A DNA stretch of 64,000 nucleotides from Owenia fusiformis (taxonomy: Eukaryota; Annelida; Polychaeta; Sabellida; Oweniidae), in assembly GCA_903813345.2 (NCBI GenBank), contig CAIIXF020000004.1:15011196-15075195 (forward strand). The letters are read 5' to 3'. Of the stretch, positions 1-64,000 are shown one piece after another (within the stretch, counting starts at the first letter, position 1; every line of letters starts with the position of its first letter). The notes beneath the pieces were generated by a model that had not been told where the DNA came from, did no database searches, and saw only the letters and a program-made list of their open reading frames with translations. The translations under genes and the position numbers were made by a program.

Positions 1-66
1 TTCATTCCAGGCATCAAAACTGAAACCCTGGAGGAAGATGGCAAGAAGATAGTGACCTCACAATGA
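1..66 (+). CDS. Possible last exon of an unrecognised upstream gene (partial)
   Basis: Frame 1 is open from the window edge and ends at TGA 64-66. It reads FIPGIKTETLEEDGKKIVTSQ in two parts (FIPGIKTETL, then EEDGKKIVTSQ). TTCATTCCAG at 1-10 could also be a splice acceptor, which would make the exon start at 11. The other two frames close within the segment. An AATAAA at 849-854 would fit a 3' UTR of about 0.8 kb. I do not recognise the protein. If it is real, the whole 5' part of CNTRL should lie between here and 5232, where I found no exons, so this may instead be a chance reading frame. Confidence 0.3.
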   Translation, partial: FIPGIKTETLEEDGKKIVTSQ

Positions 67-860
67 GGTAATAATGCAATATCTGCCATCACCATTCGCT
101 CGTATGAAGAAGCATGCCAAAGACTGCTTCTGTCATGACCTAATAAGAATCATAGTCAATACAGTTGATTTTGATGTGGTTTAAACTGGCAGTAACTTGT
201 GCTGAAAATGTCAATTTGGATTGCATATGGCCTATGGTGAGGGGAAATTCCTCCAGTATGTACGACCTGCCTTAGATATTTCAAGGCCACTTGGCCATGA
301 ACAAAGTTTAGCCCTTACCATTTTTCATACAATCGCCAGATGCATTCTGCTACTACTCTTAGTCAACTGATTTGCAGGAATAGAAGGTGTACCCAGAGGT
401 TACGCAAGTGTTCTTAAGCTTTAAATCTTTTTTGATACCCTAAAATTAGAAGACTAGAGTCCTTATTCATTCTGATGCATTCTTACCCACAGTTTCTATC
501 ACCACATGAATGTGGCTGGACTACTTCCACTGCTGATACTGAGGCCACAACATGAAATGTAGGTCATGGGGTAGATACATGTACCTGTGTCAAGAGAACA
601 GATGCAAATGTTTGAAAGCAGATCTGATTTGCTCTGAGCTATGTAGCTGTAGGAGAGACTGTCAGAATCCATAAATTGTGACTCCTTTGATTAGGTTTTA
701 TAGATTTGGATTATATACTCAAATGATAATATACAGAATCTTAACAATGCTACTACTCGTGCGAGTATGAACTGGACTTTTCAAACATTTTCATATCTTA
801 GAAAATGTTCTATAAAACTAGATAGTATTGCCATTGGTACTAAAAAGGAATAAATGGCTG
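67..860 (+). other. Unassigned stretch, possibly 3' UTR of the upstream gene
   Basis: No convincing reading frame or repeat structure is visible. A canonical AATAAA lies at 849-854. The assignment as 3' UTR depends entirely on the reading frame ending at 66 being real. Confidence 0.2.
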
Positions 861-1790
861 TTGAGGTTCATTTTTTATAATTGTTAATCATTATTGTATA
901 TCTCAGTAGCAATAATATGACAAAACTAGACTATATTCACTATTTTGAGCTCATTTGAGCAGACAATATGATATATCTTTGTTTAGATTTTTAAGGTAAA
1001 ATTAGGTCATTCCTGACCTATCATAAACTACACTACCAATCTCAAACTGCATCAAACAGCATTGTTTCATAAACAGTGCTGTAAAAACAGTACTGCACAC
1101 AGCTGTTTTCTAAAACAGTACTGAGCTGTAAAAACAGTACTGTACTACGCTGTCCAAAACAGATGGTGTTAGAATAGCATTGTACATTGCTATATAGTGC
1201 AGTACTCTGACTGCACTGTTCAGTACTGTTTACAGCGCTGCAAGAAGATGTTGCGGATTAGGGGTGTAATATGAAAATGTCATTTTCTTATAATTTCCAA
1301 TCATTTTTTCACTCCTTGGGAATGATATGATAAAACAGGACTAAATATACCATCTTAAGCTCATTTGAGGTGACTATGTCTCATATTTAGAAAATTATTA
1401 AGGTAAAATAAGGTTACCCCAGGGCCATCAAGAGCTTAAGTGAAAATTTTGATTTTTTAGATATATCCGATCATTTTCTACATCTTATTGGAAGAAGTAT
1501 GATGAAACAGAACTATATGCAACATCTTGAGCTAATTTGAGATGCATATATTACATATCTGGGAAATTATTAGGGTAAAATATGGTTACCCCTGGCCCTT
1601 TAGAACCGAAAATGAAAATTTGATTTTTTTTTAATTTCCAATAATTTTTTTACATTTAATTAGGAATAATATGACAAAACAATACTTAATGCAACATTTA
1701 GAATTCATATGAGGCCCAAACATTGCGTATCTTAAAAATTATTAAGGTAAAATAAGGTCACCCCTAGGCCGCAAGGGCTTAAATATCCAT
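861..1790. repeat. Tandem repeat, about 165 bp unit, four diverged copies
   Basis: Four related units begin near 861, 1267, 1436 and 1601. Each carries the ordered landmarks AATAATATGA, ACAAAAC, GAGCTCATTTGAG and AAGGTAAAATAAGGTNACCCC, with variations. The first and second units are separated by a palindrome-rich insertion (about 1030-1255). No open reading frame is shared between units, so this looks like non-coding satellite-like DNA. Confidence 0.7.
1030..1255. repeat. Cluster of CAGTACTG-type palindromes
   Basis: The words ACAGTACTG, CAGTGCTG and ACAGCGCTG recur at short irregular intervals, for example AACAGTACTGCACACAGC and AAACAGTACTGAGCTGT. Many form short inverted repeats with each other, giving several potential overlapping hairpins. 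The block interrupts the 165 bp tandem repeat and appears to be a separate insertion. A similar CAGTACTG core is found in the minisatellite at 56545-56715. Confidence 0.6.
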
Positions 1791-2110
1791 ATTTCGATAA
1801 TTTATTTCTCAAAAATTACATGAGCTACACAAGCCATATATCATATGAGTGATTAACACCTATATCTCTATTAGTATGAATTTTTTCAGGATGATCAGAC
1901 ATCACATTCTTGAAATACAGTACTTGATGTCCCATATTTGACCCTTTGAAAGATGAATTCACGCTAGATAATTGGGTTAAAATGTATTTTCCTTCCTAAA
2001 CACCACTTCTAAAATAGTTTTTTCTCAATTTCAAGGCTCAAAGCAATCACCAAATGAAGTCATTTAAAGAAATATACTTTACAACTATTTTTATTTATTT
2101 TATTATAATG

Positions 2111-2140
2111 TACCCCCTCCCCGCCTGATAGGGGTGGGGG
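2111..2140. other. C-rich/G-rich hairpin
   Basis: TACCCCCTCCCC is followed after a 6-8 base loop by GGGGTGGGGG, giving a stem of about 10 G-C rich pairs in AT-rich surroundings. The G-rich arm could also adopt other folds. It has no gene context; its function is unknown. Confidence 0.5.
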
Positions 2141-2456
2141 TCAGAGGCTTACAATCCATGAAGACCACCCCGAATCACTTGCCCCGAAATCATTTTTCAT
2201 TCAGATCATATGTTTCTACAACTGTGCCAAGTTTGTTGCTTTCCTGAAAAAGTCGAACTACCAAAGGGACATCTGACTGCGCTATTATAATAGATACAAA
2301 GATCAAACTCATAATATTCTGAGTAAATAGGTGGTGACATTTTGTCATGTTAATGCCTTATTTTTATTTGTAGCCTTGGTACTCTTCTATATGTTTAAAA
2401 CAGCTTTTTTTATGTCCCCACCACATAGTGTGGGGCCATATTGTCGTCCTAGGCGC

Positions 2457-2523
2457 GTCCGTCCGTCCGTCCGTCCGTCTGTCTGTCTGTCTGGTTGTCT
2501 GTCTGTCCGTCCGTACGTCCGGC
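2457..2523 (+). repeat. (GTCC)n / (GTCT)n microsatellite
   Basis: Direct tetranucleotide runs of GTCC, then GTCT, then GTCC again. The same kind of tract sits near the left end of the elements at 32598-32640 and 62567-62580, so it appears to be a structural part of this class of element rather than an independent microsatellite. Confidence 0.85.
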
Positions 2524-2993
2524 AGTTTTCTCCAAAACCGCTACAGGTATCACCTTCTAATTTTCAGGAATAACTTATGAGTGCCTATAGATGTGGATGA
2601 AAAAAATTTAACTCGAAACCTACTTCCTGTCGGCCATTTTTAAGTCAAATGCTAAAATCCTTGTCTGCAAACTTTAAGAAAAACTGCTTCACAGTTGCTT
2701 TTAAAACTTTAACATCTTGTTCAGCTCACTTCATTCTAGATCTGATTAGGTTTTGGACCTGCTAGCTCAGTCATGTCAGCCATTTTGAATGTCTTAAGAA
2801 AAGTTAGCGTGCGATAATACTTTGTATCATATTGAATGGTGTTTTTGAGTTTTCATACTTTAACTATTTAGTAGCTTTATAAATAATTTCAGATGTACTT
2901 TGCTGTAAAAGCCTACTTTATTGTTAACAGTAGTTATATGTGATAATTTTGTAAAAAGAAATCAGCAAAAACTCATCAGGACTTTTTTATTGT

Positions 2994-3810
2994 CGGCCAT
3001 TTTGGATTTTTCGGTCCTAAAATCTTGTCTGTGAAGTCTTGTCTGCGCATTTTCAGGTGAATCGTTTGGTGGATCAATTTCAAATTTTCAGGGATGATTC
3101 TTAGTATAAAAATCTAGATCTCATTAGTTTTTTGGCATTCTGGGTAAATGTCAAGGCATCCATTTTGGATTTTCCGTCCTAAAATCTTGTCTGTAAAGTC
3201 TTGTCTACTCGTTTTCAGGTGAACTGTTTGGTAGATCAATTTCAAATTTTCAGGACTGATTCTTAGTATGAAAATCTAGAACTGATTAGTTTTTTGGCAT
3301 TCTGGGTAAATGTCAAGGCAGCCATTTTGGATTTTCCGTCTTAAAATCTTGCCTGTAAAGTCTTGTCTACGCGTTTTTAGGTGAATGGTTTGATAGATCA
3401 ATTTCAAATTTTCGGGGATGATTCTTTGTATGAAAATCTACATCTGATTACTTTTTTTGCATTCTGCGTAAATGTTAAGGCAGCCATTTTGGATTTTCTG
3501 TCCTAAAATCTTGTCTGTAAAGTCTTGTCTACCCGTTTTCAGGTGAACCGTTTGGTAGATCAATTTCATATTTTCAGGGATGATTCTTAGTATGAAAATC
3601 TACAAACAGATTAGTTTTTTGACATTCTTGGTAAATGTCAAGGCAGCCATTTTGGATTTTCCATCCTGAAATCTTGTCTGTAAAGTCTTGTTTACATGTT
3701 TTCTGGTTAACTGTGTGACGGATCAATTTCAAGGTGGCCACTTTGGATTTTCCGTCCTCAAATTGTGTTGGTAAAGTCTTGTCTACTCATTTTCAGGATA
3801 ACCATTTCAC
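2994..3810. repeat. 162 bp tandem repeat, about five copies
   Basis: The landmark GCCATTTTGGATTTTCCGTC returns near 2996, 3158, 3320, 3482 and 3644, a spacing of 161-162 bp, followed by a shortened sixth copy near 3727. Each unit also carries CTTGTCTGTAAAGTCTTGTC and TTTTTTGGCATTCTGGGTAA. No frame is maintained. It lies inside the element 2413-3833. Confidence 0.85.
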
Positions 3811-3880
3811 GGGATCACCACTTGGTGGGGACATTTTGTACACATTTGTGTTCTTGTAATATTGCTACTTTTTGAATGTA

Positions 3881-4490
3881 CAGGGTGTCAAATAAGTCCC
3901 GTCCCCCCTCTACAGCCAAAACCAAGATATTTGGTACCAAGTGTGATATATCATTTGAAAGGTCTTCCAAAGTTACGTTGATTGGCATATATCTGACACG
4001 TGTCAATCAATCTCACAAATTTTGACATCGTATTAATTGATGTGACCATATGCCTAGAAAAATGGCAATCTGGTGTATTTGGCAGGATTTTAAGAATCGG
4101 GTATAAGAAAAGTCAAGGGACCAAAATATGACTAAATATGTTTATGGCGATGAATTTAACCAATTTCTGGATAGGGTTAGATGTGTAGAAAATAGAGGTG
4201 CAAGGAAAGTGGTGAAAACCTTTTTGTTACAAGTGGAATGCGAAAAAGATAAACTTTTTGATGTATTTCTGAGGTCATATTCTTGTCATTTTGATGCAAA
4301 AAAGCTACTTAAAGGAGGCAACATTAACTATAAAAAACATCATAAAAATATAGGTAAATTTCAACAAAAATACTTGAGAGTTGGCCAGTGAACATAACTT
4401 TGGATGATCTTTCCAATGGTATATCACACTAGGCACCGTCTGTTAAGGTTTTAGCTGTAGCAGGGGGGACAGGACTTATTTGACACCCTG
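3881..4490 (+). mobile_element. Tc1/mariner-type remnant, deleted, with transposase C-terminal trace
   Basis: CAGGGTGTCAAATAAGTCC at 3881 is inverted at the right end (GGACTTATTTGACACCCTG, ending 4490), and both ends are flanked by TA, the Tc1/mariner target. The 0.6 kb interior is far too short for a full transposase of about 340 residues. A plus-strand frame at 4128-4391 ends with LFDVFLRSYSCHFDAKK and GGNINYKKH, which resembles the family's C-terminal LxxLLxSYPxRLxA...GGxTNY. The catalytic DD and D/E region is absent. Internal deletion derivative, not autonomous. Confidence 0.75.
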
Positions 4491-5232
4491 TATTTGGGGA
4501 ATTTATCTGACACATCATGAGAATTCTGGAAAAAGCCTAAAAATCAGGGTTTTGGGTTCTAAAATGGGACTTTTTCAAGAAAATATACTGGTTTATCTTC
4601 AATTAATTAAAACATATTGAAGATAAAATAACTTATGAATAGTAGCGAAGGTCTAAAAAAGCATGAATATTATAAATTCTGAATTTTTTATAGATTGAGG
4701 GCTATTATTGCTGAAAAAGGTTGACATAAAACACTTCTTTTTCAGATTTCTTCATTTTTAATTAACAAAATCTGTTTTTAGTAAATCATGACATCACAAA
4801 GTCAAATTATCATCAACATTCAAAAATTTGAAATATATATAATGACATCTTGTGGTATTGCTACACACGGTTTATTCATGTGATCTTAAGTAATCTTTAA
4901 GAACGATGCAATGTCCTTTTTTTATTGCCCACCCTGTAGAAATGCCTTATTTAAAGAATATGAGGATCAAGTAAATCCCAATGATTTTACAAAAATTCAC
5001 TGTTATTGCATTTCATTTTGAACTTGTCAAAATGAGGCACTTTACTATGTGTGACCACCAAGAAATGGTGCCATAATTTTTATGACTTACACATTGCAAT
5101 CAGCAGTTGGTGGTTAGTTATGGTCATCTTTATCAACAATTCTTATTACATTTTTAACCATTTCCAGGCAAATAGAATTTGTTTTGTAACATTGTTGATG
5201 CACATAATATTAAAACATTTTTTTCATGTAAG
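4491..5232. other. AT-rich stretch, no gene seen
   Basis: It contains no exon that I can support. CCCACCCTGTA near 4929-4939 looks like the right end of a further CAGGGTG-type element whose left end I could not find. The rest is simple AT-rich sequence leading into the acceptor of CNTRL exon 1. Confidence 0.4.
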
Positions 5233-6017
5233 ACATCTCCCATCCACCCTGATGTACGTGAGACATTGAAACAAACAATGGATGCAGAGTTGGCTGATAA
5301 ATACAGAAGTATAGAGAGAGGTAACAAAACAGTTGTGAAATTTGATATACTTGTATTGAGGCTTAGTATATCTGCATTCATAATGTGAAAGAAAAAGATT
5401 TACAATATCGTATTGAAGTCTCCACTTAACCCATTTTAATCTTCGTTGTAGGATCTGTTTCTAATGGTATGACCCTTTAATGTTCCCTGTTTTATGTAAG
5501 TTGGTGATCTGTATTAAATGATCCAATTCATATCAGTTTTTTGATCTTCTTGTACTTTAGCCCAAGAGAAGCTGGCCAAGCTACAAGGTGAGCTAGAAGG
5601 CACCCAATCACAACTCATTCAAGCTACTGAAGAGCTCCAGAAACTTTCCAACCTCTCTCCCAGGAGAGTTCCTCTAGCAGAAACTGATAAAGGAGAGCTT
5701 AGGAACACACTTGCATCAAAAATGCAAATGGTAAGAGACACATTGCTACATTTAGTTACATTTAATACTACTTGTATAAGTATTAAAGAATAGCTTCATG
5801 GGTCACAATAACTAATTTAAAAGTCACATTACATTGCCTGCTTTGATGTTAAATTTATAATTTTGATTCCTGCTTTTAGATCAGTACTCTGCAAGACAAC
5901 TCTGCCCAGATAGAAGAGGGAATGCTGACAGCCCAGGGAGACATTCAACAAAATAAAGCTGATGTGGCTGAACTGAGAGGTCGCATGCAGAGAACTGACA
6001 GTCAGGGGTCCCTTTAT
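5233..6017 (+). CDS. CNTRL: CNTRL exons 1-3 of this window (first coiled coil)
   Basis: Exons 5233-5320 (phase 0 to 1), 5561-5730 (1 to 0) and 5880-6017 (0 to 0). The first begins TSPIHPDVRETLKQ and runs into AQEKLAKLQGELEGTQSQL, then QATEELQKLSNLSP. This matches the vertebrate segment AQTRLSELHDEIEKAEQQ followed by RATEEFKQL, roughly residue 450 of the human protein. So about 400 N-terminal residues, including the LRR domain, should precede it. Exon 1 has no in-frame ATG and a reasonable acceptor (TTTTCATGTAAG), so it is an internal exon. Heptad-rich, Gln/Glu-rich coiled coil. Confidence 0.88.
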
Positions 6018-9000
6018 GTAAGTGAATCTAAATGAAACATTATGCATGTTTTTATTGCACACTTGGGTGCTATATTGTGATCAGTTGGGTGGGCAGGCAA
6101 TCTGTTGGTCGAGCGGGTGGCCGTAGTTTGAGGGATTTATCTGAAATTTTCAGGGATGTTTCGACCTACACAAGTTTAGAACTGATTATTAGTTTTGGGG
6201 AACTCTGGGTAAATGTTAGGCAGCCATTTTGGATTTCAGTCCTAAAATCCTATCAGTCATGACTTGTCTACAGGTTTTCAGCCAAACTGTTATAGTGATT
6301 CATCTGAAATTTTCAGGGATGTTTCTATGTATGAAAGTTTAGAACTGATTAGTTTTTTGGCATTCTGGGTTAATGTTGAGGCTTACATATATAGCTTATC
6401 TATATATATAGCTTTATTATCCTCAAATGAAATGCAATTAAGAGTAGACTGCAAATATTGTATTGTTGTAATATGGGCCTTGTAAAATTCAAAATGGCCG
6501 TGCCTTATATGGAATTTTGCAGTAAATTTCTGATCTCTTCAAAGTATGGCTATTTTATTCTCAAATGGAAGGAAATTTAGGGCAGATCACTATTTTTGTA
6601 TTGTTTTTCTGATTTGTGCCTCAGAAAATTCAAATTGTCCCTATTATTTGTGCCTTTAAATGGTCACACAAATGGTAACCCAAAAATTGGTAGAAATTCT
6701 GATATATCTATTGTTTCCAATGTTTATATTTTTTGTGACAAATACAGATTCATATATGTTAATTATATAAGCACAAGTGCCAAAGGGAAAGGACGAAAAG
6801 TTGTAATGGAACTTAGCAAGAAAAAGCAAACTCTAAGTGCATACCAGTCTAGAAAAACAGACCCCATATAGCCCAAAACCATGATCTAACGTGAAAAGAA
6901 ACAATGTCTAATACCCCCTTTCCCCCACCATTCAAGAACCATCATACTGAAGTCATTACAATACATGTTGAAGTGTTCGCTGGGATTTGCTACTCTGTGG
7001 AGTTGCCGTTTTCTATTTAGTCTTGGGGCATTCTGAGTAAATGTTAAGGCAGCCATTTTGGATTTTCTGTTCTAAAATGTTGTCTGTTAAGGCTTGTCTA
7101 CAGGTTATTATGGATTCATCTGAAATTTTTAGGAATGTTTCTATGTATAAAAGTTTAGAACTGATTAGTTTTTGGGCAGTCTGGGTAAATTTTAGGGTCA
7201 TTTTGGATTTTCTGTTCCAAAAACTGTCTATTTTATTCAAGGGTGCGATTCTGTTCACACTGTGTCATGTTTTAATTATAAATTCATCAGTAATAAGCTG
7301 ATGTAAAGATCCAGTGTGTCATTGCCTTAATTTTTTCTACAGGGTGGTCCAAAAAGTGGAGCAAGTAAAAACATCAAACCGACACATTAGAATCCAAAAA
7401 AGCTCAAGATCACATTTGTAAATTTATATTGCTTATTCACTAGGAGGCATAGAAAAGTGGTTTTATTCCAAGGGCAATTCACTTCAATACAATTAGTTCA
7501 TTTATTATTTCCATGGGCAAATTAGTATATATGGAATAAATATATAAGCACTAGTGCCAAAGGGAAAGGACCAAAAGTTGTAATGGAACTTAGCAAGAAA
7601 AAGCAAACTCTAAGTGCATTCCAGTCAAGAAAAACAAACCCCATATATCCCAAAACTATGATCTAACGTGAAAAGAAACAATGTCTAATACCCCCTTTCC
7701 CCCACCATTCAAGAACCAATATCACAATCCAAGACCTGAAGACCAAGGGACATTTCATTCATACTGAAGTCATTACAATACATGTTGAAGAAAAAATTAG
7801 AAATTGATAGCCAATACTCATAACCTCAAAAATAGTTGTAGATACAAGTTCTCATACAAGATAGGGCATTCAGTCTCAAATGATGTGGGATAGATAAAAT
7901 CCAGTCTCCAAGTCCATAGGCGTTTCAAAGGGTCAACATCCATCCACAAAAGCGGTCGCCATAATCCATAAAACACAATAATTCACAATGCTCATTCGGA
8001 GAAAACTATGGCCGGTTTCGATAAGTTGTTTTCGAATTTTTCTAGCGAGTGATGAGAGAAGAAATGTCAGACAAACAACATCAAATAGACACAAGAACTC
8101 AAGATTACACAGAGCTCCAAGCACAACTTGAAGATATGTTGAATCATATAGCACAAGAGACAAATGATGTCAAATCTATAGAAAAACAGTTACGTGAGGG
8201 TAAGGCTTTAGAAATATTGTTTGAAAACTATGAACTCTAATAGATGATACAAACTCACAACCAGATTGTTTTACAGTGTGCAGTATCGAATTCCAAAAGC
8301 TTATGTTATGTAAATCACATGGTTATATGATCTTGAATCTATTTGACTGATGACAAAAAGGATCCTCAAAAAGGATCTCATAAAATTTGCTTTTATTTTT
8401 ACCCAAGGTGTTTACCTCTGTGTATATATTTTTGTTATTTGTTTTAATCTAAAAAATGATTATACAGGGTTTCAAATAAGTCTGTTCTCCCCCCTTAACT
8501 TTTTTAGTTTAAATTTATCATACTTTCCTATATATCATTTTGAAGCTCATGGAGAATGCTGATCACCCTCAAAAAAACAATCATAAACTCCTTCCAATGA
8601 AAATGCTACAATGGTTCTTGTAAGGTTGTAATTGACCTTTGATTACGTCAAAACAAGTAAAATTACCAGGTAATAGTGAATGAAAAGTGAAAAGTTGATA
8701 CTGCAGTGACAATGCCAGCATTGGGTGATTTCGATGTTTCTTAATATCATTACAGAGAAAAACGTGTTACATTTAGGGGAACCTTTGAAGCAGGGGCATC
8801 TTTCATCACAAAATAGTCGATAACACCTAAAATTAAACTTTCTGAATGATTTATACAAGATCATATCCTTGTAGAATTGAGGCCATCCGGGCTGCTGGGG
8901 GAGACATACAGACTATTAAAAAAAGTGAAATATGGACATCACTAAAAATACTCTAAAAGATTTGGAATTTAACCAAACACTCTGAGATTTGGTGTGTGAT

Positions 9001-12000
9001 CAGCAAATTAAATTCCCTTTAAGATGATATTTACCGACCCTATGTTTTCTCTGAATTAAAAAAGTTTAGGGGGGAGAACAGACTTATTTGACACCCTGTA
9101 TATTTATACATTTTTATTTATTCTTCTAATTTTAGTGCTTTTTACATATAATTTCAAAATGTTCTTTCTAACTTGAACTGTGGTGTTATAATTCTCTCTC
9201 CTCACAAGGTCCTCTAAACTGTGGTGTCACCAATTTGCCAGTTCTGGAAAAACAGAGATAATTTATAAGAACAATTGCATTTGATCGATTCTCTTATTTG
9301 AAAAACTCTCATTGTAAACACTTTGAAATACCTTTATATGTGGAAACCTGCATAATCAAACACTTTTTGACAATCCCAATAGAATAACGCAGATGCGAGT
9401 AGGTAGTTACCAGATTCACCACCAGGTGGCTCGTTCGGGTCAGATAGCATGGTGGGTATAGGAGAAAGTTCCCTTAAACTTAAATCACATCTGTTTTAAT
9501 GATTAAATTTTCATATAACCCTTATGTATCTAATAGTTATGCAAACTGAAATATGTCCAGTAAAAGAAAAGGTTATCTATCCAATACAAGAAAAGATATT
9601 TCACTTTTTGTGATTTTGTATCATGGGGTCTATGGAGAATCAACCCGAACAAGAAGTCACATTTTCAAAAAAAATAAATTTTCAAAGTTGATAAACAATT
9701 TTCGAAACCATATTTCTAGATGTACTTTTACATGCAGGTTTTAAATATGACATCACTTTGACTGAATTTTGATTATTTAATGACGTAAATCAAGATTATT
9801 TCTACTCGCACCTTGTCTATTGGGCAGATTTGACAGGTATTGCTACATTTGAAATTTTGAACAAAAGTTGAACCATTAAAATTAGTATTGAAAGAATTGA
9901 TGCATGAGATATATAAATTTTGTAAGATAAATATTCTTTAATCCAACTTACTTGCAAGCATGTACTGTCATATCACACTGACTTGGGAATGTTACATATT
10001 TTTCCCCATCATATGCGCATATAGGATTATAGATCATGGGACATGCTGTGGGGCATTCTGGTCTGTCACTAGATCTCCTTTGTATACCTTCTGCTGATTC
10101 CCTGGTTGGGACTTGTGCTTTATTGCCTTGCCTCTTACCAGCTTGGACATTTCCTGCATGCAATAGATAAAAAATAATTCACTTCTAGCATCCAACCTCG
10201 GTATAATTATTGGAAATCTTTTATAAAATTATTCAAGAATCATATTTAGTTTTCAAATGTGGTCTAAAGATTCAATCAGTGAATGCATATAATTAAAACC
10301 AAAACAACCAATGAAAACTGTGTGAATGATAACATGTGAAAATGGATGAATATGAGTTTCCTTATGCAGAAACAAAATACCTTATACCTACAATACAGCC
10401 TAAAAAGAATACTCCTAGGAACAAAACCAGTGCTGCTCTGTTCATAATTTCAAATTATGTTTTCTTTTCATTGAATAATGTTTGCTATTCCTTCAGATGT
10501 TGACTTCATATGATTCTTAGATGCACCACAAGTAGTTGCATTATAAAGGTACTTATCTATGAGGGAAGTGGCTCTTGTTACCATTTACAGTACATATTGT
10601 CCCTTACAGATAAATAAATGATTTTCATGGAAAAAGTATTGACATCTGCTATCAATAAGAATGTCCTACAAAATGGATGAAGAGTGAAATTACAAGTTTT
10701 CAGATATACAGTTATCAATGGTTAAAACAACACCAACGGCACTTTCATGTTTTTCTTTTGAAGATTTAGAGGGAAGTTTCTATACCATGAGGAATTTTAC
10801 CTTGTATAGAGAAATTTTATGAACTGATAAGTTTTATTGATTTATTATATCCTGACTTAGTTACTTATTAAACAATACCCAAGACCAATTTCACATTATC
10901 AAACTGGACCAAACATATCATGAAGCAATGGTTGTGTGACTTCCACCAGTCAAACATTTTCCCAGGGTCATATGACTTCCATTGGCCAATCATATTTCAG
11001 GATGGTCTTGGGAGACATGATATCATTTGAATGTTCAAGAATGTTTAATTTCAATTGTCAAGATTTTTATTGTTTCTGCTTAAAGGTTGATAGACAGTTG
11101 TTCAGCAATTAAGTTCAAAAGAACAATTAGAACTGAATTGAATTAGGCATTATGTATGCGTTACATTTTTTGGATCGTACTCTATGTTCTATACTTGAGT
11201 CTATCAGCCAAATTTCATACCTTATTTTTAAAGTAGAGGTTATCTCCCTTATTTTTTATTTAGTGGTTTAAATTTGCATTCATTCTAGGGACGGGATATA
11301 TGCTAATGATAATGATTGATTAATGTCTTTTTTAAGCAGTATGCTCTTAGTATAATTCTAATTTATTAAATTTCTAAAGTGAATAATATTGTTTTATTAT
11401 ACTGTATATAACATATGTATCAATGCAAAGTACCTATTTCAATTGAATGAGTGCAACTGTACTGCAAGTGTCGAAATTGATAATTAAGCAATCAAATGAC
11501 AGTGTGGATCATATCCACTCCGACAGTAGCCCCAGGCGGATGTAAATATTTAGAGTCAAGTGTAAAATTGAGGTGCCTTGCCACATTGTCTAATATAAAA
11601 AAACATGAAATTTGCCATTGTTGAATATTATAGAACAATTTTTAGTACTTTCATAAACATATTACTTTCTTTTTAAATAGTTTTATTGACAAGAAAACTG
11701 TTAGTATACATATAATTTATCATTGGTAACACTGTGGCAAGTGTAAGTTTTCATTGGTGAGTGTAAAAACACAAGTCGATTGCCACTTTTCGAGTGACAG
11801 AAAAATCCTACAACACTGAATGAACCATTATAGTTTTCCACAAAAAATACTTTTCTTTCAGATTTGAACCCAAATGTAGCTGAGATTTTGGAATATTTTT
11901 TTGCTGTTTTCTTTATATTACTTACAAATCGGGGCATTCGAAAATAGAGATTTCTCTAAGAAAATAACTAAGGATGTTATTAATGAGTTTCTACTAACTG

Positions 12001-15000
12001 ACTAAAGGATTGGTATTGATATGGCGAACTGAGTTCAACATTGTTTTTCTCTTAAACCAATTATTGAAAACATTCTGTAAAAGAACATTCCTTTATGTAA
12101 TGTTGAATGATTGACAAAAATTTAAGTGCAAAAATTATTTTTGTTCATTTCTACCAATTCTTGAGAATGAAATAAAATATCTTTCCGAACCTTGTTGGAA
12201 CAAAATAGCATAAAGAACATTTTCTTAGAGCTCTCAATATTATAGTTATACAAAGGAAAATTTGGTTTATTTAACAAATAGTATTAAAAAAATTTAAAAA
12301 AAAACCAAAATAGATAGAATTTTAAGTAAAGTTCAATTAACATGATACTTTTTTAAATGAATCAAACTTTCCTTTGTACAATTACAATATTGAGAGACTA
12401 AACAAGTTGTTCCAATGAGGTTCAGATAGATGTTTCATTCATTCAGATTCAGATATTTATTACTATTTTGAAAAACATACATGACATTCTATACAACATG
12501 ACGCTCTCAAGAGCATATATGTTGGTTATAACTGGACAGATGTGGGCCAGTGCCAACCAAAAGGTAAGACAAATAGAAATGGAGTGAAGAAATACCTGAG
12601 AATGACACTGGCCCAAGTCTGTTGGAAATCATTTCAAAAATGTAAAAAATATTTATATATATATAAGTTTATTGGTCTCTTGGTAATGTACATCGAGATA
12701 TAAGTCCAATAAAGCAAATAACAAATAAAACATTCATGTACATGCATGGCAAAACAATACTTACAATCTAATTTTAACAATCACTAAGTCTAGGTTCGCG
12801 TTAACGCCGTTTTTTCGCGTTTTTTACGCAGTTAATTTCATCTTCACGCAAAACTGCAACACATCTTACGTATCGTGTACGCAAAAATCATATCCCCCAA
12901 TTGTAACGATGAAATAATACCAAAAACAACCAAAAAACAAAAATTAAAAACTTAAGCACGCTCTCTAACAGCGTAACATAACGATCAATCTGATTCGTGC
13001 ATAATATATGTCTTTCGGTTATTAAGCCAATCAAAATTCTTGTAGCAAACGCGGCTAAACAGGGTATAGCTGCAGAATGTTTTCCGCATGACCGTTCGTG
13101 TGAGTTGATCGATTATTTTATAATCTGCACTGTACAGCCGTGAGGAATCAACTTGTTCATGGTAAATGGAGATAATCAACCCTAATATAGATGGTCACCA
13201 TGTTAGATTCTTTTTAAATACTTTGAATGACCACTTGAATCGGCGGGACTGCATTCAAATAACCACGGCTATTTGATGCCTACCGACTGCAGCAATCTGA
13301 TGCAAGCACCATACCCGGATGTCATAAGGGGATTCCCCGTCCATAGCTTGAAAAATTTTCGATGAAAAAACGATAATTTCTTCGTTCTGTGCCGATTAAC
13401 TTTTTTGATCGGAGATTCAATAACATAAAAAGAATCCTAAAACACTCAGGAATTTATTGAGGCAGGTTATTTGTGTAAAACTCGCGTCAAAAATTGATGA
13501 TAATAAGTGCCGTTCCACATCACCGCACATCGAGAAGGCTACAGATGTTCATGACTCCTTGATTTATGTTTTTTCATGATATTAGAATTTGAGCCACAGT
13601 TTAGTCTCGAGAAGCAAATTCTAAAGTTGAAAGATGAAACAATATTGGGGTGTTTGGGAGAGGGAGATTCCATGGATGGTACCTTAGCCATGGAAGGTAA
13701 AAAGGTAAGCTACAGGGACATCTGTGGAGGCCTCAGGAGAAGGTAAACAGGAAAGACTTGCAATGCATAAGTACATATGCGGGGACATAAACAATTTTTT
13801 TACCACAAAACCTCGCTGCAGCGATTTTCAAAAAGTACCCCAAAATAATTGTTTGTACCCCATTTTTTGAAGTGACCTGGGTATGAAGTACTCAAAATTA
13901 CCAAGGCCTAGCGCAATCACTGACTAAGTGCTAAATGATTTCACGTCAGTTTTGTTTAACAACTCTTTGGTAATATTATGAACTCTTGTAAAATAATCAC
14001 CAATTATTTCAGTAATTGCATCATCGTGCGCTAACAAGGAGAATAAAAATAGACTACTTGTATTAAAATGAGAAAAACTATTGTTTATACTTTTTATTTT
14101 ACTGAGATATAGAGATCGAGCTAGTTTTAGTTCTGATTGAGAACATCAAAAAAGAACGTGTTCTTCATCACCTATTGTATTTTTTGAATTACAAAAGAAA
14201 CAAAATCGTTCCGATTTTTCTACTTTGAAGTATCGACCTCGTTCAATTGGGAAGTTATGCATCGATAACCGTACCTTAGCAATAGATTGTCTATAGGTGG
14301 AGTTCTGTAAATTTAGATAACTTTCTCTTTTATATGCATGTTTTACTAGTTTATAGCTTCTGAATTTACCTGGAGCATCATTTGGTCTATTGATGTCTTG
14401 GATAAACCGCTTTTGTATTCTTTTTCTAAAGGAGGAGGGAAGTTAGCGCAACAGATTTTGGACAGTCATATGTTTGATTTTGGCCATTTCCTGGGGATTT
14501 AAACAGTTGCATATGTTAGGCGAATTCATTACCTCCAGGAAAATCACTCCTAGAGATGATAAAATAATTTTGACTTTGAGACAGGGTAGATGCAAACAAC
14601 CCACCCATTCCATTCCCTTCCATTCTTGCTTTTTTAATTTTTCTTGCATCAATATGTTGCGTTTTGACACACAGTTAATCCCTGAAAAGGAATAAATGAT
14701 TCCTTTTAGGTAAAGTGGAAAACAATATTTCCCATGTTATTTTCCCATAGGAAAAATCATTGCTTTCAGCTAAGTTTGGTCACCCATAATGGGTATCTTT
14801 AAAACCCCTTGAGGAATCACGTATTCCTTTAAAGTGGTTAACTATGTGTCAAAATGCAACATATTGATGCAAGAAAAATTAAAAAAGCAGAGATGGAAGG
14901 GGTCGAAAATTAGGAAAACATTTCAGAAAAAAACATGTGGGTGGGTTGTTTGCATCTACCCTGTCTCAAAGTCGAAATTATTTTGTCATCTCTAGAAGTG

Positions 15001-18000
15001 ATTTTCCTGGAGGTAATGCATTGGACTAACATATGCAATTGTTTAAATCCTCAGAAAATGGCCAAAATCAAACATATGACTGTCCAAAATCTGTTGCGCT
15101 AATTTCCCTCCTCCTTTGTCATTGTAGATTTAATTAAATTATCAATTTTGACTTTATCGCATGTATAGATTTTTTGTATATCAATATTAATACTCGGGGA
15201 CAGGGACACAGGGCACAAGAAGGGGTAATTGCTGCTAAGTTTATGATATAAGTTGACAAGACAAAATGTGGCTACATTTTTGGCTCACACAGTGAGTCTA
15301 TGGGATTGACCAGGCATCCATCTGTAGGTCCGTCCGTCAACATTGGCTGCACAAATTAAAACTGCTATTCGGATTGAGATATATTCACATCCATTTTATG
15401 CATATCCATAATGCTTATTTGACCTATCATCGCCATTTCCCAAGTTCGCCCGGTTTCCGGAAATTGCTAATTTTGACGTCAAAAAGTCAAATTTTCTGTG
15501 AATACTAGACACTTTGTTGAAGTAGAACTTTCAAATAACTTGTAGTAGTTGCTGTATATGCAAATTATGTCCTCTGAAGATTTCAGGGCTCTTGGAATTA
15601 TAGTTTTTGGTGTTTACTCTATAAAATTTGACTTAGTCATTTTCAGGAACTTTCTCATGTATAAAGTCAATGGCAGGTTTTGTGATTGACAAGTTTCTCA
15701 AAGTTTGCCTTATACTTGATCATTTCTTGCAATGAATTACATCATTACTAGATTTAAGCATTCCCTACATATTGCTCAATATATGCCAGCATCAAATTTT
15801 TACCATTTTTGAGATATTTGACGTCAAAAAACAGTAAAAATAAGTTATTTTTCAACTTGCTTCAATTTGACCAATTGTTTTTGAAAATCATTTACAAGTT
15901 GCAAGGAGTTCAAATCTGACATTAGTTTTAGGATTTGACCTTTACTTGACCTTCAGTGACCTTTGAACGGTAAAAAAAAGTTGATTTTTCAAATTGACTT
16001 TTGGATGTAAATTTTGGTCAGCTTAATCACAAAAGACCTTACTGAGCTCTGAATAAGTAAAATTTTCAAGTTCAAAGCTCATCGAACTAGGTCACGCAAC
16101 TGTGCTTTCTAAGTTTCTCAAAGGTTCGAGACTACAAATCCAAATCAATATTTTTGTTTGAAAGTCAGGATATACATTCCTCTGAAGATTCCAAACTGTT
16201 TGAGCACAGGACCGTTGGTCCTTTATTATGTAACTTTTCCAGTCAAAGAATTCATCAATTGTTATTCCCAAAAAATGTATTTCTTGAACCCTATTGATTT
16301 GTTTTCCATTTATGAATATTTCGATTTTATGACAAACCTTTTTTCTTTTTGGAGAAGAGGTTAAATTTTTTTGGGAATAGTTTAAAGAAAGAAGGTTTGC
16401 TTTAAACCAGTCATCAAGAGTAATAAGTTCCTTGCAAATAAAACAGATTTAAGACTTTGTGATGCCATGTACAGGTCATTAACATAAATAACAGATTCCA
16501 AACATATAATACCAAGAACAAAATATAGAGAAAAGTATATATATATACAGGGTGTTCAATAAGTACTGATAAAAATGCTGTAACTTTTTTATATTTTATA
16601 TATCTTACTAATTTTTCTAGTGTGCATTGTTGAGTATTATACTGATGTACTCTGAAAGTTACATTACTTTGCTCCAGGATGCTGGTAATGGGTTGAGCCA
16701 AAGGTGGTAAATGGTGGATCAGGTCTGCACGAAAAAAGTATCAAAATGACCAACTTAAAATGTGAATATTCCTCCTCAGTCAATTGCTTGCGAACCCCCT
16801 TGTCACACATTAATGTCATCTCTAAATCATTATGAACTATGTGGTGTGTGGGACCAACACTTGAATCAGTCATGTCTGCAATTTTTCTGATAGGAATTTA
16901 TCCAATATTTCTTTTATCGTATGAATTTGACTAGAGGAACGATATATGCCAGGGGTAGATATAGTGTCCAGTGTCCTTTCCATAAGCTTCATCCTGTTTT
17001 GATTTATCTAGAAGTATATAGAACTTGGTGCTGCTTCTAATTTGATGCTGAATATCATTGATATTCTGTTCTGCAGTCATGTTTTTGATGGCATTATTTC
17101 TGCTAAGTCTGTGTGATGTAATTTCCCCGTGAAGTCATCTGATCTTAAATTGCTCTGTTATATCATGGGCTCACCGTGATATGTAATTGATTTCTTATGA
17201 ATTGCTCCGTGATTTCATTTCCACCTGCGATTTTCTCTTTGATGTCATCAATAGGTGCTGCCAATGGGTCTTAGTACTAGTGTTTATTCCCAACTGTCAA
17301 AATGGATTCAAAAATAAAATTATGTATGAAAATGTTCACATTTAAAGGCAGTTATTTTGAAAAAAGCTTCGAGCAGACCTGAACCATGACGAACCACCTT
17401 AGGCTCCACCTAGTACCCACTTCCTGTTAGAGTACTTACTTGTAACTTTCACAGTACATCAGTACAATACTCAACAGTGCACAGTAGGAAAGTTAGTCAG
17501 AAATATAAAAATTTGAAAAAGTTACAGAATATTTATCAGTACGCCCTGTATATATTTTAAATCAAATTGTTACCATTCAAAAGATGATCATTAAATTGAC
17601 GATGCACAAAGTTTTCAGAATTTTTTAATGACTGGTTTAAAAGAAACATGTGTTCCATTCAGTTCACCATATGGATACCAATCCTCTGAGGTTAAGAATA
17701 CTATAATCTCACATCAAATAGTGCTAGAAAAACAATGACAATATCTTAGAAATTGCTTAATTGGTACTGCTTGACGCTTGTTCATTGTTGCCAGTGGCAT
17801 TATGTCTTCTTAAAATAGGGGAATTTCAAATATTCCAAAAAGAAAAGTGTCTAAGAAATCACCCTTTAACCTAAATGTAGGCATGGAAGGGTGTCAGTTA
17901 ACACCACCCATTAAAACTTTTGAAAGGTGCTCAAGACAAAACTTGATTCAATTAAATTGAGAACTCCAGAATGTTTCACGTATCACTCCTACTTCACATG

Positions 18001-21000
18001 AAACCACTGATAATATCTGAAGTCCTGACAAGGTCATACAAATGCATATACAAACACTTATGTCCTTAGTACATTTCATTTAATCCTATTGATTAATGTT
18101 TGTTTATCTATTTTTACGAGGATCTTTAGACTCAAAAACAAGTTTGATAATAAGTGCAATGTATAATTAAACATTATATGCTGGGTTAGTTCTACCTTTA
18201 AGCGCTATTGTGTCATTTATACCTTGATGGAAATTTCCTTTTGTGTCTCATACCCTATACAGACATAAACAATGTGATGTGTTTACATAACAGGACAATT
18301 GATGTTCAGAACTCGGTGATAGTAAATAATCACATCATTACCAGGAAAAAACTTTTCTTCCTCATATGTTCAAGATTGATATTTGGTAAAATGTTTAAGT
18401 GAGACAAGTGCCTTTAAGCCTGGCCTCGATAAACCAAGTTCAAGAAATGTGACTCTTCTTAAATAAAATGATTAATTGATTACTTGTTTAACAAAATTTC
18501 CCCTATTATATCGGTCTCTGACTGAATATCAGTCATGAATCATTTTATTCACTCTGTTTTGTTTATCCCTTTTGCAGGCCATGTTGTCCAGTGAGCTAGA
18601 ATATATTTCTGTAGGGGAATTGCATGCATATATACTTCTGACATCAAAGAGAGAGCAATCCATTGAATCAGAATGTAAAATTTTATACTCCTCTTTCAAT
18701 TAAACCATGATCAAGGTCAGATCGATCAGAATTATACATTGCATAGTGAGCTAGTGTTGTTGGGGACTCAATTTTATTGAATTTTCCAAATTGAGAGCAG
18801 CCATTCAGATGTAGAGTAGTATTAACGTCATTAATTTAATGAATTTTCCAGGCCAGATTGCTCAAAATGATGCGCTGCGTACTGAACTAGAAGGTGTTGT
18901 GGAGGGACTCCAGACATATCTTTGCACAAAATGATGCCTTGCGTAGTGAACTAGAGGGTGTTGTAGGTGGACTCCAGACATATCTTCACAATGTTAAACA
19001 GAGGGCAGCCAATCAGAATGAAGCATATAATTCACCTTTAATTCACTTTTATTAATCCATGTTCCAGGCCAGGTTGCACAGAATGATGCATTGCGTAGTG
19101 AACTAGAGGGTGTTGTAGGTGGACTCAAGACATATCTTCACAATGTTAAACAGAGGGCAGCCAATCAGAATGAAGCATATAAGTCACTGCAGAATGAGAA
19201 GGATGCATTAGAGGAAAGATTACATAACCTTGAGAAGGAGATGGGCATCATGGATTCAGAGGCTGGAGGTTATATGAAATTAAGAGAAGTATGTCCAATG
19301 TTTTAAACCTAATAATATTTGATCAGATACTGACTACACATCCTCTGAATATTGGGATTCAGACATCATCTCTCATGTTTCTTCCTGCATTCTGATGATG
19401 CTGAGTACAAAAAATGGACTGTGAACTTTGTAAATTATGTTGTTTGAAATCAACCATATCTTTCTATTGCAATGTGGTTATAGTGTATGCTCTAATGGCC
19501 GGACCACTCGTCATTACCAGGTTACTTAGTTTTCACTAGGTATAGGAAAAAAATTGCAGCTGGTCTGTAATTCCATTTTGACCAGCAACTCTCAGATCCT
19601 TGGGGCATTCATACACGGTGTGGTTACCTCATGAAGTTAGGAAAAATTGTGATATGTAAAAACTTATGCATGAAAAGAAAGATAGAACAAGAGGTCTGTA
19701 TATTTATAAATATATATATACCACTGCTGCCATCTTTCTTTCTGGGCACATTACTCTTGATCATATTGGAGCCAAGTAGTTGTAACATTGATAACATTGA
19801 TGTAGCTGCTGTCTTTTCCTTTTCTACGACTGGTTTACTCTTAAACTTGTTCCAGTGGCCTCATGGATATAGGCACTGGACTGCTGCACCAGCTTTTGGT
19901 GGATCGAATCCCGGTCATGCCCAAGATTTTTTTCTCTTTTATTTATCTCTGTGCCACAATATTTTATTTAGATCTCTTTTTATGATGTTTTCTTTTTTTG
20001 CTGTGTTCTGTAACAATTTTTGGTTATTTTCCTTTAGGACACTGTACCTACACATTGGAGACATAATCAAAACACAATCCATTGAGCCTCATGGTTATAA
20101 TAAAATGCTATGTATTTAATGAAATGGATTGCAATATATTTTTCAGAAATTGCATAACCTTGAAGTATCCTTACATACAAAAGATGAAGAAAATCAGATG
20201 CTGAAATCACAGCTTGATGAAACACTCTCTGCTGATGCAAACATTGATCGTGACATAAAATTAGCTCAAGAAGAAATTGAGGCTCTGAGACATAGCCTTA
20301 AAGCAGCAGAACAAAAATCAATGGCTGATAAACAAGTTTTGTTAAATAAACTTGAAAATGAACAAAAGAGGGCAGCACAGGCTGTTGATAAATTAAAACA
20401 GGTAGATGTTGGAAAAGATATGATGGCCAACAGAATAAAGGAGCAACTTGAACACATGCAGGCTAGTGTATATTTTTCAATTGTCTCATGTCATTCCATT
20501 CCCTTATGTGTAATTCTATTGCTTTATCTGTAATAGCATTGCCTTTTGGTAATTTTATTGATTTATGTGTAATTCCATTGCATCATGTAAAATCCCATCA
20601 CCACATACATAATTCCATTGCCTTGTATCAATTTTATTCCCTCATATTTACCTCCATTGTGTTGTGTTCTGCCATACAACATATTTGATTCCATTTCCCA
20701 ATGTGTAATTCCATTGTCTTTTGTGTAATTCCAGGCAGCTAACACAGAGCTTCAATCCCAGTTACAAGAAAGAGACAATGAGATCCAAGAGTTACTCAAC
20801 AAGTCAACCCAGCCTCAACATATTCAACAGAAACTACAGGACATGATGGAAAGCATTGATGCAGGCCAGGTGTGTTCATCTAAAAATTAAATCATTCTCA
20901 ATGCCACCATTTCTTTCCTTATTTTATTTACATACTGTACTCCCAGTAATTTTCGCGCGCTACCATATTTTGCTAGATTAGGAAAATTCGTATAATAGCC

Positions 21001-24000
21001 TTGAAATTCTAACAGTTCTAATTTGCGAAATTTAATAGTTGCGAAATTTCAAGGAAATCCCCAGGGATTTCACTGTTGACATTATTTTGGTCCAGTGCTG
21101 GTCGATAAAAGGTAAAAAAGTAACATTTCGAGTTTTGGAAAGAGAAATTAGATGAAAGATCGTTATTACGGTATTAAAATGAACATTCTAACGAAATGGC
21201 TTTATTAGAAGCCAAAATCATCAGGCGAAGGAACAACAATGGCTGATATCGAAGTAGAAAGAGTGATCTTGTATGACAAATCCACAAAAATTAATAGCCG
21301 CAAAATTTCAAAAAACTGAAAATTAGCAAAATATAATAGCCTCGAAATTTCAAAATGCCAAAAACGTGAAATATAATAGCGTCAAATATTAGTGGGAGTA
21401 CAGTATTTATAGTGACAAAATACACTGATCTCCCAATTTCTGTACAATTTTATACCATCAGGTCTGCATTTAATTGAGTTGGGGTAATGCGTATACACGT
21501 ATAAGGTGGCTTTGATTAAACCTTTTGAGATTAAATAAGAGGTAGATTAAAATTGATAACAGAATATACATTATTTGGCCTACATATAAATAAGATTGCA
21601 TATTTTTCTCCAGGCACCAGATGAATCCATATTTGAAGAACCAAATGAGGTTAATGAAGCTTTAATGGAGATGCAGCGCCAGCTAGTGGACAAAATATAC
21701 ACTAGCCAGGCAGATGTGAAGAAAGCTGAGAAAGAGAAATCAAAGGTATTTTCTCATTTAATGGAAGAAATCAAATTAGATTAATTAACAGGGAAAGTTA
21801 AATTTGAACTTGTATATGGTTAGAACATTTCATGAATTAAAAGTATATGTAAAAAACAATGTTTTAGTTTGATCATGACTGTTTTCTGGTTTAGGCCGAG
21901 ACAGAAGTAAGAAAATTGAGAGAACAACTCTCAAAATTGAACCAAGCTAACACCACACAACCTCAACAGAACTCAAGCAATGACAATGATGACACAATAG
22001 CTCAACTACAAGAGGAAATATCTCAGCTAAAAGATGCCTTGAAACAGTCTAAGCAAACCACTGGTCTACCTAACCACTTCCTTGAGCCTACACCTCGTAG
22101 TGACCATACCAGCATTTGGGGCTCACAAAGGGGACCTCTGAGTGGCATAGGAGGCTCACAGTGGGGTGCTATGAGTGATGATTCAGATGTTATTGAAGAG
22201 AATGCCATTTATGAGCAACTGCAGAATGAGTTAGAAGATCTGAGAAATAGACTTGGAGAGAAGGATAGACTGGCATCAAAACAGGTGAACAAATTCATTT
22301 TCATATATAGATCTACATCTACATGTATTTAAATTAATAAATGCAGAGGGGAAAACTGTGCAATCGAAAAATCAGAATGGATCATAAATGAGAACTAGTA
22401 ACATAAACGCAATGATCATTTATAAATTGACTTGTAAAAATGACCAAAGTGGTTCTGCTAACATGCTGTTGAATATACAGTATTATTTGGAAGGAATTAA
22501 CAACTTGTATAAAACTGCTTCTATTGATTTTCAAGGCTTTGAATGCAGAGAATGAGATGCTCAAATTGAAGAGAGAGTTGGACAGAAAAGAACAGGAGTT
22601 AGAAAATGCTAGAAGTTTTCATGGCACACAAGCTAGCCATCCTTCAGTCGATGATCACTATAGAGACAGAGATCACCATGGCAACCAAAATTTTAATGGT
22701 GTTACCTATGATAGAAGGTCAGTAGGAAAATTATGATAGGTGACTGGATCAAAACAGTTACAATTTGACTTAAGTTCTCACTAATAACATTTTTTATGTC
22801 ACAAGCAAAAGTGGTCATAAATTTATGGTCTTCAACTTAAATGCCTTGCTTAATAAAAGGGTAATCCCTAATTCCAGAAATCAAGGACAAAACAAAGCAA
22901 CCCAACAAGGCAATCCACAACATCACCATAGCAACCAATATGATTACCCTCACAACTCAGGTCAAAACTTCCGCAATGGCCACCCTAGTGAACCTTCTAG
23001 CTGGGCAACCCAGACTATTCTCCACCAAAGGGGTGGTCAAATCCCTCCTGAAGAAGACCCTATAGTTAGGGAGCTACATGGGGAGCTTGAAAAAGCTCAA
23101 GATGACATAACAGAACTTGTTCAACTCCTAAAGGAGAAAGACCACGACTTGCAGGATACAATGGCACATTCAGGAAGGTCAAATCAAATTGTTGGTATGC
23201 ATCACATCTGTCTAATTCCTATTTATTGTTGTCTTATGTTTTAATAATGAGAACACATTTGGGAACACTGATTTTACTATTTTATGCTTTGTCAAGTCAA
23301 ACGCTTGTAAAATACAGTTTTGAAATTTACAAACATAAATGTTTAGTTGGTCTAGGGCCATCTTGCTCAAGTTCTTGGATGGCCAATATGTTTATATTTT
23401 TACAAACTAAATTATTTTTGAATTTTATGTTTCAGCTGCCAAAGAAGAAGAAATTGAAAGATTGCATGATTTGTTAGAAGATCAGAGAGGGGAGATAGAA
23501 CGGCTCAATGATATTCTACACAGATTAACTGGAAAACCTCCAGGTAATTATTCCAACATGATTCAATTGTTTTCAATGAACAAAATGTTTATACATAAAT
23601 GTACACATAAAGTATTGAAAGTTTTAAACACTAAACATTTATATTCTTATATTTTAGTGAATGTGTAGTCAGAAAATTCGCTGTAGGTGTTATTTAACAG
23701 TGATATCTATTTAAAACATTATTTTTATCAGATTGTTTTATAACAATTTTTAATTTCAGGGACAGATAAGGATGCTGAGATTCAGCAATTACGTCATGAT
23801 ATTTCACGTCTTCATGACCATGTGGCTCCCTCTATAAGCAGTGATAACCATGACAACAGAGTTCCAAATGGGTACCATGGTAATGGTGCTCCAAGAGAGA
23901 GGCAGGTGCATTTTAATCCATCAGTACAAATACAACCTGATGAAAACAATCAAGTGCCATACAACCTTCCGTCCACAAGAGATTTATTCCAAGTGGGAGT

Positions 24001-27000
24001 GAATGGAAGAGCCTATAATTCACAGGGAGGCAATTTCTTTAGTGGAACAGCAAGTATAGATGGCTCTTATAGACCATATGATGGAACCAATGCCCCGATA
24101 CCACAGGATATGGGACAAGCAACAGCAAATGTAGGACACATGGCATCCAATATGGAACATATGGCTTCAAATAGTAATCAAATTCCTGCAGGAACAGGTG
24201 GTACTTATACTGGAAAAGTGAATTCAAATATGGGACAACCAACTTCAAATATGGTCCAAATGCCAGCTACTATGAGTCAAATGACATCTCATATGCCAAA
24301 CATTCCAAATATTCAAATCCCTGTAACATTCAGTCAGATTCCTACAACACACATTCCTTCAGTACATTCCAGTGTCGTTCCTACCATCATTCAACAAGGA
24401 GCTCCATTCCCTGCTGTATCCCAAGTAGCTCTGACCACTGCTGTCACACAGCAAGGAGCTCCACCAGCTGTTGTCACTCAACATGTAGCTCCACCTACTA
24501 CTGTCACTCAACAAGTGGTTCCACCTCCTACTGTGCAACAAGTACCTTTGACCACTGAGGGTCTCCCTGTAACAGATGATGGCCTCTATTGTAATGTGCC
24601 AGAACATCATGAACTAGTAGGTTATCCTTCTTAAAAAATTTAGGCCTAACAACTTAGTATTTATTCACTCTTTTATTTCTTACTGAAAATATTAGACATT
24701 TTAATTTAAGAAAAACTTAAATCACTTGAAAACTTAATCATAACTTGGATCATGAATTAATTTAGGGGTTTTAAAGATAATGCATTCATTTATTTCTAGG
24801 AGGATTATGTGAGTGAACTACAAGACAAGATTAAATTACTCAAGGAGAAACTGGCAATAGTTAAGGTATGTGGCCTGGTTGACTAAGCCATCCATTTTAT
24901 TGAGAAAACAGTTGTGAGGCAACTGTCAACATTAAAGGGTCAACAAGGACTGTAGAGAGAAAATCCGAACATTTATATTTTTCTGAGCTATCAGGTCAAT
25001 ATTTCACTTAACACCTTCTTTGACATACATATTTTCTAAAAATGTATGTATAAACTAACAATTTCAACATTAAGAAGTGTAAATTCAGTTAAAAGCTTCT
25101 ATAAAGGGAGTCCCACTTATAGATTTATAAGATCCAGTACGTTTCAAGAGAAATATCAGCTAAAATAATGTTCATCCAGGGGGTTTCTTTGTAGATAATG
25201 AAAATATATGTTAGTCTTGATGAAATATCAAAACTTAAATATATTTTGACACTGGCCGATGATCGTTGAATGGCCCCCCTGCACTAATTGTTGCACCTTT
25301 AAAGTTTATCATAAGAAATGCACGTTTTTTATTAAAAAAGATTTTTCGGATAATCACAAGGATATTTATATTATGGATGAACTATGAGCACTGGGTTTTA
25401 GGAGGAATAATAGCCAAGTTGCAATTTTAATAAAAGATAAACATATTAGCAGTTGTTCATTTGGCATCAAAAGGAGTGGAATATTTTCAGGAACAAAGAA
25501 GATCAGACCTAGTTCTAGTTAGTCCAGTGAGAAGAACCAAAGATAAACAGAAAGAAAGAAGTGCAATTAAAAGATTAAAGGTCAGTTCATACATTAATCA
25601 TGTTCATTTTTGTAAAATCAATCTCCTTGATTCATTTATTAATTCATGAAGAAAATACGTAATAGAATACTGTAAACTGTTTAAAATAGAAACATTGCCA
25701 TGTTGGCAATCATAATAAGTAATTGCTTGATGATAAACGTCTACCAATGTCTATAGATTAAAAATCAAAATTTGTTTAACTTTTGTTTTGTATTTACTCA
25801 TTGGATCATAGTGATTATTTACAAGATTCTAAATATGTTGCCCTGGAGAAGTATAAATTGATTTGGCTTATCAAATATAGGGTGAACTAGAAGATCGCAG
25901 AGATGAACTAGAGGGACTGGATCTTGCAATAGAGTCACAAAAGGCAAATCTTCAATTTATGAAGGAGGAGGAAAGAAAGTTGGGAAATGAAAAGGAGGCT
26001 GCCAACAGAGAGTTAAATGACTTGAGGAGAGCTAATGCACTAATCAACCAGAGAAGGTATGTTTAGCCAGGGGATCAGTGTTTTATTGTTTCATCCAGCT
26101 CTGTCAAGACTTGAAGCTGAATTGTTTGTTAATGATGCAGTATGACAACTATAATTGCAAATTTACTGTTATGCCATATAGATATACCAAAGGCCTAAGA
26201 AATTTTATTGTATAAATCCTGTCAGTCTAGTGTGATTCTTATATGTGTCTGTACTGGTCTACAAAAATTGCAATTGTTTCAGAGAGTATCTCGAGAGCAG
26301 ACTGGATGCAGAAACTGAAGAATCTGATTATGACTTAGACGAGGAGTACAGAGATCAAACCCTGCGTGGAAGGCAGAAATATCTCCTGAATGAGGTCAAA
26401 TGTTTGGAGACAACATTGGCAAAACGTCGTGCAGAATTAAGACAATCTGACAGACTTTTAGCAGAGTGTCAAAGTGACTTGGCAGCTGCTAGGAATGAGG
26501 TAAATGTTCATAACTATAGATATTACTTCCGCACATTTAAATAATTTATGTGCATGTGTTGCGGATTCTGCATTTATCCTCCAATAGCAACTGTGTGGAT
26601 GTTAAAAAACAAGATGTAGAGTTAAAGAACAGACATTTCTGGTAGGATATCAGTGTATGTTTCACCACCAATGACAAAAGTTCTTTGGACAACAATATGA
26701 TATGTTGAGAATATAGCAGAGAATTTGATAGTAGTTGGGAAAGAACTTGTATATTTTTCTTAAATTAAACCTTCCCCTCTTCCTTCTTCCAAAGGCAATG
26801 GTTACAGTACAGAAATATGACACTGCGAAGGCTGAGCTTGGGACCACAATGCAAGAAGTTACTGAAATAGACAGAAGAGCAGACGTTGCTGGTAAAGAAC
26901 TGATTGAGCTAACAGAGAAGGTGAAGAGTCTACAAGAAGAGGTGGAATTCCTTGAGACAAAAAGGTCTGAACAAGAGGAAACCCTAGCTGGAATCAATAA

Positions 27001-30000
27001 GGTAGGCCTAACAGATGTTTTACTCATGGTAATTCTTCAAAATGTTTCCTTTGACATGAGCATTATTAATATTGTAATATTTTTAATATTTTACAATTAA
27101 TAACATACTTTTTAAACATGTGCCACATTATTTGGTTTAGGAGAAAATACATATTTGTCATCTGACATGTTTAACATAGTCAAAATGAGGTAATACATGT
27201 ACTTTATCTATAAAACTACTTACCATTGAAAAATTTGTATTAAGGTGATTACATCTAAGGATGCTGAATTCCAACAGCTTGATAGAATTTTGCAGAAAAC
27301 CAAGGAAAGGTAAGAATGTTTCCATTCATGATTTAGTCAGACACATTTGAATTGCTGGGATAAATTTAAGACAATTTAAGACGCTCTTTCTTTGCTTTGT
27401 CAAAAAAGAAATGACATCCACGCACTACATCTGAAATTCATGTCAAGGTAATTTATATATTTTACTGGTCATGTCCTGTCTGTCAATGAACTACAGTTAA
27501 CATTGGCTTTTATCATTGAGTAATTTTACAGCCACATGGAACTCCAGGAGGAAATAGAACAAGTAAAGTTACTAGAGGAAGACAAACTCAACTTTCTTCG
27601 TGAGAGTGAGGAGATGTTAAACAATAGAAAAGCTGAACTAGCTAAAACATCAGACCATGTAAGTTATCCAGTTGGTTTGACTATTCTTCTATGTTGTCCT
27701 TGGTATGGAAGAAATTTATGCCTCAATTGATTCAAATATTAGACCATGTATATTAGGTCATGAAGGATTGGTTAGTTTTTCTTCAGGTTTTATTGTATTC
27801 ATTAGCATGTGTCTGGTACTTTTTCAACATTTTCATTATGGTATATTTTATTTTCTAGATTGAGAGCGAGAGAGGGGAGCTTGAACACATTGATAGAGAA
27901 GTAGGTAAAAAAGCTACAGAGCTAGCACAACTTGAGAATCAACAAAGTGATAAAAATAAGGAACTAGCTCAGCTTGGAAAGGAAGTGGAATCAGAGATCA
28001 ATGCACGTCGGCATGAGATTCAGGTATTTTAACTTTTAAACAAATTGAAAGGAATAAGTACAATATCAAAAAAGCCTTTTCATGTTGACATAAAGTTTTA
28101 GCCATTGTTTTAGGACAGGCATTTAGAATTTGATATCAGTGATAAACAGTTAAGCCAGTGCCATTTTTCTTGCAATGGATGATTTTAACATTTGCTTATT
28201 TAAATGACAAGGTAGCCTTCTGTAGAACAAGATATCTTCTACTACAGAGATTCATTTGTAAACATTTCACACCTGAATGATGTATGATATCAACTGTATA
28301 TATCATCATTTAGGAAACTAGTGAAGTTCTAAGTGGTCTCCACCAACAAGAGGAACAGATGTCTTCTGCTATACAAGATAAAAAATCACATCTACATGAT
28401 TTAGAACTTGATATAAAAGATCAGGAAGCAAATTTAGAACATCTTGATGGTACTCTGACAAAGCATAAAATGGAACTTAAGTCTGTATTAGAATCATTAC
28501 GTGATGCTAAAGTGGATGAAGAAAAGTTAAAAGAGTCAAATTCAGCATCACTTGCTGAGTTGGAAAAGTTAAGGGATGCAACATTAGAGGTTTGTACAGC
28601 CTGGGAACTTATGTTGAATGTTATTAACAGTAAAGTGGGAATTTAGATAATACTTATGTTGAATAAAACTGCCCTGGCAACTACAATGATTTAGAGGAAC
28701 TCTGTACTTCAATGTGATGTTTACAATCTTATCGCAAAAAATCTAAAATGATACTGGAGGTTAAGCCCTGTTATTAAAATAAACTAGATTAAATGCACAC
28801 TTAGAATTTTGTCTTAAATCAAAATGTATAATGCTTTTCACAAGGTTGCATGAATTGAATTCATCATTTTACAGAATTACTTACATCATTTGTAGGAAAA
28901 ATCCCTATATAGCAATATTAATGATGCAGTCAACAAGAAGCAGCAAGAGAATGAACGACTGAAGCAATCAGTTGAAAGAGAACATATACGAGTGAAGGAA
29001 CTCCAGACAGAGAGGGACACCTTGGTGGCTAACGTAGAATCTCTCACACAGCAGAAACATTATATACAAGACACTTCCAGAGACTTAGAGGCAAAGGTTG
29101 AACAGTTAAAAAAGTAAGCATTAATATTGTATTTTTACTAGAAGTATGTGATCATTGGAATGAAGTAGGTGTTGACTTAAAAAGAGAATCATGAGCTTGA
29201 ACTTGAGGTTGAAAAAGTATTATCTCTTTGAAGTTCAATTAGTAATGTAGGGAATATTTGTTGGCCAGACAATAACTCAAATGCCTGTCAATGGATTTGG
29301 TTGATAACTTGATTTGGTAGATATATGTCTTAACAGAAATGAAACTATGAAGCTAAATTACATTTTATTTATTCTCAAAATCTGCCCAAAAGAAACTACA
29401 TATAATTGAAATTCAAGATTCTGCGTCTCTATAGTTCATTGCGAATTTAGTCCACTCTGATAGAATTGTAAATTATTTGAAATTAATAACACATACATAT
29501 TCTCCAAAAGATAATTGAAAGGTATAATTGTTGTATATTTGAATAATTTTTCAAAACGTTTCCAGATATTGGAAAAAGTTGTATAATTCCCTAATCAATG
29601 TACATATTTTCTTTTTTAATCAGGAGGTATAATCAGATTGAAGACAAGATAGCAACAGAACAGACTCGACATGATGTGTTGCATGGTGAAGTAACACAGA
29701 GAGAGGCTGAGCTTGAAGAGATGACATCATTAAAATCAGCACTTCAGCGTGACCTCCAGTCATTAAGAAAACATGTGAAAGGTGTATTATCCTACTACAT
29801 ATGTCATCTCTTACAGTTCTTTAGAACATTAGAAATATTGAACAACATGGTTTTAGTTGTTTCACCAAAGGGAGAAGGCTACATGTACATTCAATGTATT
29901 ATGAAACACCGTTGGTCTTGGTAAAAGTTCTTATTTAATTGCAAGTACCATCACTTCATATATTTTCTTAATGATAGTCTTCAAAACAAAGTTTCCTGAT

Positions 30001-33000
30001 ATGTAGTTTAAAAAACATTAATGTAATGTGTGTTAATATTTCAGACCAGAAAGTTGAGGCAAGATCCAAACAGGATGAACTAGATGAGGTCAAGGAAACA
30101 CATAGTGATCTAGAAGAGGTATGGTATTGAAATATATTTTTGTTATTAATTTATTTGACTAATGCGTACTGATATGTCAATAGCCAAAAATAACCAATTA
30201 CTTCCATTTTCAGGATTTGAAACTCCTAACCAGTCAGAAGCAAGAGATGTCATTAGAAATTACTGCCATGCGAGACACAATCAGAAATCTTCAAGCCCAA
30301 TGTGATGAAAACCTCAGAGAGAAGGATCGTAGCGAATTACAGTTAGAGGATGTCAAGAGACAAATTGCAGATTTACAACAAAAAAATCTAGAGGGTAGAG
30401 AGGTGGGTCAATGGAAGAAAGTTATTTCCATATTGTTTTTACATTAGATAAGTCCCCTTATTGTAATGACATGATGCTGTAAAGGGATAGAAAGGTTACA
30501 AAATGTAATGTTTCATATTTTCCAGACATTATCTAGAGTTCGTGAGGTAGCTCGCAATGAGGAAACACGAATGACAGAGGTATTTTGTTCAGTTTATTTT
30601 ATAAAACCGCAGTCAAATTTTGATTACAGCAGAAAAGTTTATACAAATCAAATGTGCACACAGAGGTATACAATATATATTTGTATTTGAACTCCATGTT
30701 TTATCTTATTAATGTGTCACATTTGTCGCAAATTGTTTTGAGCTTTTTTTAATCTTGGTTTTGCCAACTTTGTTTTAATTACATGCATGTTTTTACTTTT
30801 TTTTTCATTTTAAGTTTTTACACATTTTGCATATGTGCACGACAATGCATCGTGGTGTTATTTTGCTATTATTTTTGCCTGCTACTAATGTTCAATGTTT
30901 GTTTTGTACATGGCTTACCTCATTTGAATGATATCACTTTTGTAAGATAATTCTTAATACTTATCCCACTATAGTATTGAATAGGCACTGTTTGTTTGGG
31001 TGTCCCGTTTTGGTTCATTTCTATCTGTATACCAACTGCCACACCTACCCTTATGTAAAAGGTGTTGATTTGATCATTTAAATATTCAACTGGATTGTAA
31101 TTCCTTTTGGAAAATCCTCAAAAGTTGGTGATTGGTATAAAAATGGTGTATTTTGAACCACTGGTAACTTCTTTAATCCTGTATTGAATAAATGTCTTCA
31201 AATGTCTTGAAATACAACCATCCATCATTTGAGCTGTTATTTACATATGGTTATTCTGCATTGTTACAAAAATAGCATTCAAATGCTTTTCCCTAAAATC
31301 AGTCTCACTCAAAATATATCATGCATTAAAGTGGTATACAGATCAAGCATACTCACATCTTAATAGGTATGCTGTATCTGCATTCCAAATATTTCTTAAG
31401 TTCCTCAAGTATGCCATTCAGTTTATGTGTGTTACTAATATATCTGTTATTGCAATTTTACGAGGTTCCTCTTTTTTGATTGTTTTTATTCACATTTGTG
31501 CACCTTCACTTCAGTTGCTTAGCTCGGCCAATAGGGATCTTTGCAGCATTCAGTCTGAAACTGCTCTCCATAAAGATGAATTGCAACGCACTAATGCACA
31601 GCTTGAAAACACAAAGGTAGAAATGGAACACAATTTTTTATTTCATACACATTCATTTTTACATTTTATTATATTATTTCATATCATTATCCTCATTTCA
31701 TTTTGACATTGTTCATTTAATGCACTGCATTTTCTCACCTTCTTTGTTTTACATGCATACATATTCGAAGTGTGTTAATCTCACGCATTAGATTGATAAA
31801 TTGTACCTGGACTGAGTATCTTGGAGTTAGGCAAAGTAATCCTTGAGATCAGGTCTTTTTATATTTTTAAGGTTTATTGTGAAGTAAAAGGGTCTGCAAT
31901 TTTGATCCAAATAAATTATTTCTTTTCTGAAAAGTATCATATCTTTCAAATCACATGCCTAGTAAGTAGAAATTTAAATTGTAAAATATCATGGTTTTAC
32001 TATGGTCATGAGTGATTTTTATATATTCACACATAGCTAGTCAAATAGTGTTCAATTCAAGCCAATCAAACCTTGTCTCAAAGAGATAATTTGCCAGTTA
32101 TGTTATTAAGCCAAGGTATGACTTTGAAGTATAATTTTATAAATGCACAAACCTGTCACCTGAATTTAAACTCATTAGGATGTATCATGTTCGTTTTAGA
32201 CTGAGTTAACTACACTCGGGAGAACACAGGAGAAATACATTCAGTTAGAATCCAGAGTCAAGGATCTGGGTAGGTCATATCTACAATATATCAAATTGAC
32301 ATAGCCTAGAAGAAAGTATATGTGGATTCTAAATAATTCATATTTAGTGGAAATATAGAAATTAACTTCACACTGTTAAAAAGTTGTAAAAAATGGAATT
32401 TAAAAAATAAGTTTATGGGGATATAGTAAGATATAATATATTTACCTTAACATAAGACAACAGAGACAATTTAATTATTCATGTTAACAGGAGTGGATTT
32501 TGAAAATTAAGTTTTTTTATATATATATAGTGAGTTGTGTAATGTCTCAGCTTTTTATCCCACCGAACGAAGTTCGAGGGGGATATAGAAAAGCTGTCCG
32601 TCCGTTCGTCCGTCCGTCCGTCCGTTCGTGTGTCTGGGCAATAACTCAAATACCGGTTGACGGATTTCATTCAAATTCTATAGGCTTATGCCTTATGGGT
32701 GTAGGACCTCTGCTCGAGAAAGAATTTTCAATATGGCCACTAAATTCAAAATGGCGGCCATTTTTCAGAAAAATACTATCTTTGATTGCTCACATACTAG
32801 TGGATGGATTTGGTTCAAATTTTATATGCTGTTGCTCAGGTACAAAGGAGCCTTGCTGAAGAAGACATTTTCAAGATGGCCACCATATTTCAAAATGGCG
32901 GCCATTTTTCGTAAAAAAAAGTTATCTTTGATAGCTCAAATACCATTGAATGGATTTGGTTCAAATTTTACATGCTGATGCCAAGCGACATTGGAGCTCT

Positions 33001-36000
33001 GTTTGAGAAGGGATTTTCAAGATGGCAGCTAAATTTCAAAATGGCCGCCATTTTTCATAAAAGAATGTAACCTTTGATAAAAGTACCAGTTGATAGATTT
33101 GGATTAAATACATATGCTGATGCCTTTGGACATAGGAGCTCTGCTAAAGGAGAAATCTAAAGACAACAGCTGAATTTCAAAATGGCAACCATGTTTCATA
33201 AAAACACAGTCTTTGATAATTCAAATACCAGTGGATGGATTTGGCTCAAATTTTATATGGCTGCTATTTACCAAACAAATATTATATGGCTGCTATTTAC
33301 CAAAACATGTTTTGTTCGGTGGGATTTGCTACTCCGTGGAGTTTTTCTAGTTAGCAAATAAAACAGTTATTTTAATAAAAAGGTTGTTTAAAGTGACAGT
33401 GTTTTTCTTCAATGTTAGAGATAAGTCAAAGCTCCTAGATCCTAAAAATTTTCATTCAGAACAAGAAATAGTTGAGAGGACCACTGAAAAGAACCAGTTA
33501 TCCGAGGCCTTGAATATGTCTTATGTAGAGCTACAGAATTTAAGAGCACAGATAACACAGGTAGGTTTAAATTGATTGTTAATATGATCCTGGTTGGACA
33601 ATATTTGGACTTTTTTTTTATTATTATGATATGTACAAATCAGTGTAACTTTTATAAGATTTGAAATAATATATTACACATACTATGGACACATTGGTAT
33701 ATCTCTGCCTAGGGGGGGGGGGGCATACTTTCAGGACACCCTGTAAATGATATATTTCATGAATAGTCTGAGTTAATCAACCAAATTCCTTTTGCTGTTT
33801 GAAGATTATAAAATATTAAAAATGTAAAAGAAATTCTGAAAATGTTATCTTTATAATTGAACTATATCTACTATGTTAATGTTTTACTACTTTTACAACA
33901 CGTTGCTTAAACTATTTTCATTTTATTTCCATTATATAGGATGGTGTCTTGAGGATGGAGCAAATCCATGATTTAGAATCTGAATTAGAGGCAGTCAGGG
34001 AGCAACTACGTGCAACGACAAAGGTAGTGTGCTTTATTTCACATTTATATCCTGTTCTATCACATTAATTCAAGTGGATTATAATCACTACTCTGTACTG
34101 TATTTTGTAAAATCATTCAGCATCTACAACTTCAAAACCTCCAAGAACTATAAAGGACGGGTGTCATTAAGGGCCCTTTTTAGCCCCCAAAGATATCTGA
34201 TAATAATGCATATCATATTGAAGAAAAATCTTTTGTGCTTTATAAAAATACAATTTCAGCAAATTTTGACCTTTGATGTTCACATAAGTCATTTAAAGAT
34301 CATATACCATTTTGGTGTTTTTAAAAAAAAATTCTTTATTTATTGTTGTCTAAGTAAATAGTAAATAAATATTAACCATTTTAAATATATTAAAATGTAA
34401 TATATGAAATACTGAAGAAAAGATACGATTAAAATTATTTTCATGGAAAAGCACAAAGGGCAATATTGACAAAATGCAAATGCTATTTTGGTAGGTTCTG
34501 GGCTAGCAATGGGTACATTTCAACTGTGACTGTAATGGATTACTATTGACTTTTATCAACATCACAGGGCAACATTTAAGCAACTTAAATACAAGGAAAA
34601 TCAAAGATTTCCTCTCATTTCTAAAACGAGGAACAAAAGCATGAATTCAAGGAAAACTAGATGTATAAGATTGCAAGCAATCTTACGGAGGCCCCGTAGG
34701 CTTTTTTGAACATTTAAAGGTCAGCCAAAGGTCAAATCTTAAAAACAAGGTCATATATGAACTCCAGGCATCTTGTAGATGATTTTAAAAAAAAAAGTTT
34801 GGTCAATTTGAAGCAATGTGAAATTTGACCTTGAAAAATTTCAACATTAGACCTTTTTCAGTTTTTGAGGTCCAATATCTCAAAACTGGGGCAGAATTTA
34901 AATAGCTAATCAATTGTTAATATGTGTAAAATCTTGAGAGGAATATATATCCTGACTTTAGTTCAAAAATATTGATTTGTAGTCACAAACTTTGAGAAAC
35001 ACAGTTTGTGATCTTGTTTGATGACCTTGATCTTGAAAATTTTACTTTTTTAGACCTCAGTATATCTTTTCTGATTGAATAAACCTAAATTTGAATCCAG
35101 AAACTCAATTTGAAAAATCAACTTTTTGACATTTCGAAGGTCACTGAAGGTCAAATAAAGGTCATAGGTCAAAACTAAGGTCAGATTTGAGTTTCTGAGA
35201 TCTTGTAGATGCTTTTTAAAAAAAAATTGGTCAATTTAGAGCAAGTTGAAATTTGACCTTGAATCTTCGAAATTTGACCTTTTTTCAGTTTTTGAGTTCT
35301 AATATCTCAAAACTGGAGCAAAATTTTAATAAATAGTCAATTGCTAATATGTGTAGAACCTTTAGAGGAATATATATTCTGACTTTCAGTAAAAAAAAAT
35401 AGATTTGTAGTCTCCAATTTTGAGAAACTTAGAAAACACAGTTTGTGATTTCATTTGATGACCTCGACCTTTGACCTTGCAAATTTTACTTTTTTAGACC
35501 TCAGCGGGTCTTTCGTGAATAAATATACCTAAATTTGAATCCAGAAAATCGAGTTGAAAAATCAACTTTTTTGACCTTTCGGAGGTCACTGAAGGTCAAC
35601 CAAAGGTCAAAGGTCAAAAGTAAGGTCAGATTTGGAATCCTGAGAACTTGTAGATGAGTTTTTAAAAAAAATTTGGTCAATTTGAAGCAAGTTGAAATTT
35701 AGTCTTGAAAAGTTTCGAAATTTGACCTTTTTTCAGTTTTTGAGTTCTAATATCTCAAAACTGGTACACAATTTTAATAAATAGTCAATTGCTAATATGT
35801 GTAGAACCTATAGAGGAATATATATCCTGACTTTCATGAAAAAATATTGATTTGTAGTCACCAAAACTTAGAAACTTAGAAAACACAGTTTGTGATTTAG
35901 TTTGATGACCTTGACCTTTGACCTTGCAAATTTTACTTTTTTAGACCTCAGTGGGTCTTTTGTGATCAAATGCACCTAAATTTGAATCCAGAAAATCAAT

Positions 36001-39000
36001 TTGAAAAATCAACTTTTTTGACCTTTCGAAGGTCACTGAAGGTCAACCAAAGGTCACAGGTCTAAAGTAAGGTCAGATTTGGAATCCTGAGAACTTGTAG
36101 ATGAGTTTTAAAAAAAAATTTGGTCAATTTGAAGCAAGTTGAAAAAAGACCTTTTTTGACCTTTTTTTGACCTTCAATATCTCAAAATCTAGGCAGAATT
36201 TGTCTAGACGGCAAAGGCTAAGACTAATAGAATACTAATATCTATCTGTATGCAAAAATTCAGCCAAAAATATTGAAGTGTAGTGTCAGGATTTGAGAAA
36301 CTTAAAAAAAACTTAGATTTGACCTGGATTTTGACCTTTGACCTTGACCTAGATAAAAATTCCTTTCCCCTTAAGTTCAACCTAGGTCCCTTGTAGGTTT
36401 ATATAGTAGATAGTTGAAATCTAGTTGGAAGTAGGAGAAAAAGTGCAGAGAAGAATAAATAACTAGACTTTTGAAGATTGCAAGCAATCTCACGGAGGCC
36501 CTCTTAGGCATTTTTGACAATTTGACGGTCAACTAAAGGACAAATATCAAATCTGAGGTCAGATGTGAACTCCTGAGAACTTGTAGATGATTTTCAAAAA
36601 AAGATTTTGTCAATTTGAAGCGAGTTTAAATTTGACCTTGAAAAATTTCTAAATTGACCTTTTTTCAACTTTTGAACTCTTATATCTCAAACTGGGACAA
36701 AATTCTATTAAATAGTCAATTGCTAATATGTGTACAACCCTTAGAGGAATGTGTATATTTCGACTCCGGATTAAAAATATTGGTTTGTAGTCGAACTTTG
36801 CGAAACTTAGATAGCACAGTTTGTGACCTAATTTCATGAACTTGACCTTTGACCTTGAAATTTTTACTTTTTTAGACCTCAGTAGGCTTTTTGTAATTAG
36901 ATTGACCTAAATTTGAATCCAAAGACTCAATTTGAAAAATCAACTTTTCTTACCTTTCGAAGGTCACTGAAGGTCAACTAAAGGTCAAAGGTCAAATCTG
37001 AAGTCAGATTTGGACTCCTGGGAACTTGTAGATGATTTTTAAAAAAACATTTGGTCAGATTGAAGAAAGTTGAAAAATGACCTCTTTTGACCGTTTTTTG
37101 ACGTCAAATATCTCAAAAACGGTAAAAATTTAATGCTGACATACAGTGAACAATTTGTAGAGAATACTTAAATGTAGTTTCAGTTTAATTCATCGCAAGA
37201 AATAATGAAGTATAATGACAAACTTGAAAAAAAGCTTAGATTTGACCTAGATTTTGACCTTTGACCTTGACCTAGATATGAAATATTTTCCCATCAAGAT
37301 CAAACCAGGTATCTAGTAGGAGCATATAGTAGAAAGTTGAAAGCTAGTTGAAAGTAGGAGAAAACTGCTTTGATAGAATAATAACTAGACTTTGGAAATT
37401 GAACGAAGTTCAATTTCAGACTCCAGATCTAGATTTTTTAAGCCCAGTCATCTAAAATAAGCCGAGTCATCCAGAATAAGCTGAGTCATCCAGAATAAGA
37501 TGGATGGATAAAATAGGAAGGTAGAATAGGACAGAATGGAAAGGAACGATAGGATAGGATAAGAAAGAAGGATAGGATAGAACAGAATAGGAAGAAAGGA
37601 TATGATAGGAGAGGATAGGAAGGATAGGAAGGAAAGGATAGGATCAGATAGGAAGGATGGATGGATGAATTTTTCAATATTTTCTTCTCTACTCTTGACT
37701 TCTATCAGGATACCATAAGATCAATTTTCCGAAATTTCAAAACGCCACAACTTCCAAACCGGAAGTCGGATCGAAAGTTGATTAAAAGATTCGGATTCCT
37801 GACAAAATTCTACCCCTAATTCATAACTCATACGTTAAATTTGGCAATTTTTTATTTTGACCTACTTTTTGGACACGCCATAACTTCGGAACCGGAAGTC
37901 GAATCGAAATTTCGTTTGCAGATTCGGATTTCTGAGAAAATTCTATTCTTAATTCATAACTCAAACGTTAAATTTGGAGTATTTTTTATTTTGACCTACT
38001 TTTCGGACACCATATCTCAAAAGTGGGTAAAAATACTCTCTGACGGCAAAAGGCTAACACTATTAGCACACTCTTTGCTACATCTATACACAATTTCGAA
38101 GAATATAATTAAAGTGTAGTGTCAGAATCGCAAAAATAAGGAAAAACTTTGATTTTGACCTAGATTTTGACCTAGCATTTTGGTGTCCAAATTTTGAATC
38201 TAGATGGCTTTTGAGGTTCCATTCTTTCAAAAGCTTTCACTATATTAAGCTGAACTCAGTCTATATTTCGTATTTTTCACTTCAAAAAAATCTTTTTTCC
38301 CATTGACTTAACATGGGCACCAAATTTAGCGATTTTTGAGCTTTCAAAATGCCATAACTTCCGAACCGGAAGTCCGATCCAAATTTGGTTTGCAGATTTG
38401 GATTTCGAAGATCATTCTACACTTATTTCATAATTCACATGTTGAATTTGGAGAACTTTCTGTTCTGACCTACTTTCCGGACGCCATATCTCAAAATCGG
38501 TAACAGTAATCAAAAATCTGATGGCACACTTATGAAAGGGCTGTTTCTAAGCTACATGATGAAAAAAAGACAAAGTTGTTCCGATAAATAACGACGAAGA
38601 TAATAGACAGAAGGTTGAAAATGTAAGATTTGACCTAGTTCTTGACCTTTGACCTAGATAAAAATTTGACCCAATTTCCCACCAACTAGATACTGAACCT
38701 AAATAAAATGTATAATGGTCTTTACTGGATACCTTATAGTTATTGAAGAAACTCAAAAAGAAAAATAAGAAGAATAACTAGACTGGGGAAATTGAACAAG
38801 TTCAATTTCAGACTCCAGATGACAGTTCTTCTGGGGTTTTTAGAAAGACAGATGGATGGACGGATGGAAGGACGGACTGGCTGGACTTGGACTGGACCTT
38901 GACTGGATTTGAACCTTGACTGGATTGAACCTGGGCTGGTCTTGGACTGGACTTAGACTTGGACTGCACTTGGACCTGTACTGGCCTTGGAACTGGACTG

Positions 39001-42000
39001 GAAATTGACCTGAACCTGGACTTTGACTGGACTGTAACCTGATCTGGACTAGGACCGGGACCTGTAAATGGACTGGACAGTTATTTTTTCGATTTTTTCT
39101 TCACTTCTCTTGACTTTCTATAAGGCTATCATCAGATCGATTGTTCTCGAAATTTCAAAATGCCATAACTTTTGAACAGGAAGTCAGATCGAAATTTGAT
39201 TTGCAGATTCGGATTCCTGAGAAAATTCTATCCTTAATTCATAACTCATACGTTAAATTTGGAGAACTTTTTATTTTGACCTACTTTTCGGACACGCCAT
39301 AACTTCCAAACCGGAAATTGGATTGAAATTTTGTTTGCAGATTCGGATTCCTGACAGAATTCTACCCTTAATAATAACTCATATATGAAATTTGGAAAAC
39401 TTTTTATTTTGACCTACTTTTCGGACACCATATCTCAGAAGTGGGTCAAAATACTTTCTGACGGCAAAAGGCTAACACTATAAGCCCACTCTTGGCTACA
39501 TATATACACAATTTCGAAGAATATAGTTAAAGTGTAGTGTCAGAATCGCAAAAATAAGGATAAATTATGAATTTGACCTAGATTTTGACCTAGGGATTTT
39601 GGTGTCCAAATTTTGAAGTTAAGTAGCCTTCAAGGTCCCCCTCTTTCATAGGCTTTCATTATTTTAAGCTGTACTTAGTCTATATCTCGTATTTTACACT
39701 TCAAAAAAATATTTTTTCCCATTGCTATAACATGGGGCACCAAATTTAGCGATTTTTGAGCTTTCAAAACGCCATAACTTCCGAACCGGAAGTCCGGTCG
39801 AAATTTGGTTTGCAGATTCGGATTCCTGAGAAAATTCTATACTTAATTCATAACTCAAGCGTTAAATTTGGAGAATCTTTTATTTTGACCTACTTCTCGG
39901 ACACCATATCTCAAAAGTGGGGCAAAATACTCTCTGACGGCAAAAAGCTAACACTATTAGCACACTCTTGGCTACATGTATACTAAATTTCGAAGAATAT
40001 TATTAAAGTGTAGTGTCAGAATCGCAAAAATAAGGAAAAACTTTGAATTTGACCTAGATTTTGACCTAGGCATTTTGGTGTCCATATTTTGAAGCTAGAT
40101 GGCTTTTGAGGTGCCATTCCTTTAAAGGCTTTCATTATATTTAGCTGAACTCAGTCTATATTTCGTATTTTTCACTTCAAAAAAATCTTTTTTCCCATTG
40201 ACTTAACATGGGCACCAAATTTAGAGATTTTTGAGCTTTCAAAACGCCATAACTTCCGAACCGGAAGTCGGATCCAAATTTGGTTTGCAGATTCGGATTC
40301 CTGAGATCATTCTTCACTTATTCCATAACTCACATGTTGAATTTGGAGAACTTTTTGTTCTGACCTACATTCTGGACGTCATATCTCAAAATCGGTAAGA
40401 GATATCAAAAAATAAAATCGACAATGTCCTAACCTACTTTTTTATTAGGAACACAATGAAAAAAACCCGGATCAAAAATATTGAAGGACGACCGAGAAAA
40501 TCGAAAAAAGTAACAAAGTACTGGATTTGACCTAGTTCTTGACCTTTGACCTAGATAAAAATTTGACCCCATTTCCCACCAACTAGATACTGAACCTTAA
40601 TTGACCATATAATTGTCTTGAAAAGATACCTCATAGTTGTTGAGAAAACGTGATCAGTATAAGAATAATAAGAATAATAACTAGACCTGGGAAATTGAAC
40701 AAGTTCAATTTCAGACTCCAGATTCTTCTGGGTTTTTAGAAAGACAGATGGACAGACGGATGGAAGGACGGACTGGCTGGACTTGGACTGGACCTTGACT
40801 GGATTTGAACCTTGACTGGATTGAACCTGGGCTGGTCTTGGACTGGACTTAGACTATACTTGGACCTGTACTGGCCTTGGAACTGGACTGGAATTGACCT
40901 GAACCTGGACTTTGACTGGACTGGAACCTGATTTGGACTAAGACCTTGACTTGGACCTGTAAATGGACTGGACAGGTATTTTTTCGATTTTTTTCTTCAC
41001 TTCTCTTGACTTTCTATAAGGCTATCATCAGATCGATTTTTCTCGAAATTTCAAAATGCCATAACTTTTGAACAGGAAGTCTGATCGAAATTTGATTTGC
41101 AGATTCGGATTCCTGAGAAAATTCTATCTTTAATTCATAACTCATACGTTAAATTTGGAGAACTCTTTATTTTGACCTACTTTTCGGACACACCATAACT
41201 TCCGAACCGGAAGTCGGATTGACATTTGGTTTGCAGATTCGGATTCCTGACAGAATTCTACCCTTAATTCATAACTCATATGTTCAATTTGGAAAACTTT
41301 TTATTTTGACCTACTTTTCGGACACCATATCTCAAAAGTGGGCCAAAATACTTTCTGACGGCAAAAGGCTAACACTATTAGCCCACTCTTGGCTACATAT
41401 ATACACAATTTCGAAGAATATAATTAAAGTGTAGTGTCAGAATCGCAAAAATAAGGATAAACTATGAATTTGACCTAGATTTTGACTTAGGGATTTTGGT
41501 GTCCAAATTTTGAAGTTAAGTAGCCTTCAAGGTCCCCTTCTTTCATAGGCTTTCATTATTTTAAGCTGTACTTAGTCTAAATCTCGTATTTTACACTTCA
41601 AAAAAATCTTTTTTCCCATTGCCATAACATGGGGCACCAAATTTAGCGATTTTTGAGCTTTCAAAATGTCATAAGTTCCAAACCGGAAGTCGGATCGAAA
41701 TTTGGTTTGCAGATTCGGATTTCTGAGGAAATTCTATACTTAATTCATAACTCAAACGTTAAATTTGGAGAATTTCTTATTTTGACCTACTTTTCGGACA
41801 CCATATCTCAAAAGTGGGGCAAAATACTTTCTGACGGCAAAGGGCTATCACTATTAGCACACTCTTGGCTACATGTATACAAAATTTAGAAGAATATAAT
41901 TAATCTGTAGTGTCAGAATCGCAAAAATAAGGAAAAACTTTGAATTTGACCTAGATTTTGACCTAGGCATTTTGGTGTCCAAATTTTGAAGCTAGATGGC

Positions 42001-45000
42001 TTTTTAGGTCCCATTCTTTTAAAGGCTTTCATTACATTTAGCAGAACTCGGTCTATATTTCGTATTTTTCACTTCAAAAAAATATTTTTTCCCATTGACT
42101 TAACATGGGCACCAAATTTAGCGATTTTTGAGCTTTCAAAACGCCTTAACTTTCGAACCGGAAGTCCGATTTGAATTTGGTTTTCAGATTCGGAATCCTG
42201 AGAAAATTTCCTATAAGACTTATATCATGGACATTTGATTCGGAGAACTTTTTTTTAGACCTCGTTTTCGGACACTGATATCTCGAAATCGGTTCGAGAT
42301 ATCAAAAATCTAAATCGTATTGCGTTTTTCTACTTTTTTATGAGGAACACAATGAAAAAAACCCGGATCAAAAATATTGAAGGACGACCGAGATAATGGG
42401 AAAAAGTGACAAAGTACTGGATTTGACCTAATTCTTGACCTTTGACCTAGATAAAAATTTGACCCCATTTCCCACCAACTAGATACTAGACCTTATTTGA
42501 CCATATAATAGTCTTGAAAAGATACCTTATAGTTATTGAGAAAACTTGGGCAGTAAAATAATAAGAATAAGAAGAATAAGAATAAACAAAAGAGGCAAAA
42601 ACAATAGACTCCAGATTTCATCTGGAGTCTAATAAACAATAATGGCAAAAACAATAGACTCCAGATTTCATCTGGAGTCTAATAAGAAGAATACTGGCAA
42701 AAGCAATAGACTCCAGATTGACATCTGGAGTCTAATAAGAAGAACTAGACTGGGGAAATTGAACAAGTTCAATTTCAGACTCCAGATCTAGACGTTTTTA
42801 AGCCCAGAACAGAATAAGCCGAGTCATCCAGAATAAGCTGAGTCATCAAAAATAAGCTGAGTCATCCAGAAAAAAGATTGATGGATGGATTTAATAGGAA
42901 GGAAGAATAGGATAGGAAGGAAAAATAGGATAGAATAGGAAAGAAGGATAGGACAGGATAGAATAAGAAAGAAGGATAGGATAGGTTATGAAGGATAGCA
43001 AGGAAATGATGAGAAGGAAGGATAGATAGAAGGGATATGAAAGAATGGGAAGGAACGATAGGATAGAATAGGAAACAAGGATACGATAGAATAGAATAGG
43101 AAGGAAGGATAGGATAGGAAGGAAGGGTAGATAGGAAGGACAGGATCAGACAGGATAGGAAGGAACGACGGGTGCATTTTTCAATATTTTCTTCGCTACT
43201 CTTGACTCTCTATCAGGATACCATCAGATCGATTTTTCCCGAAATTTCAAAATGCCACAACTTTCGAACCGGAAGTCGAATCGAAATTTGGTTTGCAGAT
43301 TCGGATTCCTGGGGAAATTCTTCCTGTAATTCATAACTCACACGTTCAATTTGGAGAACTTTTTATTTTGACCTACTTTTCGGACACCATATCTCAAAAG
43401 TAGGTCAAAATACTTTCTGACGGCAAAAGGCTAACACTATAAGCACATTCTTGGCTACATGTATGCAAAATTTCAAAGAATATAATTAAAGTGTAGTGTC
43501 AGAATCGCAAAAATAAGGAAAAACTTTGAATTTGACCTAGATTTTGACCTAGGCCCTGGACTGGATTTAGACCTAGACTTGACTTGGATCTGGACCAACA
43601 CTGGGCTTGGACCCGGACTGGATCTTGACTTGGACCTGGAAATGGACTGGACTGGAATGTTTTCATTTTTTTCACTTTTCTTGACTTTCTATAAGGGTAC
43701 CATCAGATCGATTTTTCTTGAACTTTCAAAACGTCATAACTCTTGAACCGGAAGTCGGATTTCAATTTGGTTTTCAGATTCGGAATCCTGAGAAAATTTC
43801 CTATAAGAATGATATCCTAGACATTGGATTCGGAGATTTTTATTTTGGACCTCGTTTTCGGACACTGATATCTCGAAATCGGTTTGAGATATCAAAAAAC
43901 TAAATGACATTCTTAATACTACTTTTTTATGAGGAACACAATGAAAAAAAACCGGATCAAAAATATTGAAGGACGACTGAGAAAATCGAAAAAAGTGACA
44001 AAGTACTGGATTTGACCTAGTTCTTGACCTTTGACCTAGATAAAAATTTGACCCAATTTCCCACCAACTAGATACTGAACCTAAATGAACTGTATTATGG
44101 TCCTAACTGGATACCTCATAGTTATTGAAAAAACTCCCAAAGAATAATAATAATAACTAGATTTTGGAAATTGAACAAGTTCAATTTCAGACTCCAGATC
44201 TAGATTTTTTTAGCCGAGTCATCCAGAATAAGCCAAGTCATCCAAAATAAGCTGAGTCATCCAGAAAAAGATGGATGGATGGATGGATGAAAAAGGAAGG
44301 AAGGATAGGAAAGAATCATAGAATAGAATAGGAAGAAGGGATAGAATAGGAAGGATAGGAAGGAGAGGATACGAAGGAAAGGTAGATAAGAAGGATACGA
44401 TAGGATCACAAAGGAAGGATGGATGCATTTTTCAATATTTTCTTCTCTACTCTTGACTTTCTATCAGGATACCATCAGATCAATTTTTCTCGAAATTTCA
44501 AAACGCCATAACTTTCGAACCGGAAGTCGGATCGAAATTTGGTTTGCAGACTCGGATTCCTGAGAAAATTCTTCCTTTAATTCATAACTCATATGTTAAA
44601 TTTTGAGAACTTTTTATTTTGACCTACTTTTCGGATACCATATCTCAAAAGTGGGTCGAAATACTTTCTGACGGCAAAAGGCTAACACTATTAGCACACT
44701 CTTTCCTACCTGTATACAAAATTTTGAAGCAAATCATTTAAATATAGTGTCAGAATCACAAAAATGAGGAAAAACTATGAATTTGACCTAGATTTTGACC
44801 TAGGGATTTTGGTGTCCAAATTTTGAAGTTAGGTAGCCTTCGAGGTCCCCTTCTTTCATAGGCTTTCATTATTTTAAGCTGTACTTAGTCTATATCTCGT
44901 ATTTTACACTTCAAAAAAATCCTTTTTCCCATTGACATAACATGGGGCACCAAATTTAGCGATTTTTGAGCTTTCAAAATGTCACAACTTCCGAACCGGA

Positions 45001-48000
45001 AGTCGGATCGAAATTTGATTTGCAGATTCTGATTCCTGAGAAAATTCTATACTTAATTGATAACTCAAACATTAAATTTGGAGATTTTTTTATTTTGACC
45101 TACTTTTCGGACACCATATCTCAAAAGTGGGTCAAAATACTTTCTGACGGCAAAAGGCTTACACTATTAGCACACTCTTGGCTACATGTATACAAAATTT
45201 CGAAGAATATAATTAATCTGTAGTGTCAGAATCGCAAAACTAAGGAAAAACTATGAATTTGACCTAGATTTTGACCTAGGCATTTTGGTGTCCAAATTTT
45301 TATGAAAAGAAGGTTTTGAGGTCCCTTTCTTTTATGGGCTTCCATTATGTTTAGCTGTGCTTAGTCTATATCTCGTATTTTACACTTCAAAAAATATTTT
45401 TTCCCATTGAATTAACATGGGGCACCAAAATTAGCGATTTTTGAATTTTCAAAACGCCATAACTTCTGAACGGGAAGTCAGATCGAAATTTGGTTTTCAG
45501 ATTCGGAATCCCGAGAAAATTTCCTATAAGACTGATATCCTGGACATTGGATTCGGAAAACCGAATTTTTGGACCTCTTTTTCGGACACTGATATCTCGA
45601 AATCGGTTTGAGATACCAAAAAACTATATCACTCTAGATTTTCTACTTTTTTATGAGGAACACAATGAAAAAAAACCGGATCAAAAATATTGAAGGACGA
45701 CTGAGAAAATCGAAAAAGTGACAAAGTACTGGATTTGACCTAGTTCTTGACCTTTGACCTAGATAAAAAATTGACCCAATTTCCCACCAACTAGATACTG
45801 AACCTAAATAAACTGTATTATGGTTCTTACTGGATACCTCATAGTTACTGAAAAAACTCCCAAAGAATAATAATAACTAGACTTTGGAAATTGAACGAAG
45901 TTCAATTTCAGACTCCAGATCTAGACTTTTTTAAGCCCAGTCATCTATATATAAGCCGAGTCATCCAGAATAAGCTGAGTCATCCAGAATAAGATGGATG
46001 GATAAAATAGGAAGGTAGGATAGGATAGAATGGGAAGGAACGATAGGATAGAATAAGAAAGAACGATGGGATAGAACAGAATGGGAAGAAAGGATATAAT
46101 AGGAGAGGATAGGAAGGAAAGGATACGAAGAAAGGATAGATAGGAAAGATAGGATAGGATAGGATCAGATAGGAAGGATGGATGAATTTTTCAATATTTT
46201 CTTCTCTACTCTTGACTTTCTATCAGGATACCATCAGATCGATTTTCCGCAATTTCGATTTAAAGATTCGGATTCCTGACAAAATTCTACCCCTAATTCA
46301 TAACTCATACGTTAAATTTGGCGAATTTTTATTTTGACCTACTTTTTGGACACGCCATAACTTCGGAACCGGAAGTCGGATCGAAATTTGGTTTGCAGAT
46401 CCGGATTTCTGAGAAAATTCTACCCCTAATTCATAACTCAAACGTTAATTTTGGAGAACTTTTTATTTTGACCTACTTTTCGGACACCATATCTCAAAAG
46501 TAGGTCAAAATACTTTCTGACGGCAAAAGGCTAACACTATTAGCGCACTCGTGGCTACATATATACACAATTTTGAGGAATATAATTAAAGTGTAGTGTC
46601 AGAATCGCAAAAATTAGGAAAACCTTTGGATTTGACCTAGATTTTGACCTAGGGAGTTTAGTGTCCAAATTTTGAAGCTAAGTAGCCTTCGAGGTCCCCT
46701 TCTCTTATAGACTTTCATTATGTTAAGCTGTACTCAGTCTATATCTCGTATTTTACAGTTCAAAAAATCTTTTTTGCCATTAACATAACATAGGGCACCA
46801 AATTTAGCGATTTTTGAGCTTTCAAAACGCCATAACTTCCAAACCGGTAGTCGAATCGAAATTTGGTTTGCAGATTTGGATTCCTGAGAAAATTTTATCC
46901 TTAATTCATAACTCATACATTGAATTTGGAGAACTTTTTATTTTGACCTACTTTTCGGACACCATATCTCAAAAGTGGGTCAAAATACTTGCTGACGGCA
47001 AAAGGCTAACACTATTAGCACACTCTTGTCTACACGTATACACAATTTCGAAGAATATAATTAAAGTGTAGTGTCAGAATCGCAAAAATAAGGAAAAACT
47101 TTGAATTTGACCTAGATTTTGACCTAGGCCCTGGACTGGATTTGGACCTAGACTTGGCTTGGACCTGGACAAACACTGGAATCAGACCTGGACTGGACCT
47201 TGACTTGGACCTGGAAATGAACTGGACTGGTATTTTTTCAATTTTTTTCACTTTTCTTGACATTCTATAAGGGTACCATCAGATCGATTTTTCTCGAACT
47301 TTCAAAATGCCATAACTCCTGAACCGGAAGTCAAATTCCAATTCGGTTTTCAGATTCAGAATCCTGAGAAAATTTCCTATAAGACTAATATCCTGGACAT
47401 TGGATTCGGAGAACTTTTTTTCGGACCTCGTTTTCGGACACTGATATCTCGAAATCGGTTCGAGATATCAAAAATCTAAATCGTATTGCGTTTTTCTACT
47501 TTTTTATGAGGAACACAATGAAAAAAACCCGGATCAAAAATATTGAAGGACGACCGAGATAATGAGAAAAAGTGACAAAGTACTGGATTTGACCTAGTTC
47601 TTGACCTTTGACCTAGATAAAAATTCGACCCAATTTCCTACCAACTAAATACTGAACCTAAATAAACTGTATTATGGTACTTACTGGATACCTCATAGTT
47701 ACTGAAAAAACTCCCAAAGAATAATAAGAATAAGAATAATAACTAGACTTGGGAAATTGAACGAAGTTCAATTTCAGACTCCAGATCCAGACTTTTTTAA
47801 GCCCAGTCATCTAAAATAAGCCGAGTCATCCAGAATAAGATGGATGGATAAAACAGGAAGGTAGGATAGGATAGAATGGGAAGGAACGATAGGATAGAAT
47901 AAGAAAGAAGAATAGGATAGAACAGAATAGGAAGAAAGGATATGATAGGAGAGGATAGGAAGGATAGGAAGGAAAGGATACGAAGGAAAGATAGGATAGG

Positions 48001-51000
48001 ATAGGATCAGATAGGAAGGATGGATGAATTTTTCAATATTTTCTTCTCTACTCTTTACTTTCTATCAGGATACCATCAGATCGATTTTCCGAAATTTCAA
48101 AACGCCATAACTTCCGAACCGGAAGTCGGATCTAAATTTGATTTAAAGATTCGGATTCCTGACAAAATTCTACCCCTAATTCATAACTCATACATTAAAT
48201 TTGGCAAATTTTTATTTTGACCTACTTTTTGGACACGCCATAACTTCGGAACCGGAAGTCGGATCGAAATTTGATTTGCAGATTCGGATTTCTGAGAAAA
48301 TTCTATTCTTGATTCATAACTCAAACGTTAAATTTGGAGAACTTTTTATTTTGACCTACTTTTTGGACACCATATCTCAAAAGTGGGTCAAAATACTTTC
48401 TGACGGCAAAAGGCTAACGCTATTAGCACACTCTTGGCTACATGTATACACAATTTCGAAGAATATAATTAAAGTGTAGTATCAGAATCGCAAAAATAAG
48501 AAAAAAACTTTGAATTTGACCTAGATTTTGACCTAGGCATTTTGGTGTCCAAATTTTAAAGCTAGATGGCTTTTGAGGTCCCATTCTTATAAAAGCTTTC
48601 ATTATATTTAGCTGAACTTAGTCTATATTTCGTATTTTTCACTTCAAAAAAATCTTTTTTCCCATTGACTTAACATGGGCTCAAAATTTAGCGATTTTTG
48701 AGTTTTCAAAACGCCATAACTTCAGAACCGGAAGTCTGATCTAAATTTCGTTTTCAGATTCGGAATCCTGAGAAAATTTCCTATGAGACTTATATCCTGG
48801 ACATTTGATTCGGAGAACTTTTTTTTGGACCTCATTTTCGGACACTGATATCTCGAAATCGGTTTGAGATATCAAAAAACTAAATCGACCTTAGGTTTTC
48901 TACTTTTTTATAAGGAACACAATGAAAAAAACCCGGATCGAAAATATTGAAGGACGACTGAGAAAATTGAAAAAAGTGACAAAGTACTGGATTTGACCCA
49001 GTTCCTGACCTTTGACCTAGATAAAAATTTGACCCAATTTCCCACCAACTAGATACTGAACCTAAATAAACTGTATTATGGTCTTTACTGGATACCCCAT
49101 AGTTACTGAAAAAACTCCCGAAGAAGAATAATAATAAGAATAATAAGAATACTGGCAAAAACAATAGACTCCAGATTTTCAATCTGGAGTCTAATAAGAA
49201 TACTGGCAAAAACAATAGACTCCAGATTTTCAATCTGGAGTCTAATAATAAGAATACTGGCAAAAACAATAGACTCCAGATTTTCAATCTGGAGTCTAAT
49301 AAGAAGAACTAGACTTTTGAAGATTGCAAGCAATCTCACGGAGGCCCTCTTAGGCAATTTTGACAATTTGAAGGTCAACTAAAGGACAAATATCAAATGT
49401 GAAGTCAGCTTTGGACTCATGGGAACTTGTAGATGATTTTAAAAAAAAAATTGGTCAGATTTAAGCAAGTTGAAAAATGACATTTTTCGACCGTTTTTTT
49501 ACGTCAAACATCTCAAAAACGGTAAAAATTTAATGCTGACATCTAGTGAACAATTTGTAGAAAATACTAAAATGTAGTTTCAGTTTAATTCATCGCAAGA
49601 AATAATGTAGTATAAGGACAAAGTTGAGAAACTTAAAAAAAATTAGATTTGACCTAGATTTTGACCTTTGACCTAATTTGATAACCGTGACCCTTGACCT
49701 TGAAAATATTACTGTTTTAGAGCTCAGTAGGTCTTTTATGCTTAGGCTAACCCTAAATTTGAATCCAAAAACTCGATTTGAAAAATCAACTTCTCTGACC
49801 TTTCGAAGGTCACTGAAGGTCAACTAAAGGTCAAATGTCAAATCTGTGGTTAAATATGAACTCCTGAGAAGTTGTAGATGATTTTCAAAAAAAAATTGGG
49901 TGAATTTGAAGCAAGTTAAAATTTGACCTTATAAACTCTGAAAAATTAACCTTTTTCAGTTTTTGAGCTCTTATATCTCAAAACTGGGACAAAATTTTAA
50001 TAAATAGTCAATTGCTAATATGTGTAGAACCCTTAGGGGAATGTATATCTTGACTTTCAATTAAAAATATTGATTTGTAGTCTTGAACCATGAGAAACTT
50101 AGATAGCACAGTTTGTGACCTAATTTGATGACCTTGACCTTTGACCTTAAAATTTTTACTTTTTTAGACCTCAGTAGACTTTTTGTAATTAGACTGACCT
50201 AAATTTGAATCCAAAAACTCAATTTGAAAAATCAACTTTTCTGACCTTTCGAAGGTCACTGAAAGTCAACTAAGGGTCAAAGGTCAAATCTGAGGTCAGA
50301 TTTGGACTCCTGGGAACTTGTAGATGATTTTTAAAAAAAAATTTGGTCAAATTAAAGCAAGTTGAAAAATGACCTTTTTTGACCGTTTTTTGACGTCAAA
50401 TATCTCAAAAACGGTAAAAATTTAATGCTGACATATCGGGAACAATTTGTAGAGAATACTTAAATGTAGTTTCAGTTTAATTCATCGCAAGAAATAATGA
50501 AGCATAAGGACAAACTTGAGAAACTTGAAAAAAAACTTAGATTTGACCTAGATTTTGACCTTTGACCTTGACCTAGATATGAAATATTTTCCCATCAAGA
50601 TCAAACCAGGTATCTAGTAAGAGCATATAGTAGAAAGTTGAAAGCTAGTTGAAAGTAGGAGAAAACTGCTTTGATAGAATAATAATAAGAAGAATAAGAA
50701 TAAGAATAATAAGAACTAGACTTTTAAGATTGCAAGCAATCTCACGGAGGCCCTCTTAGGCATTTTTGACAATTTGAGGGCCAACTTGAGGTCAAATGTC
50801 AAATATGAGGTCAGCTGTGAACTCCTGAGAACTTGTAGATGAATTTTAAAAATAGATTTGGTCAATTTGAAGCAAGTTTAAATTTGACCTTGAAATTTTT
50901 TGAAATTGACCTTTTTTAAATTTTTGAGCTCTTATATCTCAAAACTGGGACAAAATTCTATTAGATAGTCAATTGCTAATATGTGAAGAACCCTTAAGGA

Positions 51001-54000
51001 ATGTATATTCTGACTTTTGAATAAAAATATTGATTTGTAGTCTCGAACTTTGAGAAACTTAGATAACACAGTTTGTGACCTAATTTGATGACCTTGACCA
51101 TTGACCTTGAAAATTTTACTCTTTTAGACCTCTGTAGGTCTTTTGTAATTAGGCTGACCTAAATTTGAATCCAAAAACTCAATTTTAAAAATCAACTTTT
51201 CTGACCTTTGGAAGGTCCCTGAAGGTCAACTAAAGGTCAAATGGCAAATCTGAGATTACTTCTGAACTCCTGAGAAGTTGTATATGATTTTTAAAAAAAA
51301 ATTGGGTCAATTTGAAGCAAGTTAAAATTTGACCTTATAAAATTTGAAAATTTGACCTTTTTCAGTTTTTGAACTCTTATATCTCAAAACTGGGACAAAA
51401 TTTTAATAGATAGTCAATTACTAATATGTGAAGAACCCTAAGAGGAATCTTTACCCTGAGTTTCAATTAAAAATATTGATTTGTAGTCTTGAACTATGAG
51501 AAACTTAGATAGCACTGTTTGTGACCTAATTTGATGACCTTGACCTTTGACCCTGAAAAGTTTTACTTTTTTAGACCTCAGTAGGTCTTTTGTAATTAGG
51601 CTTACCTAAATTTGAATCCAAAGACTCAATTTGAAAAATCAACTTTTTTTAGGTTTCGAAGGTCATTGAAGGTCAACTAAAGGTCAAAGGTTAAATCTGA
51701 GGTCAGATTTGGACTCCTAGGAACTTGTAGATGATTATTAAAAAAAAATTGGTCAGATTGAAGCAAGTTGAAAAATGACCTTTTTTGACCGTTTTTTGAC
51801 GTCGAATATCTCAAAAATAGTAAAAATTTAATGCTGACATATTGTGAACAATTTGTAGAGAATACTAAAATGTAGTTTCAGTTTAATTCATCGCATGAAA
51901 TAATAAAGTATAAGGACAAACTTGAGAAACTTGAAAAAAAATTTAGATTTGACCTAGATTTTGACCGTTGACCTAATTTGATAACCGTGACCCTTGCCTT
52001 GAAAATTTCACTGCTTTAGAGCTCAGTCGATTAGGCTAACCCTAAATTTGAATCCAAACACTCAATTTGAAAAATCAACTTTTCTGACCTTTCGAAGGTC
52101 ACTGAAGGTCAACTAAAGGTCACATGTCAAATCTGAGGTTAAATATGAACTCCTGAGAAGTTGTAGATGATTTTAAAAAAAAAGTTGGGTGAATTTGAAG
52201 CAAGTTAAAATTTGACCTTATAAACTTTAAAAAATTGACCTTTTTCAGTTTTGAGCTCTTATATCTCAAAACCTGGACAAAATCTTAATAAATAGTCAAT
52301 GACTAATATGTGTAGAACCCTCAGAGGAATGTACATCTTGACTTTCAATTAAAAATATTGATTTGTAGTCTTGAACTATGAGAAATTTAGATAGCACATT
52401 TTGTGACCTAATTTGATGACCTTGGCCTTTGACCTTGAAATTTTTACTTTTTTAGACCTCAGTAGGCTATTTGTAATTAGACTGACTTAAAGTTGAATCC
52501 AAAGACTCAATTTGAAAAATCAACGTTTCTGACCTTTCGAAGATTTGACCTTATAAACTTTAAAAATTGACCTTTTTCAGTTTTGAGCTCTTATATCTCA
52601 AAACTGGGACAAAATCTTAAATGTAGTTTCAGTTTAATTCATCGCAAGAAATAATGAAGTATAAGGACAAATTTGAGAAACTTGAAAAAAAATTTAGATT
52701 TGACCTAGATTTTGACCTTTGACCTAATTTGATAGCCGTGACCCTTGACCTTGAAATTTTTACTGTTTTAGAGCTCAATGGGTCTTTAATGATTAGGCTT
52801 ACCCTAAATTTGAATCCAAAAACTCAATTTGAAAAATCAACTTTTCTGACCTTTCGAAGGTCACTGAAGGTCAACTAAAGGTCAAATGCCAAATCTGGGG
52901 TCAGATGTGAACTTTTGACAACTTGTAGATGATTTTGAAAAAAAAGATTGGTCAATTTGAAGCAAGTTAAAATTTGACCTTATAAACTTTGAAAAATTGA
53001 CCTTTTTCAGTTTTTGAGCTCTTATATCTAAAAACTGGGACAAAAATTTAATAAATAGTCAAGGACTAATATGTGTAGAACCCTTAGAGGAATGTATATC
53101 TTGGCTTTCAATTGAAAATATTGATTTGTAGTCTCAAATTATGAGAAACTTAGATAGCACAGTTTGTGACCTAATTTGATGACCTTGACCTTTGACCTTG
53201 AAATTTTTACTTTTTAAGACCTCAGTAGGCTTTTTGTAATTAGGCTGACCTAAATTTGAATCCAAAGACTTAATTTGAAAAATCAACTTTTCTGACCTTT
53301 CGAAGGTCACTGAAGGTCAACTAAAGGTCGAATGTCAAATCTGAGGTTAAATATGAACTCCTGAGAAGTTGTAGATGATTTTTAAAAAAAAGTTGGGTGA
53401 ATTTGAAGCAAGTTAAAATTTGACCTTATAAACTTTTAAAAATTGACCTTTTTCAGTTTATGAGCTCTTATATCTCAAAACTGGGACAAAATTTTAATAA
53501 ATATTCAATGACTAATATGTGTAGAACCCTTAGAGAAATGTATATCTTGACTTTCAATTAAAAATATTGATTTGTAGTCTTGAACTATGAGAAACTTAGA
53601 TAGCACAGTTTGTGACCTAATTTGATGACCTTGACCTTTGACCTTGAAATTTTTACTTTTTTAGACCTCAGTAGGCTTTTTGTAATTAGACTGACCTAAA
53701 TTTGAATCCAAAGACTCAATTTGAAAAATCAACTTTTCTGACCTTTCGAAGGTCACTGAAGGTCAACTAAAGGTCAAAGGTCAAATCTGAGGTCAGATTT
53801 GGACTCCTTGGAACTTGTAGATGATTTTGAAAAAAAAAATTGGTCAGATTGAAGCAAGTTGAAAAATGACCTTTTTTGACCGTTTTTTGACGTCAAATAT
53901 CTCAAAAACGGTAAAAATTTAATGCTGACATATAGTGAACAATTTGTAGAGAATACTTAAATGTAGTTTCAGTTTAATTCATCGCAAGAAATAATGAAGT

Positions 54001-57000
54001 ATGATGACAAACTTGAGAAACTTAAAAAAAACTTAGATTTGACCTAGATTTTGACCTTTGACCTTGACCTAGATAAAAAATATTTTCCCCCCTATTCCAG
54101 CCAAGGTTACTAGTAGGATCATATAGTAGGTAGTTGAAAGGTAGTTGGAAGTAGGAGAAAAATGCTTTGGAAGAATAATAAATAAAGAATAAAGAATAAG
54201 AATAAAGAAAAGCTACAAAAGCTATAGGAGGCCCTTTCAGGAGGGCCTCCTAATAATAAAGAAAAGCTACAAAAGCTATAGGAGGCCCTTTCAGGAGGGC
54301 CTCCTAATAATAATAATATCTATAAAATTAATAGGAGGCCCTCCGTTGGGGCCTCCTAATAAATGATGGCCTGTGCCAAAATATATAACATATGAGAAAG
54401 TTGTGGCACAGTAAAGGATATGTATAGGATATCATATGATTTTAAATGATTTTATCTTTATCTCCGAGTTGATATCAATATAGTTAGCATAGCGAATTAG
54501 CGCAGATATTGATATCAATGAGTTGGATTAACACAATATCACGAAAATTCATAGGATGTTCTATTTTTCCCATAGTTCACCTCTAAAACTAAACAAAGCA
54601 TATCAAAACAACATCCATTCATTCATTCATCCCCTTGATGTCATAAAATCACTATGTAACAAAACATATCATATTGGTGGTAGTTTTCAAATCCCTGCCG
54701 GTGATATCTGTGAAATATTTTCCGTATTCCACAGATATCACTTTTTCCACGCATTTGCCATCCTCCGTACGCAGGGTTTCAAAATCCAGAATATCTTCTT
54801 CCTTTCTACAGTAGCACTTTTACTGTAAGAAGGAGGTACGGATTCTTGAAGCCTGCTAAGGAGGATGCGCATTTGCAAAATATCATAAATATGTTTTCAT
54901 GTTACCTAGCAGAGCGGAACAGAGTTCAACTATGGGATAAAGAATAAAAAATAGGTACATACTTGAATTACCACTCCAAAAATATTAAATATGAGGGTTT
55001 AAAGAAAGAATATTGAATATGAGATTCAAAAAGACAAGTGGCCTCATGTCTCACATTACCCAAACCCCAGATCATCGATGTCATATATACTTGAATACTG
55101 TATATCAATGTTATTTACTGGGAGGATTAAATATGGAGTGTATAGCAATGGTCTATACGATATTTCCAGATGGATATTTTTCCCTAGAAGCGGAACCCAA
55201 ACTCAGTCATGACATTGAAGCTAACTTTTGCAATTAATAGAAACTTGTTTTTTATTATATTTTTTGTGTTCTATATTTGTGATGAAATGATATGAGATTC
55301 ATTTCCACAAGAAGATGGAATGAATGTGACCATGTATATTGAACTATACTCCTTTTCTGAATAAATAGAACAACATTTTATCCAAGCCAAATAAGAAAAC
55401 CAAGGCCAATGAGTGTAATTTATGTCCAGTTAAACTAACACAATAACAACTTTTTGTCTGGACTCACTTATTATGTAAGAATGAATTGTATTACTGTTTA
55501 CTGCATTAAATGTCAAGTATACTATCTGTATTTAATTTCAAATGACTATCTCACTTATCGAAGGTATACAAGAAATGTTATTTTGAAACAAATTCAGCAC
55601 AACCAAAACCATGTCCACATAATATGACAAATCCAAGATGGCTGCCACAATTTTAGATCCATGCACATGTGAAGAAGTTAGAAATACACATGGTCCACAA
55701 GTTCTATCCCAAATAAAATGGGAAGTTTAAGGTTTTCACACATATCAACTCTATTCCTATATACTTTATATTTGTGGTTAGGCTTGTGATCTAGGTAAAC
55801 TTAGCATGTTCATGTACCTCCTATCCTCTGAAGCTAAAAACAGAAATAGTGACTTCAATTGAGACAAATGAATCTTATGGGCTCCATATACATTTTGAGT
55901 GGCTGTCCGGCTTAAATTAGATACTACTGATAATCTTAGATTGAAAATTATGTCAAGATTAGTCCTCAGCCTCTCATAACGGATAACTTCGAGGTAATTG
56001 TGTTGTTACTGCAAAAACCTCTATTTCTATGTCCCCTTTCACAGATTTTGTATTACTTTTTTTTAACTCCTTTATGCCTCGAATGTTCTACACACTCATG
56101 GTAACTAAAATCATCATTGTTGCAGCCTAATGTAATTTTTTTCAACTGTCTTTGTCTTCACTGTTTTGGCTCTACTTTTTGTGTATGTAGCCCTTTTATT
56201 CGGTCCCTTTGTAGAATAAAATATCTAAGCACAAGTACCAAAGGGAAAGAACCAAAATCTGTTGAACCTTGCAAAAAAGCAAACTCAAGTGTATAGCAGT
56301 CATAAGAAAAACAAATCCCATATATCCCAGTATGGATGACCCAAAATAGCTTCATTATGTACTGTTACTATTTTAGGAATTAAAGAAGGAAAAACGAACT
56401 GCAGCTAGCCAAATACAAGAACTTCAGACCTTATCACAGGACCACTGTCAACGGGCTAATAGACTGACTGAAGAACTAAATAATCTCCACACTCAATACA
56501 TAGCACTACAAAGAGAGGTATCAGCATTACATTCCCAATTGGCACTATACAGTACTGTAGCAAAAACGGTACCATACAGTACTGTAGCAAAAATGGTACC
56601 ATACAGTTCTGTGGCAAAAACGGTACCATACAGTACTGTAGCGAAAATGGTACCATACAGTACTGTGGCAAAATGGTACCGTACAGAACTGTAGCAAAAT
56701 GGTACCATACAATACTGTTGGAGATTGACTGTGTTAACATGTATCACAATGTATCACTTAAATATTACATTATTCTCATTTAGATTTGAAAACATATCAA
56801 TATCAACTATATTATTTTGAGAAACCAAGATTTCCGTACCAAAAATGATCAGTATCTATATATTTTGAACAAAATTATAACATTTTCATTCCTAAGTACA
56901 ATTTGTTCAATAAATGCTATGATTCAGTTGTAGAGTGGGGTAAATATGTAATCGAAGTCGAAATAATACAAAGATTAGGACTAAGATAAGAGCTAATATT

Positions 57001-60000
57001 GCACCAGCGTATAAAAGTCTACTGTATTTTTCTATTCTGTTTCACAGTTAAGAATCAAAGAACAAAGCAGAGAGAAGGACAGCAAGTTGGAGAAAGCTTT
57101 ATATCAACTTAAATCTGATATAAAAGAGGTTTGGTATATTTTCATTATGATTTGTTCCTGTAAATCTGTAAATATATTGCCATTCTTGTTTGTATTGAAT
57201 TATAAAAGAAATAGTTACTTTATAATACAGAATAAGTTTCATTGTCGAGAAAAATGGTTGTACTTCATCTTGAAGTTATTAAAACAGGTAGTTTTGCATA
57301 CTAACAAAATTCCGGATATAACTGCTCAAGGTAGATAGATCGAAGGATTGCATCTAATAATTTGATCCTGAATCTTGCAATGACGTTTCCCAATGTTTAC
57401 AAGGCTTAAGAACCCCATATCATTGGCAAAATGGATGTTTATCTAATTACAGGAAGTTTCTCAAGGTTTACAGGAGTTAGAGAAGTCTAGACTGGTTGAA
57501 AACACAGGAGTAGAAACTGACATATTGTATCAACAAAAAGAACACATAGAAAAACATCTGCTGACTTTAAAGCAGAACTTAAGACTAGTAAGTCCTTTAT
57601 ATTCTACGATCAAGAAAATTCAAATGTATCTTAAACAGATAACTAATAAATAACTGCCTTGCTCGAACTTTGAAATGAAATAAAAATGAAGACATCTTGT
57701 TATGTTGACAATTGTTGTGCTTACACTGTGAAGAAATTTCAATGAAGAACACATATTTCCTACTGTTTTTTATATGCAGATTTTATTTCCATTATCTAAT
57801 CAATGTGTTATAGATGTCATTCAATGTAGCATATACAATTTATTGTCATGGTTTTTTAATGATATAGTATAATGAAATATTTGAAAAAGAATAAAAATAT
57901 CTGCATTTTAATTGGAGAGTTCTATATATACTATAAGTCATAAGAGATTTGTCGATAGACCTACCATATGAAAGTCCTTCAAAGGTCACCAACACTGATT
58001 AAAATGCAAATTTTAAAGCAAAATCTGAGGCAAAATTTCACAACACAGGTACTATACTACATAACTATTTTTGTTATGCAATATTTTATATGTCTCCACT
58101 CTCCAGGTCCATGAAGACTTTGATGATGTGCCAACCAGGGAAGTCACATTGAGAGATGGTAAGAAGTCTGTCAGAAAAGACAAAGAAAATCTTGAGTTTC
58201 AACAACAACAGGATGATATAAAAGTAAGGATACTATTGACTTATGATTCAATTTTTATATCACCACCGCAAATAATGAAAAAGTGTTATAGTTTACAATT
58301 TTTTATTTATGGCAGATGATTTTCCACATTTGGCGCCATTGCATCCGTAATAAATGGTGGGTTGTGACATTTAAGATTTTTATATGTTAATGCCTTGTCT
58401 TCCCATGTTATATGGCTGAATGGTTGAGTTAATACCTTGTTCAGTAACTGGTTTTGATGGTTCTGTGTATTTTCAGAGACAACTTCAGCAACAGATGAGT
58501 CGTCATGCCCAGACTATAGAAAGTGGACGTAAACAGTCAGCTGACACATTAGATGGTTTAAAGCACAAGCTCAACACACTACAGGATGTATGTAAATTAA
58601 TCAAAACTAGTATCATTTACTCCTTACCCCAATAGCTACCAATTTAAATATTTTGTGTTGCCATTTGTAACAATATAACTATAAGGTTTGTTGTTGAATA
58701 CATATTGTAAATCAATGCTTGGCTATATTCTTACATTGGCCACATTAAAACATCTTCCAAAGTTCTAATCAGGTTCCTGTAAGATTTTACTGAAACAAGT
58801 GAAGAAAATCATTTGAAAATGTATTTAATGTGTGACAGTATGAAATTATTTACATGTTTAACTGCTTTAGGGGTAGCATCAAAATATCAATGTCTGATAA
58901 GAAACTAAAAAAAATAGTTTGGGGAGGGAGTTAACGCATGTTTTAGTTTCCCATCTGACATTTTTCAACATTTCAGTGTTTCCCAAATATGTAAATAAAT
59001 GACTCATTACCTACCCCATACTTACTGTAGAAGATAAAACAGATCATAAATTATAAATGGTTCAAAAAATATGATGGACATTCATGCAGTACAAAGGAAA
59101 CTCCATTGGAACCTTCATGATTTCATTATTTGAAGTATTTAGTTCTGGAGAGGGGATGGGCCAAGGTCAAAACTAAATTAATTTGTCAAACATTGATATT
59201 TTGAAGTCACCCCTCAGTAGCTTTACCTCTCGTATGATTTCATTTGGAAAATACATGACAACATTATCATATGGAGCAAAGTTTTCAACATCACACTTCT
59301 ACACAAATGTTTTGAAAATGTTCCAGGTTTTCATGTTTTTAGATTATCAGTTTCAAAAAAGATTTGTTTGGTATCCATCTTGACTTATGTTTTAGTATAT
59401 TTGTTTTGATGTATTGTAATTTAGGTTCTTGGGTCTGGTGAATCAGCATATATCGAGGCCATCAGGGAACTAACAAGGTCAAGGTCAAACTCTAGATCAA
59501 GGAATCAAAGGTCAAGGTCACCTACATGGTCAGAAAGGTCAAGGTCGCCTTCCAGAGAAGATGACCTGCTGTCAACCAAAGTATGATCTATTTTTCATTT
59601 TTTAATAAAATTATCTTTTTTAATTTTTGTTAGTTTATGTTATGTTATATAGCAGAATGAAAAAAAAACTAGATCTATTAGGACACAATCAATCAAATAC
59701 AACAATCTGGATAGGTAAAATCCAGACTCATTATCCATTTGATCCACTATACACTTGGCTCTCCTTATTATGAGGAACATTAATTCTTTCACACCAGTGA
59801 GTATTGTCCACACACATTTAGTCTAGTTCATATTTTTACAGGATTTATCAACAAGCAGTATTACTATGGCAACTAGACATAAATCTTTCTTAGCAAGCCG
59901 TCCAAGGTCACGTGAGGGTCAAAGGTCAGGGTTGAATGAAGGTCACAGGTCAAGGCTACAAGAAGTACAAAATACAACAGGGTTTTACTCAGGTAGAGCT

Positions 60001-60251
60001 CTGCCCAAAGATACAGAAGACACTATACAGGTTGGTTGCTCAAGAAATAAATCAAAATAAAAGACAAAATAAAATGTGCTGCTTTCTATCATAGCTCTCG
60101 AATGATCATTTCATATATTAGATTTTAATTTAATACGTCATATTGTCCATATAATTTTAAATTTTATAATTTATATTTCCAGGGTTTTAAGGACTCTATC
60201 AATGAACTGAAATCAGAACAATTCTTCAATAAAGACTATAATGAAAGCTGA
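5233..60251 (+). CDS. CNTRL: Centriolin (CNTRL) orthologue, 39 exons seen, 5' end missing
   Basis: Centriolin is a long coiled-coil protein of mother-centriole subdistal appendages that moves to the midbody and helps recruit exocyst and SNAREs for abscission (known for vertebrates). Exons: 5233-5320, 5561-5730, 5880-6017, 8046-8199, 19068-19288, 20147-20467, 20735-20869, 21614-21745, 21895-22284, 22536-22717, 22878-23194, 23436-23543, 23760-24616, 24800-24865, 25491-25580, 25881-26056, 26283-26499, 26795-27001, 27245-27309, 27532-27658, 27859-28023, 28314-28589, 28896-29113, 29624-29781, 30045-30118, 30214-30402, 30526-30579, 31515-31616, 32200-32269, 33421-33560, 33940-34023, 56377-56517, 57048-57128, 57453-57587, 58107-58223, 58477-58587, 59425-59580, 59842-60030, 60183-60251. 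All have GT/AG borders and matching phases; the total is 6,690 nt. Matches remembered from the human protein include GQVAQNDALRSELEGVV, LYCNVPEHHEL and KRRAELRQSDRLLAE. The start codon and LRR exons were not found. Confidence 0.93.
6060..7240. repeat. Diverged fragments of the 162 bp repeat family
   Basis: GCATTCTGGGTTAATG, GGCAGCCATTTTGGAT and CTGAAATTTTCAGGGATGTT recur around 6140-6370 and again at 7025-7220, matching the units at 2994-3810 with more divergence. GGGATTTGCTACTCTGTGGAG at about 6980-7005 resembles the right end of the element at 32557-33325, so two element types share terminal modules. Confidence 0.6.
6768..6975. repeat. Dispersed repeat, copy 1
   Basis: About 200 bp that returns at 7544-7795 with over 90 percent identity by eye, sharing GTGCCAAAGGGAAAGGAC, AAAAAGCAAACTCTAAGTGC and AATACCCCCTTTCCCCCACC. 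Copy 1 lacks about 40 bp present in copy 2 (near 7719-7760). A third, more diverged partial copy lies at 56226-56330. No coding potential is shared. Confidence 0.8.
7544..7795. repeat. Dispersed repeat, copy 2
   Basis: The longer copy of the repeat at 6768-6975. It includes the stretch around ATCACAATCCAAGACCTGAA that copy 1 lacks. It sits in the same intron and the same orientation, so local duplication is the simplest origin. Confidence 0.8.
8046..8199 (+). CDS. CNTRL: CNTRL exon 4
   Basis: The acceptor is TTTTTCTAG at 8037-8045 and the donor GGTAAG begins at 8200. The exon enters in phase 0 and leaves in phase 1. The translation includes DKQHQIDTRTQDYTELQAQ and then HIAQETNDVKSIEKQLREG, parallel to vertebrate MNKQYQQLESRLDEILSRI and AKETEEIKDLEEQLTEG. 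The split Gly codon is completed by exon 5 at 19068, restoring the conserved EGQ junction across a 10.9 kb intron. Confidence 0.88.
8465..9098. mobile_element. MITE-like element with CAGGGT terminal repeats
   Basis: The left end CAGGGTTTCAAATAAGTCTG (8465) is nearly the inverse complement of the right end CAGACTTATTTGACACCCTG (ending 9098), and both are flanked by TA. At least 35 bp of terminal inverted repeat is visible, extending through GTTCTCCCCCC. The 634 bp length and TA target match the remnant at 3881-4490, but I see no clear transposase trace. The right end lies about 90 bp beyond the stop codon of the antisense Kazal gene. Confidence 0.75.
9113..9122 (-). terminator. Polyadenylation signals of the Kazal gene
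   Basis: Plus-strand TTTATTTATT reads AATAAATAAA on the minus strand, two overlapping canonical signals about 65 bp downstream of the Kazal stop codon. They lie only 15 bp before the edge of the element at 8465-9098. Confidence 0.6.
9186..10445 (-). CDS. Secreted Kazal-type serine protease inhibitor, nested antisense in CNTRL
   Basis: Three minus-strand exons: 10445-10388 (ATG), 10153-9952 and 9243-9186 (TAA at 9188-9186). Donors are GTATAAG and GTAAGT, acceptors GCATGCAG and TTTTTCCAG, and phases 1 and 2 are conserved. The product is about 105 residues. It starts with a hydrophobic signal peptide (MNRAALVLFLGVFFLGCIV), then a basic Ser/Arg linker, then one Kazal domain: CPTACPMIYNPIC, YDG, PSQCDMTVHACK, and GKLVTPQFRGPC, supplying six Cys. 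Spacing between the third and fourth Cys is 13 rather than the usual 10. Kazal domains inhibit serine proteases by presenting a loop after the second Cys; here the P1 region is PMIYN (inferred). The gene is complete and shows no breaks. Target and tissue are unknown. Confidence 0.82.
10536..10560 (-). promoter_or_regulatory. Possible core promoter of the Kazal gene
   Basis: On the minus strand CCTTTATAATG lies about 95-100 bp upstream of the Kazal ATG, preceded by a GATA word (AGATAAGTA). The spacing would allow a 5' leader of roughly 65 nt. This is a TATA-like word only; no other promoter element is clear. Confidence 0.3.
10561..12779. other. Intronic stretch without recognised features
   Basis: AT-rich DNA with no exon that extends the CNTRL frame. 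A 78-codon minus-strand frame at 11937-11701 has no family resemblance, no splice context that I can defend and an AT-driven composition, so I did not call it a gene. TTCATTCATTCA at 12432-12445 and a TATATATATA run at 12654-12666 are simple repeats. Confidence 0.5.
12780..13530. other. CpG-richer block in an AT-rich intron
   Basis: This segment is unusually rich in CG dinucleotides compared with its flanks (for example CGCGTTAACGCCG, TTTTTCGCGTTTTTTACGC and GACCGTTCGTGTGAG). It lies directly upstream of the orphan exon-like segment at 13586. It could be a young insertion, a promoter-like region, or the remains of another gene. No long reading frame is present. Confidence 0.4.
13586..13740 (+). 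CDS. Orphan exon-like segment (cassette exon or stray exon)
   Basis: An acceptor (TCATGATATTAG, ending 13585) opens a frame reading EPQFSLEKQILKLKDETI, then LGEGDSMDGTLAMEGKK and VSYRDICGG, ending at TAA 13742. Three donors are possible: GTAAAA at 13697, GTAAGC at 13705 and GTAAAC at 13741. With the first, the exon is 111 nt in phase 1 on both sides and could be spliced between CNTRL exons 4 and 5 without breaking frame. No matching segment exists in vertebrate centriolin as I recall it. The ending GKKVSYRDICG instead recalls patched-family loops (VxYxDLC), so it may be a fragment of an unrelated gene. Confidence 0.35.
14031..14430 (-). mobile_element. LINE fragment: C-terminal zinc-knuckle region
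   Basis: Read on the minus strand, the segment gives SIAKVRLSMHNFPIERGRY, then SERFCFFCNSKNTIGDEEH and VLF, the C-x2-C...H-x-L-F...C module that follows reverse transcriptase in many marine-invertebrate non-LTR elements. One in-frame TGA interrupts it just after the HVLF motif, before the last Cys, so it is not functional. The reverse-transcriptase part of what appears to be the same copy lies at 16195-16547, separated from this piece by a foldback element and a reversed family-A repeat. Confidence 0.72.
14428..15117. mobile_element. Foldback element, about 330 bp arms
   Basis: AAAGGAGGAGGGAAGTTAGC at 14428 reappears inverted as GCTAATTTCCCTCCTCCTTT ending near 15117. The match continues inward through CAACAGATTTTGGACAGTCA, CAGGGTAGATGCAAACAACC and TGTTGCATTTTGACACA-like words to a centre near 14760. 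The right arm carries more substitutions and a small insertion. There is no protein product; it is inserted next to the LINE fragment. Confidence 0.8.
15285..16205 (-). repeat. Reverse-oriented, diverged copy of repeat family A
   Basis: Read on the minus strand it follows the order of the family-A units in the 22 kb intron: GAATGTATATCCTGACTTTC, a TTGATTTG..GTAGTC word, GACCT-type words near the middle, AAAAATCAACTTTTTTT, then AAGGTCACTGAAGGTCAAG. It shares their TGACCT half-site words, but more sparsely. It separates the two LINE pieces. A (GTCC)-type word lies near 15330. Confidence 0.65.
16195..16547 (-). mobile_element. LINE fragment: reverse transcriptase
   Basis: Minus-strand translation in shifting frames gives YVNDLYMASQSLKSVLFA, DDWFKANLLSLN and INGKQINRVQEIHFLGIT followed by IDEFFDW, the fingers/palm order of a non-LTR reverse transcriptase (INDL...LFADD...WFxANKLSLN...FLG). 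The catalytic ADD is replaced at the DNA level and at least two frame changes are present, so it is dead. It is interrupted on one side by a mariner remnant (16548-17548) and on the other by a family-A repeat. Confidence 0.75.
16548..17548 (-). mobile_element. Mariner-type remnant with transposase N-terminal trace
   Basis: CAGGGTGTTCAATAAGTACTG at 16548 (shown in two halves: CAGGGTGTTC, AATAAGTACTG) is inverted at the right end, CAGTACGCCCTG ending 17548, with TA on both sides. The minus strand around 16870-16750 reads RKIADMTDSSVGPTHHIV then HNDLEMTLMCDKGVRK and LTEEE, matching the helix-turn-helix and linker of mariner transposases (SxGxxxxIxHxDLGMxKxxARWVPxxLTEE). Only the N-terminal part is recognisable; the 1.0 kb copy is non-autonomous. 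Confidence 0.78.
17549..18577. other. Intronic stretch without recognised features
   Basis: AT-rich, with no exon in the CNTRL frame. The first 100 bp may still belong to the LINE split by the mariner insertion, but I could not recognise a motif. The rest shows no clear repeat. Confidence 0.45.
18578..19034 (+). pseudogene. CNTRL: Decayed tandem copies of CNTRL exon 5
   Basis: Copy at 18852-18921, with an acceptor (TTTTCCAG), reads GQIAQNDALRTELEGVVEG then LQTYL before a TGA. It fuses directly to a second partial copy (18922-19034) reading AQNDALRSELEGVVGGLQ, TYLHNVKQRAANQNEAYNS, which has lost its own acceptor. More eroded copies are visible at 18578-18625 (with TTTTGCAG and CAGTGAGCTAGAA) and 18736-18815. 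The intact exon follows at 19068. None of the upstream copies can replace it in frame. Confidence 0.8.
19068..19288 (+). CDS. CNTRL: CNTRL exon 5 (intact copy)
   Basis: Acceptor GTTCCAG, donor GTATGT at 19289, phase 1 to 0. The sequence GQVAQNDALRSELEGVVGG, LKTYLHNVKQRAANQNEAY, KSLQNEKDALEERLHNLEK is one of the best conserved parts of the protein (vertebrate GQIAANEALKKDLEGVISG, LQEYLGTIKGQA). Coiled coil. It follows several decayed copies of itself. Confidence 0.93.
19850..19930 (+). repeat. tRNA-derived SINE head
   Basis: TGGCCTCATGG fits the RNA polymerase III box A and GGATCGAATCC fits box B with one mismatch, 40 bp apart. An anticodon-stem-like CTGG...CCAG lies between them and a T-run follows. 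The T-stem pairs poorly, so it is not a working tRNA gene. The tail and borders of the element are not clear. Confidence 0.5.
20147..23543 (+). CDS. CNTRL: CNTRL exons 6-12 (central coiled coil)
   Basis: Exons 20147-20467, 20735-20869, 21614-21745, 21895-22284, 22536-22717, 22878-23194 and 23436-23543. The first four are all phase 0 at both ends; the last three use phases 2 and 1. The first reads KLHNLEVSLHTKDEENQML, and later IKLAQEEIEALRHSLKAAEQ. Exons 9-11 contain polar, probably disordered spacers (FLEPTPRSDHTSIWGSQRG; a His/Asn/Gln-rich block in 22878-22970) between coiled-coil stretches. Exon 12 reads EEEIERLHDLLEDQRGEIE then RLNDILHRLTG, parallel to vertebrate LNETMERQRTEIARLQNVL. Confidence 0.9.
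20475..20734 (+). repeat. Degenerate minisatellite filling CNTRL intron 6
   Basis: The word TGTGTAATTCCATTGCCTT and its variants recur about ten times with a spacing near 22-25 bp over the whole 267 bp intron. The splice acceptor itself (TGTGTAATTCCAG, ending 20734) is one such unit with CCAG in place of CCATTG, so the repeat includes the 3' splice site. Confidence 0.7.
20935..21403. mobile_element. MITE with CTGTACTCCC terminal repeats
   Basis: CTGTACTCCCAGTAATTTTCG at 20935 (CTGTACTCCCAG, TAATTTTCG) and AATATTAGTGGGAGTACAG ending 21403 form imperfect inverted ends flanked by TA. GAAATTTCAA, AATATAATAGC and similar words repeat inside. The 469 bp element has no coding capacity and lies in CNTRL intron 7. 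TA duplication suggests Tc1/mariner-type mobilisation (inferred). Confidence 0.75.
23760..24616 (+). CDS. CNTRL: CNTRL exon 13 (disordered Thr/Gln/Pro-rich insert and CNVPEHH motif)
   Basis: At 857 nt this is the largest exon. After a short coiled coil (DKDAEIQQLRHDISRLHDH) comes a long low-complexity region rich in Asn, Met, Gln, Thr and Pro. It has loose repeats such as MASNMEHMASN, NMGQPTSNMVQMP, then units of the type QQGAPPAVVTQ/HVAPPTTVTQ/QVVPPPTVQQ. It ends in DDGLYCNVPEHHEL. Vertebrate centriolin has a Pro-rich linker at the same place ending in LHCNVPEHHNL, so the linker position and terminal motif are conserved while the filler is not. Acceptor TAATTTCAG, donor GTAGGT; phase 1 to 0. 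Confidence 0.92.
24800..34023 (+). CDS. CNTRL: CNTRL exons 14-31 (long second coiled coil)
   Basis: Eighteen exons from 24800-24865 to 33940-34023, all with GT/AG borders and consistent phases (coordinates in the main entry). Recognisable segments include EDYVSELQDKIKLLKEKLA (vertebrate ENEVSRLEDIMQHLK), CLETTLAKRRAELRQSDRL then LAECQSDLAAA (vertebrate CIEKTLLKRRSELREADRL), KDAEFQQLDRILQKTKE, and LTKHKMELKSVLESLRDAK (vertebrate MSKHKTELKNILDMLQL). Exon 30 uses the acceptor TTAGAG (AG 33419-33420), which the frame requires. Almost entirely heptad-repeat coiled coil with few Pro or Gly. Confidence 0.9.
32557..33325. mobile_element. DNA element with ATCCCACCGAAC ends and ATGGCGGCCAT repeats
   Basis: ATCCCACCGAAC at 32557-32568 is the exact inverse complement of GTTCGGTGGGAT at 33314-33325. 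The left end continues into a (GTCC/GTTC)n tract (32598-32632), and the interior is a tandem repeat of about 143 bp carrying CAAAATGGCGGCCATTTTTC at 32749, 32892, 33036 and, diverged, 33178. No coding capacity. It lies in CNTRL intron 29. A relative is at 62568-63690. Confidence 0.65.
34660..36465 (+). repeat. Family A unit A1
   Basis: Head: palindrome GATTGCAAGCAATC followed by GGAGGCCC. Body: about three tandem subunits of roughly 440 bp, each with TTGTAGATGATTTTTAAAAA-type, AATATCTCAAAACTGG, CTAATATGTGTAGAACC, TTGATTTGTAGTC and GAAGGTCACTGAAGGTCAA words. Tail: TTGACCTTTGACCTTGACCT, then GTTGGAAGTAGGAGAAAAA and AATAACTAGAC. TGACCT/AGGTCA half-sites occur many times per subunit, as DR1 (TGACCTTTGACCT) and abutting forms. 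Confidence 0.85.
36466..37387 (+). repeat. Family A unit A2 (short, one subunit)
   Basis: Same head (GATTGCAAGCAATCTCACGG then AGGCCCTC) and same tail as A1, but only one internal subunit plus the tail, showing that units differ in the number of internal 440 bp repeats. It is joined directly to A1 through AATAACTAGAC and to B1 by the same word. Confidence 0.85.
37388..38780 (+). repeat. Family B unit B1
   Basis: Head: palindrome AAATTGAACGAAGTTCAATTT followed by CAGACTCCAGAT (shown as two pieces of one head). Next a TCATCCAGAATAAG repeat and a purine-rich (GGATA)n tract (37495-37670). Body: subunits with CGCCATAACTTCCGAACCGG, TTTGCAGATTCGGATTCCTG, TTTTGACCTACTTTTCGGAC and GTGTAGTGTCAGAATCGC. 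Tail: TTGACCTTTGACCTAGATAA, CCACCAACTAGATACTGAAC and ACTAGAC. Confidence 0.85.
38781..40683 (+). repeat. Family B unit B2
   Basis: Same B head and tail. In place of the GGATA tract it carries a (TGGACT)n-type stretch (38866-39080: CTGGACTTGGACTGGACC and variants). About four body subunits follow, one carrying CGCCATAACTTCCGAACCGG at 39771-39790. Half-site words TTGACCTAGATTTTGACCTA recur at the end of body blocks. Confidence 0.85.
40684..42747 (+). repeat. Family B unit B3, ending in three hairpins
   Basis: B head, a (TGGACT)n stretch (40770-40975), body subunits and tail as in B2. It then continues with three hairpins (42605-42630, 42656-42681, 42708-42733) of the form AGACTCCAGAT-loop-ATCTGGAGTCT, each preceded by GGCAAAAACAAT-like and followed by AATAA. 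The hairpin arm equals the ACTCCAGAT word of the B head. Confidence 0.85.
42748..44159 (+). repeat. Family B unit B4
   Basis: B head, the TCATCCAGAATAAG repeat, a long (GGATA)n purine tract (42888-43170), one full body subunit, a short (TGGACC)-type stretch (43556-43652), a variant subunit with GATATCTCGAAATCGGTTTG, and the B tail. It shows both microsatellite types within one unit, linking the two B subtypes. Confidence 0.8.
44160..45879 (+). repeat. Family B unit B5
   Basis: B head, a (GGATA)n tract (44265-44425), three body subunits and the B tail with TTGACCTTTGACCTAGATAA. Joined to B6 by ATAATAACTAGAC. Confidence 0.85.
45880..47745 (+). repeat. Family B unit B6
   Basis: B head (with the AACGAAGTT centre as in B1), a (GGATA)n tract (45990-46185), body subunits, an internal (TGGACT)-type stretch (47130-47235), the GATATCTCGAAATCGG variant subunit and the B tail. 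Confidence 0.85.
47746..49311 (+). repeat. Family B unit B7, ending in three hairpins
   Basis: B head, a (GGATA)n tract (47840-48030), body subunits and tail, then three nearly identical 50-55 bp blocks (about 49143-49300), each ACTGGCAAAAACAAT followed by the hairpin AGACTCCAGATT-TTC-AATCTGGAGTCT and AATAAGAA. The following unit is family A. Confidence 0.85.
49312..50718 (+). repeat. Family A unit A3
   Basis: A head (GATTGCAAGCAATCTCACGG), body subunits with CTGACATCTAGTGAACAATT and TTTGACGTCAAATATCTCAA-type words, and the A tail (TTTGACCTTGACCTAGATAT). It ends in AATAAGAACTAGAC at the junction with A4. Confidence 0.85.
50719..54363 (+). repeat. Family A unit A4, expanded, ending in three hairpins
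   Basis: The longest unit, about 3.6 kb. After the A head it carries roughly seven body subunits of about 440 bp, one of them internally deleted (52540-52620), then the A tail and three hairpins (54226-54251, about 54279-54305, about 54333-54357) built from AGGAGGCCC and GGGCCTCCT, each followed by AATAA. The hairpin arm equals the GGAGGCCCT word of the A head. The array stops after the last hairpin. Confidence 0.85.
54364..56376. other. Distal part of intron 31, palindromes and unique DNA
   Basis: TTGATATCAATAT and ATATTGATATCAAT (54470-54520), and GGTGATATCTGTGAAAT with ATTCCACAGATATCAC (54700-54740), form inverted pairs. A partial third copy of the dispersed repeat from intron 3 is at 56226-56330. 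I see no exon. Confidence 0.55.
56226..56330. repeat. Dispersed repeat, copy 3 (partial, diverged)
   Basis: AAGCACAAGTACCAAAGGGA and AAAAACAAATCCCATATATC match the copies at 6768-6975 and 7544-7795 in the same orientation. It lies just upstream of exon 32. Confidence 0.7.
56377..58587 (+). CDS. CNTRL: CNTRL exons 32-36
   Basis: Exons 56377-56517, 57048-57128, 57453-57587, 58107-58223 and 58477-58587, all phase 0. Exon 32 contains DHCQRANRLTEELNNLHTQY (vertebrate DNHERARRLMKELNQMQYEY). Exon 36 contains LQQQMSRHAQTIESGRKQS then ADTLDGLKHKLNTLQD (vertebrate LKAQLRHCMSKQAEVLIKG, TLHSLRRQVDALGEL). These anchor the C-terminal coiled coil on the far side of the 22 kb intron and show that the gene continues across it. 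Confidence 0.92.
56545..56715 (+). repeat. Minisatellite of about 28 bp, six copies
   Basis: Unit ACGGTACCATACAGTACTGT followed by AGCAAAA, repeated from about 56545 to 56715 with small changes. It contains the palindromes GGTACC and ACAGTACTGT. It begins 28 bp after the exon 32 donor. Open in two minus-strand frames only because of the repeat periodicity. Confidence 0.85.
59425..60251 (+). CDS. CNTRL: CNTRL exons 37-39 (RS-containing tail and stop)
   Basis: Exons 59425-59580, 59842-60030 and 60183-60251 (stop TGA 60249-60251), all phase 0. Exon 37 begins VLGSGESAYIEAIRELTRS and then gives RSNSRSRNQRSRSPTWSER followed by SRSPSRE. Exon 38 gives SRPRSREGQRSGLNEGHRS. The RS codons are AGG TCA, the same hexamer that fills the intron 31 array; exon 38 even contains a perfect DR1 (GGGTCAAAGGTCA, 59916-59928). 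Vertebrate centriolin also has a Ser-rich tail but, as far as I recall, no RS repeats. Acceptors TGTAATTTAG, TTTTTACAG and TATATTTCCAG. Confidence 0.85.
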
Positions 60252-60900
60252 CTTAAACCATCTACATCCGAGTCTCACAAGAAGTGTGCAAAAAGCATGG
60301 CAATCATTGACAAAATGAGGAGTCCATGTGAAATGAAATATTTAGTAAACTGATGGCTATTTCAAGAGTTGCTACGTTTAATATGGACAGTGGGCGAGAC
60401 TATTTTGTTTTTCGGGGAAAACAAAATAAAATACAATACAAACAACTTGCGGAGTTGGCAAGAAACAAAAACTAAAGCATACACTTCACAACAGGACATA
60501 ATTTATAGATGTTATTTTAGTGAGCAAAGGGGTTTATACAACGGCAAAAACAACCTCTCATCAAGAGGACTTAGTTTACGTATTATATTCTGAATAGTAT
60601 CTGTAACAATCAAATCTCACCTCTGATATTACAATTTCATTTTCCGTCTACAGTCATTTAAATTAAGATGATTGAAAGAACACATTAAAGATCTTATGAC
60701 TGAGAGGTTGACGTATACAGGTATACTGTAAGCATTCTTTTACCATTACCATTTAATAATCTGTTTGAAATCAAGTATTTATTAATTTCTTAAAATCCAT
60801 TTTACAATTAGAATATATGTTGTTATAATTTTGAAATTTTACATATTTACAACACTGTGCACTGTATTTTTTTTTAAATAAACTGAAATGAGAGCCATTC
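60252..60900 (+). other. CNTRL: CNTRL 3' UTR
   Basis: AT-rich sequence after the stop codon, ending shortly after an AATAAA at 60877-60882. Short reading frames in it have no family resemblance. No second polyadenylation signal is as good. Confidence 0.65.
60877..60882 (+). terminator. CNTRL: CNTRL polyadenylation signal
   Basis: Canonical AATAAA, 626 bp after the stop codon, preceded by a T-run. The next feature (a Tc1/mariner remnant) starts at 61030. Confidence 0.65.
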
Positions 60901-61029
60901 TGATTTTTATTTATTGGTCATTGTTGATAGCAGTTAATCTCTTGCTTCACTTTCTATTGATTTTCGAAATTATTTCTACCATATTTTTGAAAAACCAGAG
61001 GCAATTATACCAGTATATTATCATATATA

Positions 61030-61628
61030 CAGGGTGTCAAAAAACAACGGCACCCCCTCTACAGCAAAAACTCTTAAATGTTATATGGCATGTCATATCT
61101 CATTTGAAAGATAATTTAATTCTGGAGTTACACGTCAAATTTCATTTCATAAAACTTTAAATTTAAAAAGCTATATTGTTTCGAAGTTTGCTACTTCAGT
61201 ACTTTGTTTGCTACTTTATTACTGGTTTAAAGTCAAATCTTGAAAATGATGAATATGTAGGAAATAGCCCAGATCTCAACTATGCTGAACATATAGGTTT
61301 AATTGTGAAAGACATGGTAGGGGAAATGATGGAGATGGGGCCTCTTGAAAATAGATGAGGAAAGTTCTTCAAGGATTACACAATGCTGAACCTTTCTTTG
61401 AATTTTCACTAAAGTCATATCCATCCAGATTAGCTGCTTTTCGAGGGGCAAGTGGCGACAATACCAACTACTTATAATCAGCTGTAAATCTGTAAAATTA
61501 TATCATATGGAGCTGAATTTTCTCAAGTAACTCCAGAATTAAATTGTCTTTAAAATGGGATATGACACACTATGTAACATAAAGTACATTTTGCTGTAGA
61601 GGGGGTGCTGTTGTTTTTTGGCATCCTG
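61030..61628 (+). mobile_element. Tc1/mariner remnant with transposase C-terminus
   Basis: CAGGGTGTCAAAAAACAACGG (CAGGGTGTCAAAA, AACAACGG) is inverted as GTTTTTTGGCATCCTG-type sequence at the right end (61628), with TA on both sides. Inside, GNSPDLNYAEHIGLIVKDM (from about 61258) matches the NSPDLNPxE block around the second catalytic Asp. A second frame gives FFEFSLKSYPSRLAAFRGA then SGDNTNYL, the family's C-terminal end. The two parts are in different frames and the N-terminal two-thirds is deleted, so it is inactive. Confidence 0.85.
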
Positions 61629-61638
61629 TATATTATTA

Positions 61639-62567
61639 TACAGGGCGTATAAAAAAACGCAACAAGTAGTTATTTTGTAAAATTACAAAACTAGTGATGA
61701 CTACATCAATTTCATTAATGTAGCATAAAGCCACATCTCTCCTCTTTACGATGATATGTCTATCATTCACATGTGATAATGGTTGGGTGAGAAATCCTTC
61801 CGTTTACACATTTGGTCAAAATCGGCTCTTGGCCAAGTTTTAGAAATTGCAAAAATCAGTGCAAGGGCTAAGTGCCAATGGAAGTTCCTCTGAATTGAAT
61901 TGTTGTGACTTTTTCTTTTGGAGCTATCTTAGGAGCATCTGTGCTCACAATTCCTCCACTAGATATTGCAAAACCTCGAGAAAGAATTGCCCGTGTGCTG
62001 CTTTTCTCTGCTTTAACCTACAGATGACTCAGGGCTGAACCATGCATGACGTGGGCAGATGAGCGCATCTTTATGTGCAAGGAAGTGGTGGCAATTTGGA
62101 TAGGTATAGGATGTATTCTTGCAAGAGTATGAGTATGGACACTTAACTGTCTATGCCACACCTGTCACATCTTCTTCCAATAGCCCCTATGCCCTCTGTA
62201 CTGGCTTTTGCATTTTTTAAAACTTGGGTCCGAGCTGAATTTGCCCCACTTTGCAAAATTAATGATTATTCGGCCAGTCATGACTCCCTGTGAATGAATA
62301 ATATTCCATTGCAAAGAGGAGTAATTTGGCTTTTTGGTACATTGAATGAAAAGGATGCAGTCAGCATTGGTTTTATGTTTTTTCCAATATTGCATCAGGC
62401 TTTGTACACTGACTTTTGCGATGTTTATAACTTGGCCAAAAGCTAATTTGGAATGATTACTCGCCCAACCATGACCAAATATCAATGAATGATATATCAT
62501 TGTAAAGAGGAGACACATGGCTTTATGGTGCATTGAATGAAATTAATGCTGTTATCATTGGCTTTGT
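61639..62567. mobile_element. Inverted-repeat element with CAGGGCG left end, right end lost
   Basis: CAGGGCGTATAAAAAAACGC at 61639 follows a TA. GCATAAAGCCACATCTCTCC (61722) recurs inverted as GGAGACACATGGCTTTATGG (62507), and the ATTCAC...TGATAATGGTTGGGTGAG block recurs inverted around 62450-62490. A further direct repeat of about 170 bp occupies 62290-62530. The expected right terminus is replaced by the start of the next element at 62568. The long minus-strand frame here follows the repeats and is not a gene. Confidence 0.6.
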
Positions 62568-63690
62568 CCGTCCGTCCGGGCAATAACTCAAATACCATTG
62601 GCCCGATTTTGTTCATATTTTGTACACATATACCTTATGGGGGTAGAAGTTCTGCTCGAAAGCCGATTTTCAAAATGGCAGCTCATTTTAAAATGGCGGC
62701 CATTTTAGTGCCGATTTTACAGTAATTTAGGTACAATATGTATAACTGTAATAGCAATATGTTTTAGATGTAAAAGATTTATATAGGACATTAATAAAGC
62801 TAGAAATGTAGGTATTTCAGAAGCACATGGCAGCCATCTTGAAAAATGGCAGCCTTTACTCGCTATTTAACAATTTTTGCTGTAACTCAACAAGAAAATG
62901 CAGCAAACTCCTCGAGTCGAGGTCTCCAAGTCAAAAAAATTCCTGACCCTATCATATATCTGTTGATTATCCTGTTTATAACTGATTCAAGAGCGTGGCA
63001 CTGAACGAACCTATATGCCTATTTGGTATTTGTTTAGTTGTTGGTTGGGTAACATGTTTATGACGTCACAAATGATGCAAAGAATCTTTAAACCAATCAG
63101 TGAAGTCTATATTAATTGTTTGTTTAGTTGTTTATGTGGCAATACGTGTCTGACGTCACAGGTGATTGCATCATATTCCAGTAACGCCATTTTATGACAT
63201 TGCATAATTTTAGCTGATTTTGGCTTCATTTCACTTTATTTGAAAGACTTTTAAAAATGTAATAATGAGTCAGTATTTTTTCTTATAAATATTAATAATT
63301 GAATTTGAGGTCAAAGTCCGAAAATTTGATCAACTGATTGAAATCACATTTTAAAGAGGTGAAGAAGTGAATAATTACAGGAGCAAACGTGATCAATGGT
63401 TCGAGGTCTCCCGCAAAGTAGTCGCTACGCGACCTCGAAATAAGAAGTTTAGCAATCTTGTTCATATTTGGAATGTGTTTTAACATATTTTACTATAACT
63501 TGAAAAGTACTGAAGCGATTTTGTTCATATTTGGAAGATGAATACTATAAGCATGGCACACTGTCTAATGACACTTTTGGTAGAAGGTGGCCATTTTGAA
63601 AAATGGCCGCCATTTTTGCTATATACTTTGTAAAAATGCCAGCCATGGCTGTTCGATGGGATTTGCTACGCTTCGGCGTTGCTGTTCTCT
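62568..63690. mobile_element. Relative of the ATGGCGGCCAT element, diverged
   Basis: Begins with TCCGTCCGTCCGGGCAATAA and AATGGCGGCCATTTT (62693-62707) and ends with GTTCGATGGGATTTGCTACG near 63651, parallel to the left tract and right end of 32557-33325. AATGGCCGCCATTTTTGC recurs at 63602. The middle (62720-63480) is mostly unrelated AT-rich sequence. A left terminal repeat is not visible. Confidence 0.5.
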
Positions 63691-63878
63691 AGTTTTTGTT
63701 CAACATCAATACAGAAAACTCCCCTATGACTCCTGGTTCAAAAGCTCTTCTATTTTCAAACTTTTAAAGGTTTTTCAGCATTGTGTCAATTGGGATTTAG
63801 TTAATTATTTCAAATTCAGATTCTGTTGTCATGGACAATATCTAAGACGGTTTATTGTGGCGTTTCACAACCTTTTTT

Positions 63879-63995
63879 GAAAACCTGGAGAAGTTTAAAA
63901 ATCTGCAGACTTTAAACCTGAGCTGTAACGCAATAGAAAATGTAGAAAAACTTGACAAACTGTTAAATTTGGGAACTAAATTTATCATTGAATAG
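63879..63995 (+). CDS. Leucine-rich-repeat fragment resembling the CNTRL N-terminus
   Basis: The plus-strand frame reads ENLEKFKNLQTLNLSCNAI then ENVEKLDKLLNLGTKFIIE and stops at TAG 63993-63995. The SDS22-like pattern (LxxLNLSxNxIxxxExLxxLxxL) fits vertebrate centriolin ENLEKCVKLEVLNLSYNLI then GKIEKLDKLLKL better than a generic LRR, notably the EKLDKLL. The upstream in-frame stop is near 63843 and there is no obvious acceptor directly before the homology or GT donor at its end, so it may be a decayed duplicate of a CNTRL LRR exon or the start of a neighbouring LRR gene. Confidence 0.5.
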   Translation, partial: ENLEKFKNLQTLNLSCNAIENVEKLDKLLNLGTKFIIE

Positions 63996-64000
63996 GATCT

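Follow-up and report, generated by a model that had tools for sequence, protein, structure and literature searches.

The closest described relatives of the repeats considered here are the non-autonomous Helentrons (HINE), with Cg_HINE of oyster, HINE-Mo of mite and DINE-1 as examples in the consulted parts of PMC7492417 and PMC4067079. According to these parts, the 5′ subTIR of a HINE lies 2–4 nt from the terminus, and it is either palindromic or has a complementary inverted repeat located 1–12 bp away. The same two sources offer termination bypass as the explanation of tandem Helitron arrays. As far as the excerpts of the prior literature go, self-insertion is present as a concept (PMC5148889), and Helitrons adjoining one another are described (PMC4067079). 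In the window, a stretch of 64,000 nucleotides from Owenia fusiformis, non-autonomous rolling-circle elements of the Helitron2/Helentron type very probably form a nest.

Ends and anatomy of the element

The 11 palindromic heads and nine hairpins of the original prediction were found at their places on a single strand, and the hairpin arm is the head word, as had been claimed. The word given for the A heads does not apply to the head at 34669, which together with the last hairpin (54334) represents a separate subtype with the head word GGAGGCCCC and a different linker. Instead of the one fixed junction described earlier, the variants AATAACTAGAC, AAGAACTAGAC and AAAACTAGAT occur. The expected subunit length of 440–470 bp was confirmed, at approximately 447 bp in A and approximately 476 bp in B. 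Two hairpin candidates without a following TA (22981 in locus J9 and 38811 in the window) were left out of the counts. Two hairpins, one from each family, fold far better than shuffled sequences (z −5.4 in A and −7.3 in B), and none of 200 shuffles equalled them in either case. For the head palindrome of B the difference is smaller (z −2.6, 3 of 200), and the fold of the A head palindrome is no better than that of shuffled sequence (z −0.4, 66 of 200).

Throughout the genome (498 Mb), 557 exact heads and 113 hairpins belong to family A, 1423 exact heads and 2654 hairpins to family B, and a third family, C, is present with 66 heads. Heads and hairpins do not arise by chance, since reversed-pattern controls gave 0 matches against each of these five counts. 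The end-to-end length of 46 uninterrupted copies is approximately 1.1–4.4 kb. Large open frames were seen in two of the fetched loci, YqaJ in L020 and a reverse transcriptase in L022, and were taken as neighbours or inserts.

The search of the genome revealed that head and hairpin both mark the boundaries of dispersed copies. The isolated elements L009, L010, L012, L015, L016 and L019 are complete at both ends, with one hairpin and one palindrome end each. The idea of one large element comprising internal subunits and three hairpins is ruled out, because isolated copies have one of each end. Head and hairpin are the two ends of a single element, and the unit had been misread when it was described as ending in three tandem hairpins. 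The tandem hairpins are the stacked ends of nested copies.

Judged from sequence, the elements are best read on the minus strand, where the order is TTAG, palindromic subTIR, microsatellite, central repeats, subTIR, palindrome and CTAG. The 5′ subTIR begins 3 nt from the 5′ end and its inverted-repeat gap spans 3–12 nt, both in six of six copies from families A, B and C. The AAT/AAG-rich microsatellite lies beside the hairpin (the 5′ module) and is accompanied by the 447- and 476-bp central repeats. The 3′ subTIR is found 24–36 nt and the palindrome 6–13 nt from the 3′ end, in the same order in all six copies, and the termini are TTAG...CTAG in each. Such an anatomy points to non-autonomous Helentrons (HINE) with proto-Helentron termini.

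The same elements, nested in the same way, can also be read in the opposite orientation, as a Helitron with 5′ CTAG and a 3′ hairpin followed by CTAA|T. This reading is compatible with nesting, and both its CTAA|T, which agrees with CTRR|T, and the A|T target speak for it. However, it places the hairpin at the terminus instead of approximately 11 nt inside and moves the palindrome to the 5′ end, whereas the minus-strand reading matches the subTIR, microsatellite and palindrome order of HINE as well as the proto-Helentron ends. The opposite orientation is thus considered unlikely. On the preferred minus strand, the 5′ TC of the canonical Helitron (Helitron1) is absent, with 5′ TT in six of six copies. 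The canonical 3′ features are present, namely the CTRR-type end (CTAG), the palindrome 6–13 nt inside, A|T-compatible insertion and no duplication. The original assignment to rolling-circle non-autonomous elements agrees with the dispersed ends, the CTRR-type ends, the subTIRs and palindromes, the A|T-compatible target and the lack of target-site duplication. The orientation is better reversed: on the minus strand the head marks the 3′ terminus, and the 5′ terminus bears the hairpin.

The genome contains Rep/helicase genes, with 44 of 58 Rep matches adjoining PIF1 (49 of 62 PIF1 matches used). Within 20 kb of the 58 Rep matches there were no A heads (0/100 A1 among the matches listed and 0/84 A2), and one of 66 C heads, a doubtful case at approximately 19 kb. 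An autonomous partner with the same ends, which the original prediction had proposed to look for, was not found by this proximity of A1, A2 and C heads to Rep matches. The partner expected for a HINE would share its ends and encode Rep, helicase and an endonuclease.

Insertion sites and target

Two clean empty sites define the inserted unit. The first is the comparison of L019 with J4 (which align at 91% across 190 bases and without a gap where the flanks meet). The second comes from the joined flanks of L015 (300 bases), which were recovered at 40 scored places in alignments of 297 bases or more, the best of them including two that are 100% identical in exactly 300 bases. For the joined flanks of L012, no whole empty site was found. 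The inserted unit at the clean sites is exactly CTAG...CTAA (TTAG...CTAG on the minus strand), and no target-site duplication was seen at either of them.

The outer targets carry AA in 26/26 cases, a left count made without six loci in which the flank on that side was unfetched or consisted of an element tail, and then T in 26/28; on the minus strand this corresponds to T in 26/26 and A in 26/28. The exact boundary has a two-base sliding ambiguity (CTAG...CTAA, ACTAG...CTA or AACTAG...CT), because AA is invariant on both sides. TT is present at 26/26 outer sites on the minus strand, and the cut can equally be read as A|T. Such sites are compatible with the proposed A|T insertion. The target consensus, ATAA^TAA, is a motif of the element's own tail and hairpin junction.

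These sites also bear on the assignment to another class, such as a foldback/TIR DNA transposon or another HUH family, for example Replitrons. The palindromic ends and the partner that was not found would fit such an assignment, but the Helitron-like ends and the two clean empty sites, neither of which shows a target duplication, make it highly improbable.

Nesting order in the arrays

All copies of an array share one orientation, with the 105 heads of 31 loci lying on the strand of their locus and none on the opposite one, and their ends pair last in, first out by family and, mostly, by subtype. All 79 possible pairs in the 22 loci with at least three ends are nested by family, compared with a mean of 69.9 and a maximum of 75 in 1000 label permutations; the multi-head loci were not drawn at random but came from the top of the places listed for C1 and C2, and the parse left out L001–L008, which are short and redundant. 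Under subtype rules drawn up after the data had been looked at, 74 of the 79 pairs in the same 22 loci are nested, and label permutations reach a maximum of 62. Of 76 A1 hairpins examined out of sample, 64 are accompanied by an A1 head on the predicted side at a distance of up to 30 kb; a head was present on the other side for five and on the opposite strand for none. The number of heads is higher for 11 stacks of at least two hairpins (mean 1.73) than for 49 single hairpins (mean 0.98; P 0.007). The depth of the nests reaches 6; the elements of the window are listed in Table 1.

Table 1. Ends, repeats and nested elements of the window, with the strand of the elements as in the preferred reading
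Feature	Position	Strand	Remarks
Heads, family A	palindromes at 34669, 36476, 49322, 50728	all on one strand	4 of the window's 11
Heads, family B	37397, 38790, 40693, 42757, 44169, 45889, 47755	all on one strand	7 of 11
Hairpins, three stacks	42607, 42657, 42709; 49167, 49218, 49272; 54227, 54281, 54334	same strand as heads	
Central tandem repeats, family A	34717..36144; 50775-52542; 52720-53873	no strand	period approximately 447 bp
Central tandem repeats, family B	39294..40391; 41193-42208; 44492-45521	no strand	period 476 bp
AAT/AAG-rich microsatellite	54171..54209	no strand	adjoins hairpins; proposed landing pad for further copies
Outermost element, subtype A2	34657..54359	-	encloses everything else; 3′ end (CTAG), the head of the original prediction, 34657-34690; 5′ end, hairpin 54334-54356 plus TAA
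3′ end of A1 element	36463..36500	-	palindrome 36476-36489, word GGAGGCCCT; 5′ hairpin either 54227 or 54281, else lost
B1b element	37385..42735	-	3′ end 37385, 5′ hairpin 42709-42732; two B elements nested within; joined flanks gave no one-piece alignment
B element inside 37385..42735	38778..42682	-	palindrome 38790-38807, hairpin 42657-42679; flanks, once joined, restore an intact element end
Innermost B element, first nest	40681..42632	-	palindrome 40693-40710, hairpin 42607-42629; flanks rejoin
B1b element	42745..49299	-	palindrome 42757-42774; hairpin 49272-49296 assigned by subtype
Nested B1b element	45877..49245	-	palindrome 45889-45907, hairpin 49218-49242; flanks rejoin
Innermost B1b element, second nest	47743..49194	-	palindrome 47755-47773, hairpin 49167-49191; 1452 bp; flanks rejoin
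A1 element	49309..54307	-	palindrome 49322-49335, hairpin 54281-54304 (alternatively the hairpin of 36463)
Innermost A1 element	50716..54253	-	palindrome 50728-50741, hairpin 54227-54250; flanks rejoin

Pairing the head at 42757 with the hairpin at 49272 by subtype leaves the B1a head at 44169-44186 without a hairpin; the family-level parse instead gives this hairpin to the head at 44169.

When the flanks of nested elements are joined, 35 of 53 nested pairs align in one piece through the uninterrupted end of another copy, 25 of them at 90% identity or more. No one-piece join was obtained for the other 18, and such a join also occurs in 6 of 32 pairs counted as outer. Several arrays are unbalanced in heads and hairpins (window 11 and 9, J6 5 and 2, J8 4 and 1, J5 4 and 5), and a single exact head was present within 30 kb of the stack of six A1 hairpins on C12. 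The proportions in J8 and J6 agree with one-step tandem concatemers, in which rolling-circle replication bypasses the termination signal and leaves the inner copies without one end. Concatemers, however, should repeat one subtype and be devoid of most hairpins, whereas the observed arrays alternate between families and between subtypes, the hairpins that seem to be missing are mostly found in stacks paired in nested order, and the joined flanks restore intact ends. A one-step origin of the arrays is therefore very unlikely. A satellite-like origin, in which a modular repeat would have multiplied by unequal crossing over or by segmental duplication and the hairpins would be local tandem duplications, would account for the neighbouring units of J8, up to 96% alike, and for the even 77-bp spacing of the C12 stack. 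It predicts neither isolated two-ended elements nor empty sites nor type-matched nesting, and its probability is close to negligible.

The subtypes follow an order in the nests, with A2 outside A1 in 8 cases and the reverse in 0, and B1b outside B1a in 4 and the reverse in 0. Where A1 and A2 heads are neighbours out of sample, the A1 head is the inner one in 10 pairs and the outer one in 6. Element age is not firmly read from head divergence: the pairwise value is higher in A2 (0.135) than in A1 (0.051), the distance to the majority sequence is similar (0.030 and 0.027), and in family B the inner subtype B1a is more diverged (0.105) than B1b (0.075).

Such nests may form when a Rep/helicase provided in trans works on the element ends and inserts a single-stranded copy at A|T (or TT) sites. 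As (AAT)n is present in every element just inside the hairpin, new copies would land in this pad of an older copy, or beside it. The asymmetric target would fix the orientation, the arrays would grow inwards, and the ends would pair like brackets, last in, first out, recording the order of insertion. Surplus heads, as in J8, could result from transposition of a nest in which one hairpin is used and the inner palindrome ends are bypassed, or alternatively from deletions. Cross-locus alignments spanning several heads do not separate composite transposition from repeated nesting, because nests join at the same tail.

We tentatively propose, as a possibility somewhat short of probable, that the microsatellite of the 5′ module is a self-carried landing pad which locks orientation, that the family grows by insertion into its own ends with the arrays recording the order, and that Helitron arrays ascribed to termination bypass elsewhere may be similar nests. 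Nesting would provide another cause for tandem arrays whose inner copies are without one end. A modular repeat thereby becomes a readable insertion history, in which each nest orders many transpositions relative to one another. Such nests allow sequence-only tests of target choice, termination bypass and composite mobilisation in rolling-circle elements.

Comparison with known systems

The following comparisons refer to the consulted parts of the cited papers. The Owenia elements resemble HINE in the 5′ subTIR, which lies a few nt inside the terminus and has a complementary inverted repeat, the adjoining microsatellite, the central tandem repeats, and the 3′ subTIR with a palindrome after it close to the 3′ terminus. 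HINE prefer TT and make no target duplication; in Owenia, the two clean empty sites are free of duplication and TT occurs in the target, where the cut can equally be A|T. The distances from the 3′ end are shorter in Owenia (24–36 and 6–13 nt) than in the mite HINE (38–60 nt for the subTIR and 8–35 nt for the palindrome). Unlike HINE, which use a poly-T target with variable Ts, they use the A|T-compatible ATAA^TAA, and they further differ in the 3′ CTAG, the 440–470 bp central repeats and the orientation-locked nesting in a microsatellite. Proto-Helentron-Pi of Phytophthora (PMC4067079) shares 5′ TT, 3′ CTAG, A|T insertion and no target duplication. It is, however, a 14-kb coding element, whereas the Owenia elements show no Rep gene. 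A proto-Helentron is expected to encode a Rep/helicase but no endonuclease.

Similarities at the level of arrays are found in two other systems. The FoHeli composite Helitrons (PMC5148889) show self-insertion and composites in which one terminus is present several times and the other once; nesting is described there in a single case, along with a number of composites, whereas the Owenia nests reach the depth given above with type-matched ends. The SaTar MULEs of guayule and rice (PMC5907723) are non-autonomous arrays arising by microsatellite targeting, but they are stated to be uniformly non-nested, whereas the Owenia arrays are nested and of the rolling-circle type. The parts of the literature searched do not describe nests that are balanced and lie in a pad carried by the element itself. 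Relative to known Helentrons, the new features are the proposed self-carried landing pad and the building of arrays by nesting.

Ends of the elements

The words, palindromes, subunits and triple hairpins of the original prediction were all found in the window, which lies on contig C4 of the 498 Mb genome (525 contigs). Between positions 34657 and 54359, 11 heads (a palindrome with a family word at one element end) and 9 hairpins (the other end, whose arm is the head word) occupy one strand throughout. Exact heads number 557 in family A and 1423 in family B genome-wide, and hairpins 113 and 2654, respectively; the reversed-pattern control returned zero matches for every genome-wide end pattern. 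A third family, C, with 66 exact heads in the genome, follows the same rule with different words: its head is AAATCGCC..GGCGATTT with GAATGCCG, and its hairpin is GAATGCCG..CGGCATTC. In some heads of the A2 subtype the 14-bp palindrome is doubled, 21 bp apart, as in loci J4 (L035+L036; 5658 and 10921) and J7 (L041; 2669, minus strand), and such heads recur in the genome-wide match list. Close to the head of the B elements there are minisatellites, (GGATA)n-like and GGACTGGACTT-like, that vary from copy to copy.

Tandem repeats and minisatellites in the window
Feature	Position in window
B-element minisatellites near the head	37502-37666, 38870-39056 and similar places
27-bp tandem array	56540-56718
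162-bp tandem array	2996-3732
64-bp repeat	18858-18986

Isolated copies (L009, L010, L012, L015, L016, L019) possess one head and one hairpin each, and therefore the three hairpins thought to end a single unit do not belong to one unit. The distance from a single A1 hairpin to the nearest A1 head is mostly about 1.85, 2.25 or 2.7 kb, which corresponds to steps of approximately one 447-bp subunit.

Nesting of heads and hairpins

The ends can be written as brackets, in which a head opens and a hairpin closes. The 32 stitched loci hold 105 heads and 97 hairpins, and their counts (heads/hairpins) are mostly balanced: J1 9/9, J2 5/5, J7 4/4, L018 3/3, 2/2 each in L013, L014 and L028, J9 12/11, the window 11/9, J3 7/6, J10 3/2 and J11 5/4. 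Less balanced are J4 (9/7, where the last head comes close to the end of the analysed DNA), J5 (4/5), J6 (5/2) and J8 (4/1). The smaller loci L011, L017, L020-L023 and L025-L027 are cut at an edge, which bars a judgement of their balance. In the 22 loci that have at least three ends, typing the brackets by family nests every one of the 79 possible pairs, compared with a mean of 69.9 (sd 1.7, maximum 75 in 1000) when hairpin labels are permuted within loci, and 52.8 (maximum 65) when the order is shuffled. Typing by subtype nests 74 of 79 (permuted labels: mean 55.1, maximum 62), under rules drawn up post hoc on data already seen; the family-level and out-of-sample tests thus weigh more. Some array loci hold or adjoin open frames for a YqaJ-type exonuclease (L020, 277-2271) and a reverse transcriptase (L022, 2018-4147).

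The out-of-sample test drew on the full set of 99 exact A1 hairpins together with 100 of the 101 exact A1 heads, with the loci already studied left out. Within 30 kb, 64 of 76 hairpins have an A1 head upstream on the same strand and five have one downstream, while none has one on the opposite strand on either side. Stacks of at least two hairpins (n=11) are preceded by 1.73 upstream heads, versus 0.98 for single hairpins (n=49; Mann-Whitney P 0.007); one stack and ten single hairpins have no upstream head. Stricter last-in-first-out matching pairs 54 of 76, versus 5 in the mirror control. Six A1 hairpins are stacked at 77-bp spacing at C12:1566920-1567332 (minus strand), yet only a single exact A1 head lies within 30 kb. 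This stack is possibly a deep nest with diverged heads, which exact patterns miss, or possibly a local duplication.

Insertion sites and order of insertion

For the empty-site test, the nested element was cut out, the flanks were joined, and the result was aligned to other copies. In 35 of 53 nested pairs the joined flanks align in one piece through the uninterrupted element end of another copy, at 69-99% identity (at least 90% in 25 of the 35); such joins also came from 6 of the 32 pairs classed as outer. Two insertions into other repeats have clean empty sites. That of L019 is found in J4 (91% over 190 bases, junction without a gap); for L015, at least 297 of the 300 joined bases match in each of 40 scored places, two of the best matches being 100% identical across exactly 300. 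Hence neither site has a target-site duplication. L015 sits in what is itself an abundant repeat, with 97-100% identity at these 40 places (e.g., C3:30114852-30115151); a weaker inverted copy adjoins it.

Outer insertion sites read A(23/26) T(18/26) A(26/26) A(26/26) ^ T(26/28) A(23/28) A(27/28); the invariant AA leaves room for sliding, so that the cut may fall at A|T or inside TT. Both the (AAT/AAG)n tail of the element and the CTAA^TAA junction at its hairpin match this target. Because the target is not symmetric, landing in such a tail would set the orientation of the new copy, and the strand distribution of the heads (all 105, in 31 loci, on the locus strand and none on the opposite one) fits such a mechanism. 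The proposed landing pad, self-carried and orientation-fixing, and the readable nests are the new features described here.

Among matched parent-child pairs, A1 lies within A2 in eight and A2 within A1 in none; B1a lies within B1b in four and B1b within B1a in none. The A2-A1 lean is weak out of sample (10 vs 6 pairs). Outer copies may be older than inner ones, which divergence does not firmly support: pairwise head difference is 0.135 in A2 versus 0.051 in A1, distance to the majority sequence is about equal (0.030 vs 0.027), and B1a (0.105) is more divergent than B1b (0.075). The array is real, and its reading as nested, rolling-circle elements resembling HINEs (non-autonomous Helentrons) explains it well and is very probable, if slightly less so for want of firm support from divergence.

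Possible enzyme source and comparison with known elements

The genome contains 58 Helitron_like_N matches, of which 24 lie in open frames 2900 aa or more in length, and 44 of the 58 are followed by a PIF1 match within 6 kb downstream, so Rep/helicase elements live in Owenia fusiformis. Contigs C13, C515, C505 and others carry several Rep/PIF1 genes per small contig, and frames are uninterrupted in 24 of 58, which suggests recent Helitron activity. Among 100 listed A1 heads and 84 A2 heads, none has one of the 58 Rep matches within 20 kb; 1 of 66 C heads has one, about 19 kb away. Proximity ties no Rep/helicase element to the A1, A2 or C ends; the Rep/helicase elements of the genome could nonetheless be the enzyme source for the A, B and C elements.

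Published work ascribes tandem Helitron arrays to rolling-circle replication that runs past the termination signal (PMC4067079). It also describes bat and maize Helitrons that directly adjoin each other (PMC4067079), tandem arrays in which inner copies are often truncated (PMC7492417), self-insertion and composites in Fusarium (PMC5148889), and non-nested MULE arrays targeting microsatellites in plants (PMC5907723). Balanced nests were not found reported in the mostly open-access literature searched. Six of six copies, read on the minus strand, start with TTAG and have a palindromic subTIR at 3 nt from this end, followed by the microsatellite, the central repeats and the 3′ subTIR; they close with a palindrome, at 6-13 nt from the 3′ end, and CTAG. 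They lack the 5′ TC of canonical Helitrons and so fall outside that group. Published HINEs (PMC7492417, PMC4067079) comprise a 5′ subTIR with a complementary IR, a microsatellite, central repeats, and a 3′ subTIR followed by a palindrome, and proto-Helentron-Pi combines 5′ TT and 3′ CTAG with insertion at A|T (PMC4067079). The A, B and C families unite the anatomy of HINEs with the ends of proto-Helentron-Pi.
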